From positions 310,001 to 374,000 of the forward strand of contig NZ_JAKIRP010000001.1 in assembly GCF_021646545.1 (NCBI RefSeq): a stretch of DNA of 64,000 bases, in the 5' to 3' direction. Made by a program: the position numbers and the translations under genes. Positions 1-64,000 of the stretch are shown in pieces. This stretch comes from Chitinophaga filiformis. GTDB taxonomy: Bacteria; Bacteroidota; Bacteroidia; Chitinophagales; Chitinophagaceae. The notes under the pieces are model-generated. The model was not told where the DNA came from. It did no database searches and saw only the letters and a program-made list of their open reading frames with translations. Every line of letters starts with the position of its first letter. Position 1 is the stretch's first letter.

Positions 1-1298
1 GCGGCGAGCCTGTTGCTATTGCCTGCGTAGCGCGCGATCTGAGAGCAGAACTGGATGTACAACAGGCACTCCTTGAAAGTGAAGCCCGTTTCCGTTCGCT
101 GGTAGAAGAAGCCCCCGTGGCAACTGCTCTTTTTGTAGGCCCTCGGTTTATTATAGAAGTAGCCAACGAACCAATGATCAGGTTCTGGGGCAAAGGTTAT
201 TCCGTATTGGGTAAACCACTGGGAGTAGCTGTTCCTGAACTGAATGATCAGCCCTTCATGAAGATACTGGATACTGTATACACATCTGGTGTAGCCCACC
301 ATGAAAAAGAAGCCAGGTCAATACTGGTCATTAATGGTAAACCTGAAACCTTCTACTTCAATTTCACCTATAAACCGCTGCTGAATGCAGCCGGAGAAGT
401 GTATGCCGTCGTGGACATGACCATTGACGTTACAGACCAGGTGCTGGCACGTAACAAACTGCTGGCATATCAAAGCACCCTGGAACTGGAAGTAGCAGAA
501 AGAACGGAAGAACTGGCCGCTTCCAATGAAGAACTGGCCGCGATGAACGAAGAATTGCAGGACGCCAATCTTAGCCTGGTACGTTCTAACCAGGAGCTGG
601 AACAATATGCGTACGTAGCAAGTCATGACCTCCAGGAACCATTGCGAAAGATCCGTATCTATGCCGATATCCTGAACACCAGACAAGACCTCCCTGACCA
701 TCATAAAGGGCTGGTAGAAAAGATCAACCAGTCATCAGAAAGAATGTCCATGCTGATCAAAGATCTGCTGGAATTTTCACGCCTGCTCGAAAAAGGGAAT
801 ATGATGCGGGAAGTAGATCTTACTATCATGCTGCAAAGTGTGATCAGCGATTTTGAATTGATCATCGAAGAAAAACATGCAGAGATCATAATAGGGCCAC
901 TCCCCGTTATCAAAGGCATTCCTTTACAGATCAATCAGCTGTTTTATAACCTGATGAGCAACGCCCTGAAATTCACCCAACCAGACATTCGTCCGGTGAT
1001 CGAAATTAAATCGACGCCTATTTCGGGAGAGCTGGCCAGCGTTTATATGGGTAAACATGAACGCCATAAACAATACTTTGATATCTCTTTCAGCGACAAT
1101 GGTATTGGCTTTGAACAAAAATATGCCGACCAGATATTTGAGGTCTTCAAACGTCTTCATACCCGCTCCCAATATCCCGGTTCAGGTATAGGGCTGTCTC
1201 TATGCAGACGTATTATAGCTAATCACTCGGGACATCTGTACGTAGAATCATCGCCGGGAAAAGGCTCTACTTTTCATATTATCATTCCCGGTAGGTGA
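1..1298 (+). CDS. PAS-domain sensor histidine kinase (5' truncated)
   Basis: The reading frame is open from the left edge, so the gene starts outside the window. A GTG at 117 is internal, because the upstream codons in the same frame (ending LESEARFRSLVEEAPV) read as the start of a PAS domain. Visible order: PAS domain (codons to about 440), a coiled coil rich in EEL repeats (about 480-600), a HisKA box with SHDLQEPLR (phospho-acceptor His codon 624-626), an N box (NLMSNALKFT), DNGIGF and GSGIGLSL. It has no membrane segment or receiver domain in the visible part. It is probably a cytoplasmic hybrid or phytochrome-type kinase of the SHDLQEPLR class that autophosphorylates and passes the phosphate to an unlinked regulator. 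The ligand is unknown. Confidence 0.93.
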   Translation, partial: GEPVAIACVARDLRAELDVQQALLESEARFRSLVEEAPVATALFVGPRFIIEVANEPMIRFWGKGYSVLGKPLGVAVPELNDQPFMKILDTVYTSGVAHHEKEARSILVINGKPETFYFNFTYKPLLNAAGEVYAVVDMTIDVTDQVLARNKLLAYQSTLELEVAERTEELAASNEELAAMNEELQDANLSLVRSNQELEQYAYVASHDLQEPLRKIRIYADILNTRQDLPDHHKGLVEKINQSSERMSMLIKDLLEFSRLLEKGNMMREVDLTIMLQSVISDFELIIEEKHAEIIIGPLPVIKGIPLQINQLFYNLMSNALKFTQPDIRPVIEIKSTPISGELASVYMGKHERHKQYFDISFSDNGIGFEQKYADQIFEVFKRLHTRSQYPGSGIGLSLCRRIIANHSGHLYVESSPGKGSTFHIIIPGR

Positions 1299-1373
1299 CA
1301 GGGTATTAAATTTCAAAGCAAATTGAATTATTTTTGCCGCCTGTAAATCCTCCTATACCTAACCAAGAATGCC

Positions 1374-2117
1374 ATGCTACCTTTCTGGAATGACTATTAC
1401 TACCTGATACTTATTGCACAACTTGTTTGTATTGTGCATGCTATGAAAAATGGAAAAAAGGACTGGATCTACATCCTGCTTTTCCTGCCGGGTGTCGGCG
1501 CCATTGCCTATTTTATCAGGGAGATCTGGCCAACCATCAACAGCGGACAGGTAACCAGCAATCTCCAGGAACTATTTGTACCAGGACACAATATCAAAGA
1601 GCTGGAACGTAAAGTAAGGCTCTCCGATACCGTTGCCAACAAACTGGCACTGGCCAATGCCTATGCACACCGGCAGCAATACCAGCAGGCTATCGAACTG
1701 GCGCAGTCCTGCCTCAATGCCCATCATGCCAATGACCAGGGCATCCTGCTCCTGCTGGCAAGATTATATTTTTACAATGAACAGTACTTCGAAAGTGTAT
1801 CTTTCTACAACCGGCTGTTGGGCATGCGCAATTTCCGGATGACCAAACAGGAAGACGAGCTGCTGTATGCAAGGGCCCTGGAAGGCAGTACTGACTATGT
1901 AAAAGCGGAAGAGGAATACAAGAAGGTGATCCGTGTACATCACTCAATGGAAGGCATGTACCATTACGGAATGATGTTGAAGAAACAACAACGTCTGCAA
2001 GAGGCAAAAGCGCAGTTTCAGACTGTAAAAGATGAAATAGAACTTCATCCCGGATATGTTCGCAGACTAAATGCCCAGTGGGTAAGACTGTCTAAACGGG
2101 AAATGGCCGATTTATAA
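1374..2117 (+). CDS. Membrane-anchored tetratricopeptide repeat protein
   Basis: 247 aa. Two hydrophobic segments lie at about residues 8-23 and 31-48, with a short basic loop (KNGKKDW) between them, resembling the N-terminal module of phospholipase D-nuclease/cardiolipin synthase-like membrane proteins. From about residue 80 the protein is a run of TPR-like helices (LANAYAHRQQYQQAIELAQ, then similar units at about 120, 150 and 190). No catalytic motif is seen. It is likely a membrane-tethered scaffold. It starts 75 bp after the kinase and may be co-transcribed with it, then ends just before a strong terminator. The function cannot be named. Confidence 0.8.
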   Translation: MLPFWNDYYYLILIAQLVCIVHAMKNGKKDWIYILLFLPGVGAIAYFIREIWPTINSGQVTSNLQELFVPGHNIKELERKVRLSDTVANKLALANAYAHRQQYQQAIELAQSCLNAHHANDQGILLLLARLYFYNEQYFESVSFYNRLLGMRNFRMTKQEDELLYARALEGSTDYVKAEEEYKKVIRVHHSMEGMYHYGMMLKKQQRLQEAKAQFQTVKDEIELHPGYVRRLNAQWVRLSKREMADL

Positions 2118-2121
2118 CAGA

Positions 2122-2165
2122 AAGCCTCCAAAGTCCCTTAAAAGGCTTTGGAGGCTTAACTTTTT
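2122..2165 (+). terminator. Rho-independent terminator between convergent genes
   Basis: A perfect 12-bp stem (2122-2133 with 2146-2157, AAGCCTCCAAAG) is followed by a T run from 2161 on the plus strand. It closes the TPR gene and lies between that gene and the convergent lipoprotein gene, so it may also work in the other direction. Confidence 0.85.
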
Positions 2166-2173
2166 TTATGTTA

Positions 2174-3049
2174 TCAGTTTGTACTGATCCTGTGAACTCG
2201 CAGATTATCATAGTAGATATATCCATCTGTAGCCGACTGCCAGTAGGTCTGGCTACCACCACGGAAAGTATGGAAGGTTAACCCTCTGATCAATCGTTTG
2301 CTGTCATTTGTTGTCCAGCGGATATCCCTGTCAAGTACTACTGTACCATCAATCACGTATTGCACATGGCCATCGGTATTGCTGCCCGTGTTACTTTTCA
2401 CGTACAGGTGCACATGATAGGTTTGCCCTTTATTCAGGCTGCCTGTAGCAGGATAGGACTTACCGAAGGTTTCTCCGTACTGGCCTGACTGGTCTTTAAA
2501 ATAAACGTAAGGCTGGAAGAATACCCTGCCGGCATCAGTCTGGTACCACATCAGACGCGCAGTACCGCCATTACCATCCCAACCCGGGTCGCCGCCGGTG
2601 TTACCATCACCAATAGAGAAGCCAAAACCCAGCTTTCCACCCCTGCTCCAGTCAAACTGGCTGTGGAACCTGATGTCATAATCAACCTCGTAGGCAGTAC
2701 CATCTGAGATATCGATGTTCGCCACCACGCCACCTGCACCTGATAAGGCGTTCTTTAATAAAGTGATCCGCAGATTTCCGTTGGAAATCATCCCCCGGCT
2801 GTCTACCCAGCCAGTTACGTTACCGAAATCGGTAGCAGCGTTGTTTGCCGTGTAGGTACTGCTGTGGGCATAATTATCCCAGTTTACACTCCAGCTGTTC
2901 AGGATAGTGCTGCCTACTGCCTGGGCTTCCAGACTACTGCCCGCAGCAAGACGTTCTTCCTTTACATTTTCTTTCGTACAGGCTGATAGAAATACGATCA
3001 TGGAGAGTGCCGCGCACCTGGTGACATTGACAATTTGATGTCTGTTCAT
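2174..3049 (-). CDS. Secreted lipoprotein, polysaccharide lyase family 14-like
   Basis: 291 aa with a type II signal peptide; the lipobox is LSAC at about residues 21-24. The rest is a beta-rich single domain. Segments such as RGGKLGFGFSIG, GTARLMWYQ, a YVIDGTVV strand and a closing FRGGSQTYW...YIYYDNLRV are typical of the PL14/alginate-lyase-like jelly-roll fold, which cleaves uronate-containing glycans by beta-elimination. The assignment rests on motif recall, so a non-catalytic glycan-binding protein of the same fold is possible. It stands alone on the minus strand, with no SusCD next to it. Confidence 0.6.
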   Translation of the reverse strand: MNRHQIVNVTRCAALSMIVFLSACTKENVKEERLAAGSSLEAQAVGSTILNSWSVNWDNYAHSSTYTANNAATDFGNVTGWVDSRGMISNGNLRITLLKNALSGAGGVVANIDISDGTAYEVDYDIRFHSQFDWSRGGKLGFGFSIGDGNTGGDPGWDGNGGTARLMWYQTDAGRVFFQPYVYFKDQSGQYGETFGKSYPATGSLNKGQTYHVHLYVKSNTGSNTDGHVQYVIDGTVVLDRDIRWTTNDSKRLIRGLTFHTFRGGSQTYWQSATDGYIYYDNLRVHRISTN

Positions 3050-3227
3050 TTTTGTAATGGTTTTTTAAGGGAAAATGAAAAAAAGGATATGCACTATAGA
3101 TTATACTATTCGTCATTTGGTCATTAAGACAATCGATTGCATCTATATATACAAAGGTTCTTCTGGTTCTTAACTGTGGATTTCCATAGATGTCGGGCGA
3201 AGCTGGAATTAGTACTACTTAAATAAA

Positions 3228-3264
3228 CAAAAAAGTTCCGGCCTGCCTGTGGCGGACCGGAACT
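3228..3264 (-). terminator. Terminator of the metallopeptidase gene
   Basis: Stem AGTTCCGG (3234-3241) pairs with CCGGAACT (3257-3264). Read on the minus strand, the hairpin is followed by six T residues. It lies 24 bp past the stop codon of the gene at 3288-5879. Confidence 0.8.
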
Positions 3265-3287
3265 ACTATTACATGTTATAACAGGGA

Positions 3288-5879
3288 TTAATGGGAAGTA
3301 TTGTTCACTACTATCTTCTCCTTTCGGATCACCTGCTTGTTATCCCTCAGGGTAACGATGTACACACCATCCGGCAGGGAAGAAATGTTCAGGCTATTAT
3401 AGCTTCCCTTTATCCGCTGCGACAGCCTTCTCACGCCACCGATACTGAATATATCTACAGTATACGCTTTATCGTCTGCAGGCAGCGAAAGGTTCAGGGT
3501 ATTACTGGCCGGATTAGGCCAGATGTTCAATACTGACTTCTCCTTAACCGGCGCAACTGCCGTTGTGTTGATATTGAGTGGCTGTGGATAAGTGAAGGGG
3601 AAATCTATCTGAGCCTGTTTAAACTGCATTTCCACGTCTTTCGACCAACCAAAAGCAGTATCTGCCTGTGCCTCAAGACTGAATTGGGCAGCGCCGCTCC
3701 AGAAATGTATAAATTCACCCAGGTTCAGGTTACGGGTATATTCACCATTGTGTTGCGGGAAGTATTGTGCCAGCAGGTCAAAATAACGGTTTAATGCGGC
3801 ACTGGAATCTGCCCTGTCATAGATCGGGAAGAACCAGTCGCGGAACCAGTGCGTACCAGGCTTGGGGAAGCCTTCCTCTTTCACCACAAAATCATTGTAA
3901 GCCTGCTGGGCATCTCCTTCCCATCCAAGGCGTTTCATGACGTCATAAATGAATATTTCCGCCCATTTGCTATCGCCCCAGATAGGGAACGACGGAGAGT
4001 TATGAATACCTTTACTACCACCTTCCACAATATGTCCTACTTCATGAATGGAAGCATGCAGGTTCCAGCCTTCTCTTGTTTCCCAACTGCCACCCAGGTC
4101 GCCCGAGTTCTTATAATCGTGATCGGCATCAAATACCACTGATGGATGTCCGCCGGAATACCCAGGCTTACTATGGAAGATCATGTTTACTTTAGGATCG
4201 CTGAAAGAGCCATAATTTTGTTTTACATACTCCCATACATCCGTGAAGTCCTGGTTCATCCAGGTAGCGGAACGGCTTACGGCATCGTCAAACCAGATAT
4301 TTACACTGCTGTTGCTATATACCCGCGACAACAACTCTGTATGACCGGCCCAGTGTTCCTGCCATTGTGCAGGTACTACATCAGTCAGTGTAGTATTGCT
4401 GCCGGTTATCCATGCAGATACGCCATTTGCATTTTCAGCTCTCACCCGGTAATAGTAGGTGGTCAGCGGCGACAGGTCCAGCGAGAAATAACGGCTGGTA
4501 TTTGCCGGCAGCACAAACGCATCTTCCCAGTTCAGGGTATCTGTTGTTCTTTCCAGACGATAGCTGGCTTCTGTGGCAGCATTATCCTGCCAGTTCAGAA
4601 TGATCTGATTGCTGGAAACCGTCTGCGTTGCAAATCCGGTTGGCGCTGCTGGAGCGGAAGTATCTATTGCACCAACGCCTGTACCAAAGATCTCCAGTTC
4701 TGCCAGCTGCGTAATACCAGCGCCATTATTGGCGGTAATGTTCAAACGGTAGTATTTATAGGAAGTCGTATTGGGCACTACATAAATACGTTTCTTAAAG
4801 CGGGCAGTGAACAGCTGATTAGTCTGCACCTGCAGATCTGTCCAGTTATTACCATTATTGGAACCCTGGAATACCCAGTTTTTCGGATCTCTTTCTACGG
4901 CATCATTGGCAGCGGTAATACTATACATGGTAGCAACAGCACCACCCTGCAGCTGATAACGGATCCAGGTCACCGGCGCCCATGCCAGATACTTGCTGTA
5001 CGTATTGTTATCTACGACTTTGGCCAATCCTTCTGCACCCGTAGTATTGTACTGGTCTGTTACCACAGCGTCTGTGAAGTTGGTGATGTCAGTACCTGCA
5101 GGCACATTAGGCGTTGTTACAACTTCAGAAGTATCACCAACAGATGCCCCGGTTGCATTCACTGCTCTTACCCGGTAAATGAAATTTGTACCGATACTCA
5201 GTGAAGAATCTGTATAAGACGTTACGTTAGCACCTACGGTTGCACGTGTTACAAAAGTGACTGCATCCAGTGAGCTTTCAATGCGGTACCCAGTTTCATT
5301 GGTTGCATTGTCTGACCAGCTGAGACTTGCCTTATAACCCGGCTGCAATGTGGCTGTTAGTCCACTGGGACCGGAAGCAGGGCCACCAATAGTACCATTC
5401 AGCGCCCACTCAGCAAACTGAATAGCACCTGCGCCATTATTAGCCGTAATGTTCAGGCGATAATAGAGATAAGGGGTCGTGTTTGTAAACGAATAGGTTT
5501 TTGTCTGGAAACGGGCTGTAAAGGCCTGTCCTGTCTGCGTGTCGAGTGTAGTCCATGTCCTGCCATCGTCTGAGCCCTGTAGGTTCCAGTCTTTAGGATC
5601 TCTGGTGGCAAAATCATTGGCAGACGTGATGGAATACTGGTTAACGGTAGCAGATCTGGCAGCTTCAAACTGTATCCAGATAGCTGTTCTGGCAATGTAA
5701 TACTTCGTGTTGACATTGTCGTCTATCAACTTCGGATAGTCCTCTGCCGCGTTCGAGTTGGTATACTGAACCGTCAGCACACCAGGGGCAGATGTTATGT
5801 CAGTCTGTGCAAGGGCCGGCACAGCACCGCATAACAAGGTCACATACAAAGACAGCTTTGTAAAAATAGGCATACGCAT
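3288..5879 (-). CDS. T9SS-exported multidomain HEXXH metallopeptidase
   Basis: 863 aa with a type I signal peptide cut after ALAQ (about residue 25). Modules in order: discoidin (F5/8 type C) about 27-163, fibronectin III 166-258, a second discoidin 263-400, a second FN3 409-500, a catalytic region about 505-760, and a type A T9SS sorting domain about 783-863 (starts LNIWPNPAS, ends VIRKEKIVV). The catalytic region contains HEVGH at 612-616. A glutamate in KWAEIF about 25 residues later could be the third zinc ligand, as in gluzincins. The paired discoidin-FN3 units look like an internal duplication and probably bind glycans or glycoproteins at the cell surface. The peptidase family is not certain, and the substrate is unknown. 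It has its own terminator and appears monocistronic. Confidence 0.85.
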   Translation of the reverse strand: MRMPIFTKLSLYVTLLCGAVPALAQTDITSAPGVLTVQYTNSNAAEDYPKLIDDNVNTKYYIARTAIWIQFEAARSATVNQYSITSANDFATRDPKDWNLQGSDDGRTWTTLDTQTGQAFTARFQTKTYSFTNTTPYLYYRLNITANNGAGAIQFAEWALNGTIGGPASGPSGLTATLQPGYKASLSWSDNATNETGYRIESSLDAVTFVTRATVGANVTSYTDSSLSIGTNFIYRVRAVNATGASVGDTSEVVTTPNVPAGTDITNFTDAVVTDQYNTTGAEGLAKVVDNNTYSKYLAWAPVTWIRYQLQGGAVATMYSITAANDAVERDPKNWVFQGSNNGNNWTDLQVQTNQLFTARFKKRIYVVPNTTSYKYYRLNITANNGAGITQLAELEIFGTGVGAIDTSAPAAPTGFATQTVSSNQIILNWQDNAATEASYRLERTTDTLNWEDAFVLPANTSRYFSLDLSPLTTYYYRVRAENANGVSAWITGSNTTLTDVVPAQWQEHWAGHTELLSRVYSNSSVNIWFDDAVSRSATWMNQDFTDVWEYVKQNYGSFSDPKVNMIFHSKPGYSGGHPSVVFDADHDYKNSGDLGGSWETREGWNLHASIHEVGHIVEGGSKGIHNSPSFPIWGDSKWAEIFIYDVMKRLGWEGDAQQAYNDFVVKEEGFPKPGTHWFRDWFFPIYDRADSSAALNRYFDLLAQYFPQHNGEYTRNLNLGEFIHFWSGAAQFSLEAQADTAFGWSKDVEMQFKQAQIDFPFTYPQPLNINTTAVAPVKEKSVLNIWPNPASNTLNLSLPADDKAYTVDIFSIGGVRRLSQRIKGSYNSLNISSLPDGVYIVTLRDNKQVIRKEKIVVNNTSH

Positions 5880-6102
5880 ATCAATTGGTCATTTTAAGGT
5901 TTGTGAATAAAGGCTATTGATTTTTATAATACATAGGTTGATGTGAAGTTTTCTCGTGGTCTACTTTGGTTGATATTGAGTGCTCACAAAACGGGTTACA
6001 CACGTACGATATACGATCTTACTAATATAGCAAGCAATCACGGAGAAAGCTGTCAATAGATATCAAACGGAATGTTAACAGAAATTAAACCATGGATCAT
6101 GA

Positions 6103-7539
6103 TCATTTTATACTGATCCCAAAGACATCTTTCAATGCCTTCTTTGCAGCATGATAACCGCACATACCATGAATACCACCTCCGGGCGGTGTGGAAGAAG
6201 AACATACATAAATACCTTTAGCCGGTGTGGTATAAGGCGACCATCTCATAGCAGGTCTTGTATAAAGTTGTGTGATATCGAGAATACCACCATTAATGTC
6301 ACCGCCGATGTAATTGGGGTTATAGGCTTCCATATCTGCCGTGTTCATCACATGCCTGCCGATGATACAATCTTTAAAACCCGGTGCAAATCGCTCTACC
6401 TGGTTTTCAATAGCGGCCGTCATATCTTTTGTAGAACCATTAGGGACATGGCAATAGGCCCATGCAGTATGCTTACCTTCCGGGGCACGCGTATTATCAA
6501 AAATACTCTGTTGCACAAACAACGTATAAGGCTGATCAGGATGATGTCCATCCACTGTGCGTTGTTCATTGGCAGCAATTTCTTCAATGGTATTGCCGAG
6601 ATGTATAGTGCCTGCTTCTCTGCAGGCTGCTGCTTTAAACGGCGTAGGGCCATCCAGCGCCCAATCTACCTTGAACACGCCCATACCATACCGGTAACGT
6701 TGCAACTGCCATTTGTAAAAAGAGCTAAATCTATCTCCAGCTATCTTCAATAACTGTCGCGGCGTTACATCCAGCAACACCGCTCTTGAAGGCGGCAATT
6801 CTTTCAACGCATTCACATAAGTGCCCGTCACAATCTCACCACCCAATGAAATAAAATAATCACCTAAAGCAGCAGCCAATGCCTTCGCGCCACCACGAGG
6901 CGCCGGCCATCCGCCTGTGTGGCTGTTCAGCATCAGCACCAGGCCAATAGCGGCGGTGGCAATATTCGTCAAGGGTTGAATTGCATGTGCCGCTACACCG
7001 CCAAACAATCCGCGGGCTTCTTTTGTCTTAAAACGTTTCGCCAGATGCATTGCTGAAGGTAATGCCTTCAACCCGAATTGTGCCAGTGTCAGCGGATGCT
7101 TTGGGAACTGTAAAGGGCCTAGTATGTCTTCAGTTAATCCTTTAAAATCTTTCAGCAAAGGCCGGAACAACTGCTCATATGCTTTACTGTCACTTCCGAG
7201 TAAGCTGGCTGTTTTTTCCAATGAAGGATATAAAGCAGCTGCAGTTCCATCATCAAAAGGATGTGCCGCATCCACCGCAGGATAGACATATGACAATCCA
7301 AACCGTTCCAGCGGTAACTGACTAAAGAAAGGAGACGTCACTGCCATCGGATGAATAGCAGAACAGATATCATGCATAAAAGCTGGTAGCGTCAGCTCTT
7401 TTGAGCGCAGGCCGCCGCCAATCTCATTTCTGCCCTCAATGATCAATACAGAGAGCCCCTGCTGTTGCATGGCAATTGCTGCTGCCAGTCCGTTAGGTCC
7501 AGATCCGATGACGATGGCGTCATATTCGTTTTTATGCAT
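6103..7539 (-). CDS. CrtI/phytoene desaturase-like FAD-dependent oxidoreductase
   Basis: 478 aa, the usual size for the NAD(P)/FAD-dependent oxidoreductase family containing CrtI-type desaturases and PYROXD2-like proteins. The N terminus has a dinucleotide-binding Rossmann loop (AIVIGSGPNGLAAA, about residues 9-22) followed by the FAD ribose-binding acidic residue in IIEG. The C terminus has the family's closing motif PGGGIHGMCGYHAA. No carotenoid genes (crtB, crtZ) are nearby, so a carotenoid role is not supported by context. PYROXD2-like members fit as well. It is downstream of the DoxX-like operon on the same strand but is separated from it by a 350-bp repeat element, so co-transcription is doubtful. 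Confidence 0.85.
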   Translation of the reverse strand: MHKNEYDAIVIGSGPNGLAAAIAMQQQGLSVLIIEGRNEIGGGLRSKELTLPAFMHDICSAIHPMAVTSPFFSQLPLERFGLSYVYPAVDAAHPFDDGTAAALYPSLEKTASLLGSDSKAYEQLFRPLLKDFKGLTEDILGPLQFPKHPLTLAQFGLKALPSAMHLAKRFKTKEARGLFGGVAAHAIQPLTNIATAAIGLVLMLNSHTGGWPAPRGGAKALAAALGDYFISLGGEIVTGTYVNALKELPPSRAVLLDVTPRQLLKIAGDRFSSFYKWQLQRYRYGMGVFKVDWALDGPTPFKAAACREAGTIHLGNTIEEIAANEQRTVDGHHPDQPYTLFVQQSIFDNTRAPEGKHTAWAYCHVPNGSTKDMTAAIENQVERFAPGFKDCIIGRHVMNTADMEAYNPNYIGGDINGGILDITQLYTRPAMRWSPYTTPAKGIYVCSSSTPPGGGIHGMCGYHAAKKALKDVFGISIK

Positions 7540-7554
7540 TGGGTTCTTATTGGA

Positions 7555-7904
7555 GATCAGGGACCAACAATTTACGTCGGGGGACCGGGGTGAAACCCGG
7601 ATTATTGAACCCGGGGTTGAAACCCGGATTATTAAACCCGGCGTTGAAACCCGGATTATCGAACCCGGGGTTAAAACCCGGATTATTGAACCCGGGGTTG
7701 AAACCCGGATTATTGAACCCGGGGTTAAAACCCGGATTATCGAACCCGGGGTTAAAACCCCGCGCTACAAACACTGCGGCTCCTAACGGAGCCTATCGGT
7801 GTTTTGTTTCCCGGATTATTGAACCCCGGATCGCACCTGGCCCCGGTTGAAACCCTGCGCTACTTCGCAGCGTCGTGCAGCCGTAAAATTCCTGGTCCCT
7901 GATT
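7555..7904. repeat. 350-bp intergenic repeat element with inverted ends
   Basis: The segment is bounded by imperfect inverted repeats of about 22 bp (7555-7576 and 7882-7904, both built around ATCAGGGACC and TTTACG). Inside are a 27-bp tandem array and a segment shared with 39861-39912. It carries no transposase and resembles a non-autonomous, MITE-like or REP-type element sitting between two minus-strand genes. Confidence 0.65.
7580..7759. repeat. 27-bp tandem array
   Basis: Five full units (7607-7633, 7634-7660, 7661-7687, 7688-7714, 7715-7741) with degenerate partial units on both sides. Units differ only at a few positions (G/A, T/C). Each contains near-palindromic AACCCGGGGTT and AAACCCGG words. 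Because 27 is a multiple of three and units lack stops, long open frames arise in several frames (for example a 9-residue NPGFNPGFN repeat on the minus strand). I treat these as by-products. Confidence 0.9.
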
Positions 7905-7911
7905 GAATATT

Positions 7912-9396
7912 TTAATACTGACCTGCTTCCAGCTTGCTGGGCGATAGCAGGTATTGTTTATCTACCTTATCCAAAATTACGTAAATCGAATCTTTATTCT
8001 GATTTAACCCATAAAGAATAATCCGCCCTTCACCTGGCCTTTCATAATGCAAAACAAAAGGAGCATCTTTCTTCTTACTTGTATTCGGCCGATCAGTTGC
8101 GTTACGCCTTTGCCGTTCACGCCCCTGGTTAGCTGCACTTCTGTTCTTATCACGCAACGAAAGTTCCTGCTTCACAGTATCCGCTTCATAGTAAAAGAAC
8201 CTTCTTCCACCGGCAACACCGGCCAGCTCAAAATTACGGTCTATATCATTCTTCGGTGAACCACCACCGTTACTCAGATCCAGCCATACGGGTTTATTCA
8301 CCTGGTAAGTGATGGTCGACCACTTTTCAAAAGTTACATTCTGCCACCGTACGGAGTCAAGTGGTGAGTAAGGGATCACCTTATTGTTCAATCTGAACTC
8401 AGTTACGTTATAATAACCACGCGTACCTGCTAATCCTTTCTCAACAGGTTGTTTATAAGGGTCATAGAGATAGTTCCACATCTGCAGATAAAACAGTATA
8501 AATACGAATAAAAGAAAAGTACCACCCTTCAAAGCCCAGCGTCCATACTTCTGCCATGCCTTACCGAAGGAAGGATAGTAGTGTACCGGCACCGTATAAC
8601 GTTGCAGTACCAGCAGGTTATAGATCTTAGGTATATCGTACGCCAATACGAATGCGCCGAGCAATACGAAGTATGCGGCATATACATGCACTCCTCCATC
8701 ATAAGCCAGGTTCACAAAGGTGATATTGGCCAGTGCCCCTGCCAGCAGCACAGCACCGATTGCAGCTGTACCCCGGAAGAATAGCAGGATGCCTGCCCCT
8801 ACTTCCACGATACCTGCAAATACCTGGTACCAGGGTACAATACCAATCGATAACCAGTAGATCTTCTGTGCAGTGAAATCTCCGAAGTTGGTATGCAGAT
8901 TGGAGATAGAAGGATAAGGCATCTGTACCGGAAATAACTTGGTATACCCAAACCCGATGATGCCAATACCGGCACGATAACGTACAATCACCCGCAGCCA
9001 GTAATAAAGCAGGTTGTACTCCAGTCGTTTCCTGTCAAACAGACTCCAGATCGCAGCGCCTGCCACCGCAATGCCCAGTGCCGCTGCCCAGCTGGCGTAG
9101 CTGGCAATTCCCCAGCGACCGCTCTCTGAATCCACATTCCAGAGATTAGGCTGGAACCTGGCAATATCATATACATCCCGATACTTCAGATGTAACCAGT
9201 CCATGGTGAAAAGGTGCGTATACCAATTCCAGCTGGTAGGAATACTCATGATCACGAAAAAGATAAAGGCAATACGGAACGCCCACCTTTGATATACCTT
9301 CCAGGGCTTTGGCTGCGCAGCAACAGTCTGGCTGGCAGTATCCGGCGCTATCGGTGCTGCCTGCGCTATGGCAGGTGAATTAACTATATCAGACAT
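7912..9396 (-). CDS. DoxX-like integral membrane protein with C-terminal soluble domain
   Basis: 494 aa when started at the ATG at 9396, 10 bp after the upstream stop. A start at 9438 would overlap the upstream gene and add residues its paralogue lacks. About eight hydrophobic segments include the DoxX-like core (WLRVIVRYRAGIGIIGFGYTK, PYPSISNL, VEVGAGILLFF). A soluble C-terminal domain of about 150 residues begins near YYNVTEFRLNN. Compared with the neighbour it has an extra charged stretch of about 20 residues (QGRERQRRNATDR region). DoxX relatives include subunits linked to thiosulfate:quinone oxidoreductase (DoxD/DoxA). That connection is interesting next to SoxCD but is only inference here. 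It is the last gene of the SoxDC-SusCD operon. Confidence 0.8.
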   Translation of the reverse strand: MSDIVNSPAIAQAAPIAPDTASQTVAAQPKPWKVYQRWAFRIAFIFFVIMSIPTSWNWYTHLFTMDWLHLKYRDVYDIARFQPNLWNVDSESGRWGIASYASWAAALGIAVAGAAIWSLFDRKRLEYNLLYYWLRVIVRYRAGIGIIGFGYTKLFPVQMPYPSISNLHTNFGDFTAQKIYWLSIGIVPWYQVFAGIVEVGAGILLFFRGTAAIGAVLLAGALANITFVNLAYDGGVHVYAAYFVLLGAFVLAYDIPKIYNLLVLQRYTVPVHYYPSFGKAWQKYGRWALKGGTFLLFVFILFYLQMWNYLYDPYKQPVEKGLAGTRGYYNVTEFRLNNKVIPYSPLDSVRWQNVTFEKWSTITYQVNKPVWLDLSNGGGSPKNDIDRNFELAGVAGGRRFFYYEADTVKQELSLRDKNRSAANQGRERQRRNATDRPNTSKKKDAPFVLHYERPGEGRIILYGLNQNKDSIYVILDKVDKQYLLSPSKLEAGQY

Positions 9397-9406
9397 AACG
9401 TTGATT

Positions 9407-10753
9407 TTAAAGTTTAAGCGGTTTACGGCGACCTTCAATCAATGGGTATTTCTTGTTGATCCTATCCAGCACTACATACACAGAGTCCTGTTTTTCATTG
9501 ATGCCCGAAAGAATAATACGGCTGCTGTCGGGCCTTGTATAATGCAGCACCAGTTTTTCCTGCTGATGATATCTGTTTTTATTCTGCAGGAACAATACCT
9601 GGCGGGATGCGTCAATACCGTAACTGTAGTAATGCCTGCTCACAGCGCCTGCGAGTTCATAATTCCTCTCCGGATCTTTGCTGTAGATCTCCTCTGTATT
9701 GGCCAGATCAGGATGTACATACCGGTTGGAACGGATGCTGAGTGTAGCCCATTGTTCAAACACGACATCTTTCCAGCGCACGGTATCTGTCAGTGAATAA
9801 GGCAGCTCCTGGTTATTGATACGGAACTCCGTTACATTGTAAATACCCGCTGCGTCAGCCAGTCCCGGCGTTTCAGGATACTGGTAGCCGTTATGTTTAT
9901 AGCTGGCGTACGTTTTATATCCGTACAGCCCTACGAAGAAAAAGATGAACAGGGTTTTCAACACGATCTTTGCACTACGGTGCCATGGTTTGGCAAAATA
10001 AGGCCATACAGTATCAGGAGCAGTAGGCTGCTCCAATGTGAGCAGCGTAACAATACGCACAGTATCATATGCCAGTAAGAACAGCGCCAGTATTACCAGG
10101 TAAAAACTGTATACATATTCGCCTCCCTCATAAGCGAGATTAGACATGAACACATTGCCGGTAAAAGTAATGATGACGCCAGCGCCGATAGTAGCCGTTC
10201 TTCTGCTGAACAGTAAAAGCCCTGCGATCGTTTCTACCAGTCCCAGGAAGGTTTCCATAGAAGGTACGACACCTGTGCTCATCGCAAAGATCTTCCAGGC
10301 CGACAGATCGCCGTACTGCGTGTTCAACTGACTGATGGAAGGATACGGCAATTGCTGCGGGAACAGCTTTAGCAGTCCATAGGCTATAACGCCTATCGCC
10401 AGCCGGTAGCGGACGATGACACGCAACCAGTAATACAGCTGGTTATACTCCTGCCGCTGTTGATCGAGATAAGTCCAGACCAGTGCACCTGTCAGCGCAA
10501 TGAATGCAATAATCCCCCAGTCTGCAAAGCCACCGAAAGGACTATCAGATGGTAAGATCTTAGGGGTATACCTGGCGAGATAAAAAATATCTCCGAAGCC
10601 CAGCTCTCCCCAGTGAATGTGGAATAAGGTACTGAAATACTTCGGGTCCAGCGGAATACACTGGATCACGAAATAGATGAAAAAGAAGCGGAACAGGATC
10701 TTCCAGGATGCTTTCCATGTCTGCGGTGGTAATAGGTTTGCCGGATGTGTCAT
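9407..10753 (-). CDS. DoxX-like integral membrane protein (tandem paralogue)
   Basis: 448 aa from the ATG at 10753. The longer frame to 10819 would overlap the SusD gene. The layout matches the next gene: multiple membrane helices, a shared core (YYWLRVIVRYR, KLFPQQLPYPSIS, NLAYEGG, LLAYD), then a soluble domain starting IYNVTEFRINNQ and ending with a beta-rich segment (SVYVVLDRINKKYPL). The two proteins clearly arose by tandem duplication and may form a heterodimer. The role is probably electron transfer or membrane redox chemistry associated with the SoxCD-like pair upstream, but no cofactor motif is visible. It lies 37 bp after the SusD gene. Confidence 0.8.
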   Translation of the reverse strand: MTHPANLLPPQTWKASWKILFRFFFIYFVIQCIPLDPKYFSTLFHIHWGELGFGDIFYLARYTPKILPSDSPFGGFADWGIIAFIALTGALVWTYLDQQRQEYNQLYYWLRVIVRYRLAIGVIAYGLLKLFPQQLPYPSISQLNTQYGDLSAWKIFAMSTGVVPSMETFLGLVETIAGLLLFSRRTATIGAGVIITFTGNVFMSNLAYEGGEYVYSFYLVILALFLLAYDTVRIVTLLTLEQPTAPDTVWPYFAKPWHRSAKIVLKTLFIFFFVGLYGYKTYASYKHNGYQYPETPGLADAAGIYNVTEFRINNQELPYSLTDTVRWKDVVFEQWATLSIRSNRYVHPDLANTEEIYSKDPERNYELAGAVSRHYYSYGIDASRQVLFLQNKNRYHQQEKLVLHYTRPDSSRIILSGINEKQDSVYVVLDRINKKYPLIEGRRKPLKL

Positions 10754-10790
10754 ACCTGCAATGTTTATGTGATGAAATATCGGATAGCGG

Positions 10791-12122
10791 TCAATAACCG
10801 GGATTAGGCTCCAAAGCACCGTCAGCGCTCAGCTCTATGGCAGGGATAGGCATCACGTACCTGCGCTCGTCTGTTACGCCCAACACTGTGGCTGCACGGC
10901 TGGTCCTTATCAGATCGTACCAGCGGTGTGGTTCAAAAGCAAATTCCAACCTTCTCTCATTCTCTATAGCCAGCAGGATATCTGCCTGTGAAGTGGCCGT
11001 GCTGGCCGTCAATCCCGCTCTGTCACGAACAGCATCCAGATCGGCTAGTGCGCCTTCCAGCTTCCCCAGTTGCGCCCTGGCCTCTGCGCGGATAAGATAT
11101 TGTTCTGCAACGCGCAGCACATAAGCAGGATCGGTAGCCGGACTGCGGTAATAGAAGTTCCCATACCATAACCCCTGGTTGGTAATGGCCACCGCGGCAT
11201 TACGGTTACCGCCAATAGCCGGATCATTAACCAGTGCAATAAAAACATCATTGGGCGCCCATTGCCGCGTACCGCCATTAGCAGGCGGCTGCCAGTAGCC
11301 GCGGTGTGCATTCACATTGTTGGCACTGTAGGATATTTCGAAGATCGATTCGTCTGTTGCCACCACATTATTAGCAAAGAAGGCGCTATATGGCTTTATA
11401 AGGCGATATTCGGCGTCTTCTATCAGTTTTGACGCATAGGCCTCGGCTTGCTCCCAATTCTGCCTATAGAGGTAAAAACGGGCCATTAATGCCCATACTG
11501 TTTTCCGGGTGGCACGGTAGCGGTTAGTTGTCTCCGGCAACAGCGGTTCTGCGGTCTGCAAATCGCTCAATACCTGGGCATATGTCTGCTCCAGTGTGCT
11601 TCTTTTAAGCCCCCTGGTGTCGTTGATGTTCGTAGTGGCTTTCAGCACCAGCTGTACACCGCCCCAGGTACGGGCCAGATCGAAATAAGCCAGCGCACGT
11701 ATGAAATAAGCCTCGCCTGTCAAAGCATTCTTTTCATCCTGTGTAAAAGTAGCCTCTGTCACAGCGGGTACTTTATCAATCACCTGGTTCGCCCTGTTGA
11801 TGGTAGAATATATGCCCGCCCACACCGTGGCTACATTGGCGTTATCGGCTTTTACGCTATGCGAGATGAACTGCTGGATCACCGACTGCGAACCCGTCCA
11901 CTGTATGTTATCGCCGGATAAATAACCAATGGTCTGGAAGAGGGAGCCGTAATAAGCGTCATCTCCCAGCTCACGGTACATGCCTCTTACCGCCGTTTGT
12001 GCGGAAGCTTCATCAACAATCGTCGCATCATCCGAAACGGAATCGCGGGGCTCTACATCCAGGAAGTCTTTGCAGGAGGAGAGCAGTAGTACAAGTGGTA
12101 ATATGCGGATAAGTAATTTCAT
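10791..12122 (-). CDS. SusD/RagB-family outer membrane lipoprotein
   Basis: 443 aa with lipobox LLSSC (residue 17 is the lipidated Cys) followed by KDFLDVEPRDSV, a typical SusD N terminus. TPR-like helices and the C-terminal motif (AEQYLIRAEARAQLG, then ERRLEFAFEPHRWYDLIR) are those of SusD/RagB. It should cap the SusC barrel encoded 22 bp upstream and bind the incoming nutrient at the cell surface. The neighbours are redox enzymes and not glycoside hydrolases, so the ligand may be a sulfur compound or other non-glycan solute. Confidence 0.93.
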   Translation of the reverse strand: MKLLIRILPLVLLLSSCKDFLDVEPRDSVSDDATIVDEASAQTAVRGMYRELGDDAYYGSLFQTIGYLSGDNIQWTGSQSVIQQFISHSVKADNANVATVWAGIYSTINRANQVIDKVPAVTEATFTQDEKNALTGEAYFIRALAYFDLARTWGGVQLVLKATTNINDTRGLKRSTLEQTYAQVLSDLQTAEPLLPETTNRYRATRKTVWALMARFYLYRQNWEQAEAYASKLIEDAEYRLIKPYSAFFANNVVATDESIFEISYSANNVNAHRGYWQPPANGGTRQWAPNDVFIALVNDPAIGGNRNAAVAITNQGLWYGNFYYRSPATDPAYVLRVAEQYLIRAEARAQLGKLEGALADLDAVRDRAGLTASTATSQADILLAIENERRLEFAFEPHRWYDLIRTSRAATVLGVTDERRYVMPIPAIELSADGALEPNPGY

Positions 12123-12144
12123 GATCTTCTTCTTTAAAGGTTTC

Positions 12145-15100
12145 CTACAATGTCACATTCAAACCAAACTGCAGCGTGCGGGACTGCGGCGGCGTACCCA
12201 GGTCGATGCCCTGTACCGTCTGTGCAGCTGTCACGTTTGCTTCCGGATCAGGCCCTGTATATTTCGTGAGCAGCCACAGATTATTTCCGGCAGCATAAAC
12301 GCGTAGCCCATCTATATGCCAGCGGCTGGTCAGTGACTTAGGCAATGTGTAACCAATGGTCAGCGCCTGTAAGCGCAGGAAGGAACCATTCTCAATAAAA
12401 CGGCTGTTCTGTTCCAGAGTATAGTTGTTGCCTACCTTCGTCAGGCGTGGCACGTCTGTGATATCTCCTTCCTTCTGCCAGCGTTTCAGCTGGCTGGCAA
12501 ACAGTACCCTGTTCGCATCGCGGGTACCACCACCTTCTCCGAAGAAGCGGTTCAGGTTTAACACCTTGTTTCCATACTGGAAGTTGAACTGCACAGCGGC
12601 ATCAAACGATTTCCAGGAAAAGCTGTTACTGATACCACCAAAGAATTTGGGCAATGCATTCCCTACGATCTGTCTGTCGGCCACAGTAATACTGCCATCT
12701 CCGTTCACATCCTGGAACACCGCATTACCGGTTTTAGGATCTACATACAGTTGTTTGTACATCCAGAACGAATACATGGAATATCCCTGCTGCATCCTGA
12801 TCCAGTCGCGATTGTACTGCGTGATCGGTACCGGCAGTTTTTCCACCTTGTTCACATTGCCGGAAATGGTAAAGGAGGTGTTCCAGGCGAAATCGCCACG
12901 TTTGATATTCTCAGAGCGGATAGCTACCTCATATCCCTTGTTGCTGATCTCACCGGCATTGGAGTAATAGGTGGTATAGCCAGTATTGGAAGGAACGGGC
13001 AGTTGCAACAGTACATCTGTTGTTTTCTTTGAATAGACATTCACTTCGAGTGATACACGTCCATTCAGGAAACCGGCATCAAGCCCGAGGTTGGCCTGTG
13101 TTGTCTTCTCCCAGCGCAAGTCAGGATTGGCAAGCTGTAATGGTGCGGTGGCTGCTTTATCGCCTCCGCTTTCTGTATCGGGATAACCACCGGTGCCTGT
13201 CCATAAACCGCGGGCTGCATAATCATTAATACCACTCTGGTTACCGGTCACACCATAGCTGGCGCGCAATTTCAGATCGCTGAGGAACTGTACGTCCTTC
13301 AGGAACTGCTCTTCTTTCAGCCGCCATGCGGCGCCAACGGCAGGGAAATATCCCCAGCGGTGATTACTACCGAAACGGGATGAGCCATCAGCACGAACGC
13401 TCAGTTCCAGGTAGTACTTACTATTGTAGTTGTAATCGACACGGGAAAAGAAAGAGGCCAGTGTTGCCTGTGTCCAGGTTTGTCCGGCGGTACGGGTGGA
13501 AGCGGAGGAAATATCTTTATAGGCATTATTCGGAAAACCTGTTCCCTGGGCAAAAGTCCTTCCTAAGGTATTCTGCTGGATAGTATTCCCCACTACTACG
13601 CCAAATGTATGCCCCCGGCCCAGCTTCTTACGATAAGATAATGTCTGCTCATTGATCCAGGTGCTGTTCTGCGTGATGGAAGATGTAGCCAGACCATTGG
13701 TAGGTGCAGCGCCCAGCTGTGTCTTATCATTCCAGTATTCCGATTCATCATAGTTGTTATAATCCACACTCCAGCTGGTGCGGAACTTCAGGTCCGGCAG
13801 TATTTCAGCCTCTGCGTAGACATTGCCGATATATCTTAAACTGATAGTATGAACATCATAGTTATTCAGCAACACCTGCAGGTTGTCAAACCCGGCCCAG
13901 CGGGCAGGCGTACCGTCGGGATTCGTTTCCGGCAGATAGGTAGGTGTATGTAATGCAGACTGCAACAGACCGCCCTGCGGCCCGTCACCTGCGCGTGCCT
14001 GGTTCCTGTAGGAACGGGTTATACCATTGCTTACACCAATCTGTACCCTGTCGTTGATCTTATGATCTACATTTAGTTTCAGACTGGCTCTTTCAAAGAA
14101 TACAGGCCGGATATTGGCTTCCTGCTTTGTATAACCGGCGCCTATGTAGAACTTAGTCTTTTCTGAACCACCGTTCAGCGAAAGATCATAATTAGCCAGC
14201 TGGCCGGTGCGGAAAAGCTCATCCAGCCTGTCGTACGTCTTCTGTTCTTCGGGCAGTCCGCGTCCGCCTTCTGCAACCGGCCGGAACGGACGGTTCGCAA
14301 ATGTCTGGTTCAGCGCAGGGTTGTCGATACCTGTATTGATCCAGTATTCATTGATCAGTGTAGCATGCTCAGGACCGGTTGTTAAGTCCCACAATTTCGG
14401 GGCTTTCGCAAAACCATGTGAGACATTCACATTGACCTTTGTACGCGATCCATAATTACCCCGTTTGGTGGTAACGATCACCACACCATTCGCGCCACGT
14501 GAACCATAGATGGCAGTGGCGCTGGCGTCTTTCAATACTTCGATACTGGCAATATCCGCCGGATTGATATCTGCGATTGGAGAGGTTGCACGGCCACCGG
14601 TACTCACCGTCTGCAGGCTCGTATTATTCACAAACACACCGTCTACTACATATAATGGATCATTGCCTGCATTAATGGAAGTAGTACCACGCACGCGCAC
14701 AAAAACACCATCTCCCGGCACACCGGTGTTGGAGTTGATCTGCAGGCCTGCTGCCTTTCCCTGCAGCTGGGCGTCGAAGCCAGCCACAGGTATATTCTTT
14801 GTTTCGGCAGCGTTGATGGTTGACACAGCGCTGGTCAGATTACGGCGTTCCTGTGTACCATAACCTACCACTACTACTTCGCTGAGTTTCTTATCGTCTG
14901 TTTCCAGTTGTATATGGAGAGGAATGTTGGCGCCTACCTTTATTTCCTGTGGTTTATAACCGAGATAGGTAAACACAAGTACAGCATCTGCCGGTACATT
15001 CAATTCAAAAGATCCATCTATACGTGTCAGGGCGCCCCTTTTCGATCCTTTTACAATTACACTTACACCCGGCAACTGCTGACCGTTGATATCTGTCACC

Positions 15101-15276
15101 TTTCCTTTTACGGGAACATCTGCCGGAAGGTTATTGGCCATAGCATGTTTGCTGGCAGCAGGCAGCGCCGCCCCCCATATCTGCGGGCTTCCCAGTACGG
15201 CGGGAATAAGCAGGACACCCGCATTCCGGGCAAGTCTGCGTATCGCGGGAACATGCCCATAATCGAAGATTGACAT
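12145..15276 (-). CDS. SusC/RagA-family TonB-linked outer membrane transporter
   Basis: 1043 aa. After an N-terminal export signal come a carboxypeptidase-D-like regulatory domain (about 54-130, VKGKVTDINGQQLPGVSV), the SusC signature SEVVVVGYGTQERRNLT (about 132-148), a plug domain with DPLYVVDGVF and YGSRGANGVVIVTTKRG, and a 22-strand-type barrel ending in aromatic/hydrophobic residues (LQFGLNVTL). There is no STN domain, so it is not wired to an anti-sigma factor, unlike the SusC at 33522. It sits between soxC-like (30 bp) and susD-like (22 bp) genes. Confidence 0.95.
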   Translation of the reverse strand: MSIFDYGHVPAIRRLARNAGVLLIPAVLGSPQIWGAALPAASKHAMANNLPADVPVKGKVTDINGQQLPGVSVIVKGSKRGALTRIDGSFELNVPADAVLVFTYLGYKPQEIKVGANIPLHIQLETDDKKLSEVVVVGYGTQERRNLTSAVSTINAAETKNIPVAGFDAQLQGKAAGLQINSNTGVPGDGVFVRVRGTTSINAGNDPLYVVDGVFVNNTSLQTVSTGGRATSPIADINPADIASIEVLKDASATAIYGSRGANGVVIVTTKRGNYGSRTKVNVNVSHGFAKAPKLWDLTTGPEHATLINEYWINTGIDNPALNQTFANRPFRPVAEGGRGLPEEQKTYDRLDELFRTGQLANYDLSLNGGSEKTKFYIGAGYTKQEANIRPVFFERASLKLNVDHKINDRVQIGVSNGITRSYRNQARAGDGPQGGLLQSALHTPTYLPETNPDGTPARWAGFDNLQVLLNNYDVHTISLRYIGNVYAEAEILPDLKFRTSWSVDYNNYDESEYWNDKTQLGAAPTNGLATSSITQNSTWINEQTLSYRKKLGRGHTFGVVVGNTIQQNTLGRTFAQGTGFPNNAYKDISSASTRTAGQTWTQATLASFFSRVDYNYNSKYYLELSVRADGSSRFGSNHRWGYFPAVGAAWRLKEEQFLKDVQFLSDLKLRASYGVTGNQSGINDYAARGLWTGTGGYPDTESGGDKAATAPLQLANPDLRWEKTTQANLGLDAGFLNGRVSLEVNVYSKKTTDVLLQLPVPSNTGYTTYYSNAGEISNKGYEVAIRSENIKRGDFAWNTSFTISGNVNKVEKLPVPITQYNRDWIRMQQGYSMYSFWMYKQLYVDPKTGNAVFQDVNGDGSITVADRQIVGNALPKFFGGISNSFSWKSFDAAVQFNFQYGNKVLNLNRFFGEGGGTRDANRVLFASQLKRWQKEGDITDVPRLTKVGNNYTLEQNSRFIENGSFLRLQALTIGYTLPKSLTSRWHIDGLRVYAAGNNLWLLTKYTGPDPEANVTAAQTVQGIDLGTPPQSRTLQFGLNVTL

Positions 15277-15306
15277 ATAGTTGATTGTTTTTTTATGCTG
15301 ATTATG

Positions 15307-16524
15307 CTATTTCCATTTCTCCGGACTATACACCACCTGACCGTCCCGTTTGATAAGCCATGCTGTAACAGGATTGAGATGATATCCTGTACCGATGCCG
15401 CGCGCAGCGATCAATTCGTGCAACGACGGCTGCACATAACCTGTTTCGTCAATAGCGCGGCTCATAATAGCGGTAGTATCGCCGTTCCATTGCCATAAGT
15501 ATCTGAAGTAAGTGTGTGCCTTGTCTAATACAGGCTCCTGCAGACGTGCGGCATTCCAGGTTTTTCCGGCATCTGTGCTTATCTCTACCTGGCGGATCTT
15601 CCCCCGTCCGCTCCAGGCAAGGCCCCTTATTTCCACCCATCCCTTCTGCAGTTGTGCGGGATAAGCCGGATAAGTGATAATAGAGCGGGCGTCCATTGTA
15701 AAACTGAACTGCCGGATTTTACCATCCTTTACAGGTTCTGTGTATTTGGAAGTTTCTTCTCTCGTCATAAAAGGGCCATCTGACAACTCAATACGGCGTA
15801 TCCATTTCACACTGGTGTTGCCTTCCCACCCCGGTAACAGCAATCTTGCAGGGTAACCTTGCTGGGGGCGAATTGCCTCCCCATTTTGTGCATAAACTAT
15901 CATAGCATCTTCCCAGCCTTTACTGACGGGAATGCTGCGTGTCATTACGGCTGCGTCGGAACCCTCGGCAAGAAACCAGGTCACTTTCGGATTAACTCCT
16001 ACCTCCCTGAACAGGGTGGACAACATCACGCCGGTCCATTCACTCTGACTGGTTAGTCCGCAGATGTCCTGTGGTGTAATATTTTCTTTATCCGGTTTCC
16101 TGAAGTTGCCGGAGCACTCTATAAAGCAGATCCTCGATACAGAAGGAAACCGCTTCAGATCAGCGAGTGAAAACACCATTGGCCTGTCTACCATACCATG
16201 TATCATCAACTCATAGCTGTTGGGATCAATAGCAGGCACACCTGCATGATGCCGTTCAAAATGCAGGTCTGAAGGCGTGATCATGCCGTAGAGATCCTGT
16301 AATGGCGTCTGCGAAGAAGTGAGGGAAGGCTTTCGCTCCGGATGTTCAAACGGAGATCTTGTACCCAGTACACCAGGCAGCGGTCCCACCTGTTTGGTAG
16401 GATCAAAAGCCGCTTCGGGAATACCTGTCTGGACCATTTTGCCAAAGGACGACTTTACCAATGCCACAGCAGCTGTGGCAGCACCTCCCAGCAAAAGGTG
16501 ACGACGCGTCATCTTTTGACTCAT
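15307..16524 (-). CDS. soxC: SoxC-like sulfite dehydrogenase, molybdopterin subunit
   Basis: 405 aa, the usual length for SoxC/sulfite-oxidase-family proteins. The N terminus carries a Tat signal (MTRRHLLLGGAATAAVAL), so it is exported folded with its cofactor. The Mo-binding cysteine is visible in FIECSGNF (Cys137), followed by a SoxC-like segment (DICGLTSQSEWTGVML), and a C-terminal Mo-co dimerisation domain (ISTDAGKTWNAARL, YRWQW-like YLWQWNGD). Family role: oxidation of sulfite, or of sulfur bound to a carrier, in the periplasm with electrons passed to a c-type cytochrome. The cytochrome partner is encoded 43 bp upstream. No soxXYZAB genes are in the window, so it may act as a free-standing sulfite dehydrogenase of the SorAB/SoxCD type. 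Confidence 0.88.
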   Translation of the reverse strand: MSQKMTRRHLLLGGAATAAVALVKSSFGKMVQTGIPEAAFDPTKQVGPLPGVLGTRSPFEHPERKPSLTSSQTPLQDLYGMITPSDLHFERHHAGVPAIDPNSYELMIHGMVDRPMVFSLADLKRFPSVSRICFIECSGNFRKPDKENITPQDICGLTSQSEWTGVMLSTLFREVGVNPKVTWFLAEGSDAAVMTRSIPVSKGWEDAMIVYAQNGEAIRPQQGYPARLLLPGWEGNTSVKWIRRIELSDGPFMTREETSKYTEPVKDGKIRQFSFTMDARSIITYPAYPAQLQKGWVEIRGLAWSGRGKIRQVEISTDAGKTWNAARLQEPVLDKAHTYFRYLWQWNGDTTAIMSRAIDETGYVQPSLHELIAARGIGTGYHLNPVTAWLIKRDGQVVYSPEKWK

Positions 16525-16567
16525 ATTAAGTTCTGTTTCGAATTACAGTTTTGTACGACACATATGG

Positions 16568-17143
16568 TTATTCATATGGCCCGTCCCCTCCTTTTCTGCT
16601 GTCTGTCACATAATATTTCCTGGCAGGCATGACAACACCAGGTAAGGTTTTCGCATTTATGACAGCATCTGCGCCGATCAGTTTGTTGGCATGTAACAGC
16701 CATGCTGTGACGCTGTAGACTTCGTTATCTGATAGTGATCCGGGCGCATTAAAAGGCATTGCACGACGCACATAATCGAAGATGGTGGTGGCATATGGCC
16801 AGTAGTTCCCAATGGCTTTCACGCGCTTGGGCGACTGATCAAAAGGCCGCGCGTCGGCAGTATCAGGTGCTACAAGTATGTTGTAGGGTCCTTCTACACC
16901 CGTAGCTCCATGACAGGACGCACATTTGGCAGCATAGATCAACGCACCATCCTGCACAGTACCACTCCCTGCAGGTAATCCTTTACCATCCGGATGGATG
17001 GCGATAGCCTTCGCGGCTATTTCTTTTTCCGTAGCTGGCCGGCCATAACCGAAATGTTCCGGCATAGCTGTATTACGGCGTTCACAGGCAATCACAAGGG
17101 TACCTGCAACGCAGGCCCAAAATGGCATTCGTAGCTTAAACAT
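16568..17143 (-). CDS. soxD: SoxD-like c-type cytochrome lipoprotein
   Basis: 191 aa. It has a short signal with a possible lipobox ending in Cys20 (LVIAC), one haem c site CASCH (Cys74, Cys77, His78) and a likely axial Met129 in RRAMPFNAPGSL. Segments FGYGRPATEKEI and YVRRAMPFNAPGSLSDNEVYSVTAWLL are characteristic of the SoxD/sulfite dehydrogenase cytochrome subunit. It would accept electrons from the SoxC-like enzyme and pass them to the respiratory chain. It is the first gene of the operon. A promoter box and an inverted-repeat operator lie 105-150 bp upstream. Confidence 0.88.
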   Translation of the reverse strand: MFKLRMPFWACVAGTLVIACERRNTAMPEHFGYGRPATEKEIAAKAIAIHPDGKGLPAGSGTVQDGALIYAAKCASCHGATGVEGPYNILVAPDTADARPFDQSPKRVKAIGNYWPYATTIFDYVRRAMPFNAPGSLSDNEVYSVTAWLLHANKLIGADAVINAKTLPGVVMPARKYYVTDSRKGGDGPYE

Positions 17144-17247
17144 CAGATAACTGAGACTTGGATCGTTGGTTGATTATAATGCGCAGAGTGTAACCGTTAC
17201 CGGTTACTTGCATTAGTCTCTTGGTGGGAGCACAATGATAATCGATG

Positions 17248-17255
17248 CAAATATA
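17248..17255 (-). promoter_or_regulatory. Bacteroidota -7 promoter box of the soxD operon
   Basis: On the minus strand the sequence reads TATATTTG, a match to TAnnTTTG. No TTTG is present at the expected -33 distance. The place where it should be (about 17275-17278) is occupied by the inverted repeat at 17273-17293. Confidence 0.6.
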
Positions 17256-17272
17256 GGCAGTTCATTTTTAAA

Positions 17273-17293
17273 AGTCTACTATTTGTGTAGACT
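17273..17293. promoter_or_regulatory. Operator AGTCTA-N9-TAGACT upstream of soxD operon
   Basis: Perfect inverted repeat; arms extend to 10 bp (17270-17279 with 17287-17296, AAAAGTCTAC). The same half-sites at the same 9-bp spacing occur at 29386-29406 before the other redox operon. The centre is about 31.5 bp upstream of the centre of the -7 box, replacing the -33 element, which suits a transcription factor that recruits RNA polymerase. Confidence 0.75.
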
Positions 17294-17349
17294 TTTATAT
17301 GAATGGTAATATTGAACCAATATAAGTGGGTATATGAAGAGAGCAATTA

Positions 17350-17601
17350 TTAATGTTCCATCATATCCAGTATGTCTGTCCAGATGATACGGGCTATCTG
17401 TTCACTTTCGATAGTTCTTACCCGTTCGTCGGGAGTAATCATACGGTCTTCCTGCCAGTCTATCTCTTCAGGCATAAAATCCCTTAGAATATTTCCGCTG
17501 GTGATAACTTCGTATGTTGTTTCCTGAGCAACATCGTCCACAGTGATCGCAAGCTGATACGATCTACCTTCGATATAAACTGTTATTGTACGCCTTTCCA
17601 T
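17350..17601 (-). CDS. Small acidic protein of unknown function
   Basis: About 83 aa from the ATG at 17601 (MERRTITVYIEG); an upstream ATG at 17610 would add three residues. The protein is acidic, has no signal peptide or membrane segment, and predicts as beta strands followed by a C-terminal helix. I do not recognise a family. It lies upstream of the soxD operon on the same strand, but the operator and promoter between them suggest it is separate. Codon use is normal for the window, so it is probably a real gene. Confidence 0.55.
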   Translation of the reverse strand: MERRTITVYIEGRSYQLAITVDDVAQETTYEVITSGNILRDFMPEEIDWQEDRMITPDERVRTIESEQIARIIWTDILDMMEH

Positions 17602-17610
17602 AACAAACAA

Positions 17611-18535
17611 TTAAAACAATCAATTAATAAGGGGTGTCACTATGGATCACTCCATAGCAGAATAAGTTAAAAAGAATCTGTTGATATATTTTACTGGCTG
17701 CTGATTGCCGGGGGTACCCTAAAGTTGTCACTGTCCGTTATATGACCTGCTATTGTTCCCTTTTCACTTTTCTTCATCACCTCTTGACCCCTGCTCGAAT
17801 ACGTCTTCATAATTCTCACATTTAAATGGGTTAGTAATAAGCTGACATACTAATTAGAACAAATTATCTGCCAGTATGTTTTTCTTAGGAAAATGTGGGA
17901 TAATTCTCCCCAACTCCTAAGATCAGCGGTTCGCTCCGGGGTAAAAGTGCGCGTTATGGAGGCATAAATGCGCTTCTCATCAGGCAAGAAATACGTTAAA
18001 ATGATTGAAAATCAGTACATTTACGACAAAAGACTCATCCTTATGGCTGGAATCAGGGGCAAGCCCGGCTATATTGACATATCAGGACTTGTTTCGATCT
18101 GCAAGTTCCAAAAACTGGATTATTTTCCATGTACAGGAAAAAGTAAGTAGACTAGCATCCTATACCGCCTGCAAGATTGTTCCTTTCAACTGACCAGCCG
18201 GTACCTGTCCGCTTTTATATAGCGGATATTATAGCTATCTTTCTTAGCATTCGAACTATTGGGTTAACAACCTACAAGCCGCACATTATGTACAGCCTGT
18301 AGTTTGTTCCATCTCTAAAGATGACTGAGTACTTATTTCGTGGTAGTTAGCACAAAGATCCCGCAGGACTTGTCTGTATTAAAAGATCCGGCAGTTGATC
18401 ATGTGATTGTTGAAATAATCTGCCGGCAACCGAAATTAACAAAGCATCTGTAGAAAAGTTGTAAATGGAAAGCAAACGAAGTGTAAACAATCTTAAACAG
18501 ATTGTGAATGAAAGTTAAATTTCCAATATTTAAAT
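17611..18535. other. 925-bp region without a convincing gene
   Basis: Only short frames of 60-62 codons with no family resemblance are present. A small inverted repeat CAATCT-N5-AGATTG lies at about 18488-18504, 32 bp before the histidine kinase start, and could be a regulatory site for the following two-component genes. Nothing else stands out. Confidence 0.5.
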
Positions 18536-20032
18536 ATGAGTAGAAGATTATGGAGTTCACTGAAACTGCCAGCTGAAAGAATATATTTGTTCTTCAGGAA
18601 TTTTTCGATGAGGCATCCTTTTAAGATCTACATAACAACATCTATTATTTGCTTTCTTGTATTAGCGCTCGTTCAGTTTATTCTGGTCTATAACACCTAT
18701 GATCTGCTTAACAGACGTTTCTATTATGAGAAAAAAAGTAAGATCAATGAAGAATACAGCAAGGCGATCACGAACGATAAATTATACCCCGGCGGACAAG
18801 CAATTATAGACAGCATCCTGGTACCTCAGCTCAGAACATTGGAAGAACTCTATAATACAGACACGACAAAATTCCAGGTTTATTCACAGCAACTACTCAA
18901 TAAAATATTTCACCGGCTTATCGAGGGACAGACAATTGACAGTCTGATGCAACAGATCCGTGGGAAGGAGAATATCACCGACTCACTGCGATATGCATTG
19001 AATATTGCCAAAATCGATATCATGACCGGCAATAGAAAGTATATCAATATCTACGACAGCCGGAAAAAATATGAACTGATAGACGATTCACTGCAATGGT
19101 CTGACGGCATCCGTATTTATGGCGATCTGACGAGCCCTGACGAACGAAGCCAGGTAGCAAGATTGAATGTCAGCAATCCGCAGCCTTATACTTACGCCAT
19201 GGCATTCAGCTTTCACGCAGAGCCTTTCAACCGCCGGCAGATGGTTTTCAGGCAGATGCGCCTGATGCTGACCATGTCACTCTTATCCATGTTTGCCATA
19301 ATTTTATTATTTTTCATCACGATGCGGAACTGGATAAAGCAGAAACGACTCTCTGATGTTAAAACTGATTTTATCAATAACATAACGCACGAATTTCATA
19401 CACCGCTGTCGGCCATTATGGTAGCTAATAAAAACATCCAGAATGAAAAAATTCTGGATAACAAAATGGCTATCCGTTCGCTGTCAGACGTTATAGAGCG
19501 GCAGTCTCACCGGCTGAAGCTGCTGTTCGGGCAAGTACTGGATCTTGCCACTGTCGATAAATTATTTGTGCAGAAAAAGCCACATCACCTGAATATGCTG
19601 GTGAGTGAGATCCTGACCGACTTCAGTATCAAATTTTCGTCTTCCAATGTGCAGATCGAGTATACGCCTTCGGAGGAAGACCTGGTGGTAAACCTTGATA
19701 GTTTTCATTTTACTACCCTGATGCTGAATATACTGGACAATGCAGTGAAATATAATCTTCAGCCGGTTAAAGACCTGGTGGTGCTGATCAGCAATGACAG
19801 GGAGAATATTTACATTACGGTCTCAGATACCGGTATCGGCATGTCGAGGGCAACACTCAAACACATCTTTGAGAAATTTTACAGATACCAGAAAGATCTG
19901 ACGCAGAACACAAAGGGACTGGGACTAGGACTGCACTATGTGAAACAGTGCATAGATGCACACCAATGGAAATTAAAAGTAGACAGTGAAGTAGGAAAAG
20001 GGACTACATTTGTAATTGTGATCCCTGTATAA
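18536..20032 (+). CDS. Membrane sensor histidine kinase
   Basis: 498 aa. Two membrane segments (about 33-53 and 243-263) enclose a 190-residue periplasmic sensor region without a recognised fold. The cytoplasmic part has a HisKA domain with ITHEFHTPLSAI (phospho-acceptor His285), an N box (NILDNAVKYN), DTGIGMS and GLGLGLHYVK of the HATPase. It pairs with the OmpR-type regulator that follows after 60 bp. The stimulus is unknown. The gene is preceded by a 925-bp non-coding stretch. Confidence 0.93.
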   Translation: MSRRLWSSLKLPAERIYLFFRNFSMRHPFKIYITTSIICFLVLALVQFILVYNTYDLLNRRFYYEKKSKINEEYSKAITNDKLYPGGQAIIDSILVPQLRTLEELYNTDTTKFQVYSQQLLNKIFHRLIEGQTIDSLMQQIRGKENITDSLRYALNIAKIDIMTGNRKYINIYDSRKKYELIDDSLQWSDGIRIYGDLTSPDERSQVARLNVSNPQPYTYAMAFSFHAEPFNRRQMVFRQMRLMLTMSLLSMFAIILLFFITMRNWIKQKRLSDVKTDFINNITHEFHTPLSAIMVANKNIQNEKILDNKMAIRSLSDVIERQSHRLKLLFGQVLDLATVDKLFVQKKPHHLNMLVSEILTDFSIKFSSSNVQIEYTPSEEDLVVNLDSFHFTTLMLNILDNAVKYNLQPVKDLVVLISNDRENIYITVSDTGIGMSRATLKHIFEKFYRYQKDLTQNTKGLGLGLHYVKQCIDAHQWKLKVDSEVGKGTTFVIVIPV

Positions 20033-20092
20033 ATTATTTTTTTATAATTAACGTAAACAGGTCGGCTGCTTCAAATTAAAAAATTGAAAGCT

Positions 20093-20797
20093 ATGAGACA
20101 TCGTATTTTATTAGTAGAGGATGAGGCAGATCTGGGTAATGTAGTAAAGCAATACCTGGAGCTGATGGATTTTGATGTGAACTGGCAACAAAACGGCAGT
20201 GATGCATTGGAAGACTTTAAACGGGCTCCTGAACGCTATCAGATATTGCTGATCGATGTAAATCTTCCAGGCATGAATGGGTTCGAACTGGCCGAACACG
20301 TGGTCAGGATCAATAACCAGGTGCCTTTTCTTTTCCTTACCGCCCGCGGGGAAAAAACAGATCGTCTGAACGGTTTGAAAATAGGGGCAGACGACTATGT
20401 CGTAAAACCCTTTGATGTAGACGAACTGGTGCTGCGCATCCGTAACATCATCAAACGTAAACAACCTGTGGTAGCGCCGGAAGTTGTCAAAGCCAATAAT
20501 GTCATCACGATAGGCAATACACAACTTTTCGTTGATTCCCTGAAACTGATTACAGACCAGGGAGATGAAATTGTGCTTACACCAAGGGAATGCGATCTAC
20601 TCGTATTGTTCTTTCACAATGTAAACCGTGTGATCAAACGTGAAGAGATCCTTACTAAAGTCTGGGGCTCTAACGACTACTTCGTTGGCCGCAGCCTGGA
20701 TGTTTTCATTTCCCGGTTCAGGAAGTATTTCCAGCAGAATTCCGGTATCAGCATCAAGAACGTATACGGAATCGGATTTGTGTTCAATGTGAAATGA
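20093..20797 (+). CDS. OmpR-family response regulator
   Basis: 234 aa from the ATG at 20093; a TTG three codons upstream is less likely. The receiver domain has the acidic pair Glu9-Asp10 region, phospho-acceptor Asp55 (LLIDVNLPG), Thr83 (LTARG) and Lys105 (VVKPFD). The C-terminal winged helix (about 140-232) shows LTPRECDLLVLFFHN, an EEILTKVWGSN segment and RSLDVFISRFRKYF. It acts as the DNA-binding partner of the preceding kinase. No clear terminator follows. Confidence 0.95.
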   Translation: MRHRILLVEDEADLGNVVKQYLELMDFDVNWQQNGSDALEDFKRAPERYQILLIDVNLPGMNGFELAEHVVRINNQVPFLFLTARGEKTDRLNGLKIGADDYVVKPFDVDELVLRIRNIIKRKQPVVAPEVVKANNVITIGNTQLFVDSLKLITDQGDEIVLTPRECDLLVLFFHNVNRVIKREEILTKVWGSNDYFVGRSLDVFISRFRKYFQQNSGISIKNVYGIGFVFNVK

Positions 20798-21233
20798 TCA
20801 TATCAGCCATTCACGCTACACTTTTTCATTTGTCTGTACTTCATTCCGCGATGCAATCTGGTGAGCTGCATATAGGCAAATCAACACATGCAATATCACA
20901 ACAACACCTGGTTCAGTAATTCCGTTTAGTGGAACAGAAGCCGCTATGGCGCCCGCCTCAGTAACGAAATATTTGTTTATCAGAACGCGCCGGTGGCGCG
21001 GATTTTTCCAAAACATGCCGGGCAAATACAAACAGCAATGACGAAAATATTTACCGGCTTTTTTTGATTACATCACAAAGCTAAGTAGAAAAGTCATGCG
21101 GAAAACACGCATTTTTGACTTGTCCCGATATACCTCAACTAATTGACAAACAATCACTTCTGAGCCAATCAACCCCAAACACCAAAATGAAAGCATTCTC
21201 GCTTTTCTTTGGTAACACGATACTCAAACTTCG

Positions 21234-21339
21234 ATCTGAATTGCATATGACCAGGATATACTTCCGATTATCCTCCGATTTGATCGGAAGATTATCGGAA
21301 GTATATCCTGGTCATATGCAAGTTACATGCAAGTCAGAT
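21234..21339. repeat. Long palindrome 1
   Basis: Perfect 28-bp arms (21241-21268 with 21294-21321) continue inward as an imperfect match around CTCCGAT/ATCGGAAG with almost no loop. Outward they pick up again as ATCTGA (21234-21239) and TCAGAT (21334-21339), after an extra 11-12 bp in the right arm that duplicates CTTGCAT. Confidence 0.9.
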
Positions 21340-21391
21340 GCTTTGTTCTTAGTCCTGAAAGTTTACCTTTTTCCGCATTTTAGTCCTCTTT

Positions 21392-21479
21392 GATACCGCT
21401 TTGATACCGCTAATGCTACGTTGATCCTACGTTCATGAACGTAGGATCAACGTAGCACTAGCGGTATTAAAGCGGTATC
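21392..21479. repeat. Long palindrome 2
   Basis: 44-bp arms (21392-21435 and 21436-21479) with two mismatches and no loop; the centre is GTTCATGAAC. Each arm contains short direct repeats: GATACCGCT twice and CTACGTT twice. Confidence 0.92.
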
Positions 21480-21524
21480 TAGTCGAACCCAAACCGGGGC
21501 TCGGCTAGCCAAAAACCAGGGTTA

Positions 21525-21637
21525 ACATTCGGTTGAGATATAGTCAAGATAGGCTCATCCTCCCTTAATCTTCCGTTCCGGAACGGAAGATTAAGGGAGG
21601 ATGAGCCTATCTTGACCGAATGTCTACTATATCTCAA
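21525..21637. repeat. Long palindrome 3 with alternative outer pairings
   Basis: Perfect 37-bp arms (21543-21579 and 21580-21616), no loop, centre GTTCCGGAAC. Outside them, ACATTCGG (21525-21532) and TTGAGATATA (21533-21542) on the left have exact complements on the right (21616-21623 and 21628-21637) in non-nested order. Only one of the two outer stems can extend the main stem at a time. Confidence 0.9.
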
Positions 21638-21735
21638 GTACATAAAAGTAACCCCATTTACTCCGGTACCACTATACCGAATCCCTTCCGAATATATGCC
21701 TGAGTACAGAAAAACTTTACAGCTTCATTCAGCCA

Positions 21736-21768
21736 TTCAGGATCAGCTTTACAGCTGATTGTCCTGAA
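21736..21768 (-). terminator. Putative terminator of the TlpA-cupin operon
   Basis: TTCAGGA/TCAGCT pairs with AGCTGA/TCCTGAA around a four-base loop, with a three-base bulge. It lies just past the stop of the cupin gene. The following T-rich stretch on the minus strand is about 25 bases away, so termination is only moderately supported. Confidence 0.5.
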
Positions 21769-21775
21769 CCACCAA

Positions 21776-22636
21776 CTATTTCGTTTTTACAGCCCTCTCA
21801 GCCCGCCTGTATGCCGTCTTCATCTTGTAGTCAAACCACTTCTTCCCAAGTATCTTCCGCATCGCATCGTCAAAACGCCTTGTGATAAAAATATTCCGCA
21901 CGCCAACAGCACGTTTCAGCATAGACACCGGCAATGCACGATAAGCTACGGAATACCCCGCTGTTTCGTACTGGATGTAATGCCAGAAACCCGATGGTAT
22001 GAACAGCGTTTCACCGAAATGCAGCGTGCACTCCCAGCCATTCAAATGCCGGAGCGCAGGAAAAGCTTCATAATCCGGATTACGCAGATCTGCAATACCA
22101 TGGAAATTCCAGGGTAAGCGGTATAGAAGGTCTGATTGCTCATTAGGGAATAACCATACTTTTTTCACTCCCTGGAACTGCGAAAGGAACACATGCGACA
22201 TATCAATGTCGTAATGATACCTCACAGAAGATCCCTCTCCTCCGAAGAAGAGAAAGGGCAACCAGGTCAGCAGGTTATCTGCCAGTTTCCGCACCCTCAG
22301 CTGTCCTTTGATATCCGGCCGCTCGCGCAGCAGGTTAAACAGGAACAGACGCCTGACGGTGGGTCTTGACTCGATCAGGTCCAGGTAGTCGCCAAACTTC
22401 ATTTTTTCGGCCGGCTGACTGGTAGCCTTGTCAAGATGTGCGTTTTCTTCACTATGCACACCGACCATCACATCTCCGGCTTCCTGCCTGAAATAGTCGT
22501 AGTTCCATTTCTTCAATGCCTCACTATCCGGGTGAATAAAGTCCTTTATGAGCACAGGTATCCCCGGTTTCAGAAAGTCACTCCTAAACTGTTCCCGGGT
22601 GTATCCGCTAATGGTTGTTACAGGTTTCAGTTGCAT
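21776..22636 (-). CDS. JmjC/cupin_8-like Fe(II)/2-oxoglutarate dioxygenase
   Basis: 286 aa. It fits the cupin-like (cupin_8/JmjC) hydroxylase family. A facial triad is visible as His141 and Asp143 in RYHYDIDMSHVF, and His219 in IPSGFWHYIQYE. An N-terminal segment (PVLIKDFI) is typical of the FIH-like group. It would hydroxylate a protein or small molecule in the cytoplasm; the substrate is unknown. It is the last gene of an operon, 14 bp after the DUF4397 lipoprotein. Its presence beside a TonB receptor and a di-heme peroxidase is unusual. No signal peptide is seen. Confidence 0.82.
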   Translation of the reverse strand: MQLKPVTTISGYTREQFRSDFLKPGIPVLIKDFIHPDSEALKKWNYDYFRQEAGDVMVGVHSEENAHLDKATSQPAEKMKFGDYLDLIESRPTVRRLFLFNLLRERPDIKGQLRVRKLADNLLTWLPFLFFGGEGSSVRYHYDIDMSHVFLSQFQGVKKVWLFPNEQSDLLYRLPWNFHGIADLRNPDYEAFPALRHLNGWECTLHFGETLFIPSGFWHYIQYETAGYSVAYRALPVSMLKRAVGVRNIFITRRFDDAMRKILGKKWFDYKMKTAYRRAERAVKTK

Positions 22637-22650
22637 GATATATTCTGTTG

Positions 22651-23493
22651 TTAGTTCTCAAGATGTGTAATGATAGCGCCTCCTGTCGCTGACTTACCCG
22701 GTACCTTGTACAGGAAGGCGGTATAGCTTTTCCCTGCTTCCAGTGTCAGGTTGGAAAATGTTTCCCCTTCAATAACCAGTGGGCTATTGTCGGAAGTGAT
22801 ACTCACTGCGAGCCCGGAAGTACCCGCAGGTACTTCGATAAAAGGCCCCAGCGACCATACATTCAGGCCGTCGCCTGTCAGTACGGAACCGCCGGCACGA
22901 CCATAATCCACGTTTTCGAACAGCAGGCTTCCCCGGCCCTGCTGCTGTAATGTGATACTCACTACCGGAGTACCCGGTGCGAGATGAACGAAACGTAGTT
23001 TGGCCTTACCGGCGGCCGGAGGCTGCAAGTTGTCATAGAACAGTATGAGGGTGTCTTTTGTTATATCAGTTTTGCTGCTGGCGGCAAAGACCGTATGGTG
23101 ATAACCTGCCACCGGCCCGTTCGGACCACCGCTGGCCGTAAAAGCGGCCTGATTGCCGAACTGGCGTGACAGCTTGTAACTTGTGCCTGTACCTTCAGTA
23201 AAATTGATCTGCACATTGCCGAATACCGTCGGCAGATAAGGCGAGGCCTGACCAACGCTGACAGCGGTTGTTGTTACCTGCGCCGTAAATGCCCAGAACT
23301 GTAAGGGAATATTGACCGGGCGTGCATTCACAAAGCTGATCTGTGCATTGAGCGGAGGTCTTTCTCCGGCATTCACATCCAGGTAATCGGCCTTGTTGCA
23401 GGCCGCCAGTGTTCCCGCGATAACCAGTATACCTGTAAAACGCGCTACCAGGACACCTGGTTTAATATGGTTCATGATGTTCATGTGCTGCAT
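22651..23493 (-). CDS. DUF4397-type surface lipoprotein
   Basis: About 281 aa from the ATG at 23493. The longer frame to 23541 overlaps the TonB receptor gene and adds a non-signal-like tail; ATGs at 23484 and 23475 are also possible. The signal peptide ends in a lipobox (GTLAAC). The body is made of two immunoglobulin-like beta repeats with AQISFVNARP and AKLRFVHLAPGTP, the hallmark of DUF4397. It probably sits on the outer membrane next to the TonB receptor encoded just upstream and may act as its surface partner in place of a SusD. Confidence 0.82.
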   Translation of the reverse strand: MQHMNIMNHIKPGVLVARFTGILVIAGTLAACNKADYLDVNAGERPPLNAQISFVNARPVNIPLQFWAFTAQVTTTAVSVGQASPYLPTVFGNVQINFTEGTGTSYKLSRQFGNQAAFTASGGPNGPVAGYHHTVFAASSKTDITKDTLILFYDNLQPPAAGKAKLRFVHLAPGTPVVSITLQQQGRGSLLFENVDYGRAGGSVLTGDGLNVWSLGPFIEVPAGTSGLAVSITSDNSPLVIEGETFSNLTLEAGKSYTAFLYKVPGKSATGGAIITHLEN

Positions 23494-23515
23494 TTTAATG
23501 TGCCGACAGGCACGT

Positions 23516-26068
23516 TTAAAACCTGGCCAGTAGCCTTGCAAAAGGCTGGATACCGGCGCTTCCGTTCTGTATACCCACCACTGTTGGATTACGCAGTCCC
23601 GCTATAGCGGCATCTGTATAATCGCCCAGCACATCAAACACATTATTCACACCTATAGTGGCCAGCAACTGTGGGGTGATGTGATATCCTGCCGACAGGT
23701 CTGTTACCCAGACCGGTTTGAGCTCCTGGAAGAAATAATCCGGTCTTGGAAAAGTAGCATTCAACGCTGTAGCTGTGGTAACAGTGCCGAAATAAACCGT
23801 GCGTAACAGGAAGTTCCACTTGCGTAGGTTATAGATACCCTGGAGCGTGATCTTCTGTTGCGGGATATTGGTCGTGACACGTGCCTTCTCCGCTTCGCTG
23901 AAGATGACATAGCGATATGCTTCCAGCCCCTTAGGCGTATTCACACCTGTCACCTCATTGCGCGAAAAATTAGCGCCTGCCAGGAATGACAATGTTCCAT
24001 TATCTAACAGCAGTTTATAGCTTCCTGTAAACTCGATGCCCTTTGTACGTGTACTGAAAGCGTTGTAGAAGAATTTAGCCTGTGTAGTGCCTGTTTGTAG
24101 CAGCAAGGTCCTCACATCTTCCGGCAGATTGGTATCCAGGGCGGAGAAATTGCCTGTGTTGCCTACACGGTTCTCTATGTCAATATGATAAGCATCGAGG
24201 GTTAATTCTACTCTGGGTGCCGGCTGAGAAGTAATACCGGCGCTGAAACCCTTCGATCTTTCAGGCGTCAGGGAAGGGATGCCCAATGCCCTTGCAGCAG
24301 CACTTTTGTTGGAAGCCGTTACCAGGTCTACTGCACGCCCCTGCTGGAAAGTTGTAGACGTTTCTGTGTAATAGAACTGTGCAAGATCCGGTGCACGGAA
24401 ACCGGTATTATAGGCTCCCCGGAAGGCCAGCCATTTAGCCAGGCTATAACGGCTGGCAACTTTCCAGGTAGTAACATTGCCAAAGTCAGAGAAATGCTCT
24501 GCCCTGATGGCTGCCGACAACAACCAACTGTTGGTAATGTTGGCCTCAATATCAAGATAACCTGCTGCAACAGCACGGTTAACATTCACTTCATTGGCAG
24601 GTCTGAATCCTGCATGTATCTGTGATCCCGGCGACAATCCATTCAACGCTATCAGTCCGGCAGATGACAGATAAGGCACACCGGCTGCAGTAGTGTCGAT
24701 ATTGTACACCGTACGCAGATCTGCTTTTGCATAAGATGCTTCTTCTCCGGCGATGATCTGGTACGTCTCTACCCGGTACTGCCCACCAAAGGCCACATTA
24801 ATACCTTTCAGCGCCTTGTCGAAGTACCTGGAAATATCCAGGCTGGCTGTATTCTGCGATGCATTATAACGGCCGGCATCGAATGTAGTAGGGCTCTTCA
24901 GCCCGTAGCTTGCATTCAATGAATTGTCTATGACATTCCCGAAATCATTCCTTCCATATACATTGGAAAGATCGGCTGTCCACTGTCCTAATTTTCCTTT
25001 GATGCCTATGGCGATGGATTTGTCGGTAATAGTATTGTCCATCTCCGGCAGGAAACCATCCGGATACAGGAATGAGTTATTTCTTTCTGTCCACCCCGGC
25101 AAGCGGTATACCGCCGTAAATTCCGAGTTACGATGACTGATACCACCGAATGTATAAAGCTCCACACCATCCTTTAGCGGGATACCTGCATTGAATGCCA
25201 GCAGTGCATCTTTGGCCCTGTTGGACCCACCTCCGCGCTGATCAAAGTAATGACGGTCTATCCCACGGCTTGCCAGTATAGCATCGTCTATCTCTTTTGT
25301 ATAGATGGCATCATATCCACGGGTATTGGCGCCACCACCGTAGATGGGCCCATTGTATAATCCCGCATCCTTTCTGCCTGCCGGCAATGCAATGCCCTGT
25401 GTGGCAAATTCGGCAGTGAGATGCAGGTAACCGCCCTGCTGTCCTATTTTAACGCCATAGCTGACGTTAGACCGGGTAGTTAATCCGTCTCCGCGACGGC
25501 GCACGCTGGCCGTCGAGCTGACGTTAATGTCATCGGTTGATTTCTTCAGTACGATATTGATCACGCCAGCAATGGCATCAGAGCCGTATTGTGCGGCAGC
25601 GCCATCCCTGAGTATTTCGATACGCTCTATTGCTTCCGCCGGGATCGCGTTGAGGTCATACCCTGTAGCCCCATTCCCCAGACCACCCCAGTTGATGTTG
25701 GCACTTTTATGCCTTCTTTTCCCGTTCACAAGTACCAGCAGCTGGTCCACACCCAATCCCTTTAATTGCGCAAGATTGAGTGCGGAACCTGCATCACCGG
25801 CGTTGCTGCCATTCACAGAGTGAAAGGAAGGAGAGATGTACTGCAGCAACTGCGTAATACTTGTTTGTGGAGCGTTTTCCTGTAAAGACCGAAGGTTAAT
25901 GACATCTACCGGTACCGGTGCATTCAGCCGTGTACGGGTCACACTGCGGGAACCAACTATCTGCACCTCTCCCAGATGACGCCGGGTGAGTGTATCCTTC
26001 TCCTGCGACTGTGCCGGCGTGACATTGCCTGCAAACAGCAGTAAAAAAATGATAGTAATGATTCTCAT
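23516..26068 (-). CDS. TonB-dependent outer membrane receptor
   Basis: 850 aa. The signal peptide is cut near PAQSQ. A plug domain of about 50-180 contains LNLAQLKGLGVDQLLVLVNG and IERIEILRDGAAAQYGSDAIAGVINIVLKK, followed by a classic 22-strand barrel ending with FARLLARF. It lacks the carboxypeptidase-like extension of SusC proteins, so it is closer to siderophore, cobalamin or metal receptors. It lies between the di-heme peroxidase and DUF4397 genes (43 and 22 bp gaps) and appears to be the uptake component of the operon. The substrate is unknown. Confidence 0.92.
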   Translation of the reverse strand: MRIITIIFLLLFAGNVTPAQSQEKDTLTRRHLGEVQIVGSRSVTRTRLNAPVPVDVINLRSLQENAPQTSITQLLQYISPSFHSVNGSNAGDAGSALNLAQLKGLGVDQLLVLVNGKRRHKSANINWGGLGNGATGYDLNAIPAEAIERIEILRDGAAAQYGSDAIAGVINIVLKKSTDDINVSSTASVRRRGDGLTTRSNVSYGVKIGQQGGYLHLTAEFATQGIALPAGRKDAGLYNGPIYGGGANTRGYDAIYTKEIDDAILASRGIDRHYFDQRGGGSNRAKDALLAFNAGIPLKDGVELYTFGGISHRNSEFTAVYRLPGWTERNNSFLYPDGFLPEMDNTITDKSIAIGIKGKLGQWTADLSNVYGRNDFGNVIDNSLNASYGLKSPTTFDAGRYNASQNTASLDISRYFDKALKGINVAFGGQYRVETYQIIAGEEASYAKADLRTVYNIDTTAAGVPYLSSAGLIALNGLSPGSQIHAGFRPANEVNVNRAVAAGYLDIEANITNSWLLSAAIRAEHFSDFGNVTTWKVASRYSLAKWLAFRGAYNTGFRAPDLAQFYYTETSTTFQQGRAVDLVTASNKSAAARALGIPSLTPERSKGFSAGITSQPAPRVELTLDAYHIDIENRVGNTGNFSALDTNLPEDVRTLLLQTGTTQAKFFYNAFSTRTKGIEFTGSYKLLLDNGTLSFLAGANFSRNEVTGVNTPKGLEAYRYVIFSEAEKARVTTNIPQQKITLQGIYNLRKWNFLLRTVYFGTVTTATALNATFPRPDYFFQELKPVWVTDLSAGYHITPQLLATIGVNNVFDVLGDYTDAAIAGLRNPTVVGIQNGSAGIQPFARLLARF

Positions 26069-26111
26069 GTTTATAAGTTATAAGATAAGGTTGTCCGCCG
26101 CTGGCGGTTGA

Positions 26112-27047
26112 TTATTGGTTGATGAAACGGTCGTCTGTCAGTGTTTTTAAAAATGCTTCCAGTTCGTTTATTTCTGTGTCTGTTAAATTCAATGGTGTAT
26201 TTAATGAAAGGTCCCTTTTTATACCGTTATTGACGATGACATCTGGTTGATTATAGTATTGTATCACTTCGCGCAGCGTCTTAAACATACCGTTATGCAT
26301 ATAAGGCGCTGTAAGGGCTACATTCCTGAGACCGGGCACTTTGAAGAATCCAAGTTGGGCACTATCCCTTGTTACTTCAAAGCGCCCCGCGTCTGTCAGT
26401 GTAGTGCCATTGTACAATCCGATGTTCTTGAAGCGGTCGGCAGTAAAATCTTCTCCGGAGTGGCAATTACTACAATTGGCCTTACCGATGAATAATAATC
26501 TGCCTCTGGCGGCCTCCGGCGATATGGCATCATCGTCTCCGTTAATATATCTGTCATATGGGCTGTTGGCTGTTTCCAAAGTGCGCTCAAATGCAGCAAG
26601 GGCATTCAGCAGATTTTTCTCAGTAGGCACACTATTGAACAATTTTCTGAACGCACGCACATAAGTACTGTCTGCATTCAGCCGCTTTATGGCTTCTTCA
26701 ATAGGCAGGCCCATTTCGGCGGCTGAGATGATGGGCTGTTTTGCCTGCTCTTCCAGTGAAGCGCTACGCCCATCCCAGAAGAAACTTGGTCTGCCACGTT
26801 GATTGGTAATGGACGGCGTGTTCCGCTTTGTGAGCTGTCCATGAATACCTTTGCTGAATGCTGCGGTATCTGCAAATGCAAACTGCGGCTTATGGCAGGA
26901 GGCGCAACTGATTGTTCTGTCGCCGGATAATATGGGATCAAAGAACAACTGTTCTCCGAGCTTTGCACGTGTTAACGGTTCCTCTGAATGAAAGGCCAGC
27001 AACATGACTACGGCTACTAATATGCCTGCGATGTACCACTGTTTCAT
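26112..27047 (-). CDS. Di-heme cytochrome c peroxidase (MauG/CcpA family)
   Basis: 311 aa with an N-terminal signal or anchor. Two haem c sites are visible: CASCH (Cys48, Cys51, His52) and CSNCH (Cys192, Cys195, His196). Family segments LFFDPILSGDRTISC, RNTPSITN, FFWDGR, and PGLRNVALTAPYMHNG (with the likely axial Met) are present. These enzymes reduce hydrogen peroxide or, in the MauG branch, oxidise protein residues in the periplasm. Its start codon overlaps the YceI stop codon as TAATG, so the two are translationally coupled. Confidence 0.92.
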   Translation of the reverse strand: MKQWYIAGILVAVVMLLAFHSEEPLTRAKLGEQLFFDPILSGDRTISCASCHKPQFAFADTAAFSKGIHGQLTKRNTPSITNQRGRPSFFWDGRSASLEEQAKQPIISAAEMGLPIEEAIKRLNADSTYVRAFRKLFNSVPTEKNLLNALAAFERTLETANSPYDRYINGDDDAISPEAARGRLLFIGKANCSNCHSGEDFTADRFKNIGLYNGTTLTDAGRFEVTRDSAQLGFFKVPGLRNVALTAPYMHNGMFKTLREVIQYYNQPDVIVNNGIKRDLSLNTPLNLTDTEINELEAFLKTLTDDRFINQ

Positions 27048-27706
27048 TACTGCGCATTAGCCAACAATGTTATGTCGAGCTCAAAGTCATCGTAAATAGC
27101 TTTGTCGCCAAGGTTTTCAAAATAATTCTTCGAACGGTACCTGATATCATACTTCGTCCTGTCTATTTTCACCTTTGCGGTAGCCGTCAGCTTATCCTTA
27201 TCCACCTTTACAGTAGCCGGGAAACTGATATCGTTGGTGATGCCTTTAATGGTCAGTTTACCTGTCAGATCATATTGACCATCGCCATGAGGCTTAATAC
27301 CCGTGATGAGAAAATCTGCTGCAGGATATTTTTCCACCGCAAAGAAATCATCACTTTTCAGATGACCGGTAAGTTTGGCATTGCCGTCGGCATCTTTGAT
27401 ATCGGTTACTGTGATGCTACGCGTATCCAGTTTGAAACTGCCGTTCTTTAAAGCGTTGTTCTCTACATTCAGTGTGCCACTGCTGATGTCAATTGTACCG
27501 GTATGCTCACCGGTCACTTTGCGCGCAGTCCACAATAGTTTACTGTTCTTATTATCTACCTGGAAGGCAGTTACTTTATTCAGTGCAACAGTATTATTAA
27601 CAGTTGAAGGTATCGGTTGCGTATGCTGTACCTGTACGGTAAAAGCGGTGATCACGGCTATCACGCCGATAGAAGCAAAGGAGGCTGCGTGTTGGAAGAG
27701 TTTCAT
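27047..27706 (-). CDS. YceI-family periplasmic protein
   Basis: 219 aa with a signal peptide. The body is the YceI lipocalin-like barrel: FQVDNKNSKLLWTARKVTGEHTG at the start, HLKSDDFFAVEKYPAADF in the middle and an acidic C-terminal strand (YDDFELDITLLA). YceI proteins bind isoprenoid-like or other amphipathic ligands and often accompany cytochromes. It is coupled to the peroxidase gene by a 1-base overlap and follows the TlpA-like gene by 119 bp. Confidence 0.92.
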   Translation of the reverse strand: MKLFQHAASFASIGVIAVITAFTVQVQHTQPIPSTVNNTVALNKVTAFQVDNKNSKLLWTARKVTGEHTGTIDISSGTLNVENNALKNGSFKLDTRSITVTDIKDADGNAKLTGHLKSDDFFAVEKYPAADFLITGIKPHGDGQYDLTGKLTIKGITNDISFPATVKVDKDKLTATAKVKIDRTKYDIRYRSKNYFENLGDKAIYDDFELDITLLANAQ

Positions 27707-27825
27707 AATAGCGTGTTTTTAAAGGACCTGTGAAGGCTGTTTGCACAGCCCCACAGGCGTGACAACAGAAAACAACATGTAGAACCGGAAACATATGTGA
27801 TCATCGTGCGATGATAATAGTGTTA

Positions 27826-29112
27826 CTAGTGGATGCTGGCAACATCCTGCGGAGCTGGTTCTTCAATCAGTACATCCAGGTCTTTGTTCCATTTCTCTAC
27901 ATATGATTTGAAGTATTGACCAGTTATTTCTCCTGTATAACCGGTATGGATCTGCCTTACTTCTCCTTTGCGATCAATAATGATCGTAGTCGGGAAGGCC
28001 ATCATGCGGTTGAGGGCCGGAAGTTTTTCCGAAGCCACTTTCTTATCAGCAATGCCACCAAAAAGAATATCATATTCAATTGCGTATTTATCTTTTAATT
28101 TACCCAGTGTATACCTGGCATATTCGAGATCATCTTTCTGCTCAAAACCGATGGCGATAGCTTCTACGCCACGTGCTTTGTTCTTTTTGAACCAGGGAGC
28201 AAGGAATGCTGTCTGGTCTGTACAATTGGGACACCAGGTACCAATGATCTCTACTATGACCACCTTGCCTTTGTACTTGGCATCGCTGAGTGAGACCTGC
28301 TTTCCGTTCAGATCAGGCAAAGTAAAATCCAGTTTGTTATATCCTTCTTTGAGATAGGTAAGCTTGTAGGGGTCTGGCAGCTCTGCCTGCGCATTTTTAT
28401 TGCCGTCAAATTTTACGTTGTTGTAAATGCCCAGACTCAGCTCTCCACTGAAGGACTGATCATCATTGATCTTTCCTTTTATATAAATAGGACTTGGGCC
28501 GGTGAACCCTGACAGCTCAAACTGGTCGCCCTGTACGGTGCCTTCCAGTTCCCGGCTGTCGCCCACGACAGACATGATCACACCGGTCAGTTTATTCCCT
28601 TCCTGTTTCAATAATCCGATACGGTTAGGAGTAGGATCTTTACTATAGATCTGCAGTTCCCATTTACCTGACAGGTCATATGCAGGTTTAACGTCTTTCC
28701 CCGGTTCCACAAAGCGGTATTTCTTACCTGCTTCTGCTACGAAAGGCAGTGCATTGCCACGGAAATTAGGTACCAGACTTCTATATTCACCGGTAATGCG
28801 GCCATCCGATTCGACCCTTGCAAACAGCGCTGCATCGTAGGTATTCATCTTGATAAAAAGCGAATCGTCTGTAATACGTTTCACTTTAAATTCGTCGCGG
28901 CGGTGACCATTAATGAGCGTGAAAACGGCATGCTCAGGGTCTTTACCTTTCAGTTCAAAATTGAAAGGAACTGTGGCTTCGTTGACAGTAAAAACACCAC
29001 GCCACACGCCTTCTTTTAAGAAGAGGGGCTTTTTCTCAGTCGCCAGTACAGTACTGCTGAAAAGTACAGCGGCCAGCAGGCCTTTTACTCCAATGCGGGT
29101 AATTGTCTTCAT
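27826..29112 (-). CDS. TlpA-like thioredoxin-fold lipidless periplasmic protein
   Basis: 428 aa from the ATG at 29112, which begins a clear signal peptide (MKTITRIGVKGLLAAVLF); the frame extends to 29157 without function. The first 260 residues are two beta-rich domains of unknown type. The last 165 form an AhpC/TSA-TlpA thioredoxin domain, starting FTLPDLNGKQVSLSD with active site WCPNC (293-297) and cis-proline in FPTTIII. It probably reduces or exchanges disulfides in the periplasm. It is the first gene of the operon and sits 240 bp downstream of a promoter that carries the shared operator. Confidence 0.88.
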   Translation of the reverse strand: MKTITRIGVKGLLAAVLFSSTVLATEKKPLFLKEGVWRGVFTVNEATVPFNFELKGKDPEHAVFTLINGHRRDEFKVKRITDDSLFIKMNTYDAALFARVESDGRITGEYRSLVPNFRGNALPFVAEAGKKYRFVEPGKDVKPAYDLSGKWELQIYSKDPTPNRIGLLKQEGNKLTGVIMSVVGDSRELEGTVQGDQFELSGFTGPSPIYIKGKINDDQSFSGELSLGIYNNVKFDGNKNAQAELPDPYKLTYLKEGYNKLDFTLPDLNGKQVSLSDAKYKGKVVIVEIIGTWCPNCTDQTAFLAPWFKKNKARGVEAIAIGFEQKDDLEYARYTLGKLKDKYAIEYDILFGGIADKKVASEKLPALNRMMAFPTTIIIDRKGEVRQIHTGYTGEITGQYFKSYVEKWNKDLDVLIEEPAPQDVASIH

Positions 29113-29349
29113 GAGAGTAGATTTGGTTTGAGTGGTTGATAGTTCAGGGCATGGCAATCTCCTTCCGCTTGGCGGTCAGCTGTAGAGTATATCTGACAAA
29201 TGGAATGGGAGTGCCTTGCTAAAGGCAGGTTTTAGCTACAACAACAGGGCATACAGCCGGAAGAACGAAGGAAGTTGTACATGTTGAACAGTGTTAGTTA
29301 ATTTCAATAAATCAACTAATTAATGGTGGCTTAATTAGGGTGGTGATAA

Positions 29350-29381
29350 CAAAGATAGAATGGTGAATCTTATTTTCCAAA
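29350..29381 (-). promoter_or_regulatory. Bacteroidota promoter of the TlpA-YceI operon
   Basis: Read on the minus strand, TTTG (29378-29381) is followed after 20 bp by TATCTTTG (29350-29357). This matches the -33 TTTG / -7 TAnnTTTG pattern. It implies a 5' leader of about 230 bases. Confidence 0.6.
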
Positions 29382-29385
29382 AAAT

Positions 29386-29406
29386 AGTCTATAATTTTTA
29401 TAGACT
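29386..29406. promoter_or_regulatory. Operator AGTCTA-N9-TAGACT upstream of TlpA operon
   Basis: Perfect inverted repeat; arms extend to TAGTCTATA/TATAGACTA (29385-29393, 29399-29407). It lies four bases upstream of the -33 box. Half-sites and spacing are identical to 17273-17293, and its centre is 42.5 bp from the -7 centre (31.5 bp at the other site). Confidence 0.75.
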
Positions 29407-29839
29407 AATAAAAGACGGAGTTATAAGGCTCACTACTGAAGGTTAGGGACATAGGTATATAAACTGTGTATCTTCAGTGTAGAAGCTTGTATGCTACTCT
29501 ATAATGCTGGGTTACCTGACGTGCGGGCTCTTAAAGCTGTTCATTGTTCTCCTTCCAGTTGATGCTTGTCTTGTGACCGTAGAATCTATTCACTAAAATA
29601 AACATAACTGTAATGCTCGCAATGATAACGTAATGTAAAACGATTGACGGCATGTGTTTAAAACTGAAATAAGGTACTAATGTTATCTATCTAAATCTAC
29701 ATAAAACAGGTGGAAAATATACGGCAGTCCGCTTGTTTTGGACATGACCCGATAAATTCATTAACAAAAGTTAACACAGCTTTGCCAATCTAACAATACC
29801 ACGATCGTTTAATACATGTCAAAAAACGGTCACAAAGTA

Positions 29840-29868
29840 AAAAGTCCCCGCTATATGCGGGGACTTTT
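29840..29868 (-). terminator. Terminator overlapping the GH43 stop codon
   Basis: A 12-bp perfect stem (29840-29851 with 29857-29868) encloses a five-base loop, followed by T residues on the minus strand. The last codons of the GH43 gene form the upstream arm and its TAG stop codon lies in the loop/arm (29851-29853). Confidence 0.85.
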
Positions 29869-30876
29869 CAATAGAGAGTCAGTTCTGACGGGCTTACCAA
29901 ATACGGGCCATCCATCCTTATCCCAGCTGAAACGCTGGATACGCGGCGAGCGTTTGTCGCCACAACCATCGCCGGGATGGTCATTCGCGTGATAAAGTAT
30001 CCAGTATTCTTTCCCATCCGGAGACGTGAAGAAAGAGTTATGTCCCGGTGCATATACGTTATTCTCAGCTGATTGCTTAAATACCGATTCGGGCTTCTTT
30101 TTCCAGGATGCAGGATCCAGCAGATCACTGCCTTCATCGGCAGCGAGTATTCCCAATGCATAATCGTCTGTCCAGCAGGCTGATCCTGAAAATACGATGA
30201 ACAGTTTCTTCCCGTATTTGAGCATTTCCGGCCCCTCGTTTACATCTATATGCCGGAGGTTAGGGTCACCAATGTCTCCTTTGGTTTCCCAGGCGTATTC
30301 CGGTTTCGATATCCTTACCCTTTTCCCTTTGATGGTCAGCGGATCTTTCATGGCTGCGATATAAATATCCTGCCGGCCGTTCTTATTGCCTTCCCATCCA
30401 GACCAAATCATATATAACTTTCCACGATGTTCAAATACGCTGGCGTCGATCGCCCATTTGTCTTCCACGTCGGCGACCTTACTTTTGAAGATCCAGTCAC
30501 CCTTCATAGGGTCAGCCGAACTGTTCTCCAGGGCGTATATGCGGTGGTATTGATTATCTCCGCCATCGGCCGCAAAATAGACATACCATTTGCCTCTCAG
30601 GAAATGAATCTCCGGTGCCCAGATCTCTTTTGAAAAAGGGCCAGCTGCCGGTGGCGTCCATATCGTTTTATGCTCCGCATCTTTCAGGAAAGCGATGTTT
30701 TTCGTCTTCCAGAGTTCCAGGCGGTCTCCCATGGTGTGCATATAATAGTAATATCCATCCTTATAAACGCACCAGGGATCAGGCCCTTTGGACAACAGGG
30801 GATTACGGAAAGTATCCTGTGCCTGTACAACGGATCCCGCCAGGAGCAGGAGGCAAATAAGCGTTCTTATCATCAT
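29851..30876 (-). CDS. GH43 family glycoside hydrolase
   Basis: 341 aa with signal peptide (cut after VVQAQ). Five-bladed propeller of GH43: catalytic base Asp33 in KGPDPWCVYKDG, modulating Asp143 in WAIDASVF, and catalytic acid Glu213 in VNEGPEML. GH43 enzymes cleave arabinose- or xylose-containing glycans. This one is likely an arabinofuranosidase or arabinanase of the PUL that transports the product. Its ATG overlaps the stop of the preceding DUF3823 gene (TAATG). It is the only hydrolase of the locus, so other activities must be encoded elsewhere. Confidence 0.93.
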   Translation of the reverse strand: MMIRTLICLLLLAGSVVQAQDTFRNPLLSKGPDPWCVYKDGYYYYMHTMGDRLELWKTKNIAFLKDAEHKTIWTPPAAGPFSKEIWAPEIHFLRGKWYVYFAADGGDNQYHRIYALENSSADPMKGDWIFKSKVADVEDKWAIDASVFEHRGKLYMIWSGWEGNKNGRQDIYIAAMKDPLTIKGKRVRISKPEYAWETKGDIGDPNLRHIDVNEGPEMLKYGKKLFIVFSGSACWTDDYALGILAADEGSDLLDPASWKKKPESVFKQSAENNVYAPGHNSFFTSPDGKEYWILYHANDHPGDGCGDKRSPRIQRFSWDKDGWPVFGKPVRTDSLLKSPRI

Positions 30877-31592
30877 TATTTAAGATTAATCTGCTGCACT
30901 TCAGAAAACAAGAGGTCTTCCACACCACTGATCTTTACACCGATACGCGCAAATACATAGTCCTGATCGCCTGTAATACCGTTGCCGGAAATGACGTCCG
31001 GAATATTCACGCTCAATTGCACATTGGCAGGATCAGTTATTGCGCTTCCTGCCAGAGAGCTCCGTGCAATGTAATTGGTCGCATCCACAAACTGCGTCTG
31101 GTTCAGATACAGGAACACGGTTTCTACATCTCGGGCATTTACGTCTGTGATAATCTTTTCAAGCCGGCAGCTGCTATTGACAGCTGTAGTACCACTTAAC
31201 TCCATTTTGGCGTCCCTGACCATATAATAGGGCATCACCTCAATGTCCATCTCGCGGCTGCCATTGATGGTCAGCAGCATTGTGTCAGACTTCGTCTCTG
31301 CGTCGGTAATTGACCTGAAAGGCCCCTGGGAAGGAGGTATGATCAGTTTATAGTTACCATTGAACAACAATGCGGAGTAAGAGCCATCCTCATTTACAGC
31401 TACCGTAATAGCGCCGTTCTTACCCCAGCCGGGTTCCCACAGTTCGAAAGATACATCTTTTGAACTGACATTAACCGGCACTCCCTGATAAGTAATATGC
31501 CCTGACAGCATGGAGGACGGCGCCTCATAATTGTCTTTTCTGCAGGAAAAAGCAGTCAGCATCAATATCGTATATACAAATATCTTTTTCAT
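30876..31592 (-). CDS. DUF3823 lipoprotein of the PUL
   Basis: 238 aa with lipobox (TAFSC, Cys17). Beta-sandwich protein with LSGHITYQGVPVN at the start and a second all-beta domain, matching DUF3823, which is found beside SusCD pairs. It probably acts as an accessory surface glycan-binding protein (SusE/F-like position). It lies 10 bp after the susD-like gene and is coupled to the GH43 gene. Confidence 0.85.
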   Translation of the reverse strand: MKKIFVYTILMLTAFSCRKDNYEAPSSMLSGHITYQGVPVNVSSKDVSFELWEPGWGKNGAITVAVNEDGSYSALLFNGNYKLIIPPSQGPFRSITDAETKSDTMLLTINGSREMDIEVMPYYMVRDAKMELSGTTAVNSSCRLEKIITDVNARDVETVFLYLNQTQFVDATNYIARSSLAGSAITDPANVQLSVNIPDVISGNGITGDQDYVFARIGVKISGVEDLLFSEVQQINLK

Positions 31593-31602
31593 GTCGCCTT
31601 TT

Positions 31603-33501
31603 TTAGTTGTTGGGATTCTTTACCAGTTTCGGGTTATTACTGAGAATGTCTGAACCGATGCGGGAATAATAGTTTCCAAAATTGAACCGGTGCGCAGCAG
31701 TTACATTGGATGGTTTCACTACCCTGTACACCCATTTTCCATGATTGGGATTTCCCGGGTTGAATATCTTGTATCCCCACAAACCATAGATCATGGTGTT
31801 GATCTTATCAGCTTTCCCGATGTTGCTCACAACATCACTTGCTGATATCGTCTCGCCATTCCATACTTTATGCGCCAGTCTCCAGCGTTTATTGTCAAAC
31901 AATTCATGCCCTTCAAAGGCCAGCTCCACACGTCTTTCGTGTACGATCCTGTCAAATGAAATAGCTGCTTCCGCCAATGGGGTTGTAAAACCAGCTCTTT
32001 CTCTCAGCTGGTTAATATAAGTGGATGAAAGACCGGGTTGTCCTAATTCAAAAGCTGCTTCAGCAGCATTTAACAACACCTCTGCATAGCGATAGCGGAC
32101 CCACCATACATCACTGCGGGTACCGATCTGTCCTGAGCCCACAGCAGGGTCCATAAACTTGCGTACAAAAAAACCTGTCTGTGCGCTGAACTGTAACCCA
32201 TCTATCGGGCCGTCAGTGCCTACTACCTGAGAGCTTTTAGGAGCACCAGCCACCGGAATACTATCCAGCTCTCCGAAGTTATCGCCGGTGATGGTATTGT
32301 ACTTTCCATCCTTCCAATACATTACACCCGCCCAGATATCCAGCGGAACTCCTTTAAATTTGGTGCCAGGCAGGATGATCGTACCTCCAAGACGCGCATC
32401 CCTGCCGGCAAAAATATCTTTAGGATCATCGTAGTACACGTAATCGTTCCCGTTATTTGTCACAAACGGACTATAAGTATTATCCAGTTTCTCATACAGG
32501 AGCGCCAGGTTAAGTGAAGGATTTACCCTGCCACCCTGTTGCTCTTCTGCAGATGACCATGGCTGATTAAGGATGGTCCATTCCTGTGTTTTGCCCGATT
32601 TCAGCTTGAAGTCCTGTGCAAAGATCACCTCCGGATTATTGGCTTTATCGTAGAAAAGCGAGGCAAAATTCTCTTCCAGGTCTTCCGCTTTCTTCTTATA
32701 CAGCGAATACCTGCCACCACTGATGATCTCCTGTGCTGCAGCCAGTGCTTTCTGATAATAAGGCGTTGCTTTGTCGGCAGCTATACCCACTTCTCCTCCG
32801 GGCAATGATACAGAAGGCGTACTCACCCCATACTTTGCAACAGATGCAGCATATAGTGCTGCTCTTGACTGCATGGCCAATGCCAGCCATTTGGTAGCGC
32901 GCGACTTGATGCCTGCATCATCCGGCAATACCGTCTTGATGCTATCCATCTCACTGATCACAAAGTCGTAGATCTCTGACTCTTTTGCCCTTGCATGCTG
33001 CAGGTAAGTAGGATCTCCGCTGAAATTATATTCCATTGGTTCAAGTATCAGCGGTACTCCACCCATGCGCTTTACTTCCTCAAAATAAATAGCCGCACGC
33101 AGCAAGCGTGCTTCTGCTACAAAGCGTGCGCGTATGCCAGCTTCCAGTTCATTCGCAGCACTGCATTTCTGTACAAAAAGATTCAGGTCGCGGATATATC
33201 CATAGTCCCAAAGGTTCCACCAGTCGTACGGATAATCTACCTGTTTCGTTCTCCAGTATTGGCCGGATTCAGAAGGAAAGGCTTCGTCAAAATTGGCGAA
33301 CTCAGCCCAGTTGGTAATGGTCTGCTGTTCAGGATAACGGTTGTAGAGATCAGCCAGGACGGACAATACCAGGTCCGGGCTTCTCCATACTGCTTCGTCA
33401 GTAAGCAGGTCTTTAGGCTCTGTGGTGAGGAATTCATCATCCTTTACACAACCGGATATCATTACGAGGGCTGCTGCGATTGTCAGCAAATATTTTTTCA
33501 T
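31603..33501 (-). CDS. SusD/RagB-family lipoprotein of the PUL
   Basis: 632 aa with lipobox (ISGC, Cys18), then VKDDEFLTTEPKDLLTDEAVWRS, the usual SusD start. The C terminus carries YRYAEVLLNAAEAAFELGQ and ERRVELAFEGHELFDNKRW, diagnostic of SusD/RagB. It binds the glycan at the cell surface and closes the partner SusC encoded 20 bp upstream. Confidence 0.95.
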   Translation of the reverse strand: MKKYLLTIAAALVMISGCVKDDEFLTTEPKDLLTDEAVWRSPDLVLSVLADLYNRYPEQQTITNWAEFANFDEAFPSESGQYWRTKQVDYPYDWWNLWDYGYIRDLNLFVQKCSAANELEAGIRARFVAEARLLRAAIYFEEVKRMGGVPLILEPMEYNFSGDPTYLQHARAKESEIYDFVISEMDSIKTVLPDDAGIKSRATKWLALAMQSRAALYAASVAKYGVSTPSVSLPGGEVGIAADKATPYYQKALAAAQEIISGGRYSLYKKKAEDLEENFASLFYDKANNPEVIFAQDFKLKSGKTQEWTILNQPWSSAEEQQGGRVNPSLNLALLYEKLDNTYSPFVTNNGNDYVYYDDPKDIFAGRDARLGGTIILPGTKFKGVPLDIWAGVMYWKDGKYNTITGDNFGELDSIPVAGAPKSSQVVGTDGPIDGLQFSAQTGFFVRKFMDPAVGSGQIGTRSDVWWVRYRYAEVLLNAAEAAFELGQPGLSSTYINQLRERAGFTTPLAEAAISFDRIVHERRVELAFEGHELFDNKRWRLAHKVWNGETISASDVVSNIGKADKINTMIYGLWGYKIFNPGNPNHGKWVYRVVKPSNVTAAHRFNFGNYYSRIGSDILSNNPKLVKNPNN

Positions 33502-33521
33502 GCTATAATGCAGTTAAAAGA

Positions 33522-36500
33522 TCAGAGAGAAAGTTCAAAACCAATGTTCACAAATTTGCTCTGCGGATAGGTGAGACCGTTATCATCTACAATCTCAGCA
33601 TCGATACCGATGCCCTTCATGTTATCAATAGAGAATAGATTGTAGGCGTTGACATAGAAACGGGCCCTTTCTATTTTCACACGGCTGAGCACATCTTTGG
33701 GTATTGTATAGCCTAATTCAATTGTTCTGGCACGCAGGTATTTTACATTGACGAGCCAGAAGTCGGAGTTTTTGCCAAAGCTGCTGTGGTCACCGTTATT
33801 GAAGCGAAGTGCAGGATATTTTCCGGGTATCCAGCGGCTGTTCAGGTCCAGCGGATTCTCCCTGTGCCAGCGGTCTTCATACAGGTCTAACAACAGGTTA
33901 CCACCATTCTGGTAAGGGTTACGCATCTCCCAGTTACGGTTGAAAGAATAACCGCCACCGCCGGAGAAATCAATACGTGCATCAAAGCCATTCCATGAGG
34001 CAGCGAAGTTCAGACCAAAGTTTACAATCGGATTTCTGCCTGTGCCATAGCCGATAGGACGCATGTCCATATCGTTAATCAGACCGTCTTTGTTAAGATC
34101 TTTATAGATAAGATCTCCGGGCAGCAATGTCTTATTGCCAGCGCCGTCCACATTCACAGGGTATTTGTTGATCTGTTCCTGTGATTGGAATTGTCCCTGC
34201 ACCTCATATCCCCAGAAAGTGTTGCTGAATCTTTCCTGTACGGAGTTGCGGTAATGATCCCATGAGTTGTTGTATACCGGCTTGTAAGTATGCAGTGATT
34301 TATTTCTGGCATAAGAGACATTACCTCCTATGTTCAGGTTTACTTTCTGAATTTTCGTAGACCAGGCAATGGACCCTTCAATACCTGCTACCTGGTCACT
34401 GTTCACGTTTTCAGAGGGCAATGAATATCCCAGTTCACTGGGTACCAGTATATCATATTTTGCACCCAGTAGCCCTGTTCTTCTCCTGTTGAAAACATCT
34501 ATCGCACCGGTGATGCTACCATCCAGGAAGCCATAATCAAGACCTATGTCCAGCGTTCTGCTCACGAACCAGGAAATGTTCCTGATAGGAACACCTTTAT
34601 TGCTGGAGCCTATTACAGCGTTTCCATCCAGTATAACAGTAGAGGCGTTGTAGTTATAACCGGCCAGGTAGTCATAAGGGCCGATACCTACATCATCATC
34701 TCCCAGTTTACCGTAAGAAGCACGGAGTTTCAATTCGCTTAACACTTTCTTACTCACAAAACTGAAGAACTTTTCTTCACTCAGACGCCATCCGCCGGAG
34801 ACAGCCGGGAAGGTACCCCATCTTTTATCGGGTGCAAATTTCCAGGAAGCATCACGACGTGCGGAAAACTCCACGTAATATTTGCCGGCATAGCTATAGT
34901 TCAGGCGACCGATATATCCGAGACGGGCTTCTGTTCCATCAGCATCGTTGTAGGTATCCATTGTAGAGAAATAGATCAATGGCAGCTGATTGGTAGTAGG
35001 CACCGAGTGTACGTAAGAACTCAGATCCCTTCTTTTAATACGCTCAGCCACCAGGGTAGCACCAACAGTATGCTGTCCGAAAACTTTATTGTAGTTGAGC
35101 TGTACCTGGATAGTAGGTGTGAGGATGGTCCTGTTACGTCTTTCCCTGTAAGGGTTGGAGCTGCCACCTGTTGCGTTGTAGGTGCTATCTACCGGATTGT
35201 AGGTATATACTTTATAAGTATACTCATGCCCGTTCATAATTTCATTGGCATAGTAATAAGAGAACAACCCTTTTGCTGTCAGGCCTTCCAGCGGAAACTG
35301 GTATTCGGCTGTCAGGTTGGATTGTAATACACGCCAATCACTGCGCCAGTATCCTGACAACTTTTTATTCTGCACCGCCCATTGCTCCGTGTTGTGGCCA
35401 ATGTCGTTGGGATACTCAGGATTATCATTGGCGTAAGCACGCTCAGTAGGCCGGTTACGAAGTATGGCAAAACGTGCAGCCCAATAGTCGTCACCACCGG
35501 GCACACCTGGCTGATCACGGGTTTCCACACGTCCGTTGATCTGCGCACCGATCTTAAAACGATCGGATACACGGGCTTCTATATTGCTTTGTACGTTGGT
35601 ACGTTCGAATGTGAATTCTCTTCCCAGCACAGAATACTGTTTCAGATGAGTAGCAGAAACGTAGTAGTTGATCCGTTCAGAACCACCGGTAAAATTGAGG
35701 TTCATTTGCGTAAGCGGAGAATTTCCCTTTACGATGAACTTATACCAGTCAAAGTTCTTGTAGCCGGTTTCGGTGCCCTGTTTCCATTTGTCCAGCTCTG
35801 CCTGTGTGATAGTGGTCTTGCCATACTGGTTCATATCAGCATCGGCCTTACCCACCATCCACTGGTAGGCGTTGGTAGTTTTAGGAAAGCGTGTCCAGTT
35901 CTGCCATCCTCTGTAAACGTTTACGTTGATGGTGTTGCGGCTGCCCAGTTTACCACGTTTCGTAGTTACTACCACAACTCCGTTTGCAGCACGCAATCCG
36001 TAGATAGCAGCAGAAGCATCTTTCAATACAGTAATACTTTCAATGTCGGCGGGCGCTATATTGTTGAACTGGCCTTCATCCTGCTGAATACCATCTATTA
36101 CATACAGCGGGTTGCCCATGTTCCTGATCTGTATGGAAGCACTGGCACCGGGACGGCCATCAGAAAAGCGGAAGGATACACCTGCTATTTTACCTGCCAG
36201 GCCTGCACTAACGGTGGAACCAGCATGTATGCCGTTTAGGTCTTTGCTGGTAATAGAGGCAACAGCGCCCGTCAGCGATTCTTTTTTCTGTGCGCCATAA
36301 CCGACAATCACCACATCACTCAGTGACGTGGAAGACGCTTCCAGTGTGGCATTCACATTATCCTTACCATTGATCTCGATCTCTTTAGTGGCAAAACCCA
36401 CGTAGGTAAATATCAGGATGCCGCTTAAAGCAGGCACATTGAAAGCATAGTTACCGGTAGGATCTGTCGTGGCGCCGGTAGAAGTACCTTTTAGTTTTAC

Positions 36501-36947
36501 GCTGACGCCTGGCAGGGGCTGCCCTTTATCGTCTGTCACCTTGCCGCTGACCCTTACAGGCTGCATATTGTCTGTAGCAGGAGTGCGTAATCGATTAAGC
36601 ACAATCTGACGGCCAGACACCTGATATTGTAGTTGCAGCGGCGAGAGTAAACCATTCAGGATATTGCCCAAGGTTTCATTTTCGGCTGCAATATCCACTT
36701 TGCGGTCTGACTGGATCAGCGAAGAACTGTAAAGGAATTTAACGTCGACCAGCTTTTCTATCTGGTTAAGGACTTTACCAATGGGCTGTTGCTTTACTTC
36801 CAGGGAAATTTTCTGTTGTAATATTTCCTGTGCTTTGCCACTTCCGGCAAAGGTGAGGGTAGTAAACAACACTGCAGCGAGCAGCTGAGAGGCACATGTA
36901 CGCGTAACGTGAAAGATTAAATCACGGATTCGTAATCTTTTTTTCAT
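33522..36947 (-). CDS. SusC-family transporter with STN signalling domain
   Basis: 1141 aa. After the signal peptide an STN (secretin/TonB short N-terminal) domain spans about 45-115, followed by a carboxypeptidase-like regulatory domain (about 125-205, VSGKVTDDKGQPLPGVSV), the SusC box SLSDVVIVGYGAQKKESLTG, a plug (NPLYVIDGIQQ, GLRAANGVVVVTTKRG) and a barrel. The STN domain couples outer membrane transport to the FecR-type anti-sigma factor encoded just upstream, so the presence of the glycan turns on this locus. Confidence 0.95.
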   Translation of the reverse strand: MKKRLRIRDLIFHVTRTCASQLLAAVLFTTLTFAGSGKAQEILQQKISLEVKQQPIGKVLNQIEKLVDVKFLYSSSLIQSDRKVDIAAENETLGNILNGLLSPLQLQYQVSGRQIVLNRLRTPATDNMQPVRVSGKVTDDKGQPLPGVSVKLKGTSTGATTDPTGNYAFNVPALSGILIFTYVGFATKEIEINGKDNVNATLEASSTSLSDVVIVGYGAQKKESLTGAVASITSKDLNGIHAGSTVSAGLAGKIAGVSFRFSDGRPGASASIQIRNMGNPLYVIDGIQQDEGQFNNIAPADIESITVLKDASAAIYGLRAANGVVVVTTKRGKLGSRNTINVNVYRGWQNWTRFPKTTNAYQWMVGKADADMNQYGKTTITQAELDKWKQGTETGYKNFDWYKFIVKGNSPLTQMNLNFTGGSERINYYVSATHLKQYSVLGREFTFERTNVQSNIEARVSDRFKIGAQINGRVETRDQPGVPGGDDYWAARFAILRNRPTERAYANDNPEYPNDIGHNTEQWAVQNKKLSGYWRSDWRVLQSNLTAEYQFPLEGLTAKGLFSYYYANEIMNGHEYTYKVYTYNPVDSTYNATGGSSNPYRERRNRTILTPTIQVQLNYNKVFGQHTVGATLVAERIKRRDLSSYVHSVPTTNQLPLIYFSTMDTYNDADGTEARLGYIGRLNYSYAGKYYVEFSARRDASWKFAPDKRWGTFPAVSGGWRLSEEKFFSFVSKKVLSELKLRASYGKLGDDDVGIGPYDYLAGYNYNASTVILDGNAVIGSSNKGVPIRNISWFVSRTLDIGLDYGFLDGSITGAIDVFNRRRTGLLGAKYDILVPSELGYSLPSENVNSDQVAGIEGSIAWSTKIQKVNLNIGGNVSYARNKSLHTYKPVYNNSWDHYRNSVQERFSNTFWGYEVQGQFQSQEQINKYPVNVDGAGNKTLLPGDLIYKDLNKDGLINDMDMRPIGYGTGRNPIVNFGLNFAASWNGFDARIDFSGGGGYSFNRNWEMRNPYQNGGNLLLDLYEDRWHRENPLDLNSRWIPGKYPALRFNNGDHSSFGKNSDFWLVNVKYLRARTIELGYTIPKDVLSRVKIERARFYVNAYNLFSIDNMKGIGIDAEIVDDNGLTYPQSKFVNIGFELSL

Positions 36948-37034
36948 AACTTGGATTGTGTTCCTGAATAATTTGGGAAATAGAATGGCTGTCTTATCCC
37001 AGTGGAGCGGGTATAAGGCAACGTGACATTAGTC

Positions 37035-37066
37035 ATAGCCAGTGGTACGGCCATACCGCTGGCTAT
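37035..37066. other. Hairpin between fecR-like and susC-like genes
   Basis: 13-bp stem ATAGCCAG-TGGTA (37035-37047 with 37054-37066, one mismatch), with no T run on the minus strand. It could be a processing or partial termination site lowering read-through from the regulator genes, or a protein-binding site. Confidence 0.5.
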
Positions 37067-37113
37067 TTTCATTAAGTACTAGTTTTCATTTTGTTTAGAT
37101 CCTGGTTTAGTTT

Positions 37114-38196
37114 TCAATAACGATGACATCCTTTCGCTAAGAGGGTGATATCATTCCCTTCAATGATGCACTCAGCCTCCAGTGCCCTGCAAATCAGGCG
37201 TATCTTTTCATATAATGGTTCATCTGTCAATGACGCGGTCAACCTGCAATCGGCCAGCAATGCCTTATCATAACGAATGTGCACACCATAGGCGTTTTCG
37301 ATAGTATTCATAACACTATCCACCGGAGCATCATTGAATACAAATGAATGCGTAATAGCTGCCGGCGCCTTCGGGTCTGTCTGATGGTGTTCGGGCAATT
37401 GTACTGATACCGCAAGTGTATTTCTCTGCAGTATGGCCTGCTGATTGGCTGAAACATTGGATACTACCTTACTTCCCAATGGTTGTACTGATAGCGCTAC
37501 CTTCCCTGTTTTTACATATACTTCCACGAGGCTGTCCTGATCATATGCTTTCACATGAAAGCTGGTGCCCAGTACATTGATCACCATTTCATTTGCATAG
37601 ACAACGAAGGGTTGCAATGTATTACGGGATACTTCGAAAAAAGCAGCGCCGGAAAGGTAGACTTCGCGTTTACAATTGCCGCCGGCACATACCGGGTAAC
37701 TTATTCTGGCGCCGGGCTGTAACACCACAGAACTTCCATCTGGCAATCTTACCGTCCGCGGGCCCTTCTCCTCATTTACTTCTTCTACCCGCTTATTGCC
37801 ATCGAGCTTTGCTTCGTGCAACAAGCGGGTGTATACAGCCGCCGGCTCCCTGCCGGGACGCATCCACCAAAGGGCTGCCCCTGCCATGATGCATACTGCA
37901 GCTGCTGCCCAGTACCAGTAGATAAAACGGCTTTTCTTTACGGGTGTAGTCCCGGTAATATCCATCTGGTTGCTGATCTCATTCCACATCTTCAGCTGGT
38001 CCTGCTCTTTCAGCTGAAAGACAGGTAGCTGTGCTGCTGCCAGAATGATGGCTTTTGCCTGTGACATCGCCTCCTGCTTATCCGGATACTGTGTGATCAC
38101 CTGTTCCCAGTAAGCGTTATCCCTTCCTTCCTTTACCCATGCCACAAAAGAATCGTCACAGACAAAATCTGCTGTATCGTATGCTGAATAATCCAT
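37114..38196 (-). CDS. FecR-family anti-sigma factor
   Basis: 360 aa from the ATG at 38196 (MDYSAYDTADFVCDDSFVAW). The longer frame to 38367 overlaps the sigma gene and reads as non-protein. It has an N-terminal cytoplasmic part, one membrane helix (YWYWAAAAVCIMAGAALWW, about 90-110), then the periplasmic FecR domain (RTVRLPDGSSVVLQPGARISYP) and a C-terminal DUF4974-like domain (DAPVDSVMNTIENAYGVHI). It holds the ECF sigma factor and senses the STN domain of SusC. Confidence 0.93.
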   Translation of the reverse strand: MDYSAYDTADFVCDDSFVAWVKEGRDNAYWEQVITQYPDKQEAMSQAKAIILAAAQLPVFQLKEQDQLKMWNEISNQMDITGTTPVKKSRFIYWYWAAAAVCIMAGAALWWMRPGREPAAVYTRLLHEAKLDGNKRVEEVNEEKGPRTVRLPDGSSVVLQPGARISYPVCAGGNCKREVYLSGAAFFEVSRNTLQPFVVYANEMVINVLGTSFHVKAYDQDSLVEVYVKTGKVALSVQPLGSKVVSNVSANQQAILQRNTLAVSVQLPEHHQTDPKAPAAITHSFVFNDAPVDSVMNTIENAYGVHIRYDKALLADCRLTASLTDEPLYEKIRLICRALEAECIIEGNDITLLAKGCHRY

Positions 38197-38332
38197 AGCA
38201 TTAAATGCCTTTCCGACAGTAATTATAATGATAAAGGCAGGAAGGGGATATTTTAACTCACTTTTCCTGAAAAAAATTTTTCTTCCTCTTTTGTTGTCTG
38301 GGGGCCCCTGGATGTAGTTGTGGCGACAAGGA

Positions 38333-38935
38333 TTATTTCCATCCTTCACGAAGCTTGACAATGGCACGTTGTACGAGGTTCCTCACAGATTGTTCATTGA
38401 TCTGCAGGATGCCGGCTATTTCTTCCCAGCTGAAATTATCGTAGAAGCGAAGGCGGATCACTTCCTGCTGACGTTCAGGCAAACGGGACATCAGCTGCTG
38501 TAAACGCTGTAACAGCAGGAGGTATTCTTCTGTTTTTATTTTAAGCTCTTCGATGGATTCTGTTTGTAAAGAAGTAGTGGCAGGTACGGGTTTGATGTCG
38601 GCCATCCGGTGCAGACGACGGCGCAAAGACCGGAAAAGGTAATATTTGATGGAGTTGGTGTCAGAGAGATTCTGGCGTGTACGCCAGAGATCGGCGAACA
38701 GATCCTGCATGGCGTCCTGTACCAGGGCGGTATCAGGAACAAGGTGATAGCCATAGTTATATAAGGTACCGGCGTATCGCTGGTACATTTCACTGAAGGC
38801 CGCTGTATTTCCTTGTTTAAACGCTATCCATAGCTCGTGGTCCGCTATGGATGCACGGTTGATGTTTTCGGACCCCGCCAATTTACTTTCCTCGTTTAAA
38901 GTACAACAGTTCAGACTATTGCATTTAAAGTACAA
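38333..38935 (-). CDS. RNA polymerase ECF sigma factor
   Basis: 200 aa. Sigma region 2 (ELWIAFKQGNTAAFSEMYQRY, DAMQDLFADLWRTR) and region 4 (RLPERQQEVIRLRFYDNFSWEEIAGILQINEQSVRNLVQRA) are complete. The first about 25 residues are unusual for the family, and TTGTACTTTAAA occurs twice there (around 38895 and 38930), so a start further downstream is possible. It should direct transcription of the susC-susD-DUF3823-GH43 genes when released by FecR. Confidence 0.92.
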   Translation of the reverse strand: MYFKCNSLNCCTLNEESKLAGSENINRASIADHELWIAFKQGNTAAFSEMYQRYAGTLYNYGYHLVPDTALVQDAMQDLFADLWRTRQNLSDTNSIKYYLFRSLRRRLHRMADIKPVPATTSLQTESIEELKIKTEEYLLLLQRLQQLMSRLPERQQEVIRLRFYDNFSWEEIAGILQINEQSVRNLVQRAIVKLREGWK

Positions 38936-38973
38936 GCTATAAAAATTAAATGATAAGGGGCGGAAAATTAAAG

Positions 38974-38995
38974 GGGCCTGATGAAAATCAGGCCC
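38974..38995 (-). terminator. Hairpin in the leader of the sigma factor gene
   Basis: 9-bp perfect stem GGGCCTGAT with GAAA loop on the plus strand. Read on the minus strand the stem is followed by CTTTAATTTT. It lies 39 bp before the sigma start codon. No gene upstream needs terminating, so it may be an attenuator or mark the end of an unseen small transcript. Confidence 0.5.
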
Positions 38996-39146
38996 TCCCC
39001 AAATTAACCATTAAAAAACTCATTTGAATTTTGCTGGGTCAAAAATAGGATGATTCTGTGTGGCAACTGTTAATCATAAGTTAATGGTTTTAAATTATTT
39101 CGGTGTGCTTTTCGGGGTGTCGGGTATGTCACATTTTGATTGAGTG

Positions 39147-39523
39147 TTGGCGGTTATTCACGCTAAGTAGCCCGGTTTCAGTATGGGTTCCGTCTTTTCC
39201 GGAGCCTGGCGAGTTGGCGGTTATTCACGCTAAGTAGCCCGGTTTCAGTATGGGTTCCGTCTTTTCCGGGAGCCTGGCGAGTTGGCGGTTATTCACGCTA
39301 AGTAGCCCGGTTTCAGTATGGGTTCCGTCTTTTCCGGAGCCTGGCGAGTTGGCGGTTATTCACGCTAAGTAGCCCGGTTTCAGTATGGGCTCCGTCTTTT
39401 CCGGAGCCTGGCGAGTTGGCGGTTATTCACGCTAAGTAGCCCGGTTTCAGTATGGGTTCCGTCTTTTCCGGGAGCCTGGCGAGTTGGCGGTTATTCACGC
39501 TAAGTAGCCAGGTTTCAGTATGG
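39147..39523. repeat. 67/68-bp tandem array, 5 full units plus one partial
   Basis: Units start at 39147, 39214, 39282, 39349, 39416 and 39484. Copies are nearly identical, differing by one extra G and single substitutions. Each unit contains an internal hairpin of GGTTCCG or GGCTCCG with CGGAGCC around a T-rich loop. There are no spacers, so it is not a CRISPR array. Confidence 0.93.
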
Positions 39524-39659
39524 GATGGCGGTCGGCGCCTCTCTGAATGGTTATTAGGCGTTGTCAAGCGAATGGGATTTAGAATACAAATTTAGCAGCA
39601 CCGGTCGTGTCGCCGGAGAGCCGAAGGCCCGCCATTCCCATCTGAAACCGCTGCTACTT
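39502..39659. repeat. Long imperfect inverted repeat closing the tandem array
   Basis: The last partial unit and following bases (39502-39545) pair with 39616-39659 over about 40 positions with small bulges, around a loop of about 70 bases. The right arm contains an inverted, decayed copy of the AGTAGC...GGTTTCAG...ATGGG part of the unit. Confidence 0.7.
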
Positions 39660-39701
39660 CCGCTCTCCCCATGATGATTTAGAGGCCCCGCTTATCAGGG
39701 C

Positions 39702-39761
39702 GATAATGGCAACCTGGGCTTTAATTATATGCTTCGCCTCAGGCGCGTTTAATGCCATTAT
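39702..39761. repeat. Compound hairpin
   Basis: GATAATGGCA (39702-39711) pairs with TGCCATTAT (39753-39761). A second small stem CGCC-TC-AGGCG lies inside. No coding frame is present. Confidence 0.5.
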
Positions 39762-39860
39762 TGCCATGGATGATTTGTTGGGAATTGTCATAACCCCAAC
39801 TTAATGTCATAGCGGAGGTATGGTAAAGGCGTATTAAACAATACGGGACCATTCGCGCCG

Positions 39861-39950
39861 ATGAGCTCCGGAGGAGCGATGTGTTTGTAGCGCGGGGTTT
39901 CAACCCTGGGGACAAAAATGGCGTATCCCAAAAAACGGGTTCAACCCCGG
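39861..39950. repeat. Dispersed repeat related to 7742-7800
   Basis: The reverse complement of 39861-39912 aligns to 7742-7800 through AAACCCCGCGCTACAAACAC and a CTCCT/CGGAGC hairpin. It also has one copy of the CCCGGGGTTGAACCC word found in the 27-bp array (around 39935-39950, minus strand). Together these define a repeat family in this genome. Confidence 0.8.
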
Positions 39951-39953
39951 GAT

Positions 39954-39987
39954 AAAAAAACAGGCCCCCGCAAGAAATTGCAGGGGC
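39954..39987 (-). terminator. Orphan minus-strand terminator
   Basis: 10-position stem with one mismatch and GAAA loop (39964-39987), followed by seven T residues on the minus strand (39954-39960). The only gene nearby is on the plus strand at 40194, so no known transcript ends here. Confidence 0.6.
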
Positions 39988-40193
39988 TTACCATTTAACC
40001 TATATTCTGTACTGTAGCATCAAATTCTTGAAATATTTTCCAGGGAAAGAACAATTTATTCTTGTCTGTCACTACTGATGTCGTGCTCTCAAAAGTCTCC
40101 CTCAAATATTTGTTGTATCTAAGACTGCGTATTATAAGCGAAGTTTAATCGCTGTCAGGATTTTTTTTCATTTTTATTTTAACTTGCCGTCAT

Positions 40194-41165
40194 ATGAACA
40201 GGATTGACCGTCTTTCTGCCATTCTTATTCAGCTACAGGGCAAAAAAGTAGTGCGTGCCGCTGAAATAGCGGAACGTTTCGACATCAGCCTCCGTACGGT
40301 ATACAGGGACGTAAGGGCGCTCCAGGAAGCTGGCGTGCCTGTGGGTGCAGAAGCAGGTACTGGCTATTATCTTGTGGAAGGTTACCATTTGCCGCCTGTT
40401 ATGTTTAGCCGGGAAGAGGCCGCTGCATTGCTGACCGGTGAAAAGCTGATGGCTTACCTGAGTGACAAGTCAAACAAGAAGGAATTCAGTAATGCCATGC
40501 AGAAGATAAAAGCTGTGTTAAGAGGCAGTGAGAAAGACTTTCTTGAATCCCTGGAAGACAATATTGCGGTAGTGAGCCGCCGTCCGCCGGTAGGTGAAGA
40601 ATTCCCCAACCGCTTTCTTTCCGATATTCAATTCTGTTTGGGTAAACAGCAGATACTTCAGCTGGACTATTTCGCCTTTCATAATGAAACACTTACGAAA
40701 AGGGAGGTAGAGCCCATTGGTATCATTTTTATGACTGGCAACTGGTACCTCATTGCCTGGTGCCGTCTGCGCCACGGTTACCGGAATTTCAGGATGGACC
40801 GTATCAAGAACGTGACGGTTTCCGCAGAAACGTACGACAAAGACCGGCATATTACCCTCAAGGAATATATAGACAAATATGGAGAATACGACACGCAACC
40901 CTATGAGGTGAAAGTACGTTTCCCCGCTGCATTTGCCCGCCGCATAGGAGACCAGAAATTCTATTATGGTCTTATTGAAGAGCACACCGTGGGTGAATGC
41001 ACCGAAATGACCTTTATGGCGCCCTGCCTTATATGGTTTGGCCGCTGGCTGCTTACATGGGGCGCCGCGCCCGAAATTATTGCCCCTGCCGAGCTCACGG
41101 AGAGAATGCAGATACTGGCAACGGAAATACAACAACATTATTTAGAACCCCGCAGCCGCTCCTGA
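40194..41165 (+). CDS. YafY-type HTH-WYL transcriptional regulator
   Basis: 323 aa. N-terminal winged helix (RIDRLSAILIQLQGKKVVRAAEIAERFDISLRTVYRDVRALQEAGVPV) is the DeoR-like HTH_11 type. The WYL domain (about 140-220) includes LDYFAFHNE, GIIFMTGNWYLIAWCRLR and RMDRIKNV, followed by the WCX extension. WYL proteins sense small ligands or nucleic acids and activate or repress adjacent genes. The GyrI-like gene 209 bp downstream is the likely target, as in the common YafY/GyrI pairing. Confidence 0.93.
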   Translation: MNRIDRLSAILIQLQGKKVVRAAEIAERFDISLRTVYRDVRALQEAGVPVGAEAGTGYYLVEGYHLPPVMFSREEAAALLTGEKLMAYLSDKSNKKEFSNAMQKIKAVLRGSEKDFLESLEDNIAVVSRRPPVGEEFPNRFLSDIQFCLGKQQILQLDYFAFHNETLTKREVEPIGIIFMTGNWYLIAWCRLRHGYRNFRMDRIKNVTVSAETYDKDRHITLKEYIDKYGEYDTQPYEVKVRFPAAFARRIGDQKFYYGLIEEHTVGECTEMTFMAPCLIWFGRWLLTWGAAPEIIAPAELTERMQILATEIQQHYLEPRSRS

Positions 41166-41298
41166 CATAAGGCTGTCACTTGCCCTGTTTTTCTTTGTAT
41201 CAGTAAAATAATGCTTTACTGATGAAATTACATCTATGGTGCCACTGGTTATTGTTGATCATTGGTAGCGTGCACCAGTTCACGCTGTCTGAAAAGAC

Positions 41299-41314
41299 AT
41301 GCGTTATAACGCAT
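41299..41314. promoter_or_regulatory. 16-bp perfect palindrome upstream of GyrI-like gene
   Basis: ATGCGTTATAACGCAT is a perfect palindrome 61-76 bp before the likely start codon. It may bind the WYL regulator encoded upstream. Confidence 0.45.
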
Positions 41315-41329
41315 AAGATTAAACGCAAT

Positions 41330-41373
41330 ACAACCTATGTTATATTAAAACACAACCCATGTTATACTAAAAC
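41330..41373. repeat. Two 22-bp direct repeats before the GyrI-like start
   Basis: Units 41330-41351 and 41352-41373 differ at two positions (ACAACCTATGTTATATTAAA type). They lie directly before the ATG at 41375 and could be operator sites or a mRNA leader structure. Confidence 0.6.
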
Positions 41374-41374
41374 A

Positions 41375-41977
41375 ATGTCTATGTCAAAAACAGACCTTAC
41401 CAGGCTGCACAAAGCGCTTTATACAGCGCAGGCGCAGCCGGCGCTTATCTTCGTGCCTGCCGGTCATTACATTGCCATTAACGGCAAGGGAGACCCCAAT
41501 GGCCCTCTGTTTGCTGCCAGTACACAGGCGCTCTATACTGCAGCTTACAGTATTAAAAATGTATACAAACAATCCGGGCAGGACTTTACTGTCAGCAAAC
41601 TGGAGGGTACCTGGTGGGTTACCTCCGACAATTACCTTGAAGTGCCAAGAGATGAATGGCATTGGCAATTGTTGATCCGCATGCCCGATTATGTGGTCAA
41701 TGCTGTTGTGCAGCAGACATTAAAGGCTGCTTATCTGAAGAAGCAATTGCCGCTACTGCAACAGGTGTCGCTTATTGCACTGGCAGAAGGAAAGAGTGTG
41801 CAGATCATGCACAAGGGCCCTTATTCTGAAGAACCGGCCACATTACAACTGATGGAAGATTTTATAAAGAAGGAAGGCCTGACACGCAATGGCAGGCATC
41901 ACGAGATCTATCTTTCGGATCCACACAGAACAGCGCCGGAAAGGATGAAAACAATCCTGCGGCAACCTGTGAAGTAA
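41375..41977 (+). CDS. GyrI-like small-molecule-binding domain protein
   Basis: About 200 aa from the ATG at 41375 (or 198 from 41381). The frame opens at 41222, but those 51 residues are translated tandem repeats and palindromes, not family sequence. SHS2-type GyrI-like domain with FVPAGHYIAINGKGDPNG near the N terminus and VQIMHKGPYSEEPATLQLMEDFIKKEGL near the C terminus. Relatives bind hydrophobic cations or peptides. It is presumably cytoplasmic and controlled by the WYL regulator upstream. Confidence 0.88.
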   Translation: MSMSKTDLTRLHKALYTAQAQPALIFVPAGHYIAINGKGDPNGPLFAASTQALYTAAYSIKNVYKQSGQDFTVSKLEGTWWVTSDNYLEVPRDEWHWQLLIRMPDYVVNAVVQQTLKAAYLKKQLPLLQQVSLIALAEGKSVQIMHKGPYSEEPATLQLMEDFIKKEGLTRNGRHHEIYLSDPHRTAPERMKTILRQPVK

Positions 41978-42021
41978 GTATGATGTGAGTATGAAGTAAG
42001 TATGATCAGGTAAGCGGCAGA

Positions 42022-42783
42022 TTATTTCTCGCCGAGCCCTAACAGTTCTATGGCCTGCTGGGCGGCTATCTGGCTGGCGTCCTTTTTATTGAAGGCTTTG
42101 CCACTGCAGATCAGTTCACCATCTACTACGGCGCCTACCGTGAATATGCGACGGCCATTGTCCATTTGTTCTTCCAGCAGGTCGAACTCCAGGGTCTTAC
42201 CGTGTTTATTGGCCCATCCGTACAACTTGTTCTTATGGTTCATTTCTACATTCTCCAGTTGTTCCAGGTCAATGTAGGGAACGATAAGACGTTGATGTAC
42301 GAATTGTTTGGTCCTGTTGTATCCTTTGTCCAGGTATACAGCGCCGACCAATGCTTCGAGGGTATTACCAAAGATCTGACTGATTTTCAGGAAGCTGTTG
42401 TATTTATCGTAGATGGTCAGTTTACGCAGGCCCATTTTGATAGCGATATCATTGAGCTGCTGACGGTTAACGATTTTAGACCGCATTTCGGTCAGGTAAC
42501 CTTCTGTTTTGTAAGGATACTTTTTGAAGAGATAGTCGCCGATGATAGCACCGAGTATTGCATCGCCAAGATATTCCAGGCGTTCATTGCTTTCAAGGAA
42601 TTTTTCCTTGCTGGACCGGTGGCTGAGCGCTACTTCATACAATGAGAAGTTGCCCGGGGCAAACCCCAGCAAATTGTAAAGGTCCTTGTAAAGGCTCCTT
42701 TTTTTAGGAACGAATCGATATAAAAATCCTGGCAGTAATTTCACACAATCAAGCAACAAATTTTTTGAAAATAACTGATGCAT
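42022..42783 (-). CDS. rnc: Ribonuclease III
   Basis: 253 aa from the ATG at 42783 (MHQLFSKNLL), which overlaps the end of fabF by 35 bp. The RNase III signature NERLEYLGDAILG (with catalytic Glu/Asp), the second metal-site region (FGNTLEALVGAVYLDKG) and a C-terminal dsRNA-binding domain (NKLYGWANKHGKTLEFDLLEEQ...KKDASQIAAQQAIELLG) are all present. It cleaves double-stranded RNA in rRNA and mRNA processing. It is the last gene of the acpP-fabF-rnc cluster, a common order in Bacteroidota. The first 30 residues are longer than in enterobacterial homologues. Confidence 0.95.
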   Translation of the reverse strand: MHQLFSKNLLLDCVKLLPGFLYRFVPKKRSLYKDLYNLLGFAPGNFSLYEVALSHRSSKEKFLESNERLEYLGDAILGAIIGDYLFKKYPYKTEGYLTEMRSKIVNRQQLNDIAIKMGLRKLTIYDKYNSFLKISQIFGNTLEALVGAVYLDKGYNRTKQFVHQRLIVPYIDLEQLENVEMNHKNKLYGWANKHGKTLEFDLLEEQMDNGRRIFTVGAVVDGELICSGKAFNKKDASQIAAQQAIELLGLGEK

Positions 42784-44002
42784 TATGGCCACCAAATCCA
42801 AAGGTGTTACTTAATGCAGCGTTGATTTCTCTACGTTGTGCGACGTTAAAGGTAAAATTTAATTTGGGATCCAGTTGTGGATCCTTCGTAAAATGATTGA
42901 TGGTAGGAGGTACAATACCATGTATTATAGACATAATAGCTGCGATGGATTCGATTGCTCCCGCAGCGCCCAACAGGTGCCCGGTCATAGATTTTGTGGA
43001 ACTGATGTTCATGTTATAAGCATGTTCTCCAAAAACCTGTTGTATCGCTTTCACTTCCGCTACATCTCCGAGAGGTGTGGAAGTTCCGTGCACATTAATA
43101 TAATCAATATCATGGGGTTGCAGTCCCGCATCTGCTAAGGCTAGCCGCATTACATTCATCGCACCTAATCCTTCCGGATGTGGCGCGGTAAGATGATAGG
43201 CGTCAGCAGTTGCACCACCTCCGGCTAATTCAGCGTAAATTTTAGCACCTCTTGCCGTCGCATGTTCATAGGATTCTAACACCAGTCCACCTGCTCCTTC
43301 ACCCATGACAAAGCCATCTCTGTCAAGATCAAAGGGACGGGAAGCAGTTGCCGGGTCATCGTTTCTTTCTGAAAGGGCTTTCATGGCATTAAACCCACCT
43401 ATACAGGCTTCGTTAATAACATTTTCTGATCCTCCGGTGATCATTACATCTGCTTTGCCGTACTGTATGTACAGCATTGCCTCAATAATAGCATTGGTAG
43501 CAGAAGCGCAGGCAGAAACGACTGAGAAGTTAGGGCCTCTGAAGCCGTGGCGGATGGAAATATGCCCGGCTGCGATATCAAGAATTAACCGGGGGATCAG
43601 GAAAGGACTGAAACGGGGAGTTCCATCGCCCTGACCAAACTCTTTCATTTCCTGACAGAAGTTGATCATACCTCCAATACCCGAAGCCCAGATCACCCCA
43701 ACCCTGTCAACATTAACAGTATTGCGGTCAATCCCGGCATCTTGTACGGCCTGGTCAGCGGCTATAACGGCCGTCTGCGTAAAAGGATCCATCTTGCGGG
43801 CATCCTTTTTGTCCAGGAAATTGGTAGCGTCAAAGTTCTTCAGTTCGCAAGCAAAACGGGTCTTGAACTTGGCAGCATCAAAAAGTGTAATAGGGCCGGC
43901 ACCGGATACACCGTCCGTCAATCCCTTCCAGAAATCGGAAACAGAATTGCCGAGCGGTGTAAGTGCGCCTAAACCTGTAACGACTACTCGTCTTGGTTGC
44001 AT
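42749..44002 (-). CDS. fabF: Beta-ketoacyl-ACP synthase II
   Basis: 417 aa, full family length. The N terminus reads RRVVVTGLGALTPLGN. The active-site cysteine is in VVSACASATNAI, and the two catalytic histidines are in NVHGTSTPLGD and TKSMTGHLLGAAG. The C terminus shows NTFGFGGHNASVIF. It condenses malonyl-ACP with acyl-ACP in fatty-acid elongation. It lies 24 bp after acpP. Confidence 0.97.
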   Translation of the reverse strand: MQPRRVVVTGLGALTPLGNSVSDFWKGLTDGVSGAGPITLFDAAKFKTRFACELKNFDATNFLDKKDARKMDPFTQTAVIAADQAVQDAGIDRNTVNVDRVGVIWASGIGGMINFCQEMKEFGQGDGTPRFSPFLIPRLILDIAAGHISIRHGFRGPNFSVVSACASATNAIIEAMLYIQYGKADVMITGGSENVINEACIGGFNAMKALSERNDDPATASRPFDLDRDGFVMGEGAGGLVLESYEHATARGAKIYAELAGGGATADAYHLTAPHPEGLGAMNVMRLALADAGLQPHDIDYINVHGTSTPLGDVAEVKAIQQVFGEHAYNMNISSTKSMTGHLLGAAGAIESIAAIMSIIHGIVPPTINHFTKDPQLDPKLNFTFNVAQRREINAALSNTFGFGGHNASVIFKKFVA

Positions 44003-44026
44003 TAAAACAAATCTGATTAAGTAGGA

Positions 44027-44263
44027 TTATTTCACATGTTCTTCCAGGTAGGCAACTGCCTGGCCAACAGTAGTAATAGTTTCAGCTTGTTCGTCAGGAA
44101 TGGAGATGTTGAATTCTTTTTCGAATTCCATGATCAGTTCTACCGTATCCAAAGAGTCAGCGCCCAGGTCGTTGGTAAAGCTGGCTTCAGGAGTTACCTC
44201 GGCTTCGTCAACGCCCAATTTGTCAATAATGATCTTTTTAACTCTTGATGCAATGTCTGACAT
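44027..44263 (-). CDS. acpP: Acyl carrier protein
   Basis: 78 aa from the ATG at 44263 ([17 protein letters not shown]). Upstream codons to 44419 have no ACP similarity and overlap the promoter. The phosphopantetheine serine is in [16 protein letters not shown]. The small acidic protein carries acyl chains for FabF and other fatty-acid enzymes. Confidence 0.97.
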
Positions 44264-44296
44264 AATTTTAAGTGTTTTTGGTTTAAAACTTGAGTG

Positions 44297-44325
44297 CAAA
44301 AATATAATTTTTATTGAATTGACAA
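44297..44325 (-). promoter_or_regulatory. Promoter of acpP-fabF-rnc
   Basis: On the minus strand TTG (44323-44325) is followed after 18 bp by TATTTTTG (44297-44304), a match to TAnnTTTG, 34 bp before the acpP start. Confidence 0.5.
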
Positions 44326-44595
44326 GAACGCACGCAAATTTTACGTCATATACTTTAGTTGTAGGCCAATGAAACAACGGCCCATCAAGGGTTCCAGGCA
44401 TTATTATTAATAACGGCAATGGGGCATTTCCTGTAAAAAAGCCTCCTAAAAGGGGTTTCAGCCCCCATATATATGCGGTTATTGTCGGGGGAAGCGATTA
44501 TTGCCACTCAACAGCCAAAACAGCCACCTATATACCGGAAAAACGCAATTAACTTTAATTAACACTGTAACTTCCCTAGCAGTAATCCCATTTAT
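44326..44595. other. Divergent intergenic region
   Basis: Between the divergent acpP and efflux promoters. It holds a GGGGTTTCAGCCCCC-like imperfect repeat near 44457 but no gene or strong hairpin. Confidence 0.4.
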
Positions 44596-44603
44596 TAAAT
44601 TTG
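44596..44603 (+). promoter_or_regulatory. -7 box of the RND efflux operon
   Basis: TAAATTTG matches TAnnTTTG and lies 39 bp before the adaptor start codon. No clear TTTG is seen at -33. Confidence 0.45.
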
Positions 44604-44642
44604 CCCGGATTTATCCCTTCTATATTAAATTAATACAAGCAC

Positions 44643-45734
44643 ATGGCTGGCAATAAGAAGATCCTGAAGACGGTTTTATTTCTGATAGTGGCTGCTGTCA
44701 TTATCGGTTTTATTATCACGAAAGCAACTACTCCGGGGAAAAAAGCAGAAAAAGCACCAGATAAAGCGGCTGCCGGAGGTAAAGCGGGTGGCGCTAAAAA
44801 CCTGCTGGTAGATGCTTATGTGGTTAAAACCACCTCTCTGAATGAAACCATCGAAGCGAGCGGTACCCTGCAGAGTAATGAAGAAGTGCAGATACAGGCA
44901 GAAATAACCGGCCGTGTTACAGGTCTCTTTTTTAAAGAAGGTACCCAGGTCACCAAAGGTACCCTGCTGGTGAAGATCTATGATGAGGACCTGAAGGCCC
45001 AGTTGCAGAAACTGGAACTGCAGCGTCAATTGGCGAAAACAACCCTTGAAAGACAGGAAAATCTTTTAAAGATCAATGGTATCAGCCGCCAGGATGTAGA
45101 CGTTACCCGCAACCAGGTAAGCGCATACGGCGCTGATATTGAGTATACACGTACGCAGTTACAGAAAACAGAACTACGGGCACCTTTCTCCGGCAGACTT
45201 GGTCTGAGGAACGTCAGCCTTGGTGCTATCGTAACACCTACTACTATTATTACTACACTTCAGCAGATCGATCCGCTGAAAGTGGATTTCTCCGTTCCTG
45301 AAAAATACCGTACGGCTATCAGCCAGGGAGATCAGGTAGACTTCAAGGTGGCCGGCGATCAGCAAACATACAAAGGTCATATCTATGCTATCGATCCGAA
45401 GATCGACCTCTCCACCCGTACTATTAAAATAAGAGCCCTGGTGCCTAATGCCGGTAAACTATTCCCCGGCGCCTTCGCCCGCGTACTGGTATCATTGAAA
45501 AATATGCCTGATGCCATCATGATACCTACACAGGCCGTTATTCCCGGTACACGCGATAAAAAAGTAGCCATCGCCGACAGCGGAAAAGCGAAATTTGTAA
45601 TAGTAGAAACAGGCATTCGTAATGCCGACAATGTACAGGTTACCAGCGGCCTCAACCCCGGTGATACTGTTATTACAAGTGGTATCATGCAGCTGAGACC
45701 AGGAATGGTACTTAAATACAGCGAGATTAAATAG
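44643..45734 (+). CDS. RND efflux periplasmic adaptor subunit
   Basis: 363 aa. One N-terminal membrane helix (about 7-25) is followed by a Lys/Ala-rich linker, then the HlyD/AcrA order: barrel-sandwich hybrid (LQSNEEVQIQAEITGRV), a hairpin coiled coil (LQRQLAKTTLERQENLLK), the second half of the lipoyl-like domain (LRAPFSGRLGLRNVSLG), beta-barrel and membrane-proximal domains. It joins the inner-membrane pump and outer-membrane channel encoded downstream. Confidence 0.95.
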   Translation: MAGNKKILKTVLFLIVAAVIIGFIITKATTPGKKAEKAPDKAAAGGKAGGAKNLLVDAYVVKTTSLNETIEASGTLQSNEEVQIQAEITGRVTGLFFKEGTQVTKGTLLVKIYDEDLKAQLQKLELQRQLAKTTLERQENLLKINGISRQDVDVTRNQVSAYGADIEYTRTQLQKTELRAPFSGRLGLRNVSLGAIVTPTTIITTLQQIDPLKVDFSVPEKYRTAISQGDQVDFKVAGDQQTYKGHIYAIDPKIDLSTRTIKIRALVPNAGKLFPGAFARVLVSLKNMPDAIMIPTQAVIPGTRDKKVAIADSGKAKFVIVETGIRNADNVQVTSGLNPGDTVITSGIMQLRPGMVLKYSEIK

Positions 45735-45802
45735 ACAGGTCTTACTATTAATAATAATAACGCGTCTGCCGGCCATCGTCTGCAGACCTTAAATATACTT
45801 GA

Positions 45803-48800
45803 ATGAGTCTCCCTTCTCTATCGCTTAAACGTCCTGTATTCGCCATCGTGATGAATATCATCATCGTGATATTCGGCGTAGTGGGATTCAACTTCCTGGG
45901 GGTAAGGGATTTTCCCGCCATTGATCCCCCCATCGTGAACGTACGTACCTCTTATGCGGGCGCCAACTCTGATATCATAGAAACGCAGATCACCGAACCA
46001 TTGGAGAAGTCGATCAATGGTATTGCCGGTATCAAAAATATATCGTCATCCAGCAGCCAGGGTACCAGTAACATTACCGTTGAGTTTGAACTGGGCATAG
46101 ACCTTGAGGCCGCTGCCAACGATGTACGCGACAAAGTATCGCAGGCACTCCGTAACCTGCCGCCCGATATTGACGCGCCCCCTGTGGTATCAAAAGAAGA
46201 CGCCAACTCTGATTATATACTCTCTATGACAGTGCAGAGCAATGTCCGCAACCAGCTGGAAATCACCGAATACGCTAACAACGTATTGCTGGAAAGGCTG
46301 CAAACCATTCCCGGCGTCAGTTCTATCCGCATCCTGGGTGAGAAGAAATTTGCTATGCGCCTCTGGATGGACCCGGCCCGTTTGTCTGCTTACAGTCTCA
46401 CTCCTACAGATGTACAGGCTGCTCTTGCAAAAGAAAACGTAGAGCTGCCCTCCGGTAAGATCGCCGGTAACGCTACAGAACTGACTGTACGAACCTTTGG
46501 CCGTTTGAATACTGAAGACGATTTCAATAACCTGATCATCAAAAATGAAAATGGTAATGTGATTCACTTCCGTGATGTGGGGCAGGCTGTACTTGGCCCG
46601 GAAAACGAGGAAACCATCCTTAAAGAATCCGGCGTTCCAATGATCGCGCTTGCTTTGACGCCACAACCGGGTTCTAACTATGTGGCTATAACGGATGAGT
46701 TCTATAAACGTTATGAGCAACTGAAGAAAGATCTGCCTGATGATCTCATCACTAACATTGCTATCGACAATACCAGGTTTATCCGTAAATCTATTGAAGA
46801 GGTGGAAGAAACCCTGGTTGTAGCATTGGTGCTGGTGATCATCATTATATATCTTTTCTTCCGTGACTGGCTCATGGCCTTCCGTCCGCTGGTGGATATT
46901 CCAGTATCCCTCATTGCAGCGTTCTTCATCATGTACCTCTGTGGCTTTACAATAAATATCCTCACATTACTTGCTATCGTACTGGCCACCGGATTGGTGG
47001 TAGACGATGGTATTGTGGTCACGGAGAATATCTATAAAAAGATTGAAGCAGGAATGCCGCGTATGAAAGCGGCCAAGGAAGGTTCGGAAGAGATCTTCTT
47101 TGCGGTAATTGCGACATCCATCACACTCGCTTTCGTATTCCTGCCTATTGTGTTCCTGCAGGGATTTGTGGGAAGATTGTTCAGAGAATTCGGGATCGTG
47201 GTAGCAGGCGCTGTACTGGTATCAGCCTTTGTATCATTGACACTGACACCGGTACTGAACGTAAAACTAGGCCGTAAGACACATAAACATTCCTGGTTTT
47301 ACGAGAAGACAGAGCCTTTCTTCACAGGTATGGAATCTGGCTATCAGCGGGCACTGGAAGCATTTATGCGCATACGCTGGATGGCTGTCCTGATCGTAAT
47401 TAGCTGTCTTGCACTGATCCTGCTCATGTTCAGAAATCTGCAGTCCGAACTGGCGCCTATAGAAGACCGCAGTCAGTTCCGCTTGTCCATTACGGCTCCC
47501 GAAGGAACTGCGTACGATTATATGGAAAAGTACATGGATAGCCTTACACAGTTCATGAACGATTCCATTCCTGAGAAGAAGATACTTATCTCCGTTACCT
47601 CTCCCGGTTTTGGAGGTGCAGGTGCGGCCAACTCCGGTTTTGCGAATGTGGTGCTCACAGAACCTAACGAACGTCAGCGTTCGCAGAAAGAGATCGTGAA
47701 CATGGTAAACCGTAACATGTTCAAATTCCCGGAAGGTAAAGTGTTTGCCATCGAGCAACAGACCATACAGGTAGGACGCCGTGGTGGTTTACCTGTCGCT
47801 TTCGTGTTACAGCATATCAACTTCGACAGTCTGTCTTCAGCGCTGCCGCAATTCCTGGAAGAAGCGAACAACGATCCTACTTTCGCAGCAGTTGACGTAG
47901 ACCTGAAATTTAATAAACCGGAGCTGCGTATCCAGATCAACCGCGCCAAAGCAAGCGAACTGGGTGTATCTGTAGATGATATTTCACAAACCTTACAGCT
48001 GGCGCTCAGTAACCTGCGTTATGGATACTTCATACGTAACGGTAAACAATACCAGGTAATGGGACAGGTATATCGTGGCAGCCGCGATAAACCTACCGAC
48101 CTGCAGAATATATATGTGCGTAACATCCGCGGTGAAGCTATTCAGCTGGATAACGTTGTAACGATAGAAGAAGAAACAAGTCCTCCTGTTATTTATCACT
48201 TTAACCGTTATAAATCAGCGACCATTTCTGCAAGTCTCGCACCCGGTAAAACGATCGGCGATGGTATCAATGCCATGTACGATATCTATAACCGGTTAAA
48301 ACAGAAAGGTGTACTGAATGATAACTATGTGTATGCATTGGCAGGATCTTCCCGCGACTATGCGGAAAGTGGTTCCAACACAATGTTCGCGTTGATACTG
48401 GCGCTGGTACTGATCTATCTTGTACTGGCCGCACAGTTTGAAAGCTGGGTTGATCCGCTGATCATTATGATAACAGTGCCACTGGCATTTGCGGGTGCAT
48501 TGCTTTCCCTGTGGTTATTTGGTCAGACATGGAATATCTTCTCACAGATCGGTGTGATCATGCTGATAGGTCTTGTTACAAAGAACGGTATCCTGATCGT
48601 GGAATTTGCGAATCACAAACGTGATGAAGGATACACCAGGTCCCGGGCGGCTGTTGAGGCATCCGCGATGCGTTTGCGTCCGATCCTGATGACGAGTCTG
48701 GCGATGGCGCTAGGTGCATTACCTATCGCAATGTCACTGGGAGCTGCCGCTACCAGCCGTATTCCGTTAGGCATCGTGATCGTGGGTGGTATCGTATTCT

Positions 48801-48916
48801 CACTGATCCTCACATTATTTGTAATACCGGCCATGTATACCTTCTTATCCAGGAGGAAACCTGTATCTGACAGCATTGACGAAGAAGAGGCAGAGACGAC
48901 TTCAGTGCATGCATAA
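45803..48916 (+). CDS. RND efflux inner-membrane permease
   Basis: 1037 aa, full AcrB/MdtB length with 12 membrane segments and two large periplasmic loops. The proton-relay region reads ATGLVVDDGIVVTENIYKKIE in TM4. The second half shows LVLAAQFESWVDPLIIM and MLIGLVTKNGILIVEFANH. It is a drug/proton antiporter of the HAE1 or MdtBC type. Substrate specificity cannot be read from sequence. The gene follows the adaptor by 68 bp. Confidence 0.96.
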   Translation: MSLPSLSLKRPVFAIVMNIIIVIFGVVGFNFLGVRDFPAIDPPIVNVRTSYAGANSDIIETQITEPLEKSINGIAGIKNISSSSSQGTSNITVEFELGIDLEAAANDVRDKVSQALRNLPPDIDAPPVVSKEDANSDYILSMTVQSNVRNQLEITEYANNVLLERLQTIPGVSSIRILGEKKFAMRLWMDPARLSAYSLTPTDVQAALAKENVELPSGKIAGNATELTVRTFGRLNTEDDFNNLIIKNENGNVIHFRDVGQAVLGPENEETILKESGVPMIALALTPQPGSNYVAITDEFYKRYEQLKKDLPDDLITNIAIDNTRFIRKSIEEVEETLVVALVLVIIIIYLFFRDWLMAFRPLVDIPVSLIAAFFIMYLCGFTINILTLLAIVLATGLVVDDGIVVTENIYKKIEAGMPRMKAAKEGSEEIFFAVIATSITLAFVFLPIVFLQGFVGRLFREFGIVVAGAVLVSAFVSLTLTPVLNVKLGRKTHKHSWFYEKTEPFFTGMESGYQRALEAFMRIRWMAVLIVISCLALILLMFRNLQSELAPIEDRSQFRLSITAPEGTAYDYMEKYMDSLTQFMNDSIPEKKILISVTSPGFGGAGAANSGFANVVLTEPNERQRSQKEIVNMVNRNMFKFPEGKVFAIEQQTIQVGRRGGLPVAFVLQHINFDSLSSALPQFLEEANNDPTFAAVDVDLKFNKPELRIQINRAKASELGVSVDDISQTLQLALSNLRYGYFIRNGKQYQVMGQVYRGSRDKPTDLQNIYVRNIRGEAIQLDNVVTIEEETSPPVIYHFNRYKSATISASLAPGKTIGDGINAMYDIYNRLKQKGVLNDNYVYALAGSSRDYAESGSNTMFALILALVLIYLVLAAQFESWVDPLIIMITVPLAFAGALLSLWLFGQTWNIFSQIGVIMLIGLVTKNGILIVEFANHKRDEGYTRSRAAVEASAMRLRPILMTSLAMALGALPIAMSLGAAATSRIPLGIVIVGGIVFSLILTLFVIPAMYTFLSRRKPVSDSIDEEEAETTSVHA

Positions 48917-48930
48917 ACATCAGCAATTAA

Positions 48931-50244
48931 ATGAAACGTACACTTCTATATTTCTCTTTATTACTGGGCACCGCTGTACATGCCCAGCAGGTGCTTACGC
49001 CGGAACAGGCGATAGACCTGGCATTAAAGAATAACTACGATATCCGTCTGGCAAAAAATGATGCAGCCATTACGGCTAACGATTATGCCTATGCTAATCT
49101 GGCCTTCGCTCCGCGTATAAATGGTACTGCCAATAAAGTATGGAACAATACACGGACCAAACAGGAATTTGCCAATGGCAGCAAGCGCGATACCAGCGGC
49201 ATTCACGCCACTACATTAAGCGCCAATGTCAGTCTTGCGTGGACATTATTTGACGGGTTAAAGATGTTTGCTACCAGACAGAAACTGGAATCGCTCCGCG
49301 ATCTGGGAGAGCTGGCCGTGAAGGACCAGGTGATCAACACCGTGGCTAACATTATTGCCGGCTACTACAATGTAGTGCAGCAAAAGCAACAACTGCGCAA
49401 CCTTTCAGAGCAACTGTCCATATCTGAAGAAAGGGTAAAACTGTCTGACGCTAAATTTCAGACAGGTCTCGGACCTAAAACAGACTGGCTGCAGTCAAAA
49501 GTCGATTACAATGCATTAAAGGCTTCTTATCTGCGTCAGCAGACACTCATAGATCAGAGTAAAGCAACATTGAATCAGCTGATGGCCGTTGAAGCAGGTA
49601 ATACACAATATGACGTGCTGGACACCATTCCGCTGAATATGGAGCTTTCCTATGGCGGACTAAGACAGGAAGCGTTGCAAAAGAACACGGGGCTGATGGT
49701 TGCACAACAAAACCTCCGGGTGTCTCAGTTACAGCTGAAAGAAAGTAAAGGGGATTATTTTCCGGTAATCAATTTCAACTCTGCCTATAACTATTCAAGG
49801 GTCAATTCCAATGCAGCTACGAACTCATTCAGCCCTGTATATAACCAGAATGGCGTGCTTAGTTATGGCTTCTCTGCCACTATTCCCATCTTCAACGGGC
49901 TGAATGTTAAAAGGCAGGTAAATGCGGCTAAACTGAACGTAGGCTATCAGCAATTGTCGCTGGAAAATACACGTACAATAGTAGACCTCTCGCTGACCAC
50001 CGCTTTCAAAGATTATGAATATTACAAAACCGCGGTTACGCTGGAAGATGAAAACCTGGGGCTGGCAAGAGAGAACGTAATGGTGGCTATGGAACGTTTC
50101 AGACAGGGAGTAAGTACAGTGATTGAGATGAAGGAGGCACAGCAAAGCCTGGAAGATGCGTATAACAGATTGATCAACGCGCGCTATAATGTTAAGCTTG
50201 CGGAAACGCAGCTGTTGAGACTGAACGGTTCGCTGGTAAAATAA
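48931..50244 (+). CDS. TolC-family outer membrane channel
   Basis: 437 aa with signal peptide (cut near VHAQQ). Two OEP repeats of long helices are visible: QVLTPEQAIDLALKNNYDIRLAKND at the start, then a second cycle at about residue 230 (LRQEALQKNTGLMVAQQNLRVSQLQLKE). It completes the tripartite pump and is only 14 bp after the permease. Confidence 0.95.
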   Translation: MKRTLLYFSLLLGTAVHAQQVLTPEQAIDLALKNNYDIRLAKNDAAITANDYAYANLAFAPRINGTANKVWNNTRTKQEFANGSKRDTSGIHATTLSANVSLAWTLFDGLKMFATRQKLESLRDLGELAVKDQVINTVANIIAGYYNVVQQKQQLRNLSEQLSISEERVKLSDAKFQTGLGPKTDWLQSKVDYNALKASYLRQQTLIDQSKATLNQLMAVEAGNTQYDVLDTIPLNMELSYGGLRQEALQKNTGLMVAQQNLRVSQLQLKESKGDYFPVINFNSAYNYSRVNSNAATNSFSPVYNQNGVLSYGFSATIPIFNGLNVKRQVNAAKLNVGYQQLSLENTRTIVDLSLTTAFKDYEYYKTAVTLEDENLGLARENVMVAMERFRQGVSTVIEMKEAQQSLEDAYNRLINARYNVKLAETQLLRLNGSLVK

Positions 50245-50278
50245 ACTTACACTATCTGCCCCCATCAGGCGCCCAAAG

Positions 50279-50316
50279 TAAAAGAGCCAGTATCAAGTTT
50301 GATACTGGCTCTTTTA
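50279..50316. terminator. Bidirectional terminator
   Basis: A perfect 18-bp stem (50279-50296 with 50299-50316) with a two-base spacer and T/A-rich flanks on both strands, placed between convergent genes. Confidence 0.9.
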
Positions 50317-50337
50317 CTTTATCGTGATAATGATTTA

Positions 50338-51096
50338 TTATTCCTGCTCTTCCTTCTTTGCCGGCATACTGGTTTTGTCCTGCTGATAATGTTTGAAGCT
50401 TTCCTTAATGAACAACATCAGGTCATAATCAGTGGCATCCTGGAGGAATTGATAGCCGGGCCTGTATCGCAGCATAAAAGTATCCAGCTCGTCTCCGCTT
50501 AATTTTGTCATTCTTTCTACAAGCTCAGGATTATAGCGGTTGTCTATGTATTTCTCTTTTTCCCAATACACCAGCTGCTCCTGGAAGTGCTCTTTACGCT
50601 TACGCGCCTTGCTGGGCACCAGGTAGGTGAGGGCTGTGATAGGGTTGGAGGGAAGCGTTTTTAACACATCCATTGCCCCCGGTTTATGATAGTTGAAATA
50701 TTTACCATATTCTTCACGGGTGGCAAGTGAATCACGTTTATAGTCCTTTCCCACTACGGTTACCTGTCCCAGGCCAATGATCTGGCGTGTGAGATAGACA
50801 TTAATGAACATGGAAGTGGTTGGTACTGTAAGGCTCTTTCTATAATAGCTCAGAATTGAAAACTCAAGTGTATCTCCCGGCATTGCGTCAATGGAAAAAC
50901 GGCCGCTCTCGTTGCTAATGGTACCGCTCCGGGAAGCTTTATTGATAATAGTAACTCCCGGCAGTCCTGATCTGTTATCCGCATCTGCTACCATACCTGA
51001 CACCCTCACCTGCGCGTTGGCATGCTGCAGAAAGAATAACAGGTACAAAAACAGTGCTCCGATGCAACCGGAAAGTTGTATAATTCGTCTAGGCAT
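50338..51096 (-). CDS. Carboxypeptidase-like regulatory domain protein
   Basis: 252 aa with signal peptide (cut near ANAQ). Residues about 29-110 form a carboxypeptidase-D-like regulatory domain (RVSGMVADADNRSGLPGVTIINKASRSGTISNESGRFSI) as at the N terminus of SusC proteins, but no barrel follows. The rest is a charged, helical region (RKRKEHFQEQLVYWEKEKYIDNRYNPELVERM). It is a free-standing periplasmic or outer-membrane-associated protein, common in Bacteroidota, with unknown function. Confidence 0.8.
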   Translation of the reverse strand: MPRRIIQLSGCIGALFLYLLFFLQHANAQVRVSGMVADADNRSGLPGVTIINKASRSGTISNESGRFSIDAMPGDTLEFSILSYYRKSLTVPTTSMFINVYLTRQIIGLGQVTVVGKDYKRDSLATREEYGKYFNYHKPGAMDVLKTLPSNPITALTYLVPSKARKRKEHFQEQLVYWEKEKYIDNRYNPELVERMTKLSGDELDTFMLRYRPGYQFLQDATDYDLMLFIKESFKHYQQDKTSMPAKKEEQE

Positions 51097-51317
51097 CGCT
51101 CAAATTTAGTTTTCCCAGCGCAAATGAAAAGTTAAAAAATAGTTCTCTACCGACAGACTACAGTCCATAGTTTATAGGAAACAAGCATTAAACTTAGGAT
51201 TTTTATTTCTAATAACTCAACAGTTCATGCCGAACGGCAAATAAATTGTCCATTCCCGGACCCGATCATCTGTATGTAAAAACTATATTATTATCTTTAT
51301 TCCTTATTTCAAAGAGT

Positions 51318-52235
51318 ATGCCTCACAGGATCTTATTTGCTACGCAGCGTTATCAATATCTGAAAGACAGGTTATTATCCCTTATGCCGGAATGGGAAGA
51401 AGGAGTGCTGGACATCAGGGACTTTCCGGATGGGGAGCATTATCATCGGATAACAAGTAAAGTGGCAAACAAAGAGGTGATCCTGGTGGGGGGCACTATT
51501 GACGATAAGGAAACATTAGAACTTTTTGATATTGCTCATGGCTGTATACAGGAAGGAGCATGCGCCATTAATATTGTGATCCCGTTTTTCGGCTATTCAA
51601 CGATGGAACGGGCTGTAAAGAAAGGAGAGATCGTAAAAGCCAAAACCAGGGCCTTATTGTTTTCCGCCCTGCCTCCTACCAGTTCGGGTAACAAAGTGTT
51701 GATGATGGACCTCCATGTAGACGGCATTACTTACTACTTTGAGAGTGCTATCCGTCCTGTGCATTTATATGGCAAGGACCTCGTAAAAGAAGCTGCACTG
51801 GAAATAGCCGGCAATCGTCCATTTGTGCTGGCCAGTACAGATGCCGGCCGCGCGAAATGGGTAGAATCACTGGCTAATGATCTGCACGTTTCAGCAGCTT
51901 TCGTTTTCAAGAAACGTATCTCAGGAGAAGAAACACACATCACTGCTATCAGTGCAGATGTACAGGATAAGCTGGTTATCATTTACGATGATATGATCCG
52001 TACTGGCGGCTCACTGCTTCACGCCGCAGAAGCATATCTGCAGGCAGGTGCATGTGAGATAGCTGTCATCACGACACATGGAATTTTTGCGGGTAATGGC
52101 TTTGAGAAGATCAAACAAAGTGGCATTATAAAAAAAGTAGTTTGTACAGATACCCACCCCAATGCGCTTGCCATCAACGATGAACTACTCACAATTAAAT
52201 CAGTAGATAAGATCATCGCAGAGTACTTCAATTAG
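51318..52235 (+). CDS. Ribose-phosphate pyrophosphokinase-like protein
   Basis: 305 aa from the ATG at 51318 (MPHRILFATQRYQYLKDRL); upstream codons to 51246 look untranslated. The two phosphoribosyltransferase-like halves of PRPP synthetase are recognisable: DFPDGEHYHRI, PFFGYSTMERAVKKGEIVKAKT, a DLHVDGITYYFE counterpart of the usual DLHAxQIQGFF, and the PRPP loop KLVIIYDDMIRTGGSLLHAA. It is clearly divergent from the housekeeping Prs and could be a specialised or catalytically altered paralogue. No partner gene is nearby. Confidence 0.82.
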   Translation: MPHRILFATQRYQYLKDRLLSLMPEWEEGVLDIRDFPDGEHYHRITSKVANKEVILVGGTIDDKETLELFDIAHGCIQEGACAINIVIPFFGYSTMERAVKKGEIVKAKTRALLFSALPPTSSGNKVLMMDLHVDGITYYFESAIRPVHLYGKDLVKEAALEIAGNRPFVLASTDAGRAKWVESLANDLHVSAAFVFKKRISGEETHITAISADVQDKLVIIYDDMIRTGGSLLHAAEAYLQAGACEIAVITTHGIFAGNGFEKIKQSGIIKKVVCTDTHPNALAINDELLTIKSVDKIIAEYFN

Positions 52236-52626
52236 GAGTACTCAATATGCCCCATGTTCATTGAGTATGCCGTTGGCAAGGTGTTTGATATACAGCGCAA
52301 AAGAAGGGATTGCTGTTGTAGCGGAAACCATAGCCAGGGTACATACGGGGGAATGACAAATGTTAATCACTATCGCATTCTCACCTCAGACTAAATAACA
52401 ATCAGCGTACAATTATGCCTGATGTCTATACGCTTTCGCGTATGGACCGCCAACTAATCACTACATGAAGCGTGCGTGAGTACACATTTTTAATAAATAT
52501 CCAGTTCCGGGCTCATTGTAACAGGCGTTTAGATTGTATTGTAATTAGCAGAGAAGTTATCACATAATAGAGATAGAAGCGGCCACCTGCTTCAAAAAAA
52601 TTTGTAACCAAATCTTACTATATAAG
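52236..52626. other. Intergenic region before the third SusC gene
   Basis: An 8-bp stem TACTCAAT/ATTGAGTA (52239-52246, 52260-52267) lies immediately after the stop codon but lacks a T run. Nothing else is evident. Confidence 0.4.
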
Positions 52627-55600
52627 ATGAGAAGCCATGTACTCAACTGGTTGTGGCTGTGCTTTGCCTTTTTCTGTAGTGTAAAACCCGTTAAAGCAGG
52701 CACACGCGTTAACCACTCCTTTTCCGGAACCAGCGCTGAGATAACCAGATATCAGCCGTCTATTACAGCCAATGTTAACTTTCAGCAGAAAGATACTACT
52801 GTAAAACCCACTACCAGTCCGGTAGTTGTAACACCCTCTTCATCGGGTAAAAAAGATACTTCTAAACCAGCAACTACATCACCTGTGGTCGTCACTCCTT
52901 CGTCCGATACTTCCCGGCCGAAGAACGATTCTGCAGCCCGCAGAACCGCAACTGACACGACCAAACCGAAAAGTGATACCGCACTGATCCTTCCTGCCGA
53001 TTCCAATAAACTGAAGCAGGAAGCGGGTCAGTTCAATCTGAAAGGTGTAGTAAAAGAAACCGGCGGCACTCCGATTCCCGGCGCACAGGTTGTCAATCTC
53101 TCCACAAAAGAAGCTGTTGCCACAAGTGCAGATGGCGCTTTTACGTTGAAAGCATCAACGGGCGATACTATCAAAATCGCAGCTGTCAGCTATGCTGAAC
53201 AGTCGATCCCGCTTGATTCACGAGAGCCGCTGGCAATACGCCTGACATCTGCATCTGCTAATCAGAAAGCACTTAAAGAAGTAGTAGTAACGGCATTGGG
53301 TATCCAGAAAAATACACGTGCTGTAGGTTATGCAGTAGAAGAAGTAGGTGGAAACGCAGTGCAGGAAGCAAAGGAAGTAAACTTCGCCAATGCGCTCACC
53401 GGTAAAGTTCCAGGCTTACAGATCAATACCAACACAGGCTCCATGGGTGGCTCCACGAAAATCACCATCCGTGGTGTTAAGTCTATCCTGGGCGACAACA
53501 ACGCTTTCATAGTAGTAGATGGTACTCCATTTATAAATAACAATACTAACCAGGGTGGTCAGTTGAATGGTGGTGGTGGTTATGATTTTGGTAGTTCTCT
53601 TCAGGACATTAATCCGGAAGATATCGACAACATCTCCGTGCTGAAAGGCGCTGCAGCTACTGCGCTGTATGGTAGCCGCGGTGCAAATGGTGTAATGCTG
53701 ATCACTACCAAGAAACGCCCTGAAGCGTCTGGTGGTATAGGCGTTACCTACAGCATCAATGCGCAGGTGGACAGAGTGTATGTATTGCCTAAATATCAGA
53801 ATGAGTATGGTGGTGGTACCGGTGGAAAGTTTGACACCCTCTATTACAATCAGAATCCGGAAGCATTCATTGATGAAGCGCATGCAACATACGATAATAA
53901 CGATGGTAAAGGCCGCTATGATCTGTTAGTGAAATATTATGATGATGCTTCATGGGGACCTAAACTGGATGGCCAGATGGTGCGTCACTACTGGTCATGG
54001 GACAAGAACAAGGGCAACCCTTATTTCGGTCAGACAGCGCCATGGGTGGCTCAGCCAAACAACGTGAAGGATTTCTACAGAACGGGGTACACCCTCACCA
54101 ACAATATAGCCATGGCCGGTAATAACGATAAAGGTTATTTCCGTCTTTCATATGGCAACATGAATCAGATATTCGTACTACCGAACGCGTCTTTAAACCG
54201 TAACAACCTTTCATTTAACGGCGGCTATGAGTTAACCAAAGGTCTCCGTGGTGTTGCCTCCCTGAACTATACTGCCATGAAGGCGAAAGCGCGGCCAGGC
54301 ACAGGCTTCACCGGACCAAACCCAACCCTGCAGTTCACCATGTACGGACAACGCCAGCTGGATATTGAGCGGGAAAAAGAATATCAATATGCAGATGGAT
54401 CGCAGATCACCTGGAACAGAAAATCCTGGAGCGACCCGGCAGTGGCGTCAAGTAATGGCCCATACTGGAACCGTTATATGGATTATGAAACGGACAGCCG
54501 CAACCGTATATTCGGTAACGCAGGTCTTGACTGGGATGTAAGCAAATGGCTAACGATCAGCGGCAGGGTGTTTATGGACGATTATAATACCCTGGAAGAA
54601 GAAAGAATAGCTAAAGATTACCTGGTGGGTGGATACATCAAACGTGTACGTACATCCAGGGAGATGAACTATCAGTTAACTGCAAACATCAATAAAGAAC
54701 TCAGTAAGGACCTTAAGCTGAATGCGTTGGTGGGCGGCAATATCATGCATCGTAAATGGACAACTACCGGTGGTAGCACCGTGGGGGGTCTGATCATTCC
54801 AGGTGTGTATAACCTGAACAACTCTTTGCAAACAGCGTTGCCTATTGATGAGTTCTTTGAAAAACAGATCAATTCTGCTTTTGCCACAGCATCCCTGGGT
54901 TACAGGAACTTCCTGTTCCTCGAACTCACAGGCCGTGCAGACTGGAGCTCTGCACTGTTAAGTGAAAATAATCCGTACTTCTATCCATCTGCATCAGGAT
55001 CTTTTGTCTTCTCAGATCTGTTAAAAGACTGGAAATGGCTGACATTTGGTAAACTACGTGCCAGCGTATCGCAGGTGGGTAGTGACACCGATCCTTACCA
55101 GATCTACGATACTTACCAGTTCATTCCGCCCTTCGGCAATTTGCCTGTTACACAACTGACTTCTACCAAATACAATAAGACGCTGAAACCAGAACGTACG
55201 AGAGAATATGAAACAGGTATCTCCCTGAAATTCTGGGATGATCATATTGGCCTGGATGTTACCTACTACGACAGGATCACCAAAGACCAGATCATTCCAC
55301 TGCCTATCTCTTCTGCTTCCGGCTTTACCAATACGATCGTAAATGGTGGTAGTGTACAGAACCGTGGTCTTGAAATAGGACTCAACCTGAATCCTATCCG
55401 CCTGAAAAATGGCTTCCGCTGGGATATCAATGCGAACATCGCACGCAACCGTAATAAACTGCTCAATCTGGACATTCCCCAGTATAACAGCTCCCTGCCG
55501 GTATTGCTGATCGGTACAGACCGCAGAACGACCAGAGTATCTGTAGCAGCTTATGTAGGTAAGCCAATGGGAACAATACTCGGAACTGATTATGTGTACG

Positions 55601-56208
55601 ATGCACAAGGCCGGAAAATTGTAGGCGCCGACGGTCTGTACAAGATCACAAACAATCCGGTGCCTATCGGAAACGCTTATCCCGATTATGTGGGCGGTGT
55701 GACTAACTCATTCACATATAAAGGCGTTTACCTGTCAGCACTGGTAGACTTCCAGCATGGTGGCGATTTCTTCTCTTACACGAACATGTATGGTAAGGGT
55801 TCCGGTTTACTGGATATTACTGCAGCAAACGGAGTGAGGGAAAAAGGTATTATTGCTGAAGGTGTAACTGAAGAAGGCAGGCCTAATGAAGTCGTATTGG
55901 ATGCTGCGACGTATTTCCAGAACAATGAAGGTAAAACGCTGAGCAAGGCCAATCTGTATGATGCTAGTTACATCTATCTGCGTGAGGTTAAGCTGGGATA
56001 TAACCTGCCTGAGTCATGGTCCAAAAAAGTGCATGCACAAAGCGCACGTCTTTCTTTGTATGGCCGTAACCTCTGGCTGATCAAATCCAATGCGCCGAAT
56101 GTGGATCCTTCCAATATCCTGAACTCATCATCCAATATTCAGGGTATTGAAGGTGGTGCATTGCCTTCACTGCGTTCTTATGGTGTTAACCTGAGTGTTT
56201 CATTCTAA
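52627..56208 (+). CDS. SusC-family transporter with Thr/Pro/Ser-rich N-terminal linker
   Basis: 1193 aa. The signal peptide ends about residue 25. Residues about 55-135 are a low-complexity linker rich in Thr, Pro, Ser, Lys and Asp with a duplicated TTSPVVVTPSS motif. The carboxypeptidase-like regulatory domain (about 140-215), SusC box (KEVVVTALGIQKNTRAVGYAVEEV), plug (NNAFIVVDGTPF, YGSRGANGVMLITTKK) and barrel follow. There is no STN domain. The linker between signal peptide and regulatory domain is unusual for SusC. The partner SusD-like gene starts 11 bp downstream; no hydrolase is attached, so the substrate is unknown. Confidence 0.94.
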   Translation: MRSHVLNWLWLCFAFFCSVKPVKAGTRVNHSFSGTSAEITRYQPSITANVNFQQKDTTVKPTTSPVVVTPSSSGKKDTSKPATTSPVVVTPSSDTSRPKNDSAARRTATDTTKPKSDTALILPADSNKLKQEAGQFNLKGVVKETGGTPIPGAQVVNLSTKEAVATSADGAFTLKASTGDTIKIAAVSYAEQSIPLDSREPLAIRLTSASANQKALKEVVVTALGIQKNTRAVGYAVEEVGGNAVQEAKEVNFANALTGKVPGLQINTNTGSMGGSTKITIRGVKSILGDNNAFIVVDGTPFINNNTNQGGQLNGGGGYDFGSSLQDINPEDIDNISVLKGAAATALYGSRGANGVMLITTKKRPEASGGIGVTYSINAQVDRVYVLPKYQNEYGGGTGGKFDTLYYNQNPEAFIDEAHATYDNNDGKGRYDLLVKYYDDASWGPKLDGQMVRHYWSWDKNKGNPYFGQTAPWVAQPNNVKDFYRTGYTLTNNIAMAGNNDKGYFRLSYGNMNQIFVLPNASLNRNNLSFNGGYELTKGLRGVASLNYTAMKAKARPGTGFTGPNPTLQFTMYGQRQLDIEREKEYQYADGSQITWNRKSWSDPAVASSNGPYWNRYMDYETDSRNRIFGNAGLDWDVSKWLTISGRVFMDDYNTLEEERIAKDYLVGGYIKRVRTSREMNYQLTANINKELSKDLKLNALVGGNIMHRKWTTTGGSTVGGLIIPGVYNLNNSLQTALPIDEFFEKQINSAFATASLGYRNFLFLELTGRADWSSALLSENNPYFYPSASGSFVFSDLLKDWKWLTFGKLRASVSQVGSDTDPYQIYDTYQFIPPFGNLPVTQLTSTKYNKTLKPERTREYETGISLKFWDDHIGLDVTYYDRITKDQIIPLPISSASGFTNTIVNGGSVQNRGLEIGLNLNPIRLKNGFRWDINANIARNRNKLLNLDIPQYNSSLPVLLIGTDRRTTRVSVAAYVGKPMGTILGTDYVYDAQGRKIVGADGLYKITNNPVPIGNAYPDYVGGVTNSFTYKGVYLSALVDFQHGGDFFSYTNMYGKGSGLLDITAANGVREKGIIAEGVTEEGRPNEVVLDAATYFQNNEGKTLSKANLYDASYIYLREVKLGYNLPESWSKKVHAQSARLSLYGRNLWLIKSNAPNVDPSNILNSSSNIQGIEGGALPSLRSYGVNLSVSF

Positions 56209-56219
56209 AACTGAATTCA

Positions 56220-57680
56220 ATGCTGAAAAGATTCTTAATATATGCGTGGCCGGTATTGTTCATCTTCGTGACGATGGCAGGGTGTAAAAAGCTGGATGAC
56301 ATTAATCACGATCCTACCAAGCCTACTACTACGTCTCCTGCGTATCTGCTGACCGGCGCAGAGAAAAATGCCATGGACTATCTCTACAGTACACTGCAGA
56401 ATGGCTATATCGGTATGCATTATGCACAATACTGGTCTGGCAATTCAAGAGTAGGAGACAGCCAGTATGCAATTGATGAAAACAACAATACGGCCTTCTG
56501 GAATTTCATGTATGTATCGCTGCATAACCTGGACAAGCTCATTGCACTTAACAATGAAAGCGGTAATAATCCGGCAGCTAAAAATCAGAATGCGATTGCG
56601 GGTATATTAAAAGTGTGGTTGTATCAGATACTGACAGATAGCTACGTGAATGTTCCTTACTCACAGGCATTAAAAGAGGGTGAGAATATTACACCTGCAT
56701 ACGACAGCCAGGAATCAATCTATACTTCCCTCATTGATACATTGCAGCAGCAGATCACTGCATTAGATCCGGCACAGCCTACGTTCACTACTGGTGACGT
56801 GATCTACAATGGTGATGTAACCAAATGGCGGACATTAGCACATTCTTTACTGCTCCGCTTAGCTATTCGGGTTGCAGATGCAGCGCCCGAAAAGGCAAAA
56901 GCTGTTATTGAAGCCAATTACCAGGCAGCGATGGCCAGCAATGATGACAACGCACAATTCGCCTATCTTGACGCAGCGCCGAATAAGTTTCCACTGAATG
57001 ATTCAGAAAGGGAAGTGCTGGACTTCTTCGTGAGCACAACGTTGGTAGATTATATGAAGAGCACCAATGATCCGCGCCTCGGTATATATGCAAGACCAGC
57101 CAAGGCTACGGGTCTGATCACCGGATTGGTGTATGGTATCAGTGCAAATGATCCAGGCAGATTAGCGCCTGATAATTATTCCTATCCTGGCACACAGATA
57201 TATTCAGCCACCATGCCGGGCATTCTGATGACATATCCGGAAGTGGCCTTTATTCTGGCAGAAGCGGCAGCCCGCGGATGGTCAGTGGGGCAGCCTGCTG
57301 CAACCTGGTATGAAACCGGCATCAGGGCATCTATGGCTTATTGGGAAGTTACCAGCGGTGTTGATGAATACATTGCCTCAGTGCCTTACACAGCGGGAGA
57401 CTGGAAAAATGTGATCGGCACGCAGAAATGGCTGGCCTTGTATCCGCAGGGTTTCCAGGCATGGTTTGAACGTTTGCGCCTGGACTTCAAAAAGCCAAAT
57501 GGCGATTCATTGTTCATAGCACCTTATTCCGGCTCATTAGACCAGAATGTGCGTTTTGTACCCTCCCGTCTTACTTATCCTTTAGGAGAGCAGACACAGA
57601 ATGCGGCAGCCTATCAAAAAGCAGCCAGTGATATCGGAGGAGACACGAAAGCATCGAAGAGCTGGTGGGATAAGTTCTAA
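56220..57680 (+). CDS. SusD-like nutrient-binding lipoprotein
   Basis: 486 aa with lipobox (MAGC, about residue 21), then KKLDDINHDPTKPTTTSPAYLLTGAEKNAMDY, typical of the SusD-like_2 group paired with SusC proteins whose box is VVVTALGI. TPR-like helices and a C-terminal region with PEVAFILAEAAARGW are visible. It is the surface partner of the upstream SusC. Confidence 0.93.
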   Translation: MLKRFLIYAWPVLFIFVTMAGCKKLDDINHDPTKPTTTSPAYLLTGAEKNAMDYLYSTLQNGYIGMHYAQYWSGNSRVGDSQYAIDENNNTAFWNFMYVSLHNLDKLIALNNESGNNPAAKNQNAIAGILKVWLYQILTDSYVNVPYSQALKEGENITPAYDSQESIYTSLIDTLQQQITALDPAQPTFTTGDVIYNGDVTKWRTLAHSLLLRLAIRVADAAPEKAKAVIEANYQAAMASNDDNAQFAYLDAAPNKFPLNDSEREVLDFFVSTTLVDYMKSTNDPRLGIYARPAKATGLITGLVYGISANDPGRLAPDNYSYPGTQIYSATMPGILMTYPEVAFILAEAAARGWSVGQPAATWYETGIRASMAYWEVTSGVDEYIASVPYTAGDWKNVIGTQKWLALYPQGFQAWFERLRLDFKKPNGDSLFIAPYSGSLDQNVRFVPSRLTYPLGEQTQNAAAYQKAASDIGGDTKASKSWWDKF

Positions 57681-57728
57681 ACACAACTATCCTTCATAAA
57701 TTCCCACTGTCTGAAATGATGGTAAACT

Positions 57729-57755
57729 GCCCTGGCCGATCGGCCGGGGCTTTTT
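57729..57755 (+). terminator. Terminator of the susCD pair
   Basis: Stem GCCCTGGCCGA with TCGGCCGGGGC (one G-T pair), followed by TTTTT. The T run contains the stop codon of the convergent YcxB-like gene. Confidence 0.85.
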
Positions 57756-58236
57756 AATTGATATTATTATTAGCCAGGCGACTAAATTCTTTGTGTGCGT
57801 CTTCCGATTTAAATGCACTGGTTGGCACCAGGAAGAAGTTCTTTTTACCCCGGTAGAGGAAGAAGAAATTTTTCGCCTCCACTACTTTGGTAAATGTGCT
57901 CCAGGAAAGCAGACGCTGATTTTTACTATTACGGGTGGAAATCGTGATCCCTTCTTCTGAATATTTCAGGTGAATATCGTCTTTGAAAGTGGCGGCTTTA
58001 TTGTAGATGGACACGGGCAACAGGAACCAGAACACCGCAATGATCAGCAGCACCATGGCAGCTATACCAATGAGGGCACCAATTGTAACTATTTTGAAAG
58101 CATATCCGGCCATTGTAAAGGCCAGCAGGATGAAGAGTGTGTTTCGGAATACTTTTATTTCTCCCCGCTGCATGAAATGATAGCGTAATGCATTCAATAC
58201 CTCCTCCTTATTGTAACTAAACTCCAAAAAATGCAT
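57754..58236 (-). CDS. YcxB-like membrane protein
   Basis: 160 aa. Two adjacent membrane segments (about 33-50 and 54-75) precede a cytoplasmic YcxB-like C-terminal domain (LKYSEEGITISTRNSKNQRLLSWSTFTKVVEAKNFFFLYRGKKNFFLVPTSAF). The function of this family is not known. It follows the small secreted protein gene by 19 bp on the same strand and is likely co-transcribed with it. Confidence 0.82.
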   Translation of the reverse strand: MHFLEFSYNKEEVLNALRYHFMQRGEIKVFRNTLFILLAFTMAGYAFKIVTIGALIGIAAMVLLIIAVFWFLLPVSIYNKAATFKDDIHLKYSEEGITISTRNSKNQRLLSWSTFTKVVEAKNFFFLYRGKKNFFLVPTSAFKSEDAHKEFSRLANNNIN

Positions 58237-58255
58237 TATGGCAAGGCAAACTTTT

Positions 58256-58825
58256 TTATTTATTAACAGGGAGTGTCATTTGACTCTCCATATCGTCTCT
58301 TCTGCTGACAGGTGCGTATTTTTTCCGATTGGCAACAGGTTGTTTTTTAACAGCGGCAGCGTCATCAGACAGGTCGTCCTCGCTCAAACCGGGAAAATTA
58401 TTCTTTACGAACTGAAAATACTGTTGTAAGGTCTTCGGATCAACTTTAAAAGGAAACGCCAGCTCATTGCCGGTCATTTTTAAAATATCGTTATTGTTGA
58501 TACGGGACTCATTCTGAAGGTACCATTTGTAAAGGTCTACAATGCCCTTCTTCAACTCCTCTTCGTACATTTTATCACCATCCTGATCTTTGGGTAACAT
58601 CCATACGTACTCCTCAACCCTACCGGGACGGGCCGCGACTTTGGTATTTGTTACTGACTTATCGTCGCAATTAGCATTCTTATTTCCGGTTTTGTCTCCG
58701 TCTTTTTCCTTCTCTTTCTCTTTCGCAGCTTTGGTTTTATCCTCGTCCTTCCATTTTTCGCTACTTGCGCTTGCTGATGCGGCTGAGGCTAAACTTACCA
58801 ACAGCAGGAACAACAGCTTTTTCAT
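58256..58825 (-). CDS. Secreted, highly charged protein of unknown function
   Basis: 189 aa from the ATG at 58825 (MKKLLFLLLVSLASAASASA, a clear signal peptide); the longer frame to 58864 precedes this signal. Residues about 21-55 are almost only Lys, Glu, Asp and Ala. The rest has EEYVWMLPKDQDGDKMYEEELKKGIVDLYKWYLQNE and ends basic. No domain is recognised. It is probably periplasmic and forms a two-gene unit with the YcxB-like gene. Confidence 0.65.
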   Translation of the reverse strand: MKKLLFLLLVSLASAASASASSEKWKDEDKTKAAKEKEKEKDGDKTGNKNANCDDKSVTNTKVAARPGRVEEYVWMLPKDQDGDKMYEEELKKGIVDLYKWYLQNESRINNNDILKMTGNELAFPFKVDPKTLQQYFQFVKNNFPGLSEDDLSDDAAAVKKQPVANRKKYAPVSRRDDMESQMTLPVNK

Positions 58826-58910
58826 AGTGTAAAAAATTTGTAAGACTAAAAGTACAAAATCCAAATTATAAATCCCAAACTAATTGTACGGGGAAAAGGC
58901 CTCTCCGGGC

Positions 58911-58945
58911 AGAAAAAACAAAAGCAATGGATAAACCATTGCTTT
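58911..58945 (-). terminator. Minus-strand hairpin and T run upstream of 58825
   Basis: Perfect 10-bp stem AAAGCAATGG/CCATTGCTTT with a five-base loop (58921-58945) followed by a T-rich run on the minus strand (58911-58920). It lies 86-120 bp before the start of the secreted protein gene, with no annotated gene upstream, so it may be an attenuator or terminate a small RNA. Confidence 0.6.
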
Positions 58946-59868
58946 CGAGAGTCATTTTACATTGCATGATGATTCACGCCTGTAGGAATATTTGGTTTTT
59001 CATAGGACAGTAACCATAATAAAATTAATACAATAACAAATATAATAAATATTTATTGCAAGATAGACTACCTCATAAATATTTGAAATTCTTCAAATTG
59101 GCCTACGTCTTTTTAAAAAGCTGGAAAAAAATTAAAAGGTTTGTTAAAAATCCAAAATCCCTTCTTTTACGGATATATTAAAATAAACATAAACTGTCTT
59201 CCGGAAGTATTGTTGAAAAGGCAGTGAACAACCAAAAAAAAACCAAACACGGACAATGAAAAACTATAAGCAGATTATTAAACCGGAACAGTAAGAAGAG
59301 TAAATTTTTGCGGCAACAGGCGGATAGTCTGGAAACGGGTAGAAATAGTAAGGGCACCTGGAAAGGCGCCCTCAATTTGTTACTATCCTATGAAAACCCT
59401 ATTTGAATACAAATGTAAGCTCATGTTATTTTTCTTTAAAATTTTCAGGCCACAATAACAAATCATTAACAAAGGCAGGGATCGCATAAAAGCTGAAATC
59501 CTTAACTGTATTGCGTTTAACACATTCCGGCTTTTTAAGTAAATTCGTTAACAAACGCTGAAATTCACTACAGATGGGGGTGCTTTGAGGTATTTGATGA
59601 TACAATCTTCACCTAAATTGTATGACGAGGCCGGTAGAATGGCTTTTTTACGCTCATTTAAGTACTTGCCGGGGCTGTTAAAAAAGTATATTTTTATTTG
59701 ATATGAAACCCGTTTAACCTTTTTGGTTTTCATTGGTTTACAAAGAGGAAATGGCCTGAAGATTGTGAGATAAACGAGCAGAACCCTTACTTGACGGGGA
59801 CTTTCACGAATAAAAAATGGATAATATGCATATTTAACTAACAATGTGACTTATTACCGAAAAATTTA
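58946..59868. other. AT-rich 920-bp non-coding region
   Basis: No convincing gene. It contains an inverted pair of a 20-bp box (GGTTTTTCATAGGACAGTAAC at 58994-59014 and GTTACTATCCTATGAAAACC at 59379-59398), a GC hairpin (59351-59372), and a 22-codon frame MKTLFEYKCK... at 59390. Translated frames around 59548-59844 look random. Confidence 0.5.
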
Positions 59869-59876
59869 TACATTTG
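59845..59876 (+). promoter_or_regulatory. Promoter of the GGGP synthase gene
   Basis: TGTG (59845-59848, near TTTG) is followed after 20 bp by TACATTTG (59869-59876), matching the -7 TAnnTTTG box, 25 bp before the start codon. Confidence 0.5.
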
Positions 59877-59901
59877 CGACAACCGGAACAATGCTATTTT
59901 A

Positions 59902-60660
59902 ATGCACAATAAAATATACAACTCTTTTATCGATAGAAAGGCGAAGGGCATGAAATCTTTTGCTGTTCTGATTGATCCGGACAAGGTAACTCCTGCTGGC
60001 ATAGCAGACCTTGCGGCGAAATGTACAGCAGCAAAGGTGGATTACATTTTTCTGGGAGGCAGTCTTGTGATCACTGATCATCTCGATGAATGCGTACAAC
60101 AGTTCAAAAGTCTTTGTGATATTCCTGTTGTATTGTTTCCAGGTAGTCCATCACAGGTCTCCCGCTATGCTGATGCATTGCTCTATCTGTCCGTAATATC
60201 TGGCCGTAACCCCGAATTACTGATAGGACAACATGTATTATCAGCCCCCGCTGTTAAAAAAAGCGGCCTGGAAGTTATTTCTACCGGCTATATCTTAATT
60301 GATGGTGGTGCCCCTACTACCGTTTCATATATCAGCAATACAACGCCTATTCCTGCCGATAAAGATGACATCGCGATGTGTACCGCTATCGCGGGAGAGA
60401 TGCTCGGCATGAAGGTCGTTTTCATGGATGCCGGCAGTGGCGCCCGCAAGCCTATCAGTGAAAGTATGATAGCACGTGTTGCCAGCCAGGTATCGGCTCC
60501 CATTATTGTGGGCGGTGGTATACGCGATGCAGAGAAAGCATACCTTAACTGCAAAGCCGGCGCGGATATTATCGTTGTAGGCAATGCTATCGAAAAAGAA
60601 ACCTCTCTCATTAAAGAAATGGCTGATGCAGTACACGCGGCTGCTCCAGTATTAAAATAA
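59902..60660 (+). CDS. Geranylgeranylglyceryl phosphate synthase-like protein
   Basis: 252 aa TIM barrel of the GGGPS/PcrB family. Family segments are FAVLIDPDKV, DYIFLGGSLVITDHLD, VVLFPGSPSQVSRYADALLYLSVISGRNPELLIGQHV, TGYILIDGG and VGGGIRDAEKAYLNCKAGADIIVVGNAIE, with phosphate-binding glycine loops. The enzyme links a polyprenyl diphosphate to sn-glycerol-1-phosphate, the ether-lipid step of archaea that also occurs in some Bacteroidota. The chain length used is not clear from sequence. dxs, the entry enzyme for isoprenoids, lies 2 kb downstream. Confidence 0.92.
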   Translation: MHNKIYNSFIDRKAKGMKSFAVLIDPDKVTPAGIADLAAKCTAAKVDYIFLGGSLVITDHLDECVQQFKSLCDIPVVLFPGSPSQVSRYADALLYLSVISGRNPELLIGQHVLSAPAVKKSGLEVISTGYILIDGGAPTTVSYISNTTPIPADKDDIAMCTAIAGEMLGMKVVFMDAGSGARKPISESMIARVASQVSAPIIVGGGIRDAEKAYLNCKAGADIIVVGNAIEKETSLIKEMADAVHAAAPVLK

Positions 60661-60670
60661 TATTGCACTT

Positions 60671-60725
60671 AAAAGAGAAACGCTGATTATCGCAATGAAT
60701 ACGATAATCAGCGTTTCTCTTTTTA
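60671..60725. terminator. Terminator after GGGP synthase
   Basis: A perfect 22-bp stem (60671-60692 with 60702-60723) and nine-base loop, ending in a T run. It is symmetrical enough to also end the convergent LytTR regulator gene, although that stop is 80 bp away. Confidence 0.9.
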
Positions 60726-60804
60726 TTCTGACAGTCCGGCTACCGTGCTGTTTCCAGTACCGCCGGGAGAGGTCCTCAGCCACCAATACAGCCCGGAACA
60801 GCCC

Positions 60805-61533
60805 TTAAAGACTCATCATCTCTTTAAACTTCACTGCCTGCCTGCGGCTTACTTCTATCTTTTCCCCGCCACGCATTTCCAGCAGCAAACCTCCGTTGAA
60901 ATAGGTATCGATCTTCTCGATCATACGCAGATTTACGATATGTTTCCTGTTGGCCCGGAAAAAAGTACGCTCGTCCAGACGCTCCTCCAGCGCATTTAAA
61001 GACTTTAGTATCAGCGGCTTATTACCTTCGAAATACACCCTGGCATAGTTGCCCACACTTTCAAAAAGCCGGATCTCCTGTAGTTTAACAAACCAGCAGC
61101 GGTCCCCGTCTTTTACAAATACCTGGTCATTTTCTGACAGGATTGTGCGGATAGCGCCAGCTTCTGCCTGCCGTTCTTTTTCCTCCAGCTGATGCAATTT
61201 ATGAATGGCATCTGCCAGCCGTTTGGGCTCTATAGGTTTCAGCAGATAATCCAGCGCATTATATTCAAATGCTTTCAGTGCATGCTCATCGTAAGCAGTG
61301 GTGAAGATCACCTGTGGCGCTTTTTCCAGTTCTGCCAGCAAATCAAAACCTGTTTTATCCGGCATTTGTATGTCCAGGAAAAGCAGATCAGGATGCAGTG
61401 TTTCAATTTTTTCCAGTCCGTCCTTTGCGTTTACGGCTTCTCCCACTACCACTATCTCTGGGTGGTCAGCCAGTAATTTTTTCAGCTCGCTTCTGGCCAG
61501 GCGTTCGTCATCGATTATCAAAGCTTTTTTCAT
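60805..61533 (-). CDS. LytTR-family response regulator
   Basis: 242 aa from the ATG at 61533 (MKKALIIDDERLARSELKKLL). The receiver has DD at about 9-10, phospho-acceptor Asp in LLFLDIQMPDKTG (about 54), and Lys in LLKPIEP. The LytTR DNA-binding domain spans about 140-240 (FVKDGDRCWFVKLQEIRLFESVGNYARVYF, FFRANRKHIVNL). It follows the sensor gene by 36 bp and is its partner. Confidence 0.95.
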   Translation of the reverse strand: MKKALIIDDERLARSELKKLLADHPEIVVVGEAVNAKDGLEKIETLHPDLLFLDIQMPDKTGFDLLAELEKAPQVIFTTAYDEHALKAFEYNALDYLLKPIEPKRLADAIHKLHQLEEKERQAEAGAIRTILSENDQVFVKDGDRCWFVKLQEIRLFESVGNYARVYFEGNKPLILKSLNALEERLDERTFFRANRKHIVNLRMIEKIDTYFNGGLLLEMRGGEKIEVSRRQAVKFKEMMSL

Positions 61534-61569
61534 GAGCAACTACTTTTAAACTTGGCGCGAATAATACTA

Positions 61570-62610
61570 TTAAAACAACGGCATCAGCACTTTTGCTTCA
61601 ACCGTCGCCTCATTTTTATTATAAATATTGAATGACGCTTTATTTCCATACAACAAACTCAACCGTTGCCTGGTACTCTGCAGGCCGAAGCCGTGCCCCG
61701 TTGTTTCTTCTCCTCCTATCTGTCCCGTATTTTCTATTGTGATTTCATGATGCATGTCCCTTACATGTGAACCGATCACTACCGTACCTCCGCTTACAGT
61801 GCGTGAAATACCATGTTTAATGGCATTTTCCACCAGGGTCTGCAACATCATAGGCGGTATAGGCAGTTCCAGTGTTTCAGGGTCTATATCATACTGCACT
61901 TTCAGCCGCTCTTCAAACCGGATATTCTCCAGTGCAAGGTAATCTTTTACAATATCCAACTCGTTCTCCAGGTTCACCGTCTCGGCCTTTTCCACCTGCA
62001 TAGAGCTTCTGAGAATATTTGAGAGCTCTGTAATGGCCGTTCTCGCACGTTGCGGATTCTCATCTACCAATGCCCGGATGCTGTTCAGGGCATTAAAGAT
62101 AAAATGAGGGTTCAACTGCGATTTGATCGTTTTCAGCTCAAGTTCTTTGACCGTACTTTCCAGTTTCAGTTTGTCTACCTGGCTGTTACGGCTACGCTCA
62201 ATATAGTGCCACACGAAATAGACCAGCCACCAGATAGCAGTAAGTGTAAATATGGGTAAGAGGAAGGTCAGCGTTTTCTGATCTGTCAGCCCCCGTTGTT
62301 GCCACGAGTACCTGAACATGTTCCCCGCTGTAGTAATACCTACGTAAATGATGATGCCAGCGCTAACGGTTAGACCGAAAAAAAGCAGCATCTGGCTCTC
62401 AAAACTATATTGGAACCAGTTCAACCTTTTGATGACACTCCGTAAAAGGTGGGTAGCCAGTATCCCAAAGAACATGATCATCAGCAGGTTTATCAGATAG
62501 AATGAGCCAAAAGAGCCCGCAAATGAATAGGCAAAGAAAAGATTGACTACTGCATATGTCGTCCAGCCCAGAATCTGACACCACCAATATCTTGATATTC
62601 GTTTAAACAT
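61570..62610 (-). CDS. LytS-like sensor histidine kinase
   Basis: 346 aa. Four membrane segments are in the first 150 residues, then a coiled coil and the His_kinase motif LKSQLNPHFIFNALNSIRALV-type (IKSQLNPHFIFNALNS), and a C-terminal HATPase (MMLQTLVENAIKHG, GHGFGLQSTRQRL). It has no periplasmic sensor domain, so it probably senses membrane state or a small ligand. It is transcribed with the LytTR regulator and divergently from dxs. Confidence 0.94.
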   Translation of the reverse strand: MFKRISRYWWCQILGWTTYAVVNLFFAYSFAGSFGSFYLINLLMIMFFGILATHLLRSVIKRLNWFQYSFESQMLLFFGLTVSAGIIIYVGITTAGNMFRYSWQQRGLTDQKTLTFLLPIFTLTAIWWLVYFVWHYIERSRNSQVDKLKLESTVKELELKTIKSQLNPHFIFNALNSIRALVDENPQRARTAITELSNILRSSMQVEKAETVNLENELDIVKDYLALENIRFEERLKVQYDIDPETLELPIPPMMLQTLVENAIKHGISRTVSGGTVVIGSHVRDMHHEITIENTGQIGGEETTGHGFGLQSTRQRLSLLYGNKASFNIYNKNEATVEAKVLMPLF

Positions 62611-62760
62611 CTATCTGAAAATTAGTAAACTACTGCTACATTTCAAAAATACCGATGTGCTTAGCCCACCTTGCCCCAAATGTTATGAGTGGGTTTCCGG
62701 CATGGCAGAAGTCCAAATGTGCTGATGTATGGAATAAATGTAGATTAGCACTTTAATTTG

Positions 62761-62768
62761 TACTTTTG
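62761..62768 (+). promoter_or_regulatory. -7 box of dxs
   Basis: TACTTTTG matches TAnnTTTG and lies 25 bp before the dxs start codon. No clear -33 is seen. Confidence 0.45.
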
Positions 62769-62793
62769 TTTATTAAATCCTGCATCAAGAAGT

Positions 62794-64000
62794 ATGAATA
62801 TTACGCCGGGCCCGTTACTGGGCAAGATCGAAACCCCTGCCGATTTGCGGAATCTCAGTAAAGAGCAGCTGCACGAGGTGAGTGAAGAACTCCGCCAGTT
62901 CATTATTGATGTTGTCAGTGTTCATGGTGGCCATTTTGCAGCCAGTCTGGGTGTTGTGGAGCTGAGTGTGGCACTGCATTATGTGTTTAATACCCCGTAT
63001 GACCAACTGGTATGGGACGTGGGACACCAGGCCTATGGTCATAAGATCCTGACAGGCCGGAGAGACGTTTTCCATACTAACCGTAAATATCATGGCATCA
63101 GCGGCTTCCCTAAAAGGGAAGAAAGCGAGTACGACACGTTCGGCGTAGGTCACTCTTCTACCTCCATTTCTGCAGCCCTGGGTATGGCCATCGCTTCCAA
63201 ATACAAAGGCGAAACAGACCGTCAGCACATTGCTGTAATAGGCGATGGAGCCATGACAGCAGGTATGGCATTCGAGGCACTCAACCATGCAGGTGTGGCC
63301 AATGCCAATGTGCTGATCATACTCAATGACAACTGTATGTCCATTGACCCGAATGTGGGCGCATTAAAGGAATACCTGACCGACATTACGACTTCTCCTA
63401 CCTATAATAAACTGCGTGACGACGTATGGAACCTGCTGGGCAAACTGCCGGTAGGTAAGCGCTTTACACGCGACATGGCCTCCAAACTGGAAGCCGGTCT
63501 GAAAGGCGTCGTATCCGGCTCCAGTAACCTGTTCGAATCCCTGAAGCTGCGTTATTTCGGCCCTATTGACGGCCATAATATCGTGAAGCTCGTGGATACC
63601 CTGCAGGACCTGAAAGACATTCCAGGCCCGAAACTATTGCATATCGTGACCACAAAAGGTAAAGGATATGCGCTGGCGGAGAAAGACCAGACCACCTGGC
63701 ATGCTCCGGGCCTGTTTGATAAAATTACCGGCGAGATCTTCAGGAAGCAGCCGGAAAAACCACAGCCACCCAAATACCAGGACGTATTCGGTCACACCAT
63801 CATAGAACTGGCAGAGCAGAACAAGACAGTGATGGGCATTACGCCTGCCATGCCTTCGGGTTCCTCGCTGAAGTTCATGATGGAAAAAATGCCGGACCGC
63901 GCTTTTGACGTGGGCATCTGTGAACAACATGCCGTAACCCTTTCTGCCGGTCTGGCCACACAGGGTATGCGCGTGTTCTGCAACATCTACTCTTCCTTCA
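62794..64000 (+). CDS. dxs: 1-deoxy-D-xylulose-5-phosphate synthase (3' truncated by window end)
   Basis: 402 codons from the ATG at 62794 (MNITPGPLLGKIETPADLR), open to the window edge. DXS landmarks: FIIDVVSVHGGHFAASLGVVELSVALHYVF, WDVGHQAYGHKILTGRRD, the thiamine diphosphate-binding motif GDGAMTAGMAFEALNHAG continuing to NDNCMSIDPNVGA, FESLKLRYFGPIDGHN and the start of the transketolase-pyrimidine domain. It condenses pyruvate and glyceraldehyde 3-phosphate in the first step of the MEP isoprenoid pathway. Confidence 0.97.
   Translation, partial: MNITPGPLLGKIETPADLRNLSKEQLHEVSEELRQFIIDVVSVHGGHFAASLGVVELSVALHYVFNTPYDQLVWDVGHQAYGHKILTGRRDVFHTNRKYHGISGFPKREESEYDTFGVGHSSTSISAALGMAIASKYKGETDRQHIAVIGDGAMTAGMAFEALNHAGVANANVLIILNDNCMSIDPNVGALKEYLTDITTSPTYNKLRDDVWNLLGKLPVGKRFTRDMASKLEAGLKGVVSGSSNLFESLKLRYFGPIDGHNIVKLVDTLQDLKDIPGPKLLHIVTTKGKGYALAEKDQTTWHAPGLFDKITGEIFRKQPEKPQPPKYQDVFGHTIIELAEQNKTVMGITPAMPSGSSLKFMMEKMPDRAFDVGICEQHAVTLSAGLATQGMRVFCNIYSSF

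Follow-up and report, generated by a model that had tools for sequence, protein, structure and literature searches.

A palindrome conserved before sulfur-linked operons in Chitinophaga, the probable binding site of an Rrf2-family regulator

Two operons in the window, the 64-kb stretch of DNA analysed here, are headed by exact copies of one 21-bp palindrome, AGTCTA-N9-TAGACT, which an uncharacterised Rrf2-family protein that regulates sulfur acquisition in many Bacteroidota probably binds. We consider it likely that the palindrome is the operator of such a regulator, acting mainly as a repressor of sulfur genes and supplemented by a leader layer at some of its targets. In this model, a four-cysteine Rrf2 protein would bind the dyad as a dimer and respond to cysteine or sulfur or to the status of an Fe-S cluster. 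Its targets would be the genes for sulfate assimilation, metY, TauE and TonB-dependent uptake, and in the window the sulfite dehydrogenase and TlpA-YceI-MauG operons. A leader layer is probable for the tlpA operon and for certain further targets, where a short leader peptide ending in a run of cysteines would tie expression to the supply of Cys-tRNA.

We give an even chance to the fuller picture of a two-tier cysteine switch in Bacteroidota, in which a four-cysteine, possibly Fe-S, Rrf2 repressor is combined with a Cys-tRNA-sensing leader on a subset of targets including tlpA, and in which the sulfite dehydrogenase-SusCD-DoxX and TlpA-YceI-MauG-TonB operons are sulfur-scavenging machinery under this switch. 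If true, this would offer a handle on sulfur sensing by Bacteroidota, place uncharacterised operons of the TonB/SusCD, DoxX-like and MauG types in sulfur acquisition, and show that polycysteine leader peptides are not confined to Actinobacteria.

Operators and operons of the window

The preliminary description had reported an identical operator at two sites, each followed on the minus strand by a TAnnTTTG box, with the second operator lying just upstream of a -33 TTTG. The exact copies and the accompanying promoter elements were all found:

17273..17293, minus strand: operator 1, reading AGTCTACACAAATAGTAGACT on that strand, upstream of the cytochrome c-soxC-susCD-DoxX-like operon
17248-17255, minus strand: -7 box of the sox operon, TATATTTG, lying 17 nt past operator 1, with 31.5 bp between the centres
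29386..29406, minus strand: operator 2, reading AGTCTATAAAAATTATAGACT on that strand, upstream of the tlpA operon
29378-29381, minus strand: TTTG of the -33 element, lying 4 nt past operator 2, conserved in 26/26
29350-29357, minus strand: -7 box of the tlpA operon, TATCTTTG, centre distance 42.5, TAnnTTTG in 26/26

The window holds no further copy, nor had one been noticed before: a search at up to three mismatches listed 12 other matches, every one of them with three mismatches.

Gene names first given by eye were checked against Pfam. The operon behind operator 1 and the gene that follows it comprise:

16568..17143, minus strand: c-type cytochrome of 191 aa in the SoxD position (Pfam Cytochrom_C / Cytochrome_CBB3; no NCBIfam match)
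15307..16524, minus strand: SoxC-type sulfite dehydrogenase of 405 aa (TIGR04555, 484 bits against a cutoff of 420)
12145..15276, minus strand: SusC-type TonB-dependent receptor (Plug, CarbopepD_reg_2)
10791..12122, minus strand: SusD-type lipoprotein (SusD-like_3, SusD_RagB)
9407..10819, minus strand: polytopic membrane protein judged DoxX-like by eye alone, Pfam giving no match above cutoff
7912..9438, minus strand: second polytopic membrane protein judged DoxX-like by eye alone, unmatched in Pfam
6103..7539, minus strand: FAD/NAD(P)-dependent oxidoreductase, located after soxC in one of the four relatives read (L403)

The catalytic subunit resembles that of the SoxCD sulfite dehydrogenase in passing the SoxC model and in having 2xts, a sulfite dehydrogenase, as its nearest solved structure (E 4.9e-89). 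Unlike in SoxCD, the neighbouring cytochrome is only a generic cytochrome c by profile, and the operon includes SusCD and DoxX-like proteins, the latter being paralogues with 42% identity. The oxidoreductase possibly belongs to the same transcription unit.

Behind operator 2 lie:

27826..29157, minus strand: TlpA-like thiol-disulfide protein (AhpC-TSA / Redoxin), its true start likely being the ATG at 29112
27047..27706, minus strand: YceI-like protein
26112..27047, minus strand: MauG/MbnH-like di-haem protein (CCP_MauG; TIGR04039 at 225 bits, under the cutoff of 363)
23516..26068, minus strand: TonB-dependent receptor
22651..23541, minus strand: DUF4397 protein whose position makes it a probable member of the operon
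21776..22636, minus strand: Cupin_8 / JmjC-type protein, likewise probably in the operon on positional grounds

Conservation of the palindrome

A genome-wide search, suggested in the preliminary description, finds only three exact copies in the organism's own 9.07-Mb genome, against two for a reversed-pattern control. Such a single-genome copy number is not significant and proves nothing alone, and it would suit the view that the motif is common in this genome and fell twice into the window by chance. The palindrome exceeds chance because it is conserved across relatives, being present in 59 of the 60 genomes of the genus, at 116 sites where the control pattern gives 15, and placed before orthologous genes, which refutes the chance reading and leaves it a practically negligible probability. 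The third copy in the own genome stands 39 bp upstream of a TauE/SafE-family gene, and the cysH site there has one mismatch to the palindrome. Relaxed searches of the own genome did not rise above control, whether at up to two mismatches (120 matches against 471) or with AGTCYA-N9-TRGRNT (9 forward and 9 reverse against 11 and 17); since the relaxed pattern was not above control, only own-genome matches with supporting context were used. The pattern TCTAC-N7-GTAGA alone showed no enrichment either (11 against 27 in the control).

Conservation before orthologous operons, likewise put forward as a test, is borne out at both window sites. Upstream regions of tlpA carry the site in 26/26 orthologues at up to two mismatches, 17 of them exactly, and those of soxC in 7/7 close orthologues (six exact, one with one mismatch); these counts leave out the TlpA paralogues L151-L154 (34-42% identity) and the SoxC fragment L124. 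The site is also found in 30/30 tauE upstream regions examined, a set of 30 among the 39 orthologues with at least 64% identity, and in 26/30 cysH regions, drawn from 30 of 59 genomes; the remaining four fail the three-mismatch limit, two of them having a symmetric variant. Of 11 more distant genomes with soxC, four have the site at the head of a permuted sox operon; site status is based on six genomes, these four and two (G024 and G052) for which none of the exact sites listed comes closer to soxC than 10 kb.

The mean conservation of the half-sites, compared with that of the adjacent upstream 40 bp, is 0.97 against 0.41 at tlpA, 0.90 against 0.44 at cysH, 0.96 against 0.60 at tauE and 0.99 against 0.72 at sox, the last from few and close sequences. 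Variants of the palindrome are themselves symmetric, for example ATCCTA...TAGGAT and AGTCCA...TGGACT. The shuffles used for the orthologue-site test, and for the profile test below, preserve base composition only.

Among the 75 of 116 genus sites that were placed, 34 lie at tlpA, tauE or cysH, or no farther than 10 kb from soxC. Conserved sites precede cysH, metY and tauE, and in relatives also TonB receptors, a PhyH-type dioxygenase and ABC importers; at cysH, cysD, metY and tauE the sites are observed in sequence and binding by the regulator is predicted. The small regulon originally proposed is thus broader, extending to sulfate assimilation, metY, tauE and TonB uptake. Its sulfur-linked character, with periplasmic redox and TonB genes, is supported, as is one shared regulator for both window sites.

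Promoter geometry and the sign of regulation

A TAnnTTTG -7 box of the Bacteroidota sigma-A type stands at a fixed distance from the operator in 26/26 tlpA, 7/7 sox and 26/26 cysH promoters. The operator-to-(-7) distances given earlier for the window, 31.5 and 42.5 bp, are correct and are kept in 7/7 and 26/26 distinct orthologous promoters. From these the preliminary description derived a dimeric activator bound to one face of the DNA, and the same Rrf2 protein might indeed activate both window promoters from an operator lying upstream of the -33 element or replacing it. The two offsets differ by about one turn and each is conserved. The -7 box of F. psychrophilum is described as spanning -12 to -5 (PMC9723704); with such a box the operator centres would fall near -40 and -51. 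The sox and cysH promoters, judged by eye, are without a clear TTTG at -33.

Against this, other promoters of the regulon have other offsets, several of them incompatible with one phase, although some boxes are ambiguous, and tlpA has conserved -33 and -7 boxes (26/26), so that no activator should be needed there. Measured from the middle of the operator, strict TAnnTTTG boxes stand at 42.5, 31.5, 19.5 and 0.5 bp. The distances in other gene clusters include 20.5, 27.5, 30.5, -0.5 and -12.5 bp, and in the permuted sox operons the distance, by eye, is 29.5 bp. Strict helical phasing, with which the first five promoters seemed in accord, was abandoned on the wider set, some of whose boxes are ambiguous; the phase rule is left unsupported, if not strictly refuted. 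An AT-rich operator spacer can itself match TAnnTTTG, and single boxes near 0 in unaligned clusters are ambiguous for that reason.

Across the regulon, operator positions range from upstream of -33 to just beyond -7. At metY the -7 lies within the operator, with a TTTG 18-19 nt upstream, in 12/12 loci selected for having the site, the strict TAnnTTTG occurring in that register in only 3/12. At tauE the operator immediately follows a -7 of the TACCTT type, strict TAnnTTTG being present in only 1/32. Operators on or after the -7 at metY and tauE fit a repressor better, and the variable placement as seen in these promoter sequences would suit one. Activation at both window promoters is graded as unlikely, an activator role at tlpA (-42.5) and sox (-31.5, without a good -33) being possible.

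The repeats might instead be RNA elements, either intrinsic terminators or hairpins. On the minus strand they fold with -14.7 and -11.6 kcal/mol, values matched by 0 and 1 of 200 shuffles, and an 86-aa reading frame (17350-17610) ends 57 bp before site 1. The stems are AT-rich, however, any DNA dyad folds as RNA, and at tauE and metY the repeat coincides in part with the downstream gene's own core promoter. The terminator reading was rejected after folding and a terminator scan of site 1, which gave no call, and we hold an RNA role to be very improbable.

A candidate Rrf2-family regulator

The regulator had been placed outside the window, in agreement with which the candidate is encoded on another contig (G000:C23:613650-614075), before cysH-cysD-cysN. 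It is a 142-aa Rrf2-family protein (TIGR00738, 115.4 bits against a cutoff of 73.3; Pfam Rrf2, 125.5 against 30) with four cysteines, C-x8-C-x2-C-x5-C, of which C91, C100 and C109 are present in 66/67 sequences and C103 in 67/67. In the own genome the rrf2 gene is followed by the one-mismatch site and then by cysHDN, and an orthologue 86-100% identical to the query exists in 59/60 congeneric genomes. A BlaI/MecI-type regulator considered within the window was discarded, the candidate at 42-44 kb being acyl carrier protein, ketosynthase and ribonuclease III.

Among genomes of the family, the motif occurs in 81/164 Rrf2-positive and 6/80 Rrf2-negative ones (Fisher p 1.4e-11, the genomes not being independent), and at least two copies occur in 44 Rrf2-positive genomes against none of the Rrf2-negative; the exact site is missing in 83/164 Rrf2-positive genomes, about half. 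The site is also found inside rrf2-peroxiredoxin-cysH-cysDN operons. In two genomes of one genus (g34) it lies 42 bp upstream of the Rrf2 gene, between it and a divergent peroxiredoxin gene, which it may serve. The half-relaxed motif was too weak in named loci (two sites against one in the control), and therefore a profile built from the genus sites was used. Before cysH genes adjoining rrf2, 22/36 profile matches exceed the 99th percentile of shuffles; the figure is 12/25 once Chitinophaga-type loci, which are not independent of the profile, are set aside. In named loci only 3/76 rrf2 and 3/30 cysD upstream regions pass that percentile, and autoregulation is therefore not general.

Another transcription factor, an Rrf2 paralogue or a member of a different family, might bind the palindrome, the rrf2-cysHDN neighbourhood being incidental. 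Binding by the Rrf2 protein is predicted, weaker Rrf2 matches (paralogues of about 31% identity) occur in many of the genomes, and where a site lies between rrf2 and a peroxiredoxin gene, rrf2 need not be its target. The co-occurrence of motif and Rrf2 gene across the family, the site adjoining rrf2-cysH in several families and its presence within the rrf2-peroxiredoxin-cysH-cysDN operons all speak against such a factor, which we regard as improbable.

The candidate Rrf2 protein shares with CymR of Firmicutes its superfamily, its association with cysteine and sulfur acquisition genes and a probable repressor role. CymR is not known to carry an Fe-S cluster; its partner is CysK, in a complex that sets its activity. 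The candidate differs in its score on NF047409 (76.2 against a cutoff of 195), its four conserved cysteines, its phylum and a target set of TonB/SusCD, sulfite dehydrogenase and TlpA-MauG. IscR, RirA and NsrR are Fe-S Rrf2 regulators with dyad operators; in them, as in the candidate, conserved cysteines are clustered behind the HTH domain. Their models are not passed (77.1 on TIGR02010 against 207.55 for IscR, 62 against 193 for RirA, 47 against 182 for NsrR), and IscR has a three-cysteine pattern, unlike the four cysteines of the candidate, which is linked to cysHDN. The literature matches listed include no Rrf2 sulfur regulator in Bacteroidota.

Cysteine-run leader peptides

Between the promoter and the gene, tlpA in the window has a short ORF with at least three consecutive Cys codons, a feature that the preliminary description does not mention:

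29232..29282, minus strand: predicted leader peptide MYNFLRSSGCMPCCCS ending at a stop codon, upstream of tlpA, its cysteine run adjoining the stop

A CCC leader is present in 5/26 tlpA orthologues, the other 21 scanned leaders having none, and SSGCMP-x-CC is found in two more; scanned leaders of sox (7), tauE (30) and cysH (26) contain no CCC leader. Taking as regulon genes those with a relaxed site within 450 bp, orthologues included, CCC leader ORFs precede 15/166 of them against 4/329 controls, one of these four (L005) being the own PhyH gene, which has a one-mismatch site. This enrichment suggests a second, cysteine-sensing layer acting through leader peptides on regulon genes. The L395 leader matched no SAM riboswitch or other Rfam RNA at gathering scores.

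Work by Canestrari in 2020 reportedly concerns polycysteine leader-peptide attenuators. In Actinobacteria, polycysteine leaders are described for the cys operons of Mycobacterium and P. acnes and for cbs of B. longum (PMC1262725). The leaders found here resemble these attenuators in being short ORFs with a cysteine run near the stop, upstream of sulfur genes. They differ in phylum, in that the ORF lies downstream of an Rrf2-type operator, and in the genes behind them, which are TonB receptors, a PhyH dioxygenase and TlpA.

The operator and its conservation

Pattern search of the window returned exact copies of AGTCTA-N9-TAGACT at 17273-17293, before the sox operon (cytochrome c-soxC-SusC-SusD-two DoxX-like genes), and at 29386-29406, before the tlpA operon (TlpA-YceI-MauG/MbnH-like-TonB receptor), while the 12 further window matches among those listed have three mismatches each. 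The two identical palindromes of the preliminary description are thereby confirmed, as are the TAnnTTTG boxes downstream of both on the minus strand, at the distances it gave. In the whole 9.07-Mb genome three exact copies stand against two for a reversed-pattern control, so that motif abundance in a single genome is uninformative; the third copy lies 39 bp upstream of a gene of the TauE/SafE family (sulfite exporter family). Three motif matches on contigs C22 and C23 of this assembly form mirrored pairs with a constant coordinate sum, and a fourth pair nearly so, as if one contig nearly duplicated, in reverse complement, a part of the other. A contamination of 6.22% is listed for the assembly.

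Across the genus the exact motif is present in 59 of 60 genomes, with 116 sites in total against 15 for the control. It is found at up to two mismatches before tlpA in all 26 orthologues (17 exact) and before tauE in all 30 (18 exact), and at up to three mismatches before cysH in 26 of 30; two of the remaining four cysH loci (L201, L202) carry a symmetric variant, and at the other two (L200, L204) neither form was noticed. Mean conservation of the half-sites against the 40 bp upstream is 0.97 versus 0.41 for tlpA, 0.90 versus 0.44 for cysH, 0.96 versus 0.60 for tauE and 0.99 versus 0.72 for sox, and compensatory changes in both arms preserve the dyad.

All seven close relatives have the site before soxC; a search over 950 bp found it in none of the 11 relatives that are more distant. 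Six of the latter were examined farther out: four (G002, G004, G041, G042) have an exact site 8.4-8.5 kb upstream of soxC, heading a permuted operon, SusC-SusD-DoxX-like-DoxX-like-(cytochrome)-SoxC (cytochrome gene matched in three of four), which argues that the operator tracks the operon head and not an individual gene, and two (G024, G052) have no exact site within 10 kb among the sites listed. Two paralogous polytopic proteins (window 7912-10819; 42% identical; no Pfam family above cutoff) accompany SusCD and SoxC in each of these four permuted operons. Between a DoxX-like gene and an FAD oxidoreductase gene lies a 6.6-copy array of a 27-bp tandem repeat (7585-7760; 92% matches), which in one frame would read as NPGFNPGF repeats.

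A candidate regulator

An Rrf2-family gene adjoins the site and cysH in four relatives (L020, L023, L042, L043), and orthologues of this query, 86-100% identical, occur in 59 of 60 genus genomes, including our own:

G000:C23:613650-614075 (own genome, contig C23): rrf2, followed by a one-mismatch site and then cysH-cysD-cysN

In the wider family the motif is found in 81 of 164 Rrf2-positive genomes (167 sites versus 34 control) and in 6 of 80 Rrf2-negative ones (6 sites versus 12 control), an association with Fisher p 1.4e-11 over 244 genomes that are not phylogenetically independent; all 44 genomes with at least two copies are Rrf2-positive. In two genomes of genus g34 (L294, L295) the site lies 42 bp upstream of the Rrf2 gene, where it may serve either rrf2 or a peroxiredoxin gene, since the latter, transcribed divergently, shares this upstream region. 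Both Pfam and TIGR00738 place the protein in Rrf2, but it falls below the equivalog cutoffs of CymR, IscR, RirA and NsrR. Its four cysteines (C-x8-C-x2-C-x5-C) are each present in at least 66 of 67 sequences.

Promoter geometry and sign of regulation

Measured from operator centre to -7 centre, with a strict TAnnTTTG required, the distance is 42.5 at tlpA (23/23), 31.5 at sox (7/7), 19.5 at cysH (34/37) and 0.5 at metY (6/15), a label of our own for a gene whose product Pfam places among the Cys/Met-metabolism PLP enzymes. Other clusters give 20.5, 27.5, 30.5, -0.5 and -12.5, among other values; for unaligned clusters a box close to 0 is ambiguous, because the AT-rich spacer alone can match it. 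By eye, tauE has a TACCTT-type box at -12.5 (strict TAnnTTTG in 1 of 32), and the permuted sox operons have the box TATTATTG at 29.5. At 12 metY loci, all of which have the site because they were chosen for having one, the box within the operator has a TTTG 18-19 nt upstream and is itself a strict TAnnTTTG in three. The 11-bp difference between the two window operators, previously read as one helical turn, is real, but no phase rule was found across the offsets of the regulon. The dyad may lie upstream of -33, just past -7 or anywhere between, a freedom that suits a repressor, and we infer from this arrangement that the Rrf2 protein acts mainly as one. Repression would presumably be released upon a drop in sulfur or Fe-S supply.

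Cysteine-run leader peptides

A second regulatory layer, possibly one of attenuation, may exist at the tlpA operon in the form of a predicted leader peptide. The relevant features are:

29232-29282, minus strand: predicted tlpA leader peptide MYNFLRSSGCMPCCCS*, with a cysteine run, before tlpA
L395:1501-1899 (own genome, C11:967898 onward): operator AGTCTACTATATTTGTAGGGT containing the -7 box, then a leader ORF and a 63-aa ORF
L087:4217-4425 (own genome, C4:77216): one-mismatch site upstream of a PhyH-type dioxygenase gene, and the leader of that gene

The CCC form of the tlpA leader is found in 5 of 26 orthologues, and SSGCMP-x-CC is kept in two more. The L395 operator is followed by a leader ORF, MRITMQKDVQQSLRHFNTQNMLTCNSHYNQGCCC*, ending GCCC, and then by a 63-aa ORF without a Pfam match above cutoff; the locus has no Rfam match. 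The L087 leader holds an ORF ending ...PYCCC*, and in other genera regulon leaders before TonB genes and PhyH encode runs of up to five cysteines. Of 166 upstream regions that have the site, 15 contain small ORFs with in-frame CCC, versus 4 of 329 that lack it (p 4.7e-5), or 6 of 37 versus 4 of 173 when counted by gene cluster (p 0.0025); one of the four control matches is our own PhyH gene, itself with a one-mismatch site. None was found in the sox (7), tauE (30) and cysH (26) leaders scanned. The window tlpA leader folds somewhat better than expected from shuffling (z -2.2; 4 of 200 shuffled sequences fold as well) and has no clear terminator by eye.

CymR and Fe-S Rrf2 regulators on the one hand, and polycysteine leaders of Actinobacteria (PMC1262725, PMC9094748, PMC13236596) on the other, are known, and the titles and abstract openings of the literature matches listed include no Rrf2 regulon for sulfur in Bacteroidota and no cysteine leaders that we noticed in Bacteroidetes. 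The tlpA leader shares the cysteine run of the actinobacterial leaders but belongs to a different phylum, Bacteroidota.

Further candidate members of the regulon

A set of 80 loci from named Bacteroidota (the nearest from Chitinophaga ginsengisoli), 37 of which contain cysH, cysD or cysN, was scored with a profile derived from the sites of the genus, the threshold being the 99th percentile of shuffles. Upstream of rrf2 itself the profile passes in no more than 3 of 76 loci, and upstream of cysD in 3 of 30. Among five loci with a TauE-type gene next to rrf2, the two that pass at that gene are from Chryseobacterium. Before cysH it passes in 22 of 36, made up of 10 of 11 loci of the Chitinophaga type and 12 of the 25 remaining ones; the passing loci outside that type include Algoriphagus, Cyclobacterium, Lunatimonas and Pleomorphovibrio. 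In other genomes the site also stands upstream of several further kinds of gene: cysD in operons of the order rrf2-peroxiredoxin-cysH-cysDN; genes for TonB receptors that neighbour sirohaem-synthesis and TauE-type genes; ABC importers, an NlpA/MetQ-type lipoprotein cluster among them; and PhyH-type dioxygenases, for which other genera have exact sites.
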